NCBI GenBank assembly: GCA_032622095.1
Contig: CP136061.1
Location: forward strand, 136,423,587-136,487,586
Length of the DNA stretch: 64,000 nt
DNA from: Siphonodentalium dalli
Taxonomy: Eukaryota > Mollusca > Scaphopoda > Gadilida > Siphonodentaliidae
Reading direction: 5' to 3'
Of this stretch, positions 1-64,000 are shown piece after piece. The notes beneath the pieces were generated by a model. The model was given only the letters and a program-made list of their open reading frames with translations. It made no database searches and was not told where the DNA came from. The number at the start of each line of letters is the position of its first letter. Within the stretch, counting starts at the first letter, position 1. Both the position numbers and the translations under genes were made by a program.

Positions 1-541
1 ATGGAGCTTTCCAGACATTCATTAGTGGGAGGAGCTTACTTGCTGGGAGACAAGGCAGTAAATTACTTTTACAGCGCTGCCTATATGCTATTATACACCT
101 GAGATAATACCTACATTTCATCTTCATTTGTTAAAAATATGACGACTGTCATGTTATATGAAAAACAGTGTTCGTATTATTGATTAATTTCCAACATTGC
201 ACAAATAAAAGTTTCAGTAGATTATGATTTGACAACATAAGGGAGCATGTCAAAACCTTTTTCGCATATGCGAAAAATGTGGTGTCATTGACGTCGTTTT
301 TTCGACATTATCGGATTTTTTTTCGTCATTATCGCACGCCGTAACGTTGTACGTTTTCGTAAATTTTTCGTCATTTTCGCTGTCTTGGTTCGATGTTTTC
401 GCAATTATCGCAGTTTTGTTTCGCAGTTTTTGCTCAAATGTTCGCTGTTCTGTTTCGACATATTTTCGCAGTGTTTGTTTTCGTCAAGATCGCAGCATTA
501 TATCTGTCAATATTGCTGTTGTGTCGATATGATTGGCAGGC

Positions 542-745
542 CAGTTTGTGTTCAATAAATACTCCATAGTCGCAGTTTTATACTGATGTGTCGCGAACGG
601 GAAGATGTCGATGTCCATGCTGAAATTTCTCAGATCGGAGTGACAGTTTGTGTTCAATAAATACTCCATAGTCGCAGTTTTATACTGATGTGTCGCGAAC
701 GGGAAGATGTCGGTGTCCATGCTGAAATTTCTCAGATCGGAGTTT
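542..745. repeat. Tandem duplication, two units of 102 bp
   Basis: The block starting CAGTTTGTGTTCAATAAATA occurs at 542 and again at 644, almost identical over about 100 bp and ending in CAGATCGGAGT both times. The segment after it (740-890) has scattered further CTCCGAT/ATCGGAG motifs. It creates a repeated peptide in the antisense frame but shows no sign of being a gene. Confidence 0.85.
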
Positions 746-2276
746 TTATCATAAGAATTCCATTGATTTAATCGGAGTATTCTCTACGATATGAAAACAT
801 TTCCGATTTGATCGGAGTTTATAAATGTAGGCCTATTAGTAAATTTCTCCGATCTACTGAAATCTCCGATTTGGTTAATATCGGACAATTCAAACTTCGT
901 TTAATAATAAACTATTATTAATAGAAGATTATTTAAAGTCCCAAATAAATTATTCCCAGACCCAATTTATATAATAGGATAGGCCAACACAATCATTTCC
1001 TACGTTTTGATGTCACACGGTGCCTGCAAATCCGTGGGTTTATAGCAGTGATATTGCATCACTGGTTTACAGTAGATATTACAGTACAGGTTGAAGTCCC
1101 CCTAAATCTCGAGCAATAATTGCTACACTGTCGCATTAATACTGCAGAGTGGTACCGTAAACAATGCAAATTTTGATTTCGAAAATCGTTTTTGTTTGTG
1201 ATTATGTAACTTGTCTTCACTTTGGGTAAACCGTCACCATTTAATTGTGCGAACTATTATGAATAAAAGAATACAGCCGAGGACGACAATAAATTATTCC
1301 ACAACCCCGATTTATAGTATACTTTCTACAGTTTCAATCTGTCTTTCTAGACCAGACACATATTTTAATGTGGATGCAAATCAGGGTGTTTACGGCATCG
1401 TCGGACAGTCGCAATATAAGTATGAAATCATTGTTAGATATCGGAAGCGCAGCGTCATCATGATTAATTCGTCGGCGACTTTTATACTTTTATTTCAAAT
1501 CTACACATTTCATTTTATTCAATATATATCAGCGATCAGATGCGACAAAGTTAAGTTAATACAAAACATATTATATAATAGTTTAGAATTTCCACGAATT
1601 GCACAATCATGTTATGTTTTTAGCACTAATTTCCCAGGTCAATCCTAGTTTCGTTTGTGGGTAGCATTGACTGACAGAGGAGTTGAGTGTTATGTTTTTC
1701 TCGATTCTTTATTGAATGAATAATAAAAATATGGATAACATACCATTATAAACCAATGAACTTAGGGGGTATGGCTTTATATATGTCTGGCGTTGATACA
1801 ATGTGATGAGGGCTTGTTCTATATCGGGCCTATTGCTTCAAATGCTGGATCATGTGGATGGACGGTTGTCACTCCCGTTGTGGGTGTGTGCAGCTGGTTT
1901 CAAATTTCTGTGTGATTTCATCTTTTTCTGTTAGATGTGTGATACCTGGGGTTGTGAAAACCCTAACTTCTTTGTACTGTCGACCTGTGTAAACTGTTGG
2001 TCTAATATTTTCCCAACTGCGTATATGTCCGCTACCGATTGATCTATTCGATTTCATCACTGTTTCTAGCCATGATCGAACTGATATTATGATATCAAGT
2101 CGCTTCATTTTGGAATTTTATATATCAGATGTGTTGTTTTTGTCCAACGAGTTAAACCATTGTTCACTAATTGAGAAGACATCACGACAACAACAAAACT
2201 GTCGCACAGTTCACGCATAGTTGTGAGGGACCGGTATATACGTCATATGTCAGTAGACCTACAGCACTGCTCAAAT
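746..2276. other. No gene recognised
   Basis: This is AT-rich sequence inside the 241-6718 element. A 145-codon open frame at 1211-1648 (+) has no recognisable motif, no coding-like bias and no neighbouring splice context, so I do not call it a gene. Confidence 0.5.
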
Positions 2277-2510
2277 TAAGCGACCTGTTTTAACGAGGTG
2301 TACATGCGTTTATACCGCGGTGCAATACCGCGACATATCGCCGATTCGCGGTTGCACTACCACGCGCGTACCGCAGTACCACCGCGACATTCACGGTACC
2401 ACCGCAATACCAGCGGTAACGAATGTTGGTAGCGCGGTGGCACGCGGTAATGCACCGCACAAACGCGGTGACATTACCGCTACTCGGTAGCATTTTTTAA
2501 ACGAGGTTAA

Positions 2511-3120
2511 CCCTTTGAACCCTGACGCCCCACAGTGATCGACACCCTGACCCGGGGCTCCCATTGGTATTTCCGCTTAAATTAGACAGTGTCTAGTCAC
2601 ATGGTGTTGATTATGTTCAAACTGTGACACAGGTCTGAAACTGTACAGGTTAGTCCCCCATGGATCAGCGATCATTATAAGATCGCGAGACCTCGCGGCA
2701 ATTCCTTAGTAACAGTTGCTAGGCAACTACCCGGAATTGACTGGAAAATGTAAATATAGCTTATAACATCGTTATTCAACCCCAGTGATTGCGTTTTTTG
2801 ATACAGGTAATACCCTAACGTGAAATTTGAGATATACCCGACCAGAATAGTGAACCAAATATCCCATTTATGGGTAGCAACGGTTGCTAAGCAAATACCA
2901 CTAATGATCGAATGACATTGCACTAACTATTCAGTGGTATGTTTTGCCTTAATTTAGACAGTGTCTATAGTCGCGTGGTGTTGGTTATGTTCAAAGGGGA
3001 CACATAACTGAAACTGTACAGGCATGCTATGCATGAATGGACCACTGATCATTGTAAGACCGGGATACTTTGCCACCCGATCTCTCCTTAGAAACGGTTA
3101 CTAGGCAACTACCCGAAATT
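2511..3120. mobile_element. TTAA-flanked piggyBac-like MITE, right end lost
   Basis: A TTAA at 2507-2510 is followed by CCCTTTGAACCCTGACGCC, the same terminus as the element at 24998. Inside, a segment of about 372 bp is repeated (anchors GAAACTGTACAGG near 2638 and 3010). It is the reverse complement of the internal tandem unit of the element at 18201-19779. No matching right terminus AAAGGGTTAA was found downstream, so the copy is truncated or rearranged. Its right limit is approximate. Confidence 0.55.
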
Positions 3121-3837
3121 TGCAGGATAAACGAATTCTAGCTTTTAACATTGTAATTATACATCAGCGAATTGCATTTCGATGCAACCAGTATCCTAAT
3201 GTGAAATTTAAGATATACCTGACCATGTGCGAGTAAGACAACTTGATATGCGATAGACTTTTTGCCGCATGTGGCATAACAGAGACTGATATTACAGCGA
3301 CCATGCAGAAACAACGTAATTTCCCGTAACATATCGTGACCCCATTGTTCAAGTAAGCTGTCTAGATGGTGTCTACTGAACATGTGAAACATGCAACTAT
3401 ATGTCATATATAGCGCCACAATTCACTTAAACGCATTTTTCAAAATGAATTATAGCCTGCGCGCATGTGCATATTTTCCTACCCGTTTCTAGCAGGCAGC
3501 CAATCCATATACACACATTTGCCAGCGCTGACTTCAATAGGCCCATTTAAATATATATCTTAGTTGGTATGTCGTGTATAAGTACGTTTATAATATAAAC
3601 CATTTATTTGTCATTGTGCTGGTCTGCGCATGCGCGAATAAATCAACTTGATAGGCGACAGACCCTTCCCCATATGTAGCAGAACACTGACTAATATACG
3701 CGAGGGTAATTTAAACTGAAATTGTGTATCTAAATTATGTCTGTTCTGTACACATGTGTACGGGAAACACGAAATTATATGCCCTAAATATAGCACAGTT
3801 CGCTTAAAATATCGTATGTTTTTGTAGATTATAACGG

Positions 3838-3960
3838 GCTTCCAGATTAAGTAAAGGTAAGTATAAGTTACTTTGAGAAAGTCATTTTTCAATTAATGTG
3901 AATATTAAAATATTACAATAACATTTCTCGTCTCGTTTTATTGCCAAAAATTCCCATAAA
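3838..3960. repeat. Dispersed repeat shared, inverted, with 60780-60925
   Basis: The run from TTCCAGATTAAGTAAAGGTA through CTTTGAGAAAGT and AATATTAAAATAT reappears as its reverse complement at about 60843-60925. The adjoining TTATTGCCAAAAATTCCCAT also matches, inverted, near 60790-60820. This suggests that a relative of the 59745-61094 element lies inside the 241-6718 composite. Confidence 0.6.
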
Positions 3961-4776
3961 TGACACTATTTGTAATCAGTGTTGGTTATCGGGAAGGGAA
4001 CAAATGATTTCGGCCATTTTAGACAGCTCGATAAATCCCGTATCTACAGTTTATATCAATGTTCAGATGTACGTGATCCCTAAATTGAATGATAACGACA
4101 CTATTTAAATAGTCCCCAGAATAAATATTGTTATTAACTTTATTGACATTCATTAACTGCAAATCACAAACACCATTTGTTCGTATAACGGGAATGATTG
4201 TCTTAGCAATAAAAGACACAAAGTGGAACTCCCGTATATCCTGTATATCCAGGAAAAAACACATTCTGCGCAAAAGCACGTGTCACTGATTACGTCATAC
4301 TGCAGTTGGCAGACTTTGTTAATATAGGGCACGGGGCACTTAAATTAAGATGTCGTCATGTCTTTTTATAACTGCCCTCAATGGGTGAAATAAATATTTG
4401 TGTTTCGTTTATGGTGCTATTAGTAAAACTACACACGTGACGCGCGAATGGCTGTTTTGTGTTTTGGACACTTGTATTTCCATTACTTCAATGCTTCCGT
4501 TTGGCTTACATAATGCTCGCAGAAGGTAGTTCAGATATTTATCGATCTATTTTGGTATTGCGAATAATATTATGTGCGAACCGCCACGTGGTTTTAAACA
4601 GCCAAGTCTCATTCGATCTTTAAAATGTTGTGCACGTAATAGCTATTTATAAATATTTGTCGCACAAAAGTGAGACAAACGCTCTTTATTGCTACCATAT
4701 CGGGAATAAACTAACAAGGACTAAAACACACCGAATTCGATCACTTGAAATAATTATGTTACAATGTTAACCTCTG

Positions 4777-4910
4777 TATGGAATCCTATTAGGGCCACTT
4801 GCTAATGGCGCTTTCGGCGCGCCGAAACAACGCTAATGGCGCATATTTTGTCGCTTTCGGCGCGTTACTAATGGCGCACTTTTTGTAAGTGGCCCTAATA
4901 GGATTCCATA
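4777..4910. mobile_element. Short palindromic MITE with 24-bp inverted ends
   Basis: TATGGAATCCTATTAGGGCC opens the element at 4777 and its exact inverse closes it at 4910. The interior repeats CTAATGGCGC and TTTCGGCGCG motifs. CCTCTG flanks both ends (4771-4776 and 4911-4916), a likely short target duplication. It is noncoding and nested within 2277-6173. Confidence 0.7.
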
Positions 4911-7197
4911 CCTCTGTATATAACCAAACAAACATATTTAGAGGTCAACTTTCCAACACCATGCATGTTTTCTTCCGAATAACGATTAGATAGGAATACC
5001 GGTATGTGATATAATTTATACTGCGACCCACCGAGAACTACAAGTGCACGCCCTCGCCAAAAGTTGCAATTTCACATCAAACGATGCCGCCCGACACGCA
5101 CTCGTTAGCTCAATGAATGTTCACGAAACAAAATCAAAGACTGATTTGACAACGTTGTGTCTTTCAATGTTTGGTGTTTTGCGTGTGTCCTTTGTCGCGC
5201 ACATTGGTGATGATAACAACTTTACTTTGCTGCATGACATGTGCCACGCTTTCTTAGTTATACATTTTATTCCCACCGACAAGAAATCTTCAGGGGCAAA
5301 TGTTTGTAAAATGCTTTACTATTTCACGCATGCGTGCAATCATACGTCTTGGCGACAATATACTATTTACACGCCGATTATGTTTGGCATATGAACAAAA
5401 CTATAGATTTGAACGAATATGAATATTTCTGCAATGATCGCCGCCCTGGCCTCTGAGACTAAAATCGGACTCAGTGTTATTAATGCACCGTCCCCGCTGG
5501 TTTCGACCAAATTCAGATAAATGGAGGATTTACTTTTCCCATTTTATAAGAAATTTAGATTTCGGAAACACAAACAAAACAAAAAATTCCGCATGAGTGG
5601 AAACTGACGTAGGAATCGGGTGCGTAAATCATTTGACGATATGTGAGATAGATGCTAACAACAAAACTATTACTCCACGGTGTTTTGCGTAATCCAGTCG
5701 CCGTAAGCAACTATAGCTTGAGTTCAAAAACCGCCGACGTCATTAAACGTGGTGTACGTGTACATTTGTAATATGTTACATGTAAACCGGACATGTTCAT
5801 ATGTAATCCGATTGCATTATTATTCATTTATATTCATTACGTATACATAATTACGTGCAGCTTACAGGTATTCATTCAATACAAAAGTTATTCATAATCA
5901 TTTACCTACCTTGTGACGCCTTGTTTAAGTCGTGTTCTCTCCGCGGTGGAGGGCCGTTAGTGGTAATTTGAACGCGGTTACGAAAAAAATAACGCGGTGT
6001 TTGGCGGTAACGAACACCATTAACGCGGTGACCTGCGGTAACCAACGGTAAAAGTACCGTACCAGTACCGCGGGTCAACCGCCTTCCGTCGCGGTACAGA
6101 ATGATAACCGCGGTAGTTTGGTGGTGTCACCGCGGTAAGTTCCGGCCCATAACCTCGTTAAACAGGTCGCTTACTGAGAGCATAGCTGTATATGTTTGTA
6201 TAGCCTTTTGCTAAATGTCACCCCTTCACACATTTGGAATGGGTTGACTATTGTTTAATTAGGCCTTGTGCGAACTCGTAGCTATCAAAACAGTCGAACT
6301 GTCAAGTCATTGTACTTGTGTGTTAACCGCATAGAGTTGTTTGTATGGCCTTTGGCTGACAGCCAATAAAAATTCAGCTGGCATCTGATTACGCAGAAGG
6401 CAAAAATAAATGCGCGGATCTATGAAGTGCGACAACATCGTATGGATGTTTTAACTTTTCATCGTTTGCGAATATCGATCAATGTTTCGACGTCGCGACT
6501 TTCGCGGTTGTCGAAAGTTTCGACATTTTACGGAAATTTTGGTCTGTTGTGGTTTCAACGTTATCGCACTTTTATGGCCAGTCGCTTTCGACGTTATCGC
6601 ATTATTTTTCGTCATTTCCGACATTTCGTTTTTGCACATTTACGTCAATTACGTCAAAACTTTTTCGACATTATCGACAATATTTTCGCATATGCGAAAG
6701 AGGTTTTGACATGCTCCCTAAACGTTTTTTTAAATAGCAATTTAAAGACATATTATGGACTTGTTCGGGTGCGTGAAACTGATAAATTAGTACTCTGGCG
6801 CTATGCCAACTGGGGGAATGCAGCATTCTACTAACATCGCCCAAAATCGCAAAGAAATCGTCCATACAACTCCATCGAAAACACCGTCTGAACTATGCTC
6901 AATTGTAAATATTTACATCTCGATTCGGGACGCAACAATCGGCAATAAACTAATGCAAATGATTTCGCCATCGATACTCATTCCATTCAATAAATATTTT
7001 AGACTGACAGTGTGTGTTGTATATTTGGATTACTATTCATAACAATAACTACTTTGAGCAAGATTATTTTCCATTTCTATTTGATCATGTGCACCCAGTC
7101 GGAGTGTTTCACATCACTTTAACACTGAAAATATGCGACAACATGGCTGCCAGCATCCATCTTGGATTTTACTCTTTATGTGACTAAATCCTTTAGC

Positions 7198-8051
7198 CAG
7201 GGTTTCCGCTATACCGGCAGGGGGTCCCCTTGACGGCCCCATTCCCCTCGCCAAGTTTTCCCCTCCTGCCATACCCCAGGACATACTGCATGTCTATAAA
7301 GATGTTTAAAACTTCTGAATTTTGTTGGAATAGTACTAACGAATTTTAAAAGGTGAATTTATTTTATATCTTGTGAGTGTACACACTCTAAACGCGTTGT
7401 TATACAGAAAATTGAAACAGGAAGTGATCGGAACTGACATCGCTAGAAGCTATGCCTTTGAGGCTGGTTAATTACGTTGCGGTTAGTACACAGTGATGTT
7501 ATGCAAAAGAGCAGTATTTTAATCGTACCTGTCATGTTTTATACCGCAAAATATACTGTTCACTTTGTAATAGAGCGAGAGAGAAATGTGGGAGTAGCCG
7601 CACCGGGCATCAAGGCATCTTACCACTGCCCACAAAGAATATTCATCAGCCAGATATGTAATCAGCCTTCTATATTTACACTGCAGCTGCTAAAATATAT
7701 TCCGATTACGTATGGATCCGAAATATCTGCTGGGTCTTCCACAGTGAGTCTTTTAAACATTAACGAGCACGTTTAACTCGGGATCCAAATTACTGGTGTT
7801 CTGTACTTTGTAAATTAATTTATATCTAATAAATTTACTAGTTTTAAAGTTACAGGTACATGTATAAGGTTTGATAGCTTGGCACTTGGGCAGAAATGGA
7901 ACAAAACAATCTGCCATTTCTACTCTCACACGATTCTATTGGCCGATATAACGAAAGTAGTTCAACCAGTGCTAAAACAGGCTACTTTTACCTCGATTTT
8001 TCCCCTTGACGGCTACCGGCCCCATTCCCCTACACCCTAGCGGAAACCCTG
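7198..8051. mobile_element. hAT-like nonautonomous element
   Basis: Terminal inverted repeats are CAGGGTTTCCGCT at 7198-7210 and its inverse AGCGGAAACCCTG at 8039-8051, extended by related subterminal text (CCCCTTGACGG and CCCCATTCCCCT near both ends). The CAGGG start is typical of hAT elements. TTTAGC occurs on both flanks within one base of the ends. A 99-codon frame inside (7477-7776) shows no transposase motif. Confidence 0.65.
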
Positions 8052-10040
8052 TTTTAGCACACGTCACATTTATCATCCAATCATCACCAAACTTCATATG
8101 GATCTTCGGGGTAAGGCCAAAAAAATAAACGTCTCTGTTTCTGGTACCTGGCCTGGTTGAGATTTTCTTGCCGGCCTCAATTTTTTGTTTATTTTCCAGA
8201 AGTCAATAGTAACCTGTCTGTCTGTGAGTTAATAGCTATGGTATTCCCCAATACCAACAGCAGAACTAACCACCCATCGCATACACAACTGTCGCATGTG
8301 TAGGCCGGTTTATGCGATCGTGCATTCTAGATATAAATAAGACAACCCGCATGACCCGGTCGGCCATGCTACGCAGTGAATAGCATGGCGTAAATCAAAC
8401 TCTACCCAGACGAGTCACTACGGAAATCCCCCCCATCTTTTGTGGACTGTATTTTAAAAAGTACAATGTATTATACCGGCAGCTCCCTTAAATTCCTTCG
8501 CAGAATTGGGCGCAAATCTGTTCGCGACAAAATTAAACAGTGAGAAGCATGTTCGTTTTGGCGGGAAAATGACAGTCCGTATTCCATTATCAGTCCTGGA
8601 AATTAGCGTCGTCAAAAGCCGAAATCGCCATCACAATTGACCAGACGAAATTGTCATCCAAGATTAAAATGCATTGGCATCCTTGAATATTCACAGAAAC
8701 CCGGGTTTAACCCACTTTAAATAAACAACTGTCTGTTATGAATGACACACCAACTGGGTCACCGTGTCGCCAACCAAATGCCTCAGTGGGTCACGTGAAT
8801 TAACTCTGTGTAACTATTTACGACAGACTCTTTGATGTTACCGACTAAGTAGCAGATACTACTGTGATAGAAACAACTCGCACTGTATGCAAATATTAAA
8901 CACACATTTCTGATCATCTGATGTGCATACATGTACTGTAAGAATTATGTGATAACTTGCTGTTAATTACACTGAAAGTTGGCAGGTAATAAATTCTGCT
9001 ATTTAAAACGTTCCGGGATTGAAACGAAATAAGTCGGAAATATGTGACTTTAAACCACAATACTATTTAGTGATTTGGTAATAATGACAAGTTGTCACTG
9101 AAAAATAATGATCATCTATGAAGATAAATAAGAGGGGATGAAAATACAATAGGCTTTATTTAAATAGTAAGTATTTATTCCATAAAACGATCCCTCTTTC
9201 AACACCAACACCTGGATGGAAAATTGCGTCGGCAGTGATGAATAGAATGGCATAAAATGTGTCACATGTAATTTGTAAATAAAGGTATCAGATGATACTG
9301 TTGCATTGTGGGCTGGTAGCTGCATGGAATATGTAAGAGGAATAACTCTAAACCCATGGCCATAGCCTAATTACCTTGAATCTTCAAACTGGAGCACATA
9401 CTAGCAGCCATAATATACATTCAATTGGAAGTTGTCTCCAAAACTTCAGAGAATATCTTTAATACCTAATACATAACCTAATAGTCCAGCAAGCTGTATA
9501 ATATATTACCAGTTAACATGTATAAAAGCATGCCAATTTTATAATACATGTTAACAAGTTGTACTACACCATTTTTTCACTTTCAAATGGCCGGTAAAAA
9601 AAAAAAAAGTGTAAAAAAAACAACCCTGCCTACCTGGAATATTTTCCCCATGTTATCGGAAACAGAGATGTTTTTTTTTTTTGGCCTAACTTCTAGATGG
9701 GAGCCTCCAATTTTTTCAAAAATAAAAAAAACCCATTGTTGCCAATATTTATTTTGGGACAGATCCACTCTTTCAGGCAAAAAAACTTGAAGAGTGCCAT
9801 CTCCCGATGCGCACCCTTGTGCTGTCTGTGCTTCCGAGACAATATATTGAAATTGCAATATCTTTTTCTTCAATTTGCAATAATTGATAGGCCTGTATAG
9901 CTCAAGATATATAGTGAGGAATTTTTATTTACATACATTCACGTTGTCGTGATTCATATTGTAGTTGAAAATAGTTGATTTGGTGTAACTCACCCTGACA
10001 GTTAATTGATAGTGATAATCCAGCGGTCATATATTTTCAG

Positions 10041-10307
10041 GAAACATGGAGCCGACAGGTTTGTGCTCTGCTGGGAGTTACTGTACGTTATCTGCAGACA
10101 CACCATCACCAACCGATGGAATCACTGGTGATATCTGCTCGGCAGGACGATACTGTGAGGTCGGCAGTTCTCTTGGAATGGGCTGTCCCACTGGAACATT
10201 CAGCAACATGACTGGGCTAATGAGTAGCGTGCAATGTCTATCTTGTACTCCTGGTTATTACTGTGGTCAGACTGGTCTAACATCAGAGTCAGGACCTTGT
10301 TCTGCAG
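10041..10307 (+). CDS. Exon 1 of 16: GCC2/GCC3-type repeats
   Basis: 89 codons, nine cysteines. It enters after the acceptor TATTTTCAG in the second base of a Gly codon and leaves at GTAAAT after the first base of another. It contains CSAGSYC, CSAGRYC and CTPGYYC plus the complete linker PTDGITGDIC, here uninterrupted by an intron (compare exons 3/4 and 13/14). One sequon (NMT). The final CSAG joins exon 2 as CSAG-HYC. This is the first exon in the window, not the first of the gene: its opening codon needs a base from an upstream exon, and no signal peptide is present. Confidence 0.88.
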
Positions 10308-11249
10308 GTAAATACTCACGCCCCATATTCAAGCACATCTGAGTGCTTCAATCTGTAACAGTCACTGTGTACTATTGTTAAATATATGGTGGATCTCTTT
10401 CCTGAACTTTCTGCATAAATAAATATAGAATATGTAGCTAGTGTCGTCGCTTAAACTGTTCATGTCCGTGAGGGGGATTTGAGCATCTACTGGGCGAGGC
10501 TCTGCCGAGTCCAATAGATGCCAAATCCCCCGAGTGAACATAAACAGTTTAAGGGACAACATTAGCTACTTACGTTATTTATCCATCGCACAAAACTTGC
10601 CTTTTGTGAAGTAAATCTGTCATTTTCCTTAGTTTTACATTCGTTATTTCGATGATGCCCTTACATTTGTTAGGTCAAGCGAACAAATTAGCATTCATGA
10701 CGTGCAAGACCTGAGTGCAGCTTAGAGCGAAATAGTTCGCTTGGGTTTTTGTTTATAGTTATTCTAAGCTGGCCTTGTTCTAATGTTTATAGATGTTTAG
10801 AGCCAAACACATATCCGTTTACCAATTTTGTATCAATTGCGGTCCCAAAATCACAATGACGTCATTTAGGTCGGTTGACGTCCCTAGTTACCTGCGCAAT
10901 TTGCATATGCAATTACGTCATGGAAGTAGTACTAACCTAATAAAGCTACGTTGACCTAATAAAGCTACATTGAAGTAATAAACGTAACGTTTATTAGGCA
11001 GGCTTTATGTAGTCAATAGACGTAGTGAGCGGTGGATAAAGTGACATATGTGGTTCGTAGGTTTTTATGTGTCCCGGGTACGTTATATTGCTGCACATGC
11101 CGATTTCTTGCCGTGGCTTTCCCATTGTTACCTGTAGCAGACAATCCACTCAGTGAGTCTCAGTGATAAAAGACCTAGAGAATATATTTATCTCTAAATA
11201 AACTAATGTTTTATCAGTTTACTATCAGATGACCTATATTTCTTTGTAG
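10308..11249 (+). other. Intron 1 (phase 1)
   Basis: 942 bp, GTAAAT...TTTGTAG. It holds one imperfect hairpin at 10434-10569. A second short region (10930-11010) repeats CCTAATAAAGCTAC and its partial inverse. Nothing else was recognised. Confidence 0.85.
10434..10569. repeat. Palindromic MITE-like hairpin
   Basis: The arms run from GTAGCTAGTGTCGTCGCTTA inward and back out to TTAAGGGACAACATTAGCTA, meeting around GGGCGAGGCTCTGCC. GGGGGATTTG and CAAATCCCCC are perfectly paired. It is noncoding; no target duplication is certain. Confidence 0.7.
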
Positions 11250-11429
11250 GACACTACTGTTCATTGGCTTCATCACATATTTCGCCAATAAACCAGACAT
11301 TTGGAGACTACTGCCCACCAGGATATTACTGCCCAGAAGGCACTTCTGTTCCTGAGCTCTGTCCACCCGGAACGTTTTCGATCACACATGGTTTGGGAGC
11401 TGAACAGGATTGTACAGCATGCTCACCAG
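11250..11429 (+). CDS. Exon 2 of 16: GCC2/GCC3-type repeat
   Basis: 60 codons, six cysteines. Acceptor TTCTTTGTAG, donor GTGAGA. It begins HYC, completing the CSAG-HYC motif from exon 1, then reads CPPGYYCPEGTS, CPPGTFS and CTACSPG. The last Gly is split with exon 3, giving CSPG-FYC. Sequon NQT lies before FGDYC. The PTDG linker is replaced here by SPINQTFGDYC, a divergent version. There is no initiator Met; translation is continuous from exon 1. Confidence 0.88.
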
Positions 11430-11749
11430 GTGAGATCTTTATTTATCTTACAATTTAGCTATTTTTTCTCAAATACACGCGAAACTGTATCGTAGCCTTG
11501 ATGGCAACAGTGACTGCACGGGAGATGTGGAGAGACTCGCTTCGTTTGTAAACAAATATGACTAACCCGTCAATTGGCATCAATTAGTCCTATTATTTTC
11601 ATAATATGAGACTAAAACATCTATTTTATCCATACAATTTAGTCGTTTGTGATAAAAATTCCAAAGACACTAAATAAAATCGGCTTACTTTTCACACAAA
11701 AAATGATGATGTCAGTCCTGGTTGTGACGCACCTCGACATGACCTTTGT

Positions 11750-11920
11750 GGTGTGTTATCTATATACTTTATGTGTTCCCGAGAGAGTTATTCAAGTCTT
11801 GCTACCTTCTCTGGGTTAAATATCGTCTTGTCCTGGCGGACTTAATGATATACAGCCGAGAGAAGGTAGCTCGACTTGAATATGGATCTCGGAAACACAC
11901 ATGGTGGTGATAACCTATAT
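11750..11920. repeat. Imperfect hairpin of about 170 bp
   Basis: The arms pair GTTATCTATATA...CTTGCTACCTTCTC with GAGAAGGTAGCTCGACTTGA...GGTGATAACC, around a loop near 11815-11855. Limits are approximate. It is noncoding. Confidence 0.55.
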
Positions 11921-12159
11921 ATATTTTCTTTGATAACCCTTTCATTACTGAGTGGATTCTCTTTCATTTACAAAAGTATAAATTGGAATGGTCTTCATTT
12001 TGTTGGGTGTTTTAATAGCACAAGTGTAGAAGATATATGATTCCTATTAAGTCATTTATAGGGAATGTTCAGAAAATATGTTCCCAAGTGAAATATTCAT
12101 CAAAATGTTAAATTACTATTTTTTAGTTTATAATTGCTTAATATTCATCAACATATTAA

Positions 12160-12494
12160 TCCTTTGGAGCGTAGTTATAATGCATATACATGACGTCATG
12201 CTTGAATTTAACTTCAACGTCATAGCAATAATTATTAACAAGTTCGGGTCAAAAGGTCCAATAATTCATTTTAGTTTATGTGTATTTTCTGTTTACATGT
12301 ACAATCATAATCTATTGCACTTATACATTGGGACATCATATTAATCAAAATATCTCCTATACAATTCATTTATAAATCAGATGATTAATGGAAGTTATGT
12401 CGACATAAAAATGACACCTCCTGAAATGATATATATGTCGTTCCACTCGTGAACCGTACAGCAACATATATGTCGTTCTCTACTCGCCAAAGGG
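12160..12494. mobile_element. TTAA-flanked MITE, copy 1 of a direct pair
   Basis: TTAA stands at 12156-12159 and 12495-12498. The ends are TCCTTTGGAG and CGCCAAAGGG. The 335-bp body is closely similar to 13014-13447 (shared GACGTCATGC, ATAATTATTAACAAGTT and TATAAATCAGATGATTAAT). Termini of CCCTTT type inside TTAA duplications are characteristic of piggyBac-superfamily MITEs. Confidence 0.75.
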
Positions 12495-13013
12495 TTAATG
12501 CTGTTTCTTTGGCTTCAGGGATAATGATGAAAAGAACCAATTCACAATACACATCTTTTTCATAATGAACGACAACAGATAATTATTACAAATATGGTAC
12601 TATATCAATAGAATTTGTCATTTTTCCCTTTCTATTGTTATGATTACGGTTTTGGATTTTCAACAAAACTCACAAACACACCATATAGTAATAAGTTCGT
12701 GATCGTTTCTCATCTCCTCAAAATGGGAGATGACTTTAAATTGTGATCGCCATGTGGCATTTATTTTTATCTATTACTATAGTAGTGGCAATAAAATAAT
12801 TCATCATTGTGAAACATGAGAATCTTGCGAAATGACAGACACACTATTTCAAGGCTTGCTCACTGCAAGTGACAAAAAAGCATGATTGTCTCACACATGG
12901 ACTCGTAGTCTATTCGTAATAATTATCTGTCATTGTTCATTATGCGAAAGGTGTCTAATACCACCATTATTTTTACTCTCGAATGATAATAATTTGTTGA
13001 CTGTTATCATTAA

Positions 13014-13447
13014 CCCTCTGGAGGGTATTTATAACGTCATATACAAGACGTCATGCATGAATTTAACGTCATTGCAATAATTATTAACAAGTTTGGGTCA
13101 AAAGGGTCCAATAATTCGTATTAATTTTATGTGTATTTTCTGTTTATGTGTGCTATCATAATCTATTGCAATTATACATAACATGGGACATTATATTATC
13201 AGAATATCTCCTATACAATTCATTTATAAATCAGATGATTAATTTAAGTTATGTCTACATAAAAATGACACTTCCTAAAACAACATATATGCCGTTCCCT
13301 TCGCAAACAGTACCGGGGAGAGCTTTCCGATGAATGGCAACAAGCCATATTTCCGACTAAATCCTGAAAGTTACCCATAATTCTGCTGTGGTTAAGAAGT
13401 CGCTTACTTAGAGCACTACTGTATATGTCATTCTACTCGCCAAAGGG
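13014..13447. mobile_element. TTAA-flanked MITE, copy 2, interrupted
   Basis: It starts CCCTCTGGAG after TTAA at 13010-13013 and ends CGCCAAAGGG before TCAA at 13448-13451 (a decayed TTAA). It is the same family as 12160-12494, but between 13318 and 13421 it carries about 100 bp of another family, the right half of the TA-flanked palindrome. The order of insertion can therefore be read: the palindromic half arrived after this MITE. Confidence 0.75.
13318..13421. mobile_element. Right half of TA-palindrome MITE inside another MITE
   Basis: AGAGCTTTCCGATGAATGGC through GGTTAAGAAGTCG to GCACTACTG matches the right arm of the complete palindromes at 21647-21841 and 23753-23956. The left arm is absent. 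TA follows at 13422-13423. Confidence 0.8.
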
Positions 13448-13596
13448 TCAATTACCTTTTCATGATAACAAACATTCATTCTATTTCAATTGTTTCATTA
13501 TCTGGATACCTTCTTGTCCTTGGTTTCATGTGAGATGCGACCCTTCTTTTCAAATTAATTCTCCACAACTAAGCAGAAATAAGAATTTTTGTTTAA

Positions 13597-13978
13597 CCCT
13601 TTACCCAACAAACCGGCCAAAACCGGCCAAATAAAGCTTCAACAGCCTAAAATATCTTGGGTCTGTCTCAATAAAACCATACAAATATGGATATCATTGG
13701 AACCGGCTCATTGACCACATTGTGATGGTTATAGTTATGCCCTGTGCCAATGCATTCTCTTATATATGCGAGTCGACCATAGGTCGCCTCGCATATATAA
13801 GAGAATGCATTGGCCTAAAAAAAATCTTTTTTTACCATTTTTTCTTACATTCTTTAACAATTTTATAATTTTTAATGTGTTAAGCCAATGCATTCTCTTA
13901 TATATGCGAGGCGACCTATGGTCGACTCGCATATATAAGAGAATGCATTGGCACAGGGCCGTTCTGTTGGGTAAAGGG
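13597..13978. mobile_element. TTAA-flanked MITE carrying two mutually inverted hairpins
   Basis: TTAA flanks at 13593-13596 and 13979-13982. Terminal inverted repeats are CCCTTTACCCAACA and TGTTGGGTAAAGGG. The interior has a hairpin GCCAATGCATTCTCTTATAT...GAATGCATTGGC at 13747-13813 and an inverted copy of it at 13884-13953, so the region folds as two hairpins or as one long palindrome. Antisense and sense frames therefore encode the same repeated peptide, which is an artefact of symmetry. The hairpin is shared with MITEs in introns 3, 4, 7 and 8. Confidence 0.8.
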
Positions 13979-14042
13979 TTAACAGAGTTAACTATCGTGT
14001 ATTGATATTCCTGAAAAAATGTCATGTTATTTAATTTTTCAG

Positions 14043-14150
14043 GATTCTATTGCCAGAGTTCAGGAATGACGAATGTTTCTGCTCCTTGCTCTGAAGGATA
14101 TTATTGTGCAAGTGGTGCAAACCAAAGTGCTCCTACAGATGGTACCACTG
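14043..14150 (+). CDS. Exon 3 of 16: short repeat exon
   Basis: 36 codons, the shortest exon, three cysteines. Acceptor TTTTTCAG, donor GTATGA. It reads FYCQSSGM, then CSEGYYC, and ends in the PTDGTTG linker, whose last Gly is split so that DIC starts exon 4. Two sequons (NVS, NQS) lie in 36 residues. Exon 1 has this linker uninterrupted, so the intron here is not shared by all repeats. Confidence 0.86.
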
Positions 14151-15589
14151 GTATGAATATGTATAGCCCTTTAAAAGACAAGACATTTAGAATGAAGACA
14201 ATGTTTCCGTTAGAGATTGGGGAAATGGGACTTAATTGTATTACGGGAGAAACTGTTATTAGCGAGTTTGCGATACCCGTTAGACGGGAACGGGTACGGG
14301 TAAATCTGTGAACATCGTCACGGTCACTTGGGTACTTTCAATGCAGCACATAAAGCGATAGCGAATTGAAACGGGTATATTTGTCCCATTGACCGGTAGC
14401 CTTTCACTACGATTTTCTCACTCAAAGGTCCATGGATTTCATGAAATTCCAGTCAGCTATGCGTTAACCTATTTATTGAAAGATTTCATGGGCAAATATT
14501 ATTGATAAAGTTGTCATTTTAACCCAAGATTTGTGTTCAAATTCTCGAGGCGGCTTCTAGTACTTAGATAAATACGGAAGGCCGATTTTTTTCATTAACA
14601 ACTTTGTTCACTGCATTAATGACAGGTTGTGATTGAGTGAGTAGATGGTGCTATAGACGCAGTATCGGCCCATTGCAGGGACATGGCTATATATGGTCTG
14701 CGCTTTAGGAAGGGTGTCCACCTTCAAATTTCTAACTACACATCTCGAACCATATCAAATTCACAAGTTTGCGCGTAAATCCACCCCTGCCCTTGGCTGG
14801 CATCAAGCTTTCCAATTGTTGTAAATTTTGAGACCTGACATCCCCCCCCCCAAAGCTTGAACAATTTCCAACTGTTTCTGACAGCCATTTCAGTCCAAAT
14901 TGTGTTACCAAAAATAGGGAAATATGCAAATGTTGGTCTAAAAACTACAAATTATCCACTAATAAATTGTTCTAAAATCAAACTACGAAACCAATTTCAA
15001 CCTATTGTTTGTGTGAACTTTCTAACAAATGTTGTGTCAGGTATATCAAATGTCCAAATGTTGAACATTTGACCAAAGTTGGGGAGGGGGGTTGAGACAC
15101 CCCTGTCGTCACATCCCTGTCTCAACCCATTGTACAAGGACATAAATATATTGTGGATTTATCTATGGACTGCACATTTGAATACAATTACCGTTTAGTT
15201 ACCTTATCGTATGTAGGTGGGGACAGATTTCTCATTTTAATATATATTTACTATCTGAACGGATATGGCGCATTTGAACCACAATACTGGTGTATACTGT
15301 AGTGGGGATAATATAGGTCGCCAATTACACGAAATACCTATGCATACTCTACAAAATCTAAGCATAAGCAGAGCGAGTTTCAGCTGTTTTCTGTGTTTCG
15401 CACAGAAGTGAAGCAAACGCTCTTTATTCAATCCGTATGACACATTTTTTGTTACCAAGTTAAACATTTCAACCTACCTCCGGGTTTAGATCCCGACAAC
15501 AATCCCAATTCTTGGGATAAATATTCCCTTGCCCCGACGGGCCGACCCTTCGATCTGTTGAAAGATTCCAAACAAAGGTTTACTTAAAG

Positions 15590-15975
15590 CTACTCAAACC
15601 GATCAGACGGTCCCCATATCATAAAGTTACAAGAACATTTATTCAAAATACGCTTTTGTTATCAGAATCGATTAATTACAACAAAATAATGCTAACTGCT
15701 GTCAACTATAGTATAAATTTTGGCCGCATTACCACTTGATTTTAGAGTTAAACATCTTCATCCACAATTTTGTCCGAGACCGTCGGTTTGATGACTCTTT
15801 TCTGGGCCACAAATAATTACACAATTCAAGAAATAACAAACTTCAAAAATTGATATCTGATCACTCTGCGCTTTGATGGTGGGTTCCTCGATTCGAATCA
15901 AATATTTTGTTTTACCACCGAAGCCAAAAAATAGTAACTTGGGAGCGTTAATTCGGATTATGCATCTTTAATATG
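15590..15975 (+). repeat. Dispersed repeat family D, copy 1
   Basis: It runs from CCGATCAGACGGTCCCCATA to TTCGGATTATGCAT. The same sequence, diverged, occurs at about 16650-17035 in the same direction and at about 53695-54090 inverted. It shares TATCAGAATCGATTAATT and the CTCGATTCGAATCAAATAT segment. It is noncoding. Confidence 0.7.
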
Positions 15976-16470
15976 ACTAAATATTCCCCAACTAAAATAA
16001 GGGACAACTGCGGTATTATATCGAACTGAAAGTACATGTAGGACAATATTAGACCCTTGGTCTAAAACAATACATTTTTACACCGAATATTGGTTGGACA
16101 TTTTAACTATATATAACGTAATTGTATATTTGAGCTATCATAATCTATTTTCTAAGCTTAAAAATTCCAACCGATTTATTGTCAATACTCGATCGGTCTA
16201 TGACTTGTAGAATCCAATTGTTGAAAATGTTACCAATATAAGTGAATGAAAAGCAACATCCTCTTCCAACTGCCACCTAGCTCGTCCTTGATGAAAGCAA
16301 CTGATTATCCTGGGGCTCATCTAATCTATATACAAATTTCCAACAACCCATAACGCTAAGTATAACATCGGCCAATAACGCGAATAACAATCTATATCAT
16401 AATATCTTTTTTGTTGCAGTTGGCTCACCATACATTACTAGTCGATGTGATGAATTCTACCGGAAAAACT

Positions 16471-16551
16471 GTTTGCGATTTCAAAACGTGTACCGGTACG
16501 GGTAGCTACCCGTACGTGTACCCGTACCAGTACCGGTTTGAAATCGCAAAC
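16471..16551. repeat. Hairpin of CGGTACGGGTA motifs
   Basis: GTTTGCGATTTCAAA at the left pairs with TTTGAAATCGCAAAC at the right. The interior TACCGGTACGGGTAGCTACC and GTACCCGTACC is itself self-complementary. It forms the right tip of the 14255-16562 element. Confidence 0.75.
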
Positions 16552-16649
16552 TCGCTATTAACTAGTAAATCATTGTGAATAATTTATGGTAATCTATGGA
16601 AATTTTAATTTTACCATATTGTCTGTTTTTGGCAAACTTTTTCCAGTTA

Positions 16650-17035
16650 AGGGTACTCTATCCAATCCGATGGTACCTATATCACCCAATTCCAACAACA
16701 ACAACATGTTTTGAAATGCCGCTTCAGTTATCAGAATCGATTAATTGCCCAAAAATAATGCTAACAAAACCTGTTATTCATCAACATTATGTTCAACAAA
16801 ATTTTGCCGGATTGTCAAATATCTAAGACCCGAGGCCACTTGATTTTAGAGTTACCCATCTTCATTCGCAATTTGGTCCGAGACTGTCGGATCATTGACT
16901 TTTTGCCAGGCTGCCAAAATGTACTGGTGGTGAGATTTGATGGGTGGGTTCTTGACTCGAATCAAATATGATTTACACCTGAGCCAAAGAAATAGTAATT
17001 TGGGAGTGTTAATTCGGATTATGCATATTTAAGGA
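16650..17035 (+). repeat. Dispersed repeat family D, copy 2
   Basis: It aligns with 15590-15975 through TATCAGAATCGATTAATT, CACTTGATTTTAGAGTTA, the GACTCGAATCAAATATGATT segment and TTCGGATTATGCAT. The two copies are about 1.06 kb apart in direct orientation. Confidence 0.7.
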
Positions 17036-17162
17036 CATGGTTCATTTGAACTTGTACATTGTGTGTACCTTTTTGGAAGGATGGATATCAAAGCATACCT
17101 GTGTGATATATTTCTGGCCGAAGATGTCATTATAGTGCTAAAACATGCAGTGTTCCTTTTAA

Positions 17163-17578
17163 GGCCTTAAGAAATAGTGATGTTTCCGGTAACGGAATGA
17201 AAAAAAGTAGGGGCTGGCATGTGGAATTTAATTTTGTTTAATTACTTTTTTTTAAAACATCAATATATGGATATATGGAATATATTAGTTATGAATGGAT
17301 ACCCCTGGCACAAAAGTAATATAACAGAACACAATGAGCACAATACTGCAGGTATTGGAATGGATAATGCAGCCTTTGTAGTATTTTTAATCAACCGTCC
17401 ATTGAACTGGCTCGTATACACGAGGTGTCGCCATTTTAAAACACCAACTTTTGTTGTGAATAATGCAGATCTGCGACTGATTAGCACAGTTTTATTTTGT
17501 TTCACAGGATCAATAAAATTAGTAGGTGCAGGTTTCTGGACTAGGGGTCGGCGGGTTATCAGAAACATCTTAGGCCTA
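17163..17578. repeat. Element fragment with inverted ATGTTTC ends
   Basis: The left end CCTTAAGAAATAGTGATGTT is echoed, inverted, near 17555-17578 (GAAACATCTTAGGCC). The pieces AATAGTGATGTTTCCGGTAA and ACCTACTAATTTTAT (inverted) meet again in a short copy at 52585-52675, in intron 11. No coding content was recognised. Confidence 0.5.
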
Positions 17579-17721
17579 ATTTAATCTCCAAAGTGACAAC
17601 ATCTATGACATCAATAAGTATTTCCAAGCCATATAAATTTTGTATATAAGTATTTCTGACATTTATGGACCCCTATCTTGATCACTGCAAACTAGTAGAA
17701 ATGTGACAAAAGCATCTTTAA

Positions 17722-17990
17722 CTCTTCCCATGACCGGAGCTTCCTGAAATTTTGCAAAAACCCTGTGCCAATGCATTCTCTTATATATGCAAATCTACCA
17801 TAGGGAGCCTCACATATATAAGAGAATACATTGGCATAACAATATTTACCTTCACCTGGTAAGCCAGTGCATTCTCTTGTATCTATATATATATTCTCTC
17901 CCATAGGAAGTCTCGCATATATAAGAGAATGCATTGGCACATGATCATTAATAGTAACCACAAGCGTGCGTTGGTGCTCATACCTTAGGA
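17722..17990. mobile_element. TTAA hairpin MITE (GCATTCTCTTATATATGCGAG family), diverged copy
   Basis: TTAA at 17718-17721 is followed by CTCTTCCCATGACCGGAGCT, then paired arms built from GCCAATGCATTCTCTTATAT and its inverse (17766-17942). The right terminus is degraded, so the end coordinate is approximate. Confidence 0.65.
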
Positions 17991-18200
17991 GCAGGTGAAT
18001 TATGATGTTGTATATTTATTTCTATATTATCTATAGCGATGAGCTAAATTCTGTGAAATTGACACATGACTTCTGGTTAGCAACTGTCTGGAACGGGACG
18101 AAATATAGAATTGGCTACTTCAGAACTTCCGAAGAATTCTCATGTGATTTAGGCCTAGGTCTATTAGTTTCATTTAGACCAATTTCGTTGGTTAGCTTAA

Positions 18201-19779
18201 CCCTTTGAACCCGACTGGCCGCTTTTGACTGGCCGCAAAAGCGGCCAGCCAGAAAACGTTCAAACACCCGACTGGCCGCTTTTGCGGCCAATAGCATTCG
18301 GTGACGTCATAAACATATGTAGCATGTTTATATGTGTTATAACCATTGGTATATCCACTTATATCTATGTTAATGATTACCAGGAACTTCAGCAGTGCTA
18401 TGGGTGCATGTGTATGGGTTTGTTGCCAAATAGTTGGGGTTGGAAAATATGCGCATGCGCACAGCGCAGCATTCAACAAATGTACATTATTTGAAGCGAT
18501 TCGCGTAACGCTATACACTGTTGAGCGGTTTGCATGATTGTAGAAAGACACCATTTCGATCACTCTTATGGGTTTAAATTATTCTTGTATACATAATCAG
18601 TGTTCTGGCATATGTGAGGAAGGCGCAGTCACTTATTTGAGTCGATTTGTTCGCGCATGCGCATAGGATACAATGATAAATGTATGGGTTTTTGTGTAAC
18701 AATACAATCACACCAATGATCCCCACAGCATATGAGTTTGCATTATACAGTTACTCGTTTCGACATTGCATCATGCAGAGTAGTCCTGTGGAAAGGGGTT
18801 GCATTGTCACAATATCATCTAGTGCGATCTACTTGTGCGTGCGCATTACAAACACGTGTCAAATCTTACTTTATTGAACAATTATGTAAAGTTTAAGACC
18901 TGTGGCACCAATTGAGCTTCACCATCACCATGCCCCTATGCGAGTTATAAAATGGGACATAATACCATTGTATGCACAGGGAAGTGGTGTCATACGATCA
19001 CTTGGGATATATGCTTAGCAACCATTGATACCGTTAAATACAAGTTGGGTTCACTCTTCTGACCAGATCTATCTCAAATTTCACAACATGGAATTGACTC
19101 CATAGAAAACGCAGTGTCTCAGCGCGAAATTACAACGCTATAAGCTATAATTGAATATTACTTTCAATTCCGGGTAGTTGCATAGAATCCGTTACCAGGG
19201 AGTGATCGTGTAGCAAAGTTTACCAATCTTAAAAATACTCTGGTCCATTGGAACATAACTGTAAAGTTTCAGACATGTTGCACCAGTTGAACATAACCAC
19301 CACCATGTGCATGCCACGGATTGTCTAAATTGTGGCATAATACAATTGAATACATGCACAGGGCAATGGTGTCATTCTATCATTTGGGGTATTTGCTTAG
19401 CAACCGTTGCTACCCTTAGATACAAGTTAGGTTCACTCTGCTGGTCAGATATATATCAAATTTCACAATAGGGTCTTGACTGCCTCAAAAACGCCACTTC
19501 ATTGGGCTGAATTACGACGATAAAGCTATAATTGTATTTTACTTTCAATATCGGGTAGTTGCCTAGCAACCGTTACCAGGGAGTGACCATGTGGCAATGT
19601 GACCAGATCTTAAAATAATAAGTGGTCCATGGGGAACATACCTCAAAAGTTTCAGACATGTGGCACCACTTGAACATAAACAACACCATACGCATAAACA
19701 CTGCCTACAATAAGTCAAGATACCACTGGGAGCCCAGGGTCAGGGTGTCGATCGTTGTGGGGAGCTAGGGTTCAAAGGG
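18201..19779. mobile_element. TTAA-flanked piggyBac-like nonautonomous element, 1579 bp
   Basis: TTAA at 18197-18200 and 19780-19783. Terminal inverted repeats are CCCTTTGAACCC and GGTTCAAAGGG. The left arm carries GACTGGCCGC repeats. The right arm carries the block GGGAGCCCAGGGTCAGGGTG (starting 19729), which appears in inverse at the left end of 24998-26749, so the two elements are the same family in opposite orientation. An internal unit of about 370-390 bp is tandemly repeated (GGCACCA anchors near 18904, 19274 and 19662). No transposase was seen. Confidence 0.8.
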
Positions 19780-20345
19780 TTAATGACAAGTGAAGACGAC
19801 ATGGCACAGCTCATGACGTCATTTACGTCATTTGGCTTTGCGAGCCAGAGTCCAGACAAGACATTCCACTTGTCATGTCGTCTCCACGTTCTCAACAACT
19901 CGGCCTTTTCCTTTTTGCTGAAAACATTTCCTCAGCAAAGCGGAAATGGCCGAGTCTTTGAGAATGGTTGTCTCCACTGCACGATGTTACATTATAACTC
20001 TTAGCGTTATGTCGCCGATAAAATTAGGCAAATTTGAGACAGGAATAACAATGATGATTATCCATGCAACATGCATATGTGATTGCCAGGATGCTAGATT
20101 ATAGGCCTAAAAAGTATAAAATACATTCATCTTTATGAGTAAGGTTGTACCACTCATAATTATCATCCTATGATTATTGTAATATTGAATCACCACACAT
20201 TCTGTGGTTGCTCCACTACATGTCACGTACGGCCATATTAGTACACAAGCGCAGCTCCCAACAAAAAAGGTGAATATGAGATGGTTTTCATTGGCATCGC
20301 AAAAAGTTTAAAAACTGTAGATTGAGATTCTTATCATTCTTGCAG

Positions 20346-20615
20346 GAGATATTTGTCCTGAGGGACATTTCTGCACAGAAGGATCAATGTCTCCGCAGCC
20401 CTGTGGTAACGGAACGTACATGAATCATACAGGAGCTTCAGCCTGCTATATCTGTCCTGAAGGTTATTACTGTGTGAACAGAGACAGGGCGGACGAATGC
20501 CGTCAAGGTTATTATTGTACGGAGGGAACAGGTGCAGATCTACAGCCCTGTCCAAGTGGAACATTCGGTAACACATCAGGGCTCATCAGAGAAGTCCAGT
20601 GTACGCCTTGCTTAG
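20346..20615 (+). CDS. Exon 4 of 16: GCC2/GCC3 double repeat
   Basis: 90 codons, 11 cysteines. Acceptor TTCTTGCAG, donor GTAAGT. It starts DICPEGHFC, completing the PTDGTTG linker of exon 3, then reads CYICPEGYYC, CRQGYYC, CPSGTFG and CTPCLG. The stretch TYMNHTGASACY (20414-20449) recurs as TYMNHTGGSACY in exon 14 (54969-55004). The following CPSGTFG block matches the exon 14/15 junction, so exon 4 and exons 14-15 are internal paralogues. Sequons NHT and NTS. The antisense frame over this exon is a shadow. Confidence 0.9.
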
Positions 20616-21646
20616 GTAAGTCCACAAACAGTTTAGTCAATGAACATATTCTCTGTATATGTTGAAATGGAAAACCAATTCAGTTATGTGTATAGATACA
20701 CGAAGAAGGCTTGTTGTTAATACAATTCACCTTGTTTGTTTTTTGACATGATCTAGGTATTCCACATGGTGTCGTAGCTTATAGTTTCTCTGATTGCAAA
20801 GGTATTATGTCTCTAGATTTCTCATTGGAGGAAACATGTGATTCATTTGGCAAGGTGCATAGTGAATTAGGTTTGTTTGATTTAGACATATCTTATTTTC
20901 GTAATATTATTACAGACTTATGGATTGGAGGACAAGTTCATTAAACTTAGACAAACCTCTGCTCCCCAGTGAGGGGAGGTTGTCAGTGATGGTTTGATAA
21001 AAGTTTGATCAATTCCCAATAAGCTTGGATTTGTGATATTATAAAAATGAGAGTAATTTGGTTTGTGTATCTGTATAGGTTTGTCAGATGCTTACTGGAG
21101 ATTGGTGGCTTCTATGTGCACTTGAGTGCCTTTTCATTGAAATTTGCCCTCTCTGTGATCTTATCTCTATCAATAAATCTGACTTTGATATGGCCTTACG
21201 GCTGAAACTGCATCAAACAAAGATTATGAGTGACATGCACGATAGCACTTGCACATGTAGGGCTCAGGCAAATTAGAAAAACATGCGCTAATGAATGCTC
21301 GTGTAAGTGATAATTTAAGTGAAGGTAACTTAATGTCTTCCGAGTACAGCGTATATTTCACAGTAAAGGATTAATGTGGTTAATCATCCACCATACAATG
21401 TAATGTGCATGAATATTGTGAATACTTCTTGAAGCATGCTACACCTAGCGGTGACTACAAAGTAATTATGACTCTGATGTCGGAAACTTGTACGTGCTGC
21501 TCATGCGAGCGTGTTGTCTGATCTTGTATTGGCTGGAACTGGGCTCCCCAGTCATAGGGCAGCAATACACATATCAATAACATGGACATTCATGAATCTG
21601 GCATAGAGAGTAGCCAAACAAGGAAATATTTTGGTTTTCAGACGTA

Positions 21647-21841
21647 CAGTAATGCCCTAAATAATTGACTCCTTAACCACAGCAGAATTATAGGTAATTT
21701 TTCAGGATTTAGTCGGAAATATGGCTTCTTGCCATTCATAGCTTTCCGATGAATGGCAACAAGCCATATTTCTGACTAAATCATTAAAAGTTACCCATAA
21801 TTCTGCTGTGGTTAAGGAGTCAATTATTTAGGGCATTACTG
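21647..21841. mobile_element. TA-flanked near-perfect palindrome MITE
   Basis: TA at 21645-21646 and 21842-21843. The element begins CAGTAATGCCCTAAATAATT and ends with the inverse. The two arms (each about 95 bp, with TTAACCACAGCAGAATTAT and ATTTAGTCGGAAATATGGC) meet at AGCTTTCCGATGAATGGC. A TA duplication suggests a Tc1/mariner-type source. It is noncoding. Confidence 0.8.
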
Positions 21842-22014
21842 TACCAAAACTGGAATTATGTGTCCGACTCTTTACGATGTTTAGATTATCTCTTGTCAAT
21901 CAGACTGTCATGTGACAGATTCCTACTTTCATAAAGTCGTGTTACTACCAAGGCAATTGAACAATGAATGTATTGTCAAGATGACAGTTTATTATTTTTA
22001 TCTATGAAATTTAT

Positions 22015-22264
22015 CCCTTTCTTTACTGGAGCTTCCTGAAATTTTACACCAAAACCATGTGCCAATGCATTCTTTTTCAATGCGAGTCTCCCATAGGGAG
22101 TCTCACATATATAAGAGAATGAATTGGCCTAACAATATTTACCTTGACATTTTAAGCCAGTGCATTATCTTTAATACGCAAGGCTCCCTATGGCATATAT
22201 AAAAGAGAATGCACTGGCACAGGATCTTTAATGCTGCAGCAGTGCAGCTCCCGTCATGAAAGGG
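22015..22264. mobile_element. TTAA hairpin MITE (CATTCTCTTATATATGCGAG family)
   Basis: It starts CCCTTTCTTTACTGGAGCTT after TTAT (a decayed TTAA, 22011-22014) and ends CCGTCATGAAAGGG before TTAA (22265-22268). Inside are two hairpins of GCCAATGCATTC type. The terminal text GGAGCTTCCTGAAATTTT is shared with copies at 17722, 28534 (inverted) and 29982. Confidence 0.75.
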
Positions 22265-22512
22265 TTAAAACATCACATTCAGTTTAATGTTTCATGATAC
22301 TATATGATACTATTCCTGGTATTAAAATATTGTGTTCATTTTTAACAATTTCTCTGTGTGTAGTCCACATAAAAATGTAGTACATCATGTTTTTTGTTGG
22401 CAAAAGAAGCACACACAATGTTTAAATTATGTGATATAAACACAGTGCGGCCAGGTCTTTCGAAATCGAAGGTCTGCTTAAACACCAATAAAACTCAAGC
22501 ATTTTCCAACAG

Positions 22513-22722
22513 GTGGATATTATTGTGGAACTCTTGGTTCCGACGATGTAGAGGGACAATGTTCAGTGGGATATTATTGTGAATCAGGGGTTGACACAGC
22601 CACGCCCACTGACTTGACACCACATAAAGGAGTGGGTGGAGAATGCCCTCCAGGATCATACTGCCCACGAGGATCTTCTCAACCTATCACCTGTGAACCT
22701 GGAAGATACACATCAATATCAA
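22513..22722 (+). CDS. Exon 5 of 16: GCC2/GCC3 repeat
   Basis: 70 codons, six cysteines. Acceptor TTTTCCAACAG, donor GTAAGT. It reads GYYCGTLGSDD, CSVGYYC, the linker TPTDLTPHKGVGGEC (longer than the usual PTDG), CPPGSYCPRGSS and CEPGRYTSIS. It leaves after the first base of an Arg codon (A|GG), one of only three junctions not in a Gly codon. The linker resembles the exon 15/16 linker ATPQSGVPHVGTGDIC, another hint of long-period duplication. Confidence 0.88.
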
Positions 22723-24273
22723 GTAAGTTTAACGAGTATTTGTTATGTTAACTAATCTGGGTAGTTTCTTGCTGATTAATTTTAGGTTCTGATTGCTGCT
22801 TTATAAATTTACACAATTTCATCACTTGACAAAATAATTTTGTACTGAAGCTTTTAAGATCCAGCTTTGCCGCACTCAGCTACTTGATATTTGGTACCCA
22901 GTTATTAAAATTCTCACAAAAAGCTAGACATAATTTGATTCTGTTTTGATACCTAAAATTTCATACCCAAATGGCTGTTTCTGTTTGTATCTTACACATA
23001 TTCTCAAAATAAGTGTTCTATTTAACACGGTCCTTGGCTGTTTACAATGCGGTCGGAACGTCAATGCAATGCGGTCGTGTTTTGAATGTGCATTGGGACT
23101 GTGTTCAAATTAATGGGAGTCGACACAGTCGCGTCAAAACTTCCAACCACTGGTCCAAAAAAGGTATATCAATGCTGAATTATGTTCGTCTATTTTGCAG
23201 TATATCTTTTAATTTTATTTTATTAGTTCACCTCTAAATAATTTTGTGTTATTTTCCCATACTCTATCCTGATTAGAACAAGTTGACGCAGACAAAATTT
23301 AATTGACATTATTAGGAAACATGGTGTGTGATGTTGCAGACAAGACAGTGCCTCGGTTGATAACACATAAATATTGCTGAGAAAGCAATGGAATACCCCC
23401 CGAGAGACAGCTGCATGTATCCGAGGATTAATTAACTACTGATACAAATACAAATGATCTGCCCTGATTAATCGCCTTGACATACTATCAGAGAAAAAGC
23501 ACCTGTGTTTTGTTTCCGAAAATATGATACCATCAAAGCTATTCGGAATTTAGAAACGTTATACTACTTGAGCGATGCCCACATTTCAACCTGCCACTCT
23601 ATACTGACCATGATGTCAATCAATATAGACAACAAGCTGATAGGAGGAGCCATCTTCATCTATTACTACATTGTAAAAATTCACCCCACAAAACTATGGA
23701 TACGGTATCTGTTATAACAGGAAGACTGTGGCCATGCTGCTCATGCAAACTACAGTAATGCCCTATGTAATCGACTCCTTAACCACAGCAGAATTATGGG
23801 TAACTTTTCAGGATTTAGTCGGAAATATGGCTTGTTGCCATTCATCGGAATGAGAGCTTTCCGATGAATGGCAACAAGCCATATTTCCGACTAAATCCTG
23901 AAAAGTTACCCATAATTCTGCTGTGGTTAAGGAGTCGATTACTTAGGGCATTACTGTACATATCAAGACCTAATATGTATAATTTATGTTATATTGTTTA
24001 TTCTACAAATAAATCGCTTGTGATATGGCAATATAAGTCCATGAGTGAAATGATAATTTCATCTCATTTTGTTTGTTTGAGTTCTGGCCCTTCTATACTA
24101 AATCTGGTTTTGTAACACATTTGCTGTCTGCCCAAACATTCTACTTTGTGTTTCAAAATTGATATCTTTATATTTATATCATTACCATTTGATATGTTTC
24201 ATTACAAATTCATTCATAATCCCTTGTTGACTCTTTGATAGACAGTAAATCATGCCTGTTTTGGCTGTTTCAG
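22723..24273 (+). other. Intron 5 (phase 1)
   Basis: 1.55 kb, GTAAGT...TGTTTCAG. It contains the palindrome MITE 23753-23956. 22723-23752 and 23959-24273 show no gene or repeat that I recognise. Confidence 0.8.
23753..23956. mobile_element. TA-flanked palindrome MITE, best-preserved copy
   Basis: TA at 23751-23752 and 23957-23958. Ends CAGTAATGCCCTA and TAGGGCATTACTG. Each arm is about 100 bp, with TTCAGGATTTAGTCGGAAAT in the left and its exact inverse in the right. The centre is CATCGGAATGAGAGCTTTCC. Copies and half-copies lie at 13318, 21647, 24619, 26754 and 54172. Confidence 0.85.
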
Positions 24274-24573
24274 GGAAGGCTTCCTGTGACATGTGCCCCG
24301 CTGGTTACTATTGTCTATCTAACACCAGTGACCCGTATAGCTTTCCCTGCGTGGCCGGACACTACTGCCCATCTGGAACGCAATATGACACGCAGTATAA
24401 ATGTCCGCCAAGCACATACAATCCTCTGACCAATCAAATCTCGGGACAAGCTTGTGAATTGTGCCTGGCTGGTCAGTATTGTGATGGAGAGGGCTTGGTG
24501 TGGCCAACTGGAAACTGCAGTGAAGGGTGGTTCTGTACGGGAGGAGCCGTCAGCTCTAAGCCTATTGTTTTGG
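24274..24573 (+). CDS. Exon 6 of 16: longest repeat exon
   Basis: 100 codons, 11 cysteines. Acceptor GCTGTTTCAG, donor GTAAGT. It reads KASCDMCPAGYYC, CVAGHYCPSGTQ, CPPSTYNPLTNQ, CELCLAGQYCDGEGL and CSEGWFCTGGA. The CPPSTYNPLTN...C..C...GQYC order closely parallels exons 10-11 (CPSGTYNPYLN...C..C...GRFC). Sequons NTS and NCS. The split Gly at the end (CCTATTGTTTTG-G) joins the NYTDIDLC of exon 7. Confidence 0.9.
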
Positions 24574-24618
24574 GTAAGTGCACTAATATTGTCACTATGT
24601 TTATGCTAGCACACTTAC

Positions 24619-26900
24619 AGTAATGCCCTAAATAATTGACTCCTTAACCACAGCAGAATTATGGGTAATTTTTCAGGATTTAGTCGGAAATATGGATTGT
24701 TGCCATTCATCGGAAAGCTCTTAGTGAGACTTAACCACAGCAGAATTATGGGTAATTTTTCAGGATTTAGTCAGAAATATAGCTTGTTGCCACTCATCGG
24801 AAAGCTCTCATTGAGACTTAACCACACCAGAATTATGGGTAATTTTTCAGGATTTAGTCGGAAATATGGCTTTTTGCCATTCATCGGAAAGCTCTCATTG
24901 AGACTTAACCACAGCAGAATTATGGGTAATTTTTCAGGATTTAGTCAGAAATATATGGCTTGTTGCCATTCATCGCAAAGCTCTCAGTGAGACTTAACCC
25001 TTTGAACCCTGGCTCCCCACAACGATCGACGCCCTGACCCTGGGCTCCCAGGGGTATTTTGACTTATTGTAGACTGTGTTCAGGCGTATGGTGCTGTATT
25101 GTATGCATTCTCTTCTACCATTGGAAAGATTATTAAATTCTGAATTCAGCACATCACAATCTATTTCAATATCTTAAATCCAGAAAAAGTTAAAAAAAAA
25201 TTATAACTTATTATATTTATTATAGAAACTGCCAAAAAATGTTACGTAACGTCACAATCCCAACGTAAATACATGACGTCATATGGGCTTTAGCCAAAAC
25301 AAACTCTGGGTGTTCTCTGAATACCCCACCAATAACTAAGATGTGCGGCATTATGCGGTCTATTGGCTTATGCCGTCTTAAAGACCAGATTCTGATCTTT
25401 ATTCTCGTGTAAATCTATATAGCGTGTACCTATAAAAAAACTTATGATTTAATGAACTCAGAAGTTTGTATATTCTTGAACAAAACTCGTATGACATGTG
25501 TTTTTTACATCCGACAATCGTTAGCGCGAATTATATAATTTAGCCTGAATTTCTTCACACACATTGGGAGTTATAAATGCCACAAGAATACGTCACTAAA
25601 GTTTCTACCTATCTATTATATATTTTGGAAGATCTGTCTGTGTGTGTATCTGTGTTCGCGATGAACTCGAAAACGGCCGACCCGATTTCGATGAAACTTG
25701 GTATGTGGGGGTATTTTCGGCCGGGGGGTGACATAGGCCTATTGATTTTCAGATCCGAGGTAAACTTTTCACGTGCCGAGGTCAAATCTGTTTTTACGCT
25801 GTGTTACGGGACTTTCATTTGAGTTCGGTGCTTACAAATCGATTCGAAACAGTGCGAATAATAAAATGCCAGTCATAATAATGACACTGTGAGAATCTTT
25901 CGTGTTTCCTCTTTCCAACAATATATAATGCGTATGTATCCGTTTTAGTTATCTGCCTCAATTATCAAGAAGAAGTGGTACTATCTTCCATCAGGATAAA
26001 AACAATGTGTAAATTCTATGACGTCGTTAGAGGTCATAACGTTAGATCACTTCAGACGTCTTGGCGATATCTCGGGCACCGATGGTAATTTATCTTTACG
26101 TTGAAACTTGATAATTAATGAGCGTGTGTATATGAGGCGCGTTTATATACTTGAGTGGAAATCAAATCGGGTTAAACTGGCGGATTTTTACGGACGAAAT
26201 TTGATGCATAGGGTATCTCGGTATCCGCTGGGCCGATTTCCCGGTATCCGCTGGGCCGATTTCCACCATTTTTGGGGTGTTGGTGTTTGACCCCACCTGA
26301 CCTTGACCTTCAAAATGGTCAATTCAAGGTCAAAGCCCGGACGAAGTCGGGTCACCTTCTAGTAAATATATATTTCTAGATCTCTTATGAGCCATATAAG
26401 GCGATATGACCTAATGCGAAACGAGAGGTCGCGAGAAGCAATATGGCGGCGCCCTAATTGCAGAAATGTGATAAAATGGAGACTGTATCCGGTTTTTAAT
26501 CTGCTTATACTTCGTTATGCCAAATACGACCTCGATAATTTTTGGGCAGCTAAAACAGTTATAATATGAATTTTATGCAACACTATTTTATTTTTCTTAA
26601 CAATGAGTATTTATCGAAATATAAAAAATAAAGTGCAACACTGCGACGCCGACGTTAGAATGAGATTACATCATGGCCGGAAAACTGGCCAGTCGCGTAT
26701 ATATGCAATTACGTTCTGGCCGGAATACCGGCCAGTCGGGTTCAAAGGGTTAACCACAGCCGAATTATGGGTAATTTTTCAGTATTTAATTGGAAATATG
26801 GCTTGTTGCCATTCATCGGAAAGCTCTCAGTGAGACTTAACCACAGCAGAACTGAGAGCTTTCCGATGAATGGCAACAAGCCATATTTCCGACTAAATCC
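24619..26900. repeat. Tandem array of MITE half-arms, 87-bp period, split by a TTAA insertion
   Basis: After TA at 24617-24618 the element starts CAGTAATGCCCT like the full palindromes, but its left arm is repeated head to tail. Units beginning TTAACCACAGCAGAATTATG start near 24648, 24735, 24822 and 24909. A further unit resumes at 26750 after the inserted element and finally turns into the right arm (26850-26900). A 109-codon frame over the array (24661-24990) encodes a fourfold 29-residue repeat, MGNFSGFSRKYG type, which is a by-product of the 87-bp period. Confidence 0.85.
24998..26749. mobile_element. TTAA piggyBac-like element nested in the 87-bp array, 1752 bp
   Basis: TTAA at 24994-24997 and 26750-26753. 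Ends CCCTTTGAACCC and GGGTTCAAAGGG. The flanks join as GTGAGAC-TTAA-CCACAGC, which is exactly the text of the neighbouring uninterrupted array units, so this is a precise TTAA duplication. The left end has the ACAACGATCGACGCCCTGAC block. The right end has GGCCGGAATACCGGCCAGTC. Inside are a 22-bp duplication CGGTATCCGCTGGGCCGATT (26219 and 26242) and AT-rich unique sequence. No transposase. Confidence 0.85.
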
Positions 26901-27911
26901 TGAAAAATCACTGGATCATAGTGAATTGTTTTCGACATTGATACTGAGCATGGATATTTATTTATCTGATCCTAAAGTGGTATTATGCGCATGAATAGAG
27001 CCAAATTTGAGATATTGTGGCAGTCTAAAGTTGGCGGATGATGTAGGGTGACTAAAAGCACCTTGGTATAGGGATTAGGAGAGGATGTTATGCATAAGTG
27101 ACTCGCATGTGTCCTCCAATCCCAATGCCAACTTGTATCGTAATACCTATTGGTAATAAATATGTTTAACGAGAGAATGAATAGAAACACCCAGTATCAA
27201 AGTAAACAACTGATATACAAGTGCAGTATATTGTCTTTTCTGTCCATCCATGTGTTGGTCCGTCTGTACATTGTGATGCTTTATTGGATTCTGTTGAAAC
27301 TTGGCATAATTGTTCCTGATGAGGAGACGATGTGCCGCACCCAAAAAATATTTTTCCATTTGTTGAAGGTCAAGGTCATAGATCAAGGTGGTTCTCTCAA
27401 TTAAGTCACCATGCAGACACTACCCTTCATGTCTGCACCATAACTGTTGTGTACATCACATGATTTCAATGAAAAAAAGCGTGATGGTTAACCTAAGGGT
27501 GACGGTGTCGCATGATATGTGTGCATTGTGGTTTGTCAAAGGTCAAGATTGGATGTGATCCAATGCGCACAATGCTTTAACAGACTCAACGGATTGCACT
27601 TTATTATTCCATTCTATCACACTGACAATGTGCAGCCCACTCAAAACTGAAAGTATATCAGGAAAGTTCTTAAGAGAAAAGTCCACGCGATGTTCAAAAT
27701 TTGTACGCTCAGAACATCGCGCCGGTGATTTTCCAAACTCAAAGGTCTGGCAATATTGTTATTTCTGTCAGTACTTAACTTTTCATCATTGATATTTCCA
27801 ACTTACCTTGTAAGATTGTAGTTTATTGTGCAACAATTGAAGCTTTAATATTATATATTTAATAAACCTTCGCACACTTCCATATGAACATACGTAATGA
27901 TATTTTTCCAG

Positions 27912-28067
27912 GTAACTACACAGACATTGATTTGTGTACCTGCATGGAATTTAATTACACTGGAGGGCGGTGTCAGCCAGGGTCATACTGTCCATCTGGA
28001 TCTGCTGCACCAACTGATTGTGATGCAGGGGATTATTGTACTGACTATGAGTTGACTGCGCCTACAG
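27912..28067 (+). CDS. Exon 7 of 16: divergent short repeat
   Basis: 52 codons, six cysteines. Acceptor TATTTTTCCAG, donor GTAATA. It reads NYTDIDLCTCMEFNYTGG, then CQPGSYCPSGSA and CDAGDYC, ending TAPTG. The opening is the least repeat-like part of the protein: CTC spacing and two sequons (both NYT) within 13 residues. The terminal TAPTG joins MCDPGFFC of exon 8 in place of the fuller PTDGxTGDIC. Confidence 0.86.
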
Positions 28068-28533
28068 GTAATATAGAGTTATATATCAAAATCAGACCAA
28101 TATGAGTGGCTTGCCCCTACAGGTAACTAAGATAGTTCAAACGTTATGAACATCCATCTTCATTGGGATTGATTTGCCATGCAAATGCGGCCATTATTAA
28201 AATATTTTTAAATACATATTTTTCTGATATGTCTCATATAGAAAATATAAAGGCGTTTCTTTGAATCACTCGGATTAGCCAAAGACAGCGATAATGACGA
28301 TTTATGAAAAATAATTATACTTTTTCTAAACAGCATCACTTTGCCCCACCAACATCATAGCCAATGAGCAAGACCACTTGACCATCATTGAAAATATGTT
28401 TGTCGTAACTATCACATTCTATTCTTGACTTTATTTTCAGTGAAACAAGCTTCTAGCATAATTTTATCAATATTTGAATTTCTTATTGAATTTCACTCAG
28501 CGTAGTACTATAGATCTGGTGTAATATTTTTAA

Positions 28534-28743
28534 CTCTTTCATGATGAGAGCTGCGCTAGTGTAGCATTAAAGATCCTGTGCCAGTGCATTCTCTTATATT
28601 TGTGAGTCTCCCATAGAGAGGTTAATATTGTTAAGCCAATGTATTCTCTTATATATGCGAGGCTCCCTATGAGAGTTTCACATGAGAAAATGCATCTGCA
28701 CAGGGATTTCGCAAAATTTCAGGAAGCTCCAGTCATGGAAGGG
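28534..28743. mobile_element. TTAA hairpin MITE (CATTCTCTTATATATGCGAG family)
   Basis: TTAA at 28530-28533 and 28744-28747. The left end is CTCTTTCATGATGAGAGCTG. The right end is AGCTCCAGTCATGGAAGGG. The hairpin centre is eroded (one arm shortened). Its orientation is opposite to the copy at 22015. Confidence 0.75.
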
Positions 28744-28807
28744 TTAAACAGAAATTTGTTTATTTGCCTAGGATAATTTGTGCTGAGTTGTGAATATATT
28801 TTTATAC

Positions 28808-29330
28808 GCCCTTTTGAAAAAAGGTCGTATTATGTAATCAGTCGTACCGTCTGTCCGTCCATCCGTCGTGCCATCCATCCGTCCGTCCTCATGTTAACAT
28901 GTTTGGTTTCCGATCGATAACTCCAGTTTGGATTGTTTAATCTGAACCAAAGTTGGTATGTGTATTTCCCAGCTAAAGATACAGGCCAAATTCGAATATG
29001 GCCCTTTTTCGACTTAGAATTTGACAGTCTGTTAAAATTTTATTTTTATACGCCCTTTTGAAAAAAGGTTGTATTATGTAATCAGTCTGTCCGTCCGTCT
29101 GTCTGCCTGTCCATCCGTCCGTCCTCCTGTTAACATTTTTGGTTCCGAACGATAACACCAGTTTGAATTATTTGATCAGAACCAATTCCCCAGCTAACGA
29201 TACAGGCCAAGTTTGAATATGGGTTCTGTCCAATTATCTTTACATGAGTTACAGCCCTTTTTCGACTTAGAATTTGACCGCATTTTGGCATTGAAATTAG
29301 GGGTATATCAGATATTCTTCAAATGTAAGC
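28808..29330. repeat. Direct pair of CCGTCCGTC-type dispersed repeats, period about 240 bp
   Basis: TACGCCCTTTTGAAAAAAGG occurs at about 28804 and 29048. Each is followed by a GTCCGTCC tract, a CGATAAC block, CAGCTAA.GATACAGGCCAA and CCCTTTTTCGACTTAGAATT. The last motif recurs at 59050 and 62127, so the family is present at several sites. It is noncoding; this style of repeat is common in molluscs. Confidence 0.7.
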
Positions 29331-29757
29331 TCAAATTATTATTTTCCCCTGAAAAATTAATTTTCGGGGGACCATAGAAACGGGCCCAATCCGTCCGTCC
29401 GTCCGTTCATCATTCCGTCCGTCGAGCCGTTCATCGTACCGTCCGTCCGTCTGTTCGTCCATCACACTTTTGAGTACCTTCATGGTGTAATCATCTCCTC
29501 CTACAGATTTCATCCCAGAGATTTGAAACTTCAGAGTATTATTACCCACATATTGGAGATGTGCAACATGTATATAGATGACGGAAATTTTTTTTAACGG
29601 AGTTTTTTTAATTTCTTTAACAAAGCGGCATCGACTTGCCACGTTTTCGGGGGACACTGGTCTGCTGACCTTTTATTTTATTTTGCGGTAAAACAATTCG
29701 AAATGGCTAAAGGGCATATTTTGCCACGCCCTAACAATGCTCTTGTTTTCTTTTCAG

Positions 29758-29940
29758 GCATGTGTGACCCTGGATTCTTCTGTCCCAGTGGCCAAAGCAT
29801 CCAGAACCCTGCCAATTTTGTGTGCCTCACCGGACATTACTGTCCAGTAGGATCACCAACACCCACCGCATGTCCTATAGGGACATTCTCCAACGCAACA
29901 GGGAACACAAATGTATCTGATTGCCAGCCTTGCACTCCAG
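29758..29940 (+). CDS. Exon 8 of 16: GCC2/GCC3 repeat
   Basis: 61 codons, seven cysteines. Acceptor TCTTTTCAG, donor GTTTGT (weak, but the only one that keeps frame and phase). It reads MCDPGFFCPSGQS, CLTGHYCPVGSP, CPIGTFSNATG and CQPCTPG. The split Gly joins SYCGGLGL of exon 9, 19.8 kb away. Because CTPG-SYCGGLGL matches CTPG-YYCGQTGL inside exon 1, no exon seems to be missing across that very long intron. Sequons NAT and NVS. Confidence 0.88.
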
Positions 29941-29981
29941 GTTTGTACGGAGATCATCTTTTTGTTTTGTAAATGTTTTAA

Positions 29982-30193
29982 CCCTTCCATGACTGGAGCA
30001 CCCTGAAATTTTTTCTTATTAAATTTCCCATAGGGAGCCTCACATATATAAGAGAATACACTGGCCTAACAGTATTTACATTGACATTGTAAGCCAGTGC
30101 ATTCTATTATATATGTGAGACTCGCATATATAAGAGAATGCACTGGCACAATACCTTTATTGCTGCACCAGCGCAGCTCCCGCCATGAAAGGG
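29982..30193. mobile_element. TTAA hairpin MITE 41 bp after exon 8
   Basis: TTAA at 29978-29981 and ATAA at 30194-30197. Ends CCCTTCCATGACTGGAGCA and CCGCCATGAAAGGG. Internal hairpins are of CACATATATAAGAGAATACA type. It is the same family as 22015-22264. Confidence 0.75.
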
Positions 30194-30477
30194 ATAATGA
30201 CCCAATGCACATGAATACAATATACAAATTAGATGCATATGGTATTACAAAAATATAATGTTACAAAATTATTATTTGTTATAAATACTATTATTAATGG
30301 TTCGGGGTATACAGTCAAGGGCTCTGTCCGAACATATCACCTTGTAAATTGGGTGTTAGTTATTGGATTTTGTTGTCATTTGGCACCATTATAGCAGAGT
30401 TTGGGGAATGGATACCCATACAATACCAGTTTCTTCCATTAAATTTTAGCTCAACTTGACAAAGTAAAGTTTGAGCT

Positions 30478-30711
30478 ATATTCCCGTCAAAGATACGTTA
30501 CACACTGAACTACATGTTATATTCATTTTTATTCACAAAGAGAGGATCTATGAGATCCGTTTAAAATTTATTATTTTGGTACGAAATAGCTTAAGTACCT
30601 TTTTGAATCATTATTATGACGTAGCAAGTCACAGGTCACGTGTCCACTAGCTGTATAATGGACATCCACAGGTAAGTTCTCTTTTCATCTTTGTGCGACA
30701 AGATTGAGGGA
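30478..30711 (+). repeat. DIRS-like B, left ITR
   Basis: From CACACTGAACTACATGTTAT inward it matches, in reverse complement, 47346-47560 (for example TTCACAAAGAGAGGATCTAT and GGTACGAAATAGCTTAAGTA). The outermost 23 bp are not shared with the right ITR but are shared, inverted, with the ICR at 39420-39455. Confidence 0.85.
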
Positions 30712-31231
30712 AGTAAAACGCTATGAGGCAATGAACCACACATTACTGTCGGGTTCATTTTTTAGTTTAACCTAATCCGTTCCATATTTTTAACTTGTTG
30801 TGACTTCGTTTCAATTTGAGAAACGACACAATACTTGTTAAATTAATATCAGAGTGACAATTTCATACTTGAATTTATTTGTCTTATGTAAATAAAATTA
30901 AAAAATATCTTTGTTCTGTTAAGAATTGTGGGAAATTTCCCAACTTCCGGTTACGACGCACGTGGTTTACAATTACGAATTGAATTCGTCTTTTCCGTTT
31001 CGTGTGTCGAACTCTCTTCTGGAACAATGTTTACACAGTCCACTTGCTATGTTATCTCTGTTCATTTGGTTTTAGAATGTAAGTATTATTTCGAACCTTC
31101 GATCAGTGAGACAACAGTGGATTTGTGGCTTTGTTTACGTTGAAATTGTCATGTGACAACATTGGTTTTGTTTACATTGAAATTGTCACTCACAAATATG
31201 TTTCATGTTGACAAATGTAGCGAATGCGTAG

Positions 31232-31384
31232 GGAGCAAATTAACTGGCATCGCATCGCAATTTGCTGCCCACATTTGTATGGATTATAGCTATGTAATTT
31301 GTCATGACTTTGCTATGAGTTTAGCACAATGATATCTAATTAACTTATTTGCTAATCCAAATTTTAACAGTGATTTGCTCCCTG
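31232..31384. mobile_element. Small MITE with GGGAGCAAATTA ends
   Basis: GGGAGCAAATTAACTGGCAT at the left and TTTGCTCCCT at the right. The left end is nearly identical to that of 31917-32422 in the same direction. It is noncoding. Confidence 0.5.
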
Positions 31385-31916
31385 CAAAATTAGGGATCAG
31401 GTTTGGGTCCATTTTCGTTTATCTATGAATTAACTCACTTTGTGTGGTTTTGCTTGGTTCATAGTTCACTATGAATTAGTTTACTATACACACTGAGGTT
31501 GTTTGCCAACAAAATAACTTGGTGTCCAGTGATCAGATCGCTCTGACACAAGTCATAACGTGACTCATCAGTCACCTAATTTCATGGTAAATTTTGAGGT
31601 CCCTTTCCTGATCCTTATCAATGGTCAAAAACGGGCTATTTTTCTTCCTCGTGTGGCCTCGGCTTCAGTAACCCCATTGTCCAGCAGGCTCAGGCTAATC
31701 CAATTATCCTCGTTCCATGCTGACCTTGAGGTGGCCCAGCCGCATACTTCACCAATGTCACTGTAGGCAAAAGGTGCCATACTGTTCCGAGGGTAAGTTC
31801 CAGTGTTCACGGATCCAACCATGCTTGACTGCTCCTGCTGGATCCTACCTCAGATTTTCGTCCTCCCACATCCCTTTCACTAGCATGTGCGATGAACCAA
31901 GATCTGTCGGCCCCCC

Positions 31917-32422
31917 AGGGAGCAAATTAACTGGTATCGCATCACAATTTGCCATCCAAATTTGGATAATAGCCATGCAATTTGGTATGAATTTGATGTG
32001 ATTTGAGATTGAGAACAATGCTCCAGTCCTTCCCACGAGGAAAACGCAGCGAGAGCATTTATTTGCTCCCGTAATTCAGAAGACGGGTGTAATATTGCAC
32101 CCATACTTTTTCTCAAACAAAAAGGCATTGTGGAATTGACCTGTGTCTAGTTACACTTTAATATGCCATAGGTGAACTGAGCTGGTAAGGGATCTAATTA
32201 AACCTTCAAATAGTTCACTGTTGACCCAACAATTATAGTCTCCATTAGTATTTAATGAGATGAGGGTCGGGTGCAAATTTTAGCACCCGTGATTTGAAAA
32301 TTACGAGTGTGTACGGGTGCGCGAGCAATCACTCCCGTCTCCTGGGAAGGACTGTTGCTATCTAATCATGTCAATGAGAGGCTATTTGATAATCAAAATT
32401 TCCAAAGTAATTTGCTCCCTGG
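31917..32422. mobile_element. MITE with CAGGGAGCAAATTA inverted ends
   Basis: The left end is CAGGGAGCAAATTAACTGGT and the right end is AAAGTAATTTGCTCCCTG. An internal inverted pair CTCCAGTCCTTCCC(A)CGAGG / CTCCTGGGAAGGACTG surrounds 32030-32360. No convincing target duplication. It lies inside element B. Confidence 0.55.
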
Positions 32423-33423
32423 AGTCCACCCTCGGGTGGAATTGCTGATAAGACCACTTCCCGGGACTCTGCATGGCCTTAAGATGCTTGATATTAGGCG
32501 GAAGGCAAATTATCGCAAGTGTAGCGGCTGGGGCTGTAGCGATTCATCGTAAATTTCATTGGAGTGATACTTGTATAGCGATACACGAGTCAAGTAATAT
32601 CTGCATATCTATGGGCTAATGTAAACCAACGTTTCGGTTTATTCTATGTAAACTATTTGACTGATCTGCCCCATAACCATGTAATTCAATGCAGATAGTG
32701 TTCATTTAGAAACACTAGTGGAGTGTATCGTTATCTGTATCGTTTCATTGGTCGGTTATCTGGATTTGTATCGTGTCATGACCAAGAAAAAACCCATTGG
32801 TTGGGTATGATGATCTGACATTTAGTTACAATTCTAATTAACAGGGCTGATTGCCATCTGACGTGAATTACGTTTCTCACTTGGGATTTCGGAAAACGCT
32901 TGCTGCTACATGTATTTCTTGTGTCTGTATGGAAAAAAGAAATAGAGACAATTGCAGGGCATCGAGGGAAATCAGACGCAGTTTCTCTCCTCCGGTATGT
33001 GTCCTGGGGGGGGGTTCGAGGGGGAACCGAGCGTTGGGCCATCAGACAGCGCACCGTCTCATACCGGGTTTTCTCGGGTGCTGCACGTAACAGTTAACAT
33101 AGCGCAGTCATCGGCCTGGGCAGAGACATTGTTGTTTAAACCATGGAGTTACCAGGGCTCAAACTTATTACCTTTCACTTGTCCCTGATTGGCATTGTAC
33201 TTTGTTTATGGGTAACCAATCGATTCTTCTGAATGTAAATTCTCCTCTTTACACAGATCATCTTTCACCCTTACTAAAGGTTCCGTGTGGCGGAACTCCA
33301 AGCCTTGGAATCCTTCCAACAAATTTGCGAATTTCAATCTGGTTTTCTACAGCGATCAGCTGCTTTTCCGCAAACCAAGCTGCGAATCACATTTCTAATT
33401 GCGTAGAGCATTCATTCTTTCAA

Positions 33424-33627
33424 TCCAGTTTATTACCTCAGACCCGAGGACATTGTTTTAATTTACAAATACACCATTCATCGAAGGATGTCGGGAAGTA
33501 TTTCTTCACCAATCGCGTGGCAGAAATGTGGAATAAACTTCCAGAAACTATTGTGATCGCAGATACGCTGGAACAATTCAAAACTCTAATCGACTATCAC
33601 TTTTACAGCGAAAAATTTCACGTATGA
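33424..33627 (+). pseudogene. C-terminal fragment of a second non-LTR retrotransposon polyprotein
   Basis: The frame contains LPQTRGH, KYFFTNRVAEMWNKLP and TLEQFKTLIDYHF before a stop at 33625. This is the familiar C-terminal block of many Jockey/CR1-clade reverse-transcriptase proteins (TRGH ... F..R....WN.LP ... F...LD). The LINE just downstream ends quite differently (CKNNGCPDCAL), so the fragment belongs to another lineage. Upstream sequence to 33202 stays open but has no RT motifs. Confidence 0.6.
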
Positions 33628-33839
33628 CAGGTAGCTGCATGCACGTCCATGTGACGAACACAAATAATTTTTCAAGTTCTTGTATCAGCATTAGTGGAAC
33701 TAAAGTGAGTGAGGTTGGGAATACACATGATTTCGCGGCAAAATGGTCTCAAATAGAAGGAGATGAATTCGATCCCGATAGCATCCAACTTTGGAACCAA
33801 AATACAAGCCAATATTTCTCGCCTACACAGGGTAAAAAA

Positions 33840-34131
33840 GTGTTCTCAAATAATATAAAATTTTCTATCTTCGGCCTAAACTGCAGAAGCCTTAACGCAA
33901 ATTATGGAGATCTAAAACAAATTACTTTGTGATTTGAAAACAGAAGAATTCAAATCTCGACCAGACGGCGACGTATATATATAAAGGAGAATCTTCAATA
34001 TAAACCCAGACCTGATTTAACAATATTTATACCACACGTAATAGAAACATTATTTATAGAAATACACCGAGGGGCGAACGATAATTATATAATAGGATGT
34101 ATTTATAGACCAAACACAACCAAAGGCCGAT
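33840..34131 (+). pseudogene. LINE endonuclease domain, deleted and frameshifted
   Basis: KFSIFGLNCRSLNANYGDL (33861-33917) is the usual start of an APE-type endonuclease. It stops at 33930-33932. Without the middle of the domain, text of the C-terminal half follows in another frame: KENLQYKPRPDLTIF and YIIGCIYRPNTTK (34086-34124). A further frame change near 34111-34131 leads into the RT frame. The catalytic core residues between these blocks are missing, so this copy cannot make a working endonuclease. Confidence 0.7.
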
Positions 34132-36684
34132 TTGGACAAATTTTTGTTAAAATTCGATAATATATTAGAACAAGTGAACAATACCAAGTCTTACATAATA
34201 GGAGACCTCAACATCGACCTCTTAAATTTCGAGACACATAAAGAAACTAACGATTTCATAAACAATGTACTCAGTAGAGGATTCGTGCCCATGATAACAA
34301 AACCGACAAGAATTACTGAACACTCTGTTACCCTAATTGATCACATTTATACCAACAAAGTACAAGGTGGCCACCAAACAGGGATAATTACCTGCGACAT
34401 CTCCGATCATTTCGGCATATTCCTCTCCGAATCAAACAAACACAAACCCATAAAACCCTCTCATAAAAAAGTCACGTATAGGAACTACAACCCAAATAAT
34501 GTCAATATTTTCAAAAACTTGTTGAAATCTTGTAAATTCGACTCAGTTCTCAATTGTAACTCCCCCGATAAGGCATATGAATTGTTTTTAGACATATATA
34601 TGAACGCGCATGATCTAGCTTTTCCACTAATAACACGAAATGTACCAAAAAAATATATAAAGCGCGAACCATGGATGACATCTGGACTAATAAAATCCTC
34701 TATTACTAAGCAAGAATTATACTCTAATAAACTGAAGGCACCTTCAGAAAAAAATAAAATCGCCTATTTAAATTATCGTCAACTATATAACAAACTAATA
34801 AGGAAATGTAAAAATAATTATTATTGCGATAGTCTAGAAAAAAATAAGAATGATATAAAAAACACATGGAAAATTCTTAAAAACGCCATTAATAAAACTA
34901 AAAAATCATGTAACTACCCACAGACATTTAAAGATAACGATACCGAGCTATCTGACCCGAACATAATAGCCGAAAAATTCAATGACTACTTTTCAAATAT
35001 CGGTCGAAACACCAACGACTCAATACACACTGGAAATGATGAAAATTTCACTGATTACCTTGGAAATAGGCGAACAAAGGAATTCGAAATTGAACCAACA
35101 ACGATACAGGAAATAATATTGACATGTTATACTATGAAAGGGAAAATGAGCAAAGATCACAACGGAATATCGACCGCACTTATGAAAGAGAGTATCTTCA
35201 TAATAGCCCCACCACTTAAGCATATATTTAATCTATCGTTTGAAGAGGGAATATTCCCAAGGAAAATGAAAATTTCCAAAGTAGTCCCCATTCCTAAAAT
35301 AAATAACTCTAAGGAAATAACAAACTATCGCCCAATCAGTATCCTGCCATCGTTATCTAAACTGCTTGAAAAAATTATGCAAAAACGACTAGTATATTTT
35401 CTAAATAAACAAGAAATCTTGTATAAACACCAATATGGATTCAGACCAAATCACTCAACATTTCATCCGATAATGCACCTTCTAGATCATGTCGTTAAAA
35501 ATAATGATACGCCGTCACGGGATTCCACCTTAGCTGTATTTATTGATTTATCTAAAGCATTCGATACGATCGACCACAACATACTTATATCGAAACTTGA
35601 CCACTATGGAATCAGGGGTGTAGCAATGTCATTGTTCCATAGTTATTTGAATGAGAGGAGGCAATACGTCGAATATAGTGGAAGTACCTCTAGCCTAATG
35701 AATACCTCCTGTGGGGTACCCCAAGGCTCAATTCTTGGGCCGATTATTTTTTTAATATACGTGAATGATATGGTAAATTCTACAACAATGGACATTTTAT
35801 CATATGCCGATGACACCACACTGTTCACAAGCGGTAAAGATGGCGAACTAGTACAAAGTTACGTCAACAATGAATTAGCCAATGTATCCGATTGGTGCTG
35901 CTGCAATAAACTTTCAATTAATATTAATAAAAGCAATTATATGCTTTTACACCCACAAAACAATGACAAAAAATGGAATACTTTGAAATTAAAGCTAAAT
36001 AACATTGAATTGAACCGAATAGGAAATCTTGGGCGTGAATCCTCGACAAAATTCTTAGGTATCCACATTGATGAGAACTTGACATTCAAAAAGCACATAT
36101 CCGTAATCTGCTCCAAAATATCACATGCAATCTACTGCATCAATAAGGTGAAAAACTTTTTCCCAAGTAAAACATTGAAAACATTGTACTATGCTCTGAT
36201 TCAAAGCCACTTAGTTTATGGTATCCAAATATGGGGTCATGTTCCGGAAGTCAAGAAAATATTCCTATTACAAAAACGAGCATTGCGTATAATATTCAAT
36301 AAGAAGTACAGGAGTCACACAGATCCACTCTTTAAAAGAGAGAATATCTTTAAAATATATGACTTACACACCCTCAATTCCTCAATTTTCATGCATGACT
36401 GGTGTTATAACCGTCTGCCTGCGTCTTTTGGAATGATGTACAACAAACGAGCAAAATCAACCCAAAGACACCCGAATCCCGTACTGTTGGAACTTCCTAG
36501 AACTGACTGGTCAGGAAACCTACCCCACCACGCCTTCCCCACAACATGGAACAATATGGAAAAAGTCTATACTTCTTGCCAAAGCAGGCACACATTGAAG
36601 AAGCGCTTACAGATAGCCATGCTGAGAAATTACCCAGAAAATGTACGCTGTAAAAACAATGGATGTCCCGATTGTGCTCTATAA
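34132..36684 (+). CDS. LINE reverse transcriptase frame, 850 codons open
   Basis: The open frame extends from the tail of the endonuclease (IIGDLNIDLLNFE, residues about 22-34) through the reverse transcriptase to a Cys-containing C-terminus. RT motifs in order: YRPISILPSLSKLLEK (about residue 400), QYGFRPNHST, FIDLSKAFDTIDH with the catalytic Asp at residue 472, CGVPQGSILGPIIFLIYVND, and the active-site YADD at residues 558-561. Then come FLGIHID and the thumb-like SHLVYGIQIWG block, and it ends CKNNGCPDCAL. An 850-codon frame free of stops suggests fairly recent activity, although the endonuclease is broken. The first codon (TTG) is only the edge of the open frame; the true product would start upstream. 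It is probably L2/CR1-like; the exact clade is not determined. Confidence 0.9.
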   Translation: MDKFLLKFDNILEQVNNTKSYIIGDLNIDLLNFETHKETNDFINNVLSRGFVPMITKPTRITEHSVTLIDHIYTNKVQGGHQTGIITCDISDHFGIFLSESNKHKPIKPSHKKVTYRNYNPNNVNIFKNLLKSCKFDSVLNCNSPDKAYELFLDIYMNAHDLAFPLITRNVPKKYIKREPWMTSGLIKSSITKQELYSNKLKAPSEKNKIAYLNYRQLYNKLIRKCKNNYYCDSLEKNKNDIKNTWKILKNAINKTKKSCNYPQTFKDNDTELSDPNIIAEKFNDYFSNIGRNTNDSIHTGNDENFTDYLGNRRTKEFEIEPTTIQEIILTCYTMKGKMSKDHNGISTALMKESIFIIAPPLKHIFNLSFEEGIFPRKMKISKVVPIPKINNSKEITNYRPISILPSLSKLLEKIMQKRLVYFLNKQEILYKHQYGFRPNHSTFHPIMHLLDHVVKNNDTPSRDSTLAVFIDLSKAFDTIDHNILISKLDHYGIRGVAMSLFHSYLNERRQYVEYSGSTSSLMNTSCGVPQGSILGPIIFLIYVNDMVNSTTMDILSYADDTTLFTSGKDGELVQSYVNNELANVSDWCCCNKLSININKSNYMLLHPQNNDKKWNTLKLKLNNIELNRIGNLGRESSTKFLGIHIDENLTFKKHISVICSKISHAIYCINKVKNFFPSKTLKTLYYALIQSHLVYGIQIWGHVPEVKKIFLLQKRALRIIFNKKYRSHTDPLFKRENIFKIYDLHTLNSSIFMHDWCYNRLPASFGMMYNKRAKSTQRHPNPVLLELPRTDWSGNLPHHAFPTTWNNMEKVYTSCQSRHTLKKRLQIAMLRNYPENVRCKNNGCPDCAL

Positions 36685-37862
36685 TACAACGAACATTAAT
36701 AGTCATACGCGATACATAATCCTAACTCTACTCGAATAATGTTCTTCACAACGTACCCGCAAGTGGACACACATCGCATTCTCGTTCCTAGCATGCCCAT
36801 ACACTACCATACATGATACATCATAGATGCCACCGTATATTATTATGATTACTCTAACGTGGCTCTGACCCTATACCGCTAGACATACATAGAACATTAC
36901 ATATATGTAATATTGTTAATCTGAATTATCCCAGAACCTCACTCAACAAAGAGACTTCCCGGCGATCTTATATAGATCCTCATTGTGTTTACCGAACAAA
37001 AAATGGTGGTATCTCTCGCCTGAATCCGTTGTAGCAACACAAAACTAACTGTTTTGTTCCTAATAAACCCATGGAACTGGAACTGGAACGGAAACTGTCA
37101 TATGTTTAGAAAACCTGAACAGTTCAAAACATTCATATGGAGAGATAATACATTTTCGATCTTATAACTCGTCTGGATTGACTCACAACCACACCAATAC
37201 TTGTTTTTGTTATGCCCTAAGTACTGGATTCTACAACGTTTTATATATGATTATAGTCTGTACGTGTGCGTGGATATGGATACAAGCATCTATTCTATTA
37301 TTTATACTGATACCTGTTTTAGGGGGTAGCAGGAAGACAGCCCGATAGGGCTAGGCTACCCCCGACAATATACTGCTTTACCTTATTATGTATTTCTGCC
37401 ATTGTATAAATATGTATATTGTAAATAAATTATCCTATCCTATCCTAAGGTCGGATGACCTGTTCCGAGATTAAATGATTGGATTAACATTTGGCTCTTC
37501 AGCAGGGCTCAAAATATATTTAATTTTGGGAGAATCAAATGCTGAATCAAGTCAGTCATAAAGCACTGAAAATTGAAATGTTTTGTGAGAATCATTACGA
37601 GAATCGATTCTGTGATTCTTGTCGAATCTTAAGGCCTGCTCCAGCCTTAGAAAATTCCCAATGATTGTTCACCTGTAGTACCAGGCTTAGATCTATTCTC
37701 TGACGATATAGTGGCTTTTATAGTTGGGTTAGCTTATTGGGTTCAGATATAGACCATTGACATCATGCAATCTTCTGAGGTGGCTGGTAAGAAATAAATA
37801 ACTTGTTCCATGGGAACAGGCGCATTTCAGAATTTTGAGCCCTGCGTCATGCCAACGACATA

Positions 37863-37928
37863 CCGTGATGCCCTGAATGATTGAGTCCTTCGCCGCCGGG
37901 GGGTTGTGGGTCATTTAGGGCATTGCTG
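37863..37928. mobile_element. Very short TA-flanked MITE (66 bp)
   Basis: TA at 37861-37862 and 37929-37930. Ends CCGTGATGCCCTGAATGATT and CATTTAGGGCATTGCTG are a diverged version of the CAGTAATGCCCTAAAT terminus of the palindrome family. The GC-rich centre GCCGCCGGGGGG is unrelated. Confidence 0.6.
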
Positions 37929-39419
37929 TACTCAGTGCTCCTTTTTGACACGCTGTCTTGAATAACTCAAACAGGCGGGCACTCCGTTTAACGGCGCACA
38001 TGAGGCAATCACCGTTGGTGACAGATGAGTCTCTGCCCACGGGGAGGAACTAGGGTCCGGGTCCTCGCTGTATGATCGACAGACAACCGTCAGACCATAC
38101 GCACATGTGACTGGTCTTCCGTAACATGACTCCTCTCGACCAACTGTCGAACGAGAATATGCCTTCACCTTAGTGGCTACGGTGGGCTGGAAACACGAAC
38201 AGCTCATGGACCCGGGCCCTTCGTCTGTTGAGAACAATCAGTGAATAACAAGAAGACACATTCTTCTTGTTATCAACATTCTGGTTGTTTTTAGACCTTC
38301 ATCCTCCACAGCCTGTTCATCCTTTCCGACCGTTTGAAGTTGTTCCATCTCGATGGGCTTCCTCCTTCCAAACGTTTTCTAATATATTACATTCAGGCCT
38401 CCAAGTGTCCCTTTCCATCAAGGTAACTGAATACACTTGATTGGATCGACAGGCTGTAGAGGCAGTTTACAACTCGGGACTCTCCGGACTTTGTTTCTTC
38501 TCGATTGTTTCGATACCAGAAAACATTTTAGGAATTTCAAAATCCTATCACGCTAGTGTTGAATTTTGTTTACCAGGGTTTTTTTTCCAACCAGTTTCAC
38601 GGCTCATAGTAAATGCTGGTCATGTCATTGTCCGATGGAGATGGAGATGGTTTATCTCCGGTGTATTTCTTACTCGAAGTAAAGTTTTGGCACTTTTGTA
38701 AACAATAACATGGGTTTTCCTGGGTAGCAACTGGGCGCTCACTACACTGTGAAGCCTCATTGACTACTAATACGTCGATTGGACATTTAACTACTGTCAT
38801 TTTGACAGTCAGTTACAAAATAATTATTTTGAGCCTTGACCGTTTGTTAACAAAATTGGATTTGCACCTTTACTGACAGTATGTCGCAAAACTCACAATC
38901 ATGGTTATGCGGCTATTGAAATCTGGGTTTTCTTTGCCTGAAATGAGGTTTGGTATGTTTCTAATCGTATTTACATTCACCTCTTCCTCATTTTACATCC
39001 AGATTGTCTATTCAGGTAGCAATAGATTTCCTTCCTCTGGTGTCGAAACGTCGGGATATCTTGGTTCGTTCAGTCACAAGCATGGATCACAGTGGTCTAT
39101 GCTTTCTGCATATGACCAGCTTGCTCCATGGAGGAGGCGGCACCTGCATGTACATGCATATGACCTTTGGGCGATTTCTACCTAATGAGTTTTCAAAATT
39201 ACTGGTTTGCCTGACTTCAGGAATAAAGGGGGGGGCCAAGATTTAGCCGTGGGCTCATTCATCTACTTTCTCCTCTTTACCGTGTATCATAAATCAAATC
39301 TGCGAATCGGTACCTTTTGGATTCATTTGTTGCTACTCAGCAGGTTCAAAAGAATTGCTCTTAACCAAAATACAATAGTATCTCATTCCTCGCAGCCTCC
39401 TCCTATGAGTTGATTCTAA

Positions 39420-39478
39420 CATGTAGTTCAGTGTGTAACGTATCTTTGACGGGAATATAACATTTTCAATAGAAAATA
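39420..39478 (+). repeat. DIRS-like B, internal complementary region, left half
   Basis: CATGTAGTTCAGTGTGTAAC to GACGGGAATAT is the exact inverse of B's left end (30478-30516). The following AACATTTTCAATAGAAAATA is the inverse of B's right tip (47588-47607). The region is then cut at CATATT by element C and resumes at 47264. It is preceded by GCCTCCTCCT (39395) and ATTCTAA (39413). Confidence 0.85.
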
Positions 39479-40334
39479 CATATTTCCGCTAAAGGAAGCC
39501 GTTCACACTGAACTATATGGATATATGTCCTGCATTTGTAAACCATAGTAGAAAAGGGGTTAACTTTTTGTGGTCGCCTACGATCCCTCACTGTCTTCAG
39601 TGGCTTGCTCGGAATCAGTCACGCATGCACAGTCCCAATATAACCGATTGAATCTCGTCAGTTTATATTCTGCTACGAACCGAACGGAAGTCTAAAGGGA
39701 GTATTGTTCCGAATTTGTAGTTTAACAACTAGACAACAAATTCAATTTATCGATACAATAATTACTGGTCGCCTACGCGTTAGTTTTTAGAATTATTGTT
39801 TCTAATTCACGGACCATTTCGCTTCAAACATACAATTAATCCGGGTTTTCGAACAGGCGGCGGACTTAAAATTTTTCGAATATGAAAATTGACATTTCAC
39901 CATAATCAGCCGCCATTTCAAGGCCTTACGAAGCGCATAGATTATTGTGAGCAATTCATCTATGTAATTATTATAGAACCTATAAGGTATGATATAATTT
40001 GTCAGATATAAAAAATGCCACGTGATTCGCTACCGGAAGTCTCCTAATTTTGTGGGAATTTATTTACGCGTGGACATTTATTTAGCAATAATTACCATCG
40101 CTACTGACGCTATCTATCATAATGTTATGAACAATATTCTTTCTCATAATACTTTGTTGTTTTATGGTTCAATACAACTGATCCAGATGTGTTGGTCACA
40201 TTTGAACTTAAAGTTGATTACATCTTGGTTTATCAATGTAAAAACAGATACCTAAGAATAACAGTAGTGTCATTATTACTTTAATAAATTGACAGAGATT
40301 GATATTGGACAAGTGTTATAATTCTGTTCATGGT

Positions 40335-40490
40335 TTGTTTCTCGTAACGGAGCATCACCTTCAATGTAACAATCTCAGCCATGTGCTAGCGGACCGGGGA
40401 TCGCACCCTGGTCAGGGTATTCTGACAGAAATCAGAACTCGGTCCGATACCAAGTTTGTCAGGCTAACAAGTCCCATTCGAGATTACTGA
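40335..40490 (-). repeat. Possible tRNA-derived SINE
   Basis: On the minus strand, TTAGCCTGACAAACTTGG resembles a tRNA A box and GGGTGCGATCCCCGG a B box, at about the normal spacing. The A-box part matches the candidate at 53430-53660 (TTAGCGTGTCAGACTTGG). There is no complete tRNA fold, so it is not called a tRNA gene. Confidence 0.4.
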
Positions 40491-40646
40491 ATAAAATCCG
40501 AATGCAAATGCCGACTTTCCCCATTACAACACTTGTTCAGGTATGTTGTCGTGGGTGCACTACGCTGTGCAATCGGGTGTGGACAATTAAAACTTAATGG
40601 CTGACCCATGTACACACCTAGGTGTGTGCATGTTACAGAACACTAC

Positions 40647-43428
40647 TAGACCATGGGATGAAAATCCTAGGACGCTTAGAAAAAAGTTTGTCTGCAACTT
40701 TTAGGGTACTACAAGAACTTTATATTTTCATAGCAAGATTGTTTTCTTGTAACAGATTGTAAAATGTTCTGGTTTCGGGAGTTGCACATTCGCGAGAAAA
40801 ACATGTTTTTGTTAGCCGTTTTCGTGTACATTCTCACTAAAATATTAATTTTTTTTCTGTTTATTATTACAAGTTAATTGAGACAATTTGGTGATTATTC
40901 TAAATGGAATATGACGAAATCTTTCAATAAACACGAAAAGCACAAACAGAACGGCATATTTACGCCCAGAATGACATTTTGAATATTAAATTCCCCCGAA
41001 TGGCGCCTGACGTTCGATGAAATAGAGTTACTGTTCTTGACATTACATGCATTCCACCGGCGAATAGTGTTATTCCTCTGGGCGTCACGTGTATTTAACG
41101 GAATATCTACGCTGAAATTGCATCGAATTGAGGGTCAGTAAATGTTTTGGTATAAATATGAAATTAATAAAAACAAAATTATGTGTGGATATACAATTTT
41201 AACTAACATTGGGGTGCATTATTTTGCTCATAAAATAATAATGGCCAATAGGCCCTATATATAGTACCGGGTACGTGTTCTCAAAATCCGCGGCCTTGAC
41301 TTCGATCATATATACAGTTTAACTGAACAAATGGTATAGTTTTACAATTTTGATGGCGCAAAACTTTCTCGGGACACATTTTGTCGCCATGCATATAGCC
41401 TTATAGACCCAGACAATCATACTATTCAAGTTTATTTAAAATTATAAGGTGAAAAGTGCATGTGCAGATGTTCCGTTGAGAACTTGAGTGCTACATGTAT
41501 TCGTGTCCGATATCGTGACCACCGTGCGCTCGCCACAGGACATGGTCGTATATTTAGTAGATTTTAGCTACATGTGTAGACTTATCTCAAACGCCGAATA
41601 CATGCACATACAGGTTATATGCATGGGCTTGTCGGAATGATTAATGCCCGTCATAATTGTCACTGAAAAATCATGCGATATGTCCAACATTGTTCACGAA
41701 ATAATAAAAAAAACAAGCATATATATAACAAGATATATAAATGCATCGATATGGACGTCACTATAAAGTGTGTTTATTTAGTTCACCTTAGAATTACATA
41801 CTAATACATCTCCCTTGACCTCGAGATATCAAACATTCCCAAACTCTTTAAAACTTAATAATTTTGTATATCTTTATTTCCATTTAAAACAAAACAACTT
41901 TCAAACTGATTGGTCAATATTCGAATCTATTTTCTGGCTGAAATGTCAAATCACTTCTGTTGGTTCGGGTATGCATGGAATGTCCAACGTTGAACATTTT
42001 GACCAAAGTTAGGACTACCCGGTCGCCACGCTCATGTATGCAGTACCTCAACTTGTTTTAAAATTTCGCCAGGTAATACCCCGCCATTATAATTCGCGAC
42101 TTGCATTTATGATCCAATAAACAGTCAAATACAAATATCGTATACTTTGTTTTATATGAAGTCATTCCATGAAGAGTTATATTATTATAGCATGTTTTGA
42201 AATAACTTTTCATGCGCGGTATATATATCATCATCATGATGTAGTCAGCCATGTGTAACTGCTATATGTCGGTATAGTGGACAAGATATTACATGTGCAT
42301 AAACTTGCACGAACTGTTCAGTATATAAATAACTTAGTAAAAATAAATAAACAAAAATAAAAAACATGGAATTTCCAGAATTGTTGTTATCTGCACGCCA
42401 AAAGATAAAGATTATTTGACTCGGACACATGCCCTCCAAGAGTTGTACTGAACTAGAACCTATCATTTTCGTCTCCGTAAAAACGGTACATAACAGCATG
42501 TGCATGGACATATTCCTTAAACTTTTCACGCCTGCATAATTCACATCGTGGACTGCATTGTGTATACGCATATTTAAACACCTCGCATATTTAAGGGGAA
42601 AATTGCAAGTAGAGATCTACAAAACTAGTTAGTTGAAAATTATCACATGAACGAATTAATAGCTTAAGTTCATATGATATTTGATTTTAAAAGATAATTA
42701 ACGGAAAACATAACGAAAAATACGAACCCATCATCATCATGCTTGAAAAGTTCAACTTATATATAGGCCTATATATATATAGACTTATGCACACCAGACA
42801 CTAAATGAAATGGTCGGCTGGCACTCTGTATCTGGTAAATATTCGGAAAGATATTATGGATTAATATAATGTCTGCCCTATCTCTGAAAAACAGTGCCAT
42901 TGTCGGTGGAATAGAATAAAGAGAAAGTGCCGCGTGAAGTAAAAATAGTTTCTCGTTAAGACCTGGCGTAATACTAATTTTCCGGACAATCGCGCGCTTG
43001 GTTTTGCTTCCGATTCCAGAAATTCAATTAATCGGAATGGCACGTGTAATTGATGTAATTTTTGTTGTGACTTTAATCTGTTTCTTGATTTGAAACTAGA
43101 TCGGGTTTATGTATTGTATAACTTCCTGGTAAAGTGTTGATTGTTTTTGGAGGAATCCATTTAAAATTAATGCATATTTATCGACCTTTGATATTATTGA
43201 CAGAATGCGTATAAATAACGGAATATCACGACGGAACGAACCTCGTGCACCGGCGGTATATTTTTCAGATAAACTTTTGCTCTTTATTCGAAAATGTGCA
43301 ACTCCCGAGGCCAGAACATTTGCGAAAATATGTTTATTGACACGTAACCTTCCAACATTTACCAAAATTATGTAGTACCTCAAAAGTTGCAGAGCAATGA
43401 CAGCTTAGGATTTTCATCCCATGGTCTA
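40647..43428. mobile_element. Long-terminal-inverted-repeat element, 2.8 kb
   Basis: TAGACCATGGGATGAAAATC opens it and the inverse closes it at 43428. The match continues inward, imperfectly, for about 180 bp (CTGCAACTTTT.GG.TACTAC and AATGTTCTGG...CGGGAGTTGCACATT are paired with 43290-43390). The interior is AT-rich without a recognisable transposase. Long TIRs suggest a Mutator-like or fold-back type, which is tentative. It lies inside DIRS-like element C. Confidence 0.6.
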
Positions 43429-45471
43429 TACTGGAGTCACTAGAACTCATCAAAACAACATGCTTTCACAAAATACTTTGTGTTTTCTGTTTCAATACTG
43501 TCACACATGTCTCCTATGATTTAGATGTGTTTGTCGACGCTTGAAGTTGACTACAGTTTATCAATATCAGGAAAATAACGACTGTCGTGGTACTAAGATT
43601 CGTTAGTGTCATTAATTTCAGACAGGGATTGACATCTGACAGGAGTCAGAATTCTGTTGAGTACATGATTCGATTCTCATACAGTGCTTCAACTTCACTG
43701 TCAAATTTTGAACTGCTAGCATTTAGTGATTGCAAGCATGACGCTAAAATTAGTTATTATTCTGAATTGTATCCAAAATTAACCCATCCTTTCAAAATTG
43801 CTGGGTTGTTTCTCGACTAAATGGTGTCTCCTTCCGGAATACAAACATAATTGCTTTTCTTCCTGTGCAGGTTTACCGAAAAGAAGCGGTGGGGGCTGGG
43901 TTACTACGATTCTGGATATGGCTCTAATTGGGACACAAAATACAAATCATGGGTGCTCCGGTTTGCATTCTCTACAGTAAGACAAGAAGCTTATCGTCAC
44001 TCTGACGGTGTTTAATCATGGTTTCACTATCTACAAATATATTTGAAGATACTTTGGTTTAAAAAAAACCTTTCCCCTTCTTGATTCAATTATGAGAATG
44101 ATTCCAGCCTGACAGGTATTTAGAATCGTGGTGACTTGACCCCTCCAGTTAACTGGCCCACTGTCAATAACTGGCGACCGTGGCCTGGATGACGTTCCCC
44201 AATGAATAACGATATAATAGCAGTGGTATTCCAAGACGAGGAAGGTGGGGGGAGACATTATTTATGGCAAGTAACCATATCAAATGTGAGCTTGGTACAA
44301 GAACAGGCTGTACATCCAATACAGCATGCATTGTTCATAAAGGGCATGGTAGGTGTTTTGAGGGTATTCATGGACTAGCTGGAGTCTCAATGAATTTTCA
44401 AATATATATGTGTCCCGACCTTTCATACAGTTGATATGGCGAATAGACTTCACACACGAATAAAGCATATTTACATGGAAAGCATTTATATTGTCACGTG
44501 TCCCACGACCACTGCCAATAGCCTTTCCGACAAGAGTCCATCCGCATGGCTCTTCATACTTCTATTGCCCATATCAATTTGATTATCTGGCACATAGACA
44601 ATAAAACAGGCAAAGACGTTTGCGCTGTCCAGCTAAGCTTTCGAGGAAGCTCATTGACCAGCATTACCGACCTTTCCTAAGACGCAGGCAGGGGACCACC
44701 CCGTACGAGTGGATCCCATCCCCATGGCACCAGATGCCCGATCGTAAGGGCCTGAATCCATGCTGCCAACTCTGCGCATTTCGGTCTATGCTGGATTTGT
44801 CCTCTCTTCCTTAAACATGCCTTAAGCAGGACCACTTAGGTCGGGGGAGTTCCTCTCTATCTTGGCTCTTCAAATTAAAATAAAACAACATTATAAAAGT
44901 GATGTGTATCCTTTACTAGGAGGATGATAATTTCAATCGTTTCCTTCCTAGGGGAGCCATTTTTAGAGCGGGTCTTCCCCTAGTTTGCTGCATGCTTCAC
45001 ACTAACCGACCTATCACACATCTAGGTCGTTCTGCTGCATGTTTGTGGGGGCAGAGGCTCAGACCTGAATATTCCGTATGGTGACCGTGAAAATTTACCT
45101 GTGTTTATCATCTGACTACATTGTACATCATTTGAACTGATTTCGGTTGTAGAAGGCGCACCTTCATTTCTTAGAATCGGATCGTGGTGGGTATTCCGCT
45201 GGGAACGTGGACTGCTCTCAGGTGCCTAGTGGTCGTGATGGCCTAATAATAGTAATGTGTGTGGATTTAGGCTGAACATAATACTTGTGATTGCACATTT
45301 TGCTGTCTATCTCCATTCCAAAGGATGGTGATTGTTGGGAAATTTCTCCAAAATTAATAATCATACCGATATTATTATTTGGCACCTGAGAGTAGCGGTT
45401 TGCTTTCTCATTGGATGCTCTGGTCACCTGCGGTGTTCGGCCATGCGCTCCCGATGCTCATGGCTGTTAGT

Positions 45472-45957
45472 CATGTTCTCTGAGGGGCTATATATATATC
45501 TTTAATGATACATTTGATTGTGCCAGGGATCTCTGCTCTGGCTCCGACCATTGGATTGTTGGGCGCAGCTTTGGTAGGGTCTTATGACATGATCTCATGA
45601 TGACTTATATATCACCATGATATATCTATTATATCATTTTATATATCTATATATGCGAAAGATTTGTATCACCTGGTTTCTGCAATGATATCTTGTGGTA
45701 CATAGGTACCTCAGAGACATGCGACATGTTCTCTGTGGGGTTATATATCTATATTTAGTGATACGTTGGATCATGACAGGGAGCTGTGATCTGGCTCCGA
45801 CCATTGGATTGATGGGCGCAGCTTTGGTAGGGCCTGACATGGTCTCATGAGGAAAACTTAATATATATATCCACAGGATATATATATTATATCATTTTAT
45901 ATATATATATACGCAATGTGTATATTGTGATACATAGGTACCTCAGAGACATGTGAA
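45472..45957 (+). repeat. Direct tandem duplication, about 250-bp units
   Basis: CATGTTCTCTG.GGGGCTATAT, CTCTGGCTCCGACCATTGGA, TGGGCGCAGCTTTGGTAGGG, TATATCATTTTATATAT and ATAGGTACCTCAGAGACATG each occur twice in the same order, starting at about 45473 and 45727. The units differ mainly in the length of TATA runs. It lies inside element C; function unknown. Confidence 0.8.
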
Positions 45958-46506
45958 CGTGTGATAACTGTTCTAAGGGCAGGACCAGTTCACGCTCCTC
46001 CGGTTACGTCTCGACGGTTCAACCAATTCGTGGGGATACGTCTGGTGGAGCTGTCGGGGTACTTGGGACCTCCAGGCCATTTGGCCCCCACCAGACGCTA
46101 TCGGTTCTGGGCGCTAAAGCTGCCAAAATCGCGTGCGCACGTATCGACACCCGGCTGGATGGCCTTCGGCAGCTTAAGCGTAGGGCAGGGGCCGTACCCA
46201 TGAGGTAAAGTGCCGAGTCCCCCTGGTCACGCTCGTCTTAACGACACGGCCTTGCCTGCCACTCCTCCGTGAAGGGATCGGAGAAAAATGACCTCTCCCC
46301 ACCCTCCAGCTTGGCCAGGATATTAGCTTGGGCATGACCACCTGCAGCATGCGATGGTGGGGGCTCCCTCTGATCTGATGGCTTGACTCGCTTATAGTTG
46401 TCTAACCCTTTTGGGCTAATGGGCTCTCCATTTGATCCCTGTGCCACAGATTGGGCATCAGGTTATCTGCCATTTCCATTGGTGAACAGCAGTTAGTTAA
46501 CTCTTA

Positions 46507-46749
46507 ATGTGGGTTGTCTTGCCATCTTTGGAGTGGGCCTCCTCCAGTGTAGGTCGTTATGTCGCTAAGGCGGAGAGGGAGTTAGTCTCCTCGCATCTCA
46601 AATCGGCTGGATTCTTAGAACTGACGGATGAAGAACAGAGAATTGCTCGGTTCGCTCGCAATTCTGAATTGAATGGCACCACCTGGGATGTTGCTTCCAA
46701 AAACAAGGGGGGGAGGTACATGTTTGAGCAATATAGCACTCTAATTATA
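46507..46749 (+). pseudogene. Unidentified coding-looking remnant in DIRS-like C
   Basis: 81 codons open, with EWASSSVGRYVAKAEREL and DEEQRIARFARNSELNGTTW. The composition is like a soluble helical protein rather than random AT-rich translation. A second patch at 46012-46201 reads GAKAAKIACARIDTRLDGL and then LRQLKRRAGAVPMR in another frame. Position, 150-900 bp before the ICR, suits decayed DIRS coding sequence, but I cannot match it to gag, RT, RNase H or recombinase, so this is inference. Confidence 0.3.
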
Positions 46750-46891
46750 TGAGTTATTTCACGTAACTAATCATAACAGATTCATTAAAGAGTTCATATT
46801 TTGGTACAATCTGTTTTAGAAGAGTGCATTCCCTCCAAAATTTGGCTATTAACTTTATTGCTTGTGCCTCCTCCTGGGCTTGCATTCTAAT

Positions 46892-46988
46892 CCATATAGT
46901 TCAGTGTGAACGGCTTCCTTTAGCGGAAATATGATATTTTTAAAAATATAATATATATTTCCTTAAAGAAAGCCTGAACACTGAACTA
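46892..46988 (+). repeat. DIRS-like C, internal complementary region
   Basis: TAGTTCAGTGTGAACGGCTT to GCGGAAATATG is the inverse of C's left end (39479 on). ATATTTTTAAAAATATAATA to CCTGAACACTGAACTA is the inverse of C's right end (47209-47263). Together they spell the circle junction with one or two mismatches. It is preceded by GCCTCCTCCT (46866) and ATTCTAA (46884) and followed by GGGCCCTCCCA. Confidence 0.85.
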
Positions 46989-47345
46989 TCATAGGGCCCT
47001 CCCATGGCGGTGCCATTCCCAACCCCGCAACTCGCCAATCTCCTGATTGAGTTGAAAATAAACTGACGAGATTCAATCGGTTATATTGGGACTGCGCATG
47101 CGTGACTGATTCCGAGCAAGCCACTGAAGACCGTGAGGGATCGTAGGCGACCACAAAAAGTTAACCCCTTTTCTACTATGGTTTACAAACGAAGGACATA
47201 TATCCATATAGTTCAGTGTTCAGGCTTTCTTTAAGGAAATATATATTATATTTTTTAAAATATCATATTCCCTAATAAGATACTTACACACGGAACTCAC
47301 ATGGCCCTCCCAAATTGGGATTTCCCCTCCCCGCTGCTTGGTCAC

Positions 47346-47607
47346 ACCCCTCGAATCTTGCAAGAGGATGAAAAGAGAACTTACCTGTGGATGTCCACTG
47401 CCTTATATACAGCTAGTGGACACTTGACCTGTGACTTGCTACGTCATAATAATGATTCAAAAAGGTACTTAAGCTATTTCGTACCAAAATAATAAATTTT
47501 AAACGGATCTCATAGATCCTCTCTTTGTGAATAAAAATGAATATAACATGTAGTTCAGTGTGTAAGTGTATCTTATTAGGGAATATGTATTTTCTATTGA
47601 AAATGTT
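47346..47607 (+). repeat. DIRS-like B, right ITR and outer extension
   Basis: It is the inverse of 30501-30711 up to GTAGTTCAGTG, then the specific outer extension TGTAAGTGTATCTTATTAGG to TTGAAAATGTT. CATATTCCCTAATAAGATAC of the split ICR (47264-47283) is the inverse of part of this extension. 47297-47345 between ICR and ITR carries the GGCCCTCCCA...CCCCGC block common to A, B and C. Confidence 0.85.
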
Positions 47608-48793
47608 ATTGTCGTGGGATGGCATCCATCGTACATCCATCTATGGAGGGGGTGGGCTGTCCGCCGAGACGTCCATCCATCAACAATTTTGTTTAGCACA
47701 CCCTACAGGTCGCATCTCTCATCCGATCATCACCAAACTTTAAATGGATCTTCGGGGTGACATCTAGATGGGAGTCATCAAATTTTTCCGAACTTCTTTG
47801 AAAAACATGGCCACCAGCTGCCATCTTCAGATTTGAATCCGCAGCCCGCAGTTATCTGAGATTTGTTTTGAAAATTTACAGGCATGTTTATAATTACCTC
47901 TATTGGGAACGTCCATACATTTTCACCAAAGTTACAGCCTTGTTGTACTTCTAATTATATTGAATGTTCTGTCTGTAGAGACATTTCGCATTGTAGCTCC
48001 AGTAACAATGGTCAGACTTAAATGTTATTTGGACTGCTAACAGACCAGGATTGATGGAATGATGCTGACAGGTTTTGTTCATATCTTTGTGTCAGAGTTT
48101 TTGCCATATTTGGAAATAGCAAGATTCTTCATATTTGCTTCACATTTAGCATTGTTACTTATATAACTACCAACTGTTGGATTTGAACATCTTTGACTTT
48201 ACCATGTCACTAAACCGGAAGTATTTTCTCATTCCATGCTAGTAACCATGGTGCACCATTTTAAATCTACCCCATCACAATTTGATTGTGGTATTTCAGG
48301 AATAATTCTTTAGTATATGACTATTGCAGGCAATATGCATCTTAAGCGAACCGATGACCATTGAAATAAGGAAGTTTAGTGAAGAGAACCCAGAATATGC
48401 TTTAAAATACACCCATGTCTCATTTGAGTAGTTTCCCCCCCCCCCCCTTCCCACAATGAAATCAAGATGTCTTGTTAGTTACAACCAGTATATTTCGCTT
48501 TGCAAATGGTTAATACTGACCTTTGTCTATCATGACGCAATCTTTCTTTGTCTGAAAATGTAGACACAAACAATCGGAAACTATGGCAAGTGATTCGCAG
48601 ATACAACACCAGTAGAAATCGTCCCCTAAATCATGTATCCGTCAGAACAGCCATCTGGAACATAAGTAACAAATAACCTAAGGATTTTTCCCCAATGACC
48701 CATCAGGATTCCCAGTGCTAAATAACTGTACCATCCATAACCTGGAGATTGCAATCCACAATAAGTAAACAAAGCTACTGTGCCTGTCATTTG

Positions 48794-49198
48794 CAGAATG
48801 AGGTCCCCTGAGGGTGAATTTAGTGATGCTATCCCATAGCGGGCTAGCATCACCAAATTCTCCCTCTGCATATTTCATTCTGCATGGCCTCATCTGCTAT
48901 GGAAGACATAGACACAGATTGAATTTCCCAAATGTTGAATATATTGTTATGTACACCCATTGGGAACCTCGATTATGCAATATGTCATCTGTCAATTTGG
49001 GGATATAGAGAAACTAAACTAAACAAGAAATATAATCTATGTGAAGAAGTTTCTATAGAAATTTTATAATAAAGAAACTTTCCAGAGAAGATGAACCCTA
49101 AGCAGAATGAGGCCCCCAGAGGGAGAATTTAGTGATCCTAGCCCGCTATGCGGGGTAGCATCACTAAATTCACCCTCTGGGGGACCTCATTCTGCAAA
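48794..49198. repeat. Two hairpins of the CAGAATGAGG family
   Basis: At 48794-48900 and 49095-49198, GCAGAATGAGGTCCCC...GGGTGAATTTAGTGATGCTA pairs with its inverse through CCTCATTCTGCA. A third complete copy (50248-50348) and a partial one (50006-50055) lie in intron 9. They look like a small nonautonomous element of about 100 bp concentrated around exon 9. Confidence 0.7.
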
Positions 49199-49756
49199 TT
49201 ACAGGCACTTATTCTCAGGTCTGATTTCCACCATTCTATCTAGAGTACCAAGCAAAGTTCATAATTCTAATGTCATAGTTGTTCCTTTCATTGAAAACGA
49301 CAACTAACTGGTTAAATGAAATTTTATACTGAAATCAACAAGATCATGCACATATGATGTTATGTAAGCAGCAAGGCAACAATCTGCATTGGGAAACCAA
49401 ACATTGCCTTCTCTATACATTAGACATTGGGAGCAGGTTGTTTAGTGATTGTTGTTTCCTGAGTATAAACCTTAGGTTTATACCACATACCCCCCTGATA
49501 AACCCAAATATGTTATCATATGTGGAACAGCATGGTCGGGGTGTAATTTTACATCATTAGTATTTTCATTCAAACTCACACATGGTTTTTATTCATTTTT
49601 GTGATGCAGTTACATTTTTTGACATGGTAAATACGTTACAATGTAACCAATTTTCTGGTATATTGTGGTACCAGACTTGGTGGTAACTTAAGTATTATCC
49701 CTTATCTGCTAGACTAATTTTCTCCTCAATAATATCTACAATATGTCTCTTTTTAG

Positions 49757-49918
49757 GCTCATACTGTGGAGGACTTGGTCTTGTTGATGTCATGGGTCCA
49801 TGCCAAGCTGGGTATTACTGCCCTGAAGGACAGACGACACCCACTCCCAGCTTATATCCATGTGTGGCAGGATCCTTCTGTCCAGAAGGAAGTCCTCAGC
49901 CAGTAATGTGTCCCAGAG
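49757..49918 (+). CDS. Exon 9 of 16: GCC2/GCC3 repeat
   Basis: 54 codons, six cysteines. Acceptor TCTTTTTAG, donor GTACAT. It reads SYCGGLGLVDVMGPC, CQAGYYCPEGQT, CVAGSFCPEGSP and CPRG. It has no Met at its start and is easily overlooked, but frame, phase and motif fit exons 8 and 10 exactly (CTPG-SYC and CPRG-TYQ). There is no sequon. It lies 19.8 kb downstream of exon 8. Confidence 0.88.
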
Positions 49919-50673
49919 GTACATACAATTGTTTTTCTATTGAATCAATCAATTAAACAAAAAAGATAGACATACCTCAAACCTGGATATAGTGTGTCTG
50001 ACATTTGCAGAATGAGGTCCCCAGAGTGTGAATTCGGGAACCTTATTCTGTTTAGGCCTCAACTGCAATGGTAGATCTAGGATCAGTTTGAAGTTCCCAG
50101 TCAGAAGTTGGTGATGTTCACCCATTAGTCACCTCGATTATGCAATTTATCTTCTGCAAGTTAGTGGATATAGAAACCGAACAACGGAAAAAGCAACTAA
50201 AACAATATTAATTTGAGACTATAGATACTTCCCAGAAGATGAGGCCTAAGCAGAATGAGGTCCCCCCATATGGTGAATTTGGTAATTCTAGCCCAGTGTG
50301 GGGTAGCATCACTAATTTCACCCTCTGGGAACCTCATTCTGCAAATGTCAGACACACTATTTCCAGACTTGCAGACACTAATATTTGTGATACCGGTCAC
50401 AACCTGCTACAACCAGATATTATTTTCTTTGGAATAGCAGGAATTGAAATCATTCTAATCTGAACTGGAATTTAATGAATTGTAAGATGAACAAAAAGGT
50501 GGTTAATGTAAACAACTGATGATTAAAATAAAAAAAAAATGTTAGACACAGTTAGACAGGCACAAAATATGTAACAAAAACACCAATTGTTGAGCGATAC
50601 CATGTTTTTTATTTTTGTTGCATGTTGAGTACCAATTAATATTCTATGAACTAAATATGTTTATCAATTGCAG
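49919..50673 (+). other. Intron 9 (phase 1)
   Basis: 755 bp, GTACAT...AATTGCAG. It holds a partial (50006-50055) and a complete (50248-50348) CAGAATGAGG hairpin; otherwise nothing. Confidence 0.8.
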
Positions 50674-50883
50674 GAACATATCAGCCTCTCTCTGGAAGAG
50701 GGTTATGTGATGCATGCCCTGGTGGATATTACTGTGATCCATACACACTTAACTCGACAACAGGAGTTACATCCCCTGCAGACTGCCCACTCGGATATTA
50801 CTGCCAACAAGGCACAGAGTTCCACAACCAATATCCATGTCCATCTGGGACCTATAACCCATATCTCAACAGCCAAGCAGAAG
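50674..50883 (+). CDS. Exon 10 of 16: GCC2/GCC3 repeat
   Basis: 70 codons, six cysteines. Acceptor TCAATTGCAG, donor GTAATT. It reads TYQPLSGRGLCDACPGGYYC, then CPLGYYCQQGTE and CPSGTYNPYLNSQAE. It ends after the first base of a Val codon (G|TC). CPSGTYNPYLN is the counterpart of CPPSTYNPLTN in exon 6. Sequon NST. A frame shifted by one base is also open here but has none of the motifs. Confidence 0.88.
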
Positions 50884-51015
50884 GTAATTGAATCTTAAGT
50901 TTTTATTTTGGAATCAGCTTGTTTGTGTTGGCTAAATAAATGTAATGAATGCCACACATTTAATAGAGGGTTATATGTTTTACATTACTAACTATTACAT
51001 TGCATCAGAGTTTAA

Positions 51016-51737
51016 CCCTTTGAAGCCGGAATACCGGTCCAATCCTTATATTCCTATATCCCAGGAGAACGGAATACCGGTCCGGAAATCATACGATATT
51101 TGAAAAAAAATTACAGCATAATTAACGCACATATCATCTAGAGCTGTACTTCTTCTTTGCACACATGCGTCACATGTTTACCCATGTAACTTTGACAGAC
51201 AAACTGATGACAGAGGGTTTGTTTCTTCGTGAATGCGCAGATGCCTATTTTGAGAAAAACATTCACTTTTTATCGTTGGAAAAGGGGAAGTATTTCGTTA
51301 GAAATTTCGCGATCAAAGCACAAATTAACTAGAATTGTGCTTTTAATTTGCACGAATGAGTCACACGTATGTTTATACCTCTGATATTAACAGCCAAATT
51401 GGTGACATGGGGCTGTTTCTTCGCACCTGCACAGACATGCATTTTGAGAAACACCTTTTATCGTAGGCAAAGGATAAGAATTTCGTTATAAATATATAGT
51501 TCGACCAAAGGGAGCCGCAATATAATCTACATGCATATTGAACGTGGAACAGACTGTCTCGATGAAATACCTTGCCATATTCACCAAATACTAGTTAGCA
51601 TAGTATAGATTGCCGTATATAGTTGAGCGTGTGTATATATGTCCCAGTTAAGAGCATTACGTTTTCGGAAACACTATATAAGGTCAGGCGCCTCGAGTGT
51701 GGACCATTTAACGTTCAGGACGTCAGGGATCAAAGGG
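51016..51737. mobile_element. TTAA-flanked piggyBac-like MITE, 722 bp
   Basis: TTAA at 51012-51015 and TCAA at 51738-51741. Ends CCCTTTGAAGCCGGAATACC and GGGATCAAAGGG. An internal block is repeated at about 51215-51330 and 51405-51500 (GTTTCTTCG, CATTTTGAGAAA.CA, TTTCGTTA.AAAT). Like its relatives, it has no transposase. Confidence 0.7.
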
Positions 51738-51879
51738 TCAAGATACACAAGTTATAATTGGCATTAGTTAATTAGTATTTACTAGTTGATTTCTAAGATT
51801 TGAAACAAAAGTAAGTAAAATTTATGAAGAGGAATTACTATACCGATGTCTTTTCATGTCATAATTAACTTGAACAGTA

Positions 51880-52250
51880 GTGCTCGGATCTCAATGTGAT
51901 TTGGTATTGATGTTCACTACTATGAGGACATTCAATAGATGGTTCAATCGCTTTGTTCGGTTTTCCATTTCAAGTTATTGGTCTTTGTTTATCTGGAAAT
52001 GTTGGCTTTTTGGTTCGTCCGATGTCTGTTCAGGTCATATCTTGAACAATAGTGCTGGGATCTCACTGAAATTTGTTGTGGATTTTCACAACTATGAGGA
52101 CATTCATTGGCGTGTTGAATCGTTTTGTTTAGGTTTTTCGTTCTATAGTTATTCATCTTTATTTATCTGAAATTGCTGATTTTTGGATCTGTCTGCCTGA
52201 GTATGTCATTGATTATAGGTATGCCCACAATAGGCGGTATGCCATAAGGG
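51880..52250 (+). repeat. Tandem dispersed repeat (GGATCTCA..GAAATTTGGT family)
   Basis: Two units, about 160 bp apart, share GGATCTCA.TG, TTCAC.ACTATGAGGACATTCA and a TCG.TTTGTT.GG block. A third unit lies at 55305-55505 in intron 14, ending like this one in TATGCCCACA.TA and ACGACAGTC. The 96-codon frame across it (51880-52170) follows from the repetition. Confidence 0.7.
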
Positions 52251-52300
52251 GGTTTGCCCCAGACGACAGTCTATCTCTTTTTTTCTTTTTCTTTTCTTAG

Positions 52301-52480
52301 TCGAGTGTACAGATTGTGATGCTGGTAGGTTCTGTGAAACACCAGGACTGTCATCGACCGAGGGTCCATGTGCAGCGGGTTACGTGTGTTGGAACCGAGC
52401 AAACACGTCGACGCCTACAGATGGAGTTATGGGGAATGTCTGTCCTCAGGGGAGATATTGTGTGGCAGGATCCTTCCTTG
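52301..52480 (+). CDS. Exon 11 of 16: GCC2/GCC3 repeat
   Basis: 60 codons, seven cysteines. Acceptor CTTTTCTTAG, donor GTAAGT. It reads ECTDCDAGRFCETPGL, CAAGYVCWNRAN, the linker TPTDGVMGNVC (uninterrupted) and CPQGRYCVAGSFLG. Its first codon is completed by exon 10 (Val). Sequon NTS lies just before the linker. CWNR is an unusual Trp after the YxC position. Confidence 0.88.
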
Positions 52481-52800
52481 GTAAGTCTTCAAATTCTTCA
52501 CAATCCAGGTTTAATACAAGCATCGCAATCAATCCAGTAGATGGAGAAATTTACCAATATTCGGCTGCGATCTAATCTTCTATAAGGTCTAAAAAAAATA
52601 GTGATGTTTCCGGTAACCCATCCACTCCACAGCTTGACCTCTGCACCTACTAATTTTATCGACCCCCTGAAAAAAAAAATCTGTCATGGGTAATATGCCT
52701 GAATTGTTTTTTTGGAAACTTTATGGTCTGAAAAGCTTTTTACACCAGATTTATTGAATCTTGACTGATGAAATTTAACGGTGGAATTTTACTTTGATAG
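52481..52800 (+). other. Intron 11 (phase 1), 320 bp
   Basis: GTAAGT...TTTGATAG. It contains a short fragment (52585-52675) made of both end pieces of the 17163-17578 repeat, including AATAGTGATGTTTCCGGTAA. Nothing else. Confidence 0.85.
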
Positions 52801-53073
52801 GCGAGCCTTGTCCTGAAGGAACTTACAGTAACTTGTATGGGCTGCGAGCTTACAATGAATGCATACCATGTGATGCTGGGAAGTATTGTCCAACTGTTGG
52901 GCTGACGTCAACGTATGCAAAATGCTCTGCTGGATACTTCTGTGCATCTGCATCCACCGAGCCAACACCTGATGGGAAAAGTTATGGCTACAAGTGCCCT
53001 GTCGGCCATTACTGTCCACAAGGAACGCCATCTCCTGTTCCATGTCTGAAAGGAACCTACCTCCCCAGCGAAG
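52801..53073 (+). CDS. Exon 12 of 16: GCC2/GCC3 repeat
   Basis: 91 codons, nine cysteines. Acceptor ACTTTGATAG, donor GTAAGA. It reads EPCPEGTYSNLYGL, CIPCDAGKYCPTVGL, CSAGYFCASAS, a modified linker TPDGKSYGYKC, CPVGHYCPQGTP and CLKGTYLPSEG. It has the most regular single repeat in the window. No sequon. The last Gly is split with exon 13 (G|GG). Confidence 0.9.
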
Positions 53074-53429
53074 GTAAGATTTAGGTTATTTCTATATATA
53101 ACTTAGCTGTGGGAAGCATGGAATCAAGAGATTAATTTCACAGAGTTAAGAATTTTGGTCTCCAAGGTGGTAATGAGTTCGAAATTTCCTCCACCCACCG
53201 AACCTCTGCTACCAACCCCCACCCCCCCCCCCCCCCCTCACAAGCTAATAATTAACAGATCCATTTTTATAGGGCATTATACAGTGTACATTGTTCCTCT
53301 CTGTTTGGCACGTACCACATTTGAGCATTTTTAACAAATAAATAACCTATCATTACATAATTATATATCTTTAATATGCGTATTAGTTAAAGAGTTAACT
53401 GACAAGATCTATCGACAGCCGAACTGAGT

Positions 53430-53660
53430 ACTCTTTTAACACATGAGTGGTGTGAAGTAGCCCCAGTATGAGCGACCTTGCTCAAGGTTCACAACTTGGC
53501 ACGATATTTGAACAGCATACAATCGCTCGTCGCTTATGTCAAGTAAATCAATGGGAAACTCACAATAGTCCATGGCAGGCTGCAAACTCATCTTGATGTA
53601 ACAACAGCGAAGCCAAGTCTGACACGCTAACCACTGAACCACGGAGTTCATCTGCTCATA
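53430..53660 (-). repeat. Possible tRNA-derived SINE
   Basis: On the minus strand, CTCCGTGGTTCAGTGGTTAG followed by CGTGTCAGACTTGG (about 53602-53646) looks like a tRNA 5' half with an A box. No convincing B box follows, so it is either a decayed SINE or a chance likeness. A frame through it (53436-53687) has no known motif. Confidence 0.4.
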
Positions 53661-53694
53661 CCGCTGACTTGTTGATATGTTGCTCAATGAGCAA

Positions 53695-54090
53695 TTTACT
53701 ATTTCTTTGGATTAGGGGATAAAAAAATATTTGATTCGAATCGAGGAACACACTCATCAAAGCTCAGAATGATCAGATATCGATTTCCGCCTGGCAAATA
53801 TTCATCAAACTGACCAAATTGCAAATGAAGATGGATAACTCTGAAATCAAATGGTAATACGGCCAAATTTCATGATAATCAAGTGATAATATGGCCATAT
53901 TTCGTTGAACAACATGTTGATACGTTTTGGGAAATTTTATACCATAGTTGACAGTGGTCAGCAATATTTTGTTATAATTAATCGAATCTGATAACTAAAG
54001 CGTTGTTTGAAGAAATGTTGTTGTTGTTGTAACCTGATGATATGGGGACCGTCTGATCGGATTGGGTACCTTTAACTTACCGTCTCCGTG
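53695..54090 (-). repeat. Dispersed repeat family D, copy 3 (inverted)
   Basis: It is the reverse complement of 15590-15975, including GGGGACCGTCTGATCGGATT at 54044, AATTAATCGAATCTGATAAC and ATTTGATTCGAATCGAGGAA at 53729. Confidence 0.75.
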
Positions 54091-54171
54091 ATTCAGTCAT
54101 TTACTGACTCAAATAAAATCAGAAACTATGAGCATGAGAGTCTCTCACTTTCTCTCAAATAACCGACCGAG

Positions 54172-54273
54172 AGCTTTCCGATGAATGGCAACAAGCCATA
54201 TTTCCGACTAAATCCTGAAAAGTTACCCATAATTCTGCTGTAGTTAAGGATTCGATTATGTAGGGCATTACTG
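54172..54273. mobile_element. Palindrome-MITE right half abutting the exon 13 acceptor
   Basis: GAGAGCTTTCCGATGAATGG to GTAGGGCATTACTG matches the right arm of 23753-23956; TA follows at 54274-54275. Exon 13 begins at 54288, so only 14 bp (TATTACTATTGCAG) of non-MITE sequence remain before it. The branch-point zone of this intron must therefore lie in or very near the MITE. Confidence 0.8.
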
Positions 54274-54287
54274 TATTACTATTGCAG

Positions 54288-54422
54288 GGAAGCAGGCACT
54301 GAGTGATTGTGTTGACTGTACAGCTGGGAACTACTGCTTGGAAGCTGGTAATGATACAGTCACGGATGCATGTATGGCAGGATATTACTGTACTGGGAAG
54401 GCTGAAGTATCCAATCCAACTG
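54288..54422 (+). CDS. Exon 13 of 16: GCC2/GCC3 repeat
   Basis: 45 codons, five cysteines. Acceptor TACTATTGCAG, donor GTTTGT. It has no Met at its start. It reads KQALSDCVDCTAGNYCLEAG, then CMAGYYCTGKAE, and ends NPT plus the first base of Asp, so that PTDGVTGDIC is completed by exon 14. Here the intron cuts the linker four residues earlier than in exons 3/4. Sequon NDT. Acceptor and upstream region are shared with an inserted MITE. Confidence 0.87.
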
Positions 54423-54888
54423 GTTTGTTTATGAATTAAATTGAAATTTCACAATAATGTTGGTCACAGTAAACATATTTATTTGCATAATTATTACAAA
54501 AGGGGGGTATATGCACAGGGCGGCAGCCCAGCTCTTGTTGATAGTTGATTTTAGATGGACATGAATGTAATACAAATTATTTTTAAAGTTTTCACACACC
54601 AGAACATACCTTGTTCTCCTCTTTAAATGTGGAACTTTTAAGGAGTGTCGATCACGCAACATGAAAGACACTGTTATAGTCACGGATAAAATTCCAACTA
54701 CCGGGTACAAATTACAAATTCAGTACATTATGATTAGACAACAAAAATATTGTTTGAAAATTGCCAGTTCAACACTGGTATCCGAATTTGTGCGAACAAA
54801 GATGGGGTCAGAATTTTGAATGTTGCAATCGTCCAGCTCAGGTTAATTGTTATAAATATATCTGATAATAGTTATTTGATTGTTTCAG
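54423..54888 (+). other. Intron 13 (phase 1), 466 bp
   Basis: GTTTGT...TTGTTTCAG. AT-rich, with no repeat or gene recognised. Confidence 0.8.
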
Positions 54889-55113
54889 ATGGAGTAACAG
54901 GAGACATCTGCCCTGTCGGCCATTACTGTCCATTAGGGTCAGTCACACCTCAGCCATGTCTCGTTACCACATATATGAACCACACGGGAGGCTCTGCATG
55001 CTATAACTGTCCAGCTGGCTTCTATTGCACCAGCGGCAGCCACCCCGAAGCATGTCCCCAAGGGAGTTACTGTCCTTCTGACACTGGAAGTTCCATACCA
55101 AAGTGTCCTGTTG
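54889..55113 (+). CDS. Exon 14 of 16: GCC2/GCC3 double repeat
   Basis: 75 codons, nine cysteines. Acceptor GATTGTTTCAG, donor GTAAGT. It opens with (D)GVTGDICPVGHYCPLGS, then TYMNHTGGSACYNCPAGFYC, CPQGSYCPS and KCPVG. TYMNHTGGSACY differs by one residue from exon 4; the order of following Cys motifs is also the same, so this exon and exon 4 come from one ancestral segment. The open frame upstream (from 54750) is intron read-through. Confidence 0.9.
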
Positions 55114-55604
55114 GTAAGTGCGACAAATTATCGTCCACTTAAAATTAAAATCTATGTTTAATTTCATTATGACAATTATATATGGGACATTTATTAATTT
55201 CTCCACGACTTATATAGACATTTATAGATGTTGAATATAGAATTTTGTGAAAATAAAAAATATTTGATAAGGTCTTCGTCAGGTGATGAGAGAGGTACCT
55301 GAAATTGTCGGATCTCAATGAAATTTGGTATGGATGTTCACTACTATGAGAAATTCAATGGAGTGCTCAATCGTTTTGTATGGGTTTTACATTCTAGAGT
55401 TATTCATCTTTGTATCTGAAAATGATTTTTAGGTCCATAGCTTATAGGTATGCCCACACTATAAGGAATGCCACATGGTGGTATGCACCGGAAGACAGTC
55501 CATCTCTTGTTTCTAATAATTGTGTGTACTTAGCAAAGTGGTAATTTGTTGACATTCTTGTTCTAATAATCTTTTATTATCAATTAAGTTCTATTAATTA
55601 ACAG
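55114..55604 (+). other. Intron 14 (phase 1), 491 bp
   Basis: GTAAGT...TTAACAG. It contains one unit (about 55305-55505) of the tandem repeat seen at 51880-52250. Confidence 0.85.
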
Positions 55605-55736
55605 GTACGTTTGGAGCCAGTGACAAATTGACCAATGAATCGGAGTGTAGCCCATGTACAGGAGGATCATACTGTGAACTAACTGGGTTATCGGAGCCTA
55701 CTGGAGTCTGTCAACAGGGGTACTATTGTGTAGAAG
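55605..55736 (+). CDS. Exon 15 of 16: GCC2/GCC3 repeat
   Basis: 44 codons, five cysteines. Acceptor ATTAATTAACAG (weak pyrimidine tract), donor GTACAA. It reads TFGASDKLTNESEC, SPCTGGSYCELTGL and CQQGYYCVEG. TFGASDKLTNESECSPC is the counterpart of TFGNTSGLIREVQCTPC at the end of exon 4, but here an intron separates it from the preceding CPVG. Sequon NES. It has no Met at its start. Confidence 0.87.
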
Positions 55737-58021
55737 GTACAAAGTTAGATGTGTGTAACTGTTTAGTGCATGATGATGGGGATGATTATTCTGGTGACAG
55801 TAATTAGGAAATTTGAATCATGTTGGCAGAATGCTATGTAGAGTCTGTCACTGAGCTAACTTGTATAACGAATGATGTAACCAACCAAATTGTCATTGGT
55901 ATATTGAAGACAGAATTTAGGCAACAATAATTGAAAATAAATGAAACAAATACTAACTTAACTTTCCAGAGGACAACAATCTTTTGGTTAAGAAAAATAT
56001 ATGACGCCAATGGCAAATACATTGTTGTACGTTTGTAAACAATCTCGGGTTGAAGTTTTTTTTGAGTAATCATAATTTTTATCAGTTTCTCTGGTGTTTA
56101 TTCTTCCATTATTGACAAAATGCCTGGTGGAAACTGTATTTCTATATGGCTCTCCATATATTGAATTGGATATGGTGAGAAACGCTTATTTCCGATAATA
56201 TGGAAAGGGCGCATGCTCAAGAATTTGTTTTCTGTATGACAAGTTGATGTGTTTTTTTATGTGTACCCACACAATAGTATGGTACACATAGTGTCGACGT
56301 CCGGACTGACCACTCGTCGTTTGTCCGTCTGTCTTTCTGTGTGCCTGTCCGTCCATAGACACTTTACGCATAAAGCGATAACTCAAACATATCTCCTTCA
56401 AATATATCTTGGACACTGAAACTAATGGTTATATATTCTTGCTTGCAAGAAATCTGAAGTCGTATAAAAAAAAAAAATTGGTACACAATACCACGAGTAC
56501 GCGCACTTGTCAAATGCCAATTAATGGCGATATATTCTTTGGACCAATCATGGGAGTCCTTTCACTATAACAGTGATGGAAAGACAAGACCTCATTCATT
56601 TTAAATTCTTCTAGACGCAAGATAAGTCGCATTTTTTATCTGTTCATTTCTCATGAACGTTTCTCTTTATGCTATTGCGAACGACAACACGCAGTTGCCT
56701 AATTTCGTGCACTACGCACGTGTTTTCCAATTTTTCGCAATTTAGTTTTACAATTGTTCAACAATATTTTATTCTACAATACTGTCTTATTGACAGTAGT
56801 CCGTGGGTGGATATTTTCATTAACAAATATTTCAATTTTGTTTTATTTACGAGAATCACTTCGAACAAATATCGTTTTTGTTTGCATAAAACAATACTCA
56901 ATAAAACAAATTGATGCTCTTTCGAGTCTTTCGGGTTTTCGTCGGGATTTTTTAACACTGCACCGGATGCAATATCGTGTTGTCGTCTCCACTAAGCTCC
57001 AGTTTGGAGTTTGGTCGCTGACAAAATCCTATCCAAATGTATTAGAAGTAATAATTTACAATATTTTACATTACAATATTTTACAATAATTTTCCTCACG
57101 GATGCTAGATAAAATAGCCACAGTGTGGCTTGCCTCTTCTCTCTACATTGAACATACGTCTCAATGCTTTACGATGAAAACTTCGTAATGTTTTTTCCCT
57201 CCGACTGGTAGGGGTGCCACGATTGATCGTATAATCGATGAAATGTTGATACAGCCGATATTCAATTACCACTTTCGGCGGCGATTACTCTGCATTCTTT
57301 ATTTCGGATGTCGAAAAGTACCGGCCATATTTGGATACCCTGTTTTACAGTTTAATATCCAACGGACAGGTTAACGATCGTTGATCGTACAAAGATATTT
57401 GTAACGCATTGTGCTCATTACTAATTACCGGCTTTCCTTCCCACGAGCCAGTAACGATTCTAATCTGATTTAGCGATTACCGATTCTCACCGTTGCGACA
57501 TTTCACAATTATTGCCGCATGCCCATCGGTGCTTGAGCATATCAGTTGGCGGGTTATCACAGTTTTTGTAACTTTCTGCTAACCTACGGTATGGGTTCCC
57601 TATACCACCACCTGACGAACGATATTAAACTAAGTTCCACATTTATTTTAAAACCATGCAGGCCGGTTCTTTGCATCACAGATTGGCCGTATGATTAGAC
57701 TATGTTCCATTCGCGGTATTAGTTCCTCTCCTTGGTTGCCCGTACACTTCAATTTCCAGTTCCTTGGCTTGGTGTACCAGAGGCAGGCAATCTTTCCATC
57801 TTGGTCCCCTCCCTTATGTGTATGTTTTTTCTTTCTTTCCCGGGTCATGATTTCCAGTGCTCAACTCAGTCATGTTTTCCTGGTGTATCCCTGGTCCCCC
57901 TCATTGGTCTGGGCCCGACGGTTTCTCATATCTCCCCTGGGTCTCTCGGTCGGGCTCAAAATACTGTCAAGTCGGTCATACCGCACTGAGCATTGCCTCA
58001 TTTTGTGAGATCCATTCTGAG

Positions 58022-58062
58022 TATTGATTCAGCTTTTTCTGGCGGGGGGGGGGGGGGGGTGG
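58022..58062. repeat. Poly-G tract
   Basis: A run of 14 G (58044-58057), then T and GGGGG, inside element A. A poly-C counterpart occurs at 48437-48449 and another at 53220-53237. These are simple-sequence tracts and likely spots of assembly error. Confidence 0.7.
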
Positions 58063-58507
58063 GGGTGTCATAACCGTGTTTTCCCCTCGGTGCACCTTTT
58101 GCATGTATTGTGGGCCAGTCAGCATCCTCTGGATGTCGTGCTAGTGCTGCTTCATCCTCTAAGGAGGGGGGGTGGGGTAGGTTCCTTTATCCTATTAGGT
58201 ACATGAATGAATGAGTTATCCCCCTTGCCTATGACCAATGGTTATCCTGGACACCTTCACCCTGTGATCATTACTAGTAGGACACATGAAGTACTTGGCG
58301 TTTCCTTTTAGGAGGCTCAGTTGTTTTTGAGTTTATCTGTAATATCTGAACTATAACATATGGAACACAATTATCTATTTTTTGGCACATGTCTACCAAG
58401 AAATCTTTTTGGTACAGGATGCAGGTCTTTTCTGCTTCAGCAGGTGGGTTTCATGGACATAGTCGGATTATCTACCTCGTGGCCTCCTCCTCTTCAAGAA
58501 TTCTAAT

Positions 58508-58607
58508 TATAACCATTAGTTTCAGTGTCCAAGATATATTTGAAGGAGATATAATATTTTTTTACCCAAAATATGTATCTCCTATAATAATTATCTTGGA
58601 CACTGAA
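58508..58607 (+). repeat. DIRS-like A, internal complementary region
   Basis: TATAACCATTAGTTTCAGTG to ATTTGAAGGAGAT is the inverse of the left end (56391-56435). ATAATATTTTTTTACCCAAA to TTATCTTGGACACTGAA is the inverse of the right end (58887-58938). It is preceded by GCCTCCTCCT (58482) and ATTCTAA (58500) and followed by GGGCCCTCCCA and CCCGCCCCGC, as in elements B and C. Confidence 0.88.
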
Positions 58608-58938
58608 CATAGAGGGCCCTCCCAGTTGGGATCAACATTCCCGCCCCGCGCACTCGGTCAAACGCATCAAACACACAGGAGGAAGAAATTAAAATGAATG
58701 AGGTCTTGTCTTTCCATCGCTGTTATAGTGAAAGGACTCCCATGATTGGTCCAAAGAATATATCGCGATTAATTGGCATTTGACAAGTGCGCGTACTCGA
58801 GGTATTGCGTACCAATTTTTTTTTTTTTTTACGACTTCTAGATTTCTTGCAAGCAAGAATATATAACCATATATAACCAGTTTCAGTGTCCAAGATAATT
58901 ATTATAGGAGATACATATTTTGGGTAAACAAATATTAT

Positions 58939-59660
58939 TTTCTATCCGATCGGAACCAAATTTTGTATACAGATCGAGTTCAAATATGGATTTTGTATAC
59001 AGATCGAGTTCAAATATGGGTTTCATCCGACTTTTGTTTACAGAGTTATGGCCCTTTTTCGACTTAGAATTCACGCATTCTGCCATAACTCAAACATTTT
59101 TTATCTGATTGGAAAAAAATTTGGTATGTGAGTTTCTCAACCCCAAATACTTATAGAGTTCGATTATGGGTTTGATCCGATTTATTTTAAAGGAGTTATG
59201 ACCCTTTTTCAAAAATAAAATTATTTTATTTTTAAATCCGATGCTATAACCGAAGTATTTTTGTCGATTGTGTTCATATTTGATATGTAGGTTTATGATG
59301 ACACACCCCTTAACTGTATAGTTTTTGGTATTGATTGGTTGATCGGTTTAGAAAATAATTAGTCTTCACACACATGCTATCCAATGCAATAAGTTGAACA
59401 TATTTCTTCTGATCTGCCTCATATTTCTTACATAGGTTTTTCTTAGCATGGTCTTCATCTGTATGGTTCTTGGTACAGTTTAATTAACCCTTTTCACTCT
59501 TATGTTTACTTAGAATTCACCCAAGCTGCTATGACTGATCAAACTTGGTATATGAATTTCTCACCCCTAAATACAGATCGAGTTCGAATATGGGTTTGAT
59601 CCGATATATTTTAACAGAGTTATTGTCCTTTATAATTCAAGTAAAAATTAATACCTGTTT
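58939..59660. repeat. Dispersed repeat hosting DIRS-like A, degenerate tandem units
   Basis: TTTGTATACAGATCGAGTTC occurs twice 29 bp apart (58963-59019). Units with CCCTTTTTCGACTTAGAATT, CATAACTCAAACATTTT and TATCTGATTGGAAAAAAATT recur to about 59650. The left part of the same repeat is at 56270-56390, before element A. It is noncoding. Confidence 0.65.
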
Positions 59661-59744
59661 GCTGCTGTGAATTTGAAGAGAAAATATCACACAGACCATG
59701 TGTGTTATTGAAATGAGTTATTTATTGCTATGGACATTAGATAC

Positions 59745-61094
59745 TACCGTACTGACCCGGTTCAAAGCCCATGCCCTTGTTTAAGCCCACCCATATATTT
59801 TGGCCAAATTCCATGCACAGGGGTATATTCGTGTTTAAGCCCACCCCAAATTTTGGTCAATTTCAGCAGTGGTAAGTAAGTATTTGCTAATGATACTCCC
59901 CAAATAAATAATTCCAATATATAAACGGGAAGTATATTCGCAAACGATCGGTGACGGCAAGAATGCCACGAAAAATGGAAAGTTATACTTCGTAGGTAAG
60001 TGATAATATTAAATGAAATAAAATAAAACGAATCTTAAATTCTCATTTGTTTATTCAATTATACTTCCCGGGGGAAACCAAATACAAAAGAACTCACTCG
60101 CTAACAGCGTATAGCTTTAAAAACCATGTGCGGCTATGCGCGTGCAATACTTTAATCAAAGCGCACCTGTTCAACTACAGTACTGTAAAAACATATTTTT
60201 CGTGTTCAGTGACAACGCACCATTGGTATGTTCCTGCATGTGACCAAACACAAAGAACTGGCTTCTTGGTTATGTTAACACACAGTGGGTATAATAATGG
60301 AACAGAAGGGGGAACTTGTCATTCCAATGTCTTCCAAACTACGTCAACGTTATTCACTCGAAACCAAAATAAAGGTTATCGACATCAAACTGCATTTTGT
60401 TCACGTTTTACAGTATAAACAATTCAGGAACAATAACACTGAATATTCAAACACGTGCTTTTTTCATTCGGCAAACCTCGTCAGATTCCGTCACACCCAG
60501 AGGTCACAGGTCGAGGAGTTCAGAATGGTGCTTTTTTTATACTTTTTAGCAGAAATACAAGCCTTTTTTCAGTACTGTTAAATAATTACACTCACTGGCT
60601 TTTGTTAAACATGCAATTAGTCGCTATTGTAACATCCTCTGTGTGGACAATGGATCACGAATAAAGCGCCAGGTTTATTGTTTTCCTAATCGGATTAAGT
60701 CTGAACATTGATATAAACTATAGACGTCTTATAGACTATAAGATAAGGGATTTACCCATAACCCACACTGCCGTTTACATAATAGTGTCATTTTAACATG
60801 GGAATTTTGGGCAATAAAACTACAAGACTTAAAGTGTTATCATATATTTTAATATTCACATTTAATTGAAAAATTACTTTCTCAAAGTAACTTATAAATA
60901 CTTACCTTTACTTAATCTGGAAGCCGGTATATTTCCCAAATAATCGGCGTTAGATCGGCTTTCATAAGTTTTAATGTCCCGATTTCTTAGGATTTTTGGT
61001 CTGCAAAGGGCCATATCCGAGTTTAAGCCCACTTGGATTTTTTAGCTCAAATAAAACAAAGGCCCCCTGGGCCTAAACGCGGGTCAGTACGGTA
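59745..61094. mobile_element. TIR element with pogo-like N-terminal relic, 1.35 kb
   Basis: Perfect 15-bp inverted ends TACCGTACTGACCCG / CGGGTCAGTACGGTA, followed at both ends by text with TTTAAGCCCAC. A Met-initiated reading at 60327 gives KLRQRYSLETKIKVIDIKL, resembling the N-terminal helix-turn-helix of pogo/CENP-B-type transposases. It runs out without a DDE domain. A TA at each tip fits a Tc1/mariner-pogo source. The segment 60780-60925 is shared, inverted, with 3838-3960. Confidence 0.55.
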
Positions 61095-61732
61095 CATGCT
61101 AACCTGACAGTGGTGGCTTGCAGGCCTTGTTTATCATATGTCAAACTGTGATTGTTGACTCTCTGGTCCAGTTCTGTTTTCTGTTTGGGTAAGATTAACC
61201 CCATACTATCCGATTTGATAACTCAAATATTTCCATTGTTTATGTTTATAGTTCTTGGCATAGTTTATGATAACACACCCCTAACCTGCATAGTGAGGTT
61301 TATTTGCTTAAAAATATTAACATCCTCCACCAATCCTGTTGACACAATGTGATAACCTAAATATATTTTTCACACGATCACAATATAAAGTGTGAATTGT
61401 TGAAACTTTTGCACTCATGAAAAGGTTGGTGTAATGATTTATAAAAATAGCTAATTGCTATCGCCAAGGTATGGGTTAAATATCTGCTGATCATGATCGG
61501 CCTCTCGTTTTGCCAAAGGGACTGTTACTATAACTATTGTATCTACGTACTACACTGGACCAAACTAGTAATTTCTTGCAATATAGCCATGCATGGCTGT
61601 CTCCCTCTCTTAAATGATGAGGGGAATGAGGCCGTTCACCAGCTACTCAGTCGTTATAGCCGAATCCCTGTATATATTATAGGACTTCTTTCTGGAACAT
61701 ATTGTCTAAATTGGTCATCTCTTAATTCATAG

Positions 61733-61897
61733 GAGTAAATATTGCGACACCACAGTCAGGCGTGCCACACGTAGGAACCGGAGATATCTGTCCTCCAGGA
61801 TATGAGTGTCCAGCTAACTCTACTTATCCAACAGTGTGCAGACCAGGAACATATTCTTCAGCAGTGGGACAGCCTGCATGTCTTACATGTCCAGAAG
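61733..61897 (+). CDS. Exon 16 of 16 in window: GCC2/GCC3 repeat
   Basis: 55 codons, five cysteines. Acceptor TAATTCATAG, donor GTAGTA. It reads VNIATPQSGVPHVGTGDIC, CPPGYECPANST, CRPGTYSSAVGQ and CLTCPEG, ending in a split Gly. The repeat is incomplete (the next YxC is missing), so at least one further exon lies beyond the window. Sequon NST. A Glu replaces the usual Tyr in GYEC. Confidence 0.87.
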
Positions 61898-64000
61898 GTA
61901 GTATTCATTTGTTACTGTTTGAGGTAGTCAACTGTAGCCATCCAATGTTTTTTTGTCCCCCAAACAGTTTTGGAGGACTATTATAATAAGCATGTTTGTC
62001 CATCCATCCATCCTTGTCTGAATGATAACTTGAGCAATATTCAATGGAATTTCTTGATATTTGGTTCACATTTTAGAAGATAGGCCAAGTTCGAATGTGG
62101 TCATGGTCCAATGATTTTTTACAGAGGTATGCCCTTTTTCGACTTAGAAATTGCTGTTTTCAGGTTGCATGGTAACTTGAACAAAATTCAACAGAATTTC
62201 TTGATATTTGGCATGTGGATGCTGGCCAAGTTCAGTTTACGATCACTCAATGGGCAATCAACATCGTTTTCGATGCATCTGTCAGCATATAGAAGTGTCT
62301 GATGCCGAATTACAAACAGTATAATTTTGCAAAGCGAAATTATACTAAGTATGTAGTTCGGCAGTTTCATCAAACGACAATCCACATAAATTGTTTGGTG
62401 ATTAAACTAGTTTTATGATAAACAATATTAAAAACTACCCAGTTCATACTTGTGTCTGGACTTCATCTGCTCTTTTAACTGAAATTGGGTCAAGAATAAA
62501 TTGGACGACTGACCGGAAGTTCATAAAATACTAGTACCCACAAGTCGATCTTCTGATCACAAACAAAACAAACAATCATCTCTGTCTCCAACGATAAACT
62601 ACACAAAAGCAAGACACCACACCCGTAAGCTATTAAACTGTACTTGCTGGTGTAAAGTTTACTTATTAAAACGATTCTAAAACATCTATTGTTATCAACA
62701 CACTCAGAGTCGATTGAAATTCCAAAGCAGTTTTGTAATTGTAAACAAACGCTATAATTGTCACTTTGTATGCTCTCCTGATCACTGCCATATCATATTA
62801 GTATTGACACAAAGCTGGATAAATGTTTATGTTTATGAAATGACATCATGATGTGGGGCGACCGTTGGAGTTGCCCAATTCTTAATGTATCACTGCGGGA
62901 AACGATATTTCCCTCAGCTGATAGAGATTGTCGCTACCAAGCTTATCTAGAAGGGCGTTGACCAATCAAATACATGCATACAAGTGAAAGTAGTTGTAAT
63001 TATATTTCGGAATAAATTATAATCGGAATGAAATAATTGGGACACATTTATAAAAACTTGCTCAGCACTGAGATCGAACATTCCAATTTCTGGATTCCAA
63101 TTTCCAATTATAAACATAACCGTCATGATGAATTGTATGTGCGAACTCATTTAAAAAATGTGTCAGTGATATTTATTGGCTGAAATAAATTATATGGAGT
63201 CTATCAACTAACTTTTTAAAAACTTTTTTTGGTAATAATGGCCACCGGCAACTCATATTAAACCCAGAGCTATCCAATCCAGGAGTGGAATGCTTCGTTG
63301 GAAATAAAAAAAAACAAATGAAAAACCGCTCGCTTCATACTTTTCAAACATTTTTGGTCTGAGTAATGTGAAATTTATTTTGCATCGCCTATCCTGTGAT
63401 AAAAAAAACTTGATAAGATTTTGTTTTAGGCAACCAATTGTGTGATTAGAATGCCTACCGCTAGTGTGACTTCACACAATGACATGACAAATTGAACATA
63501 CTATCTACAGAACCACTGCAACACTAATACTATGATTTTACCCTTGATTTTTCAGGGGTTGAACAAATTTCAATAGTACTTACATAGTTTGATCATCTTA
63601 GAGCAAATACTTGGTTACTGCATAGTGTTTGGTTATTTCATCGATCAGTGCATCTAATTTATAATTGAGTACCTAGGCACTTTGCATACTGAAAGAATGT
63701 AACATTCAACTGGTATTACCAGAAATTCCAACCACACTGATTGTACCGTTCCAGAAAACGCAATGCCTGAATTACGCACAATTGTAAATATTTACTCCTT
63801 AGTTCGTACGAACAAATTTATCATTGATAAAAAAACAGCAATGATTCCTACAAGAGTTGCTGCTTATAATTTATAGATAAGAATTTATGATATGCTCAAC
63901 GATAGATTATAGAAGAAATTATATAGCTAACAGATAATAATCGTTATTCACCGTTAGCAGTGAAGATACAGAAAATTATACTTTCATTGTAGCTTTGACG
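61898..64000 (+). other. Intron 16 (start of), no further exon found
   Basis: A tandem dispersed repeat is at 62020-62225 (TTTCTTGATATTTGG twice; CCCTTTTTCGACTTAGAAAT also as in introns 7 and 15). A hairpin is at 62311-62367 (GCCGAATTACAAACAGTATA with its inverse). The remainder is AT-rich without frames showing the C-x2-G-x-Y-C motif. The acceptor-like TTTTTCAG at 63550 leads to a stop within a few codons in the required phase. Confidence 0.7.

Follow-up and report, generated by a model that had tools for sequence, protein, structure and literature searches.

Locus and question

Do the internal complementary regions (ICRs) of DIRS-like elements serve as landing sites for other elements of this class? 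The question is raised by a locus of the scaphopod Siphonodentalium dalli (genome assembly of 2.23 Gb in 9 contigs), where a 64,000-nucleotide stretch of contig CP136061.1, here called the window, contains one DIRS-like element (B) with a second (C) inside its ICR. The first-pass annotation had proposed that C, with inverted terminal repeats and an ICR of its own, sits precisely within the ICR of B, that the rejoined ICR is the inverse of B's tips, and that ICRs might therefore be landing sites for other DIRS elements.

Element C lies base-exactly within the ICR of element B

Element B extends from 30478 to 47609 of the window (Table 1). C is flanked by an AT dinucleotide on each side, with a left border that reads GAAAATAC-AT-ATTTCCGC and a right border that reads AAAATATC-AT-ATTCCCTAATAAG. 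When the B flanks were rejoined without C, an uninterrupted B-family ICR was obtained, which matched the intact copy L021 at 93/95 bases. In 32 of 35 B ICRs fetched from the genome, 77–79 of the first 80 bases were identical to the rejoined sequence, and the other three (L102, L106 and L108) showed small length differences. In agreement with the proposal, the first part of the rejoined ICR inverts the left tip of B and the second part (window 47257–47303) is the right repeat of B inverted, with a 90% match. C also has the anatomy ascribed to it, i.e. inverted repeats at 39464–39670 and 47054–47260 (207 nt, 89% identity) and its own ICR. With both borders exact to the base at the two AT dinucleotides, the nested structure is confirmed as genuine and precise.

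Intact B-family ICRs are present elsewhere in the genome and the rejoined site agrees with them. A search with an exact 29-base arm from B's ICR found 43 copies, of which 42 are intact, the window copy alone being split. Thirty of the intact ICRs were read through (16 + 14), all without an insert, and 12 were assessed by overlapping halves; two further ICRs with an altered arm (L116 and L117) are likewise intact.

Table 1. Features of the nested elements B and C (window coordinates)
Feature	Position	Strand	Basis
B left inverted terminal repeat (tip core AT 30478-30479)	30478..30657	+	inverted repeats, family matches
LINE-like insert within B, carrying RT ORF 34096-36684	33617..37509	+	missing in L122 and L123, two other B copies
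First part of B's ICR, up to insertion point	39411..39479	+	inverse of B left tip
AT exchange point, left border of C	39480..39481	+	
C left inverted terminal repeat	39482..39670	+	inverted repeats; family matches
C's own ICR, inverse of C circle junction	46890..46989	+	inverted repeats; family matches
C right inverted terminal repeat	47054..47264	+	inverted repeats; family matches
AT exchange point, right border of C	47265..47266	+	
Remainder of B's ICR	47267..47302	+	
B right inverted terminal repeat (tip core AT 47608-47609)	47406..47609	+	inverted repeats

B and C are DIRS-like by structure

Both elements have inverted terminal repeats and an ICR complementary to both tips. In 21 paired C flanks, read by eye, no target-site duplication was present and exchange had occurred at very short identity, with a shared AT remaining. 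This AT could represent a two-base duplication, although the AT in the ICR's copy of the junction speaks against that reading.

An 850-aa ORF (34132–36684) was considered as B's own reverse transcriptase (RT) and rejected, since the insert that carries it is absent from L122 and L123. Based on this absence, a Pfam match to RVT_1 (4.6e-36) and an endonuclease match below the cutoff (Exo_endo_phos_2, 0.0041), the insert looks like a LINE. Twenty frames of window B, window C and L119 were compared with Pfam. Apart from this RT and the endonuclease match below the cutoff that goes with it, only two matches were obtained, both chance matches below the cutoff, and the set of RT, RNase H, methyltransferase and tyrosine recombinase was not found. 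The longest stop-to-stop frames in two B copies were 149 aa (L122) and 153 aa (L123), and that in a C copy was 111 aa (L124). Neither a long ORF of their own nor a recombinase gene was found in the B and C copies examined, and autonomous members may occur. Because the copies examined have no DIRS coding domain, B and C are DIRS-like by structure only, and because they have no recombinase gene, the integration mechanism discussed below is derived from anatomy.

In a first look at the number of DIRS-type half-sites in the genome, there were 802 candidates for B and 1,894 for C. The C family gave 831 matches to a tip or ICR at ≤3 mismatches and 290 exact left tips. Window C is 7.8 kb long, with extra material at about 40358–43428 relative to L124. 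One of the exact left tips, L120, was considered as a third tandem C and rejected, as it has the context of C's own ICR with one changed base; the set of 290 therefore includes at least one ICR. A C subfamily with CCAAAGGAAGCCCTCAC in its junction (e.g. C1:17097713) gave 228 matches and has a core-to-arm spacing one base shorter. The window also holds element D (56389–58945), which is short and has inverted ends, an ICR and TTCAGTGT arms.

Insertions of B and C follow a short target rule

The target demand of both families was read from their flanks. Of 38 C right flanks fetched, 37 had a recognised tip (L096 was dropped as its tip was not found). These gave 35 distinct flanks, all with T at +2 and with T, A or G at +1. 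Some of the fetched flanks came from duplicated loci (L003 and L020; L016, L099 and L100), and AT is present in these right flanks by construction because the tip expression itself required it. Where AT was not required, it was present in the left flanks of 18 of the 21 paired C copies (CT in two, AG in one) and in 20/20 B right flanks, 19 of which had T at +2. The right flank of window B itself, AT-TGT, is an exception to the T at +2. The visible target demand is thus AT, then [T/A/G]-T, mostly followed by T or C.

At the insertion point, the ICR of B reads C-AT-ATT, which fits this rule. The insertion site of C is 21 bases from a ACACTGAA-type arm, compared with 22 for B's own crossover and 23 for the C junction, and the words TTCAGTGT and ACACTGAA are common to the junctions of B, C and D. 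From the base composition of the flanks, we estimate ∼5.9e7 AT-[T/A/G]-T-[T/C] sites on both strands of the genome. Visual comparison of L063, L126 and L119 suggests that one copy each of B and C entered another repeat at the same position, with a flank ending in GTCAT.

Insertions in ICRs are rarely found

To find C left tips behind a TTCAGTGT arm, the genome was scanned in two parts, with letters chosen to omit C's own ICR; targets ending in TC were also omitted, except for the ATATC cases covered by the self-junction scan below. The window copy was the only match in the first part. The second part gave 27 matches, 26 with C's own arm and one at a D-like tip. In the latter (L101, C4:64269118), C lies about two bases beyond the right tip of the D-like element, as read by eye; the right end of this C copy was not found, since L121 had no match and the C match in L101 ends early. 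Nine of the 26 matches with C's arm could be told to be ICRs (eight lie in the stretch covered by the listed exact C left tips and are not among them, and one was read in L118), and further tandem pairs are possible among the other 17.

A third scan, for self-junctions of C, gave three matches: two head-to-tail C–C pairs and one ICR of C's own. The pairs have perfect circle junctions (at 5297 in L118 and, on the reverse strand, at 2850 in L119), their units differ in internal deletions, and their outer right flanks read AT-TTT and AT-GTT. Two other candidates for tandem pairs, L137 and L138, were rejected because other DNA comes next in both. For left tips of B preceded by an arm, no matches were obtained with exact words that omit targets ending in T, B's own crossover site among them. 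The scan for C right tips gave 228 matches, all of the own-junction type among the 100 matches listed; window C is invisible to it because its arm reads ACACGGAA. As all scans use exact words, diverged copies and families without TTCAGTGT escape them.

In addition, sampled flanks (40 C left, 37 C right, 18 B left and 20 B right; L076 and L077 were not entered) were compared with B, C, D and E, and none lay in an ICR. One of the 40 C left flanks (L146) placed a C copy inside a D copy, away from D's ICR, and the match of the B flank L030 to C (50 bases, 80%) is not long enough for a judgement. When the first flank samples were searched loosely for a 7-letter arm, there were hits in 2/37 C right, 3/22 C left, 1/16 B left (without L061, L062 and L076, in which the tip was not found, and L077, a right end) and 0/20 B right flanks. 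These six matches were taken as incidental because none of the flanks concerned matched B, C, D or E.

Together, these counts divide the original proposal. Recombination of the C circle junction with the ICR of B at a short identity fits both the borders and the target rule. ICRs as landing sites in general are not supported: one of 290 exact C left tips was found in a foreign ICR, one of 43 exact-arm B ICRs has been used, and among the sampled C flanks 0/40 on the left and 0/37 on the right lie in an ICR of the elements compared. DIRS tips and ICRs, taken together, may be modestly preferred, because two head-to-tail C–C junctions were found and 17 further matches are possible ones.

Ordinary integration is the probable origin of the nest

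How, then, did C enter this ICR? We consider it probable that C integrated in the ordinary way, with little sequence demand, and that its arrival in an ICR was chance, to which the arms may have added a weak attraction. A double-stranded circle of C would have joined the genome by site-specific exchange at the two-base AT, through a tyrosine recombinase presumably supplied in trans and possibly with help from the arms. The ICR repeats B's circle junction in inverted form and so contains two target sites, 21 and 22 bases from the ACACTGAA-type arm; C took the one that is the mirror image of B's crossover site. That a very short target word was used in the ordinary way is favoured because ICR landings are seldom found; AT-[T/A/G]-T-[T/C] is common, and the sampled flanks lay nearly all outside the DIRS elements compared. 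Against this, the number of matches expected on DIRS half-sites among 290 insertions is ≤0.12 at ≤25,000 half-sites, versus up to four seen. This hints at more than chance, although the four include the window case, from which the question arose, and one case with a two-base offset. Alternatively, circles may truly dock, at low efficiency, at the tips and ICRs of DIRS-type elements regardless of family, and build nests and head-to-tail arrays in this way. The recombinase would then read the arms plus AT, and junction-like sites would be used more than bare AT sites. We regard this as unlikely, although several observations speak for it. Among the 290 C left tips, one is in the ICR of B, two are in C–C tandems and one is near a D-like tip; the arm words are shared by three families, and more tandem pairs could be held by the 17 remaining C-arm matches. 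If all AT-[T/A/G]-T-[T/C] sites are used equally, the Poisson probabilities of ≥3 and ≥4 such hits are 2.9e-4 and 8.8e-6 at 25,000 half-sites, and 0.014 and 0.0017 at 100,000. However, these figures hang on the number of half-sites, which is itself an assumption: at 200,000, 0.99 matches are expected and the probabilities rise to 0.078 and 0.018. Ten arbitrary 9.9-kb stretches (99,000 bases) contained eight bare TTCAGTGT words, and the ends of B, C, D and E had no matches there, a sample too small to bound DIRS density usefully. Moreover, as the question arose from the window case, three independent cases are left, among them the one with the two-base offset. As one of 40 sampled C left flanks already lies inside a D copy, the D-tip case may be unremarkable. 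The empty ICR counts in the flank samples, the lack of matches for B left tips and the loss of L137 and L138 as tandems also weigh against such docking. An excess of landings at DIRS-type sites over chance, more at tips than at ICRs, is suggestive if such sites are few.

Joined or multimeric circles formed before integration could have given rise to the C–C pairs, and perhaps to the nest too, since a dimeric circle would be expected to yield the same internal junction, and the junctions are perfect at both tandem loci. This origin is very improbable, as C is absent from every other exact-arm B ICR (42/42 intact) and the tandem units carry different internal deletions, though two RNAs could account for the latter. 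An assembly artefact has a hardly appreciable probability: the nest is known from the assembly alone, but both borders follow the exchange rule of the family to the base and the joined site equals an intact ICR except at two bases.

Relation to known DIRS elements

The nest resembles the behaviour of DIRS-1 of Dictyostelium, which, according to the portions of PMC5633606 and PMC5006619 that cite Cappello 1984, prefers existing DIRS-1 copies, an insertion thought to involve the recombinase acting on circles. In both cases, a DIRS element integrates into a resident DIRS copy. For DIRS-1, the target is the same family, without apparent sequence preference in the part of PMC5633606 that treats it, whereas C entered the ICR of another family at a defined base, and such cases are seldom found. 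For DIRS1-like elements, PMC3266345 describes an integration in which the 3-bp junction has an identical counterpart in the target and no duplication arises. B and C are similar to the elements described there in their inverted terminal repeats, an ICR that matches the tips, the absence of target duplication and very short identity. They differ in that element and target share AT, while T at +2 is an extra demand on the target, and in that the frames scanned contain no DIRS coding domain. The accessible parts of PMC4157794 and PMC6387122 treat the classification of DIRS elements and their hot spots on chromosomes, but no insertion into an ICR.

The first-pass annotation knew of no description of ICRs as landing sites. 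DIRS-1 self-targeting is already in print; no description of insertion into an ICR was found in the available text of these sources, which is not proof of absence. The nest thus adds a case to known DIRS self-targeting with an unusually exact position: a natural integration, exact to the base, into an ICR whose other known copies are uninterrupted. With ∼290 exactly readable left ends of the C family in one genome, the target rule can be taken straight from the sequence for a DIRS-like element, and docking can be tested by census; if true, docking could explain the growth of DIRS clusters.

Several B or C ends share near-identical flanks at different places (L061/L062, L063/L064, L016/L099/L100 and L003/L020), pointing to tandem or inverted segmental duplications. 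Two B right ends (L034 and L040, C2:77683713-77689821) point in opposite directions and have almost identical outer flanks, resembling an inverted duplication.
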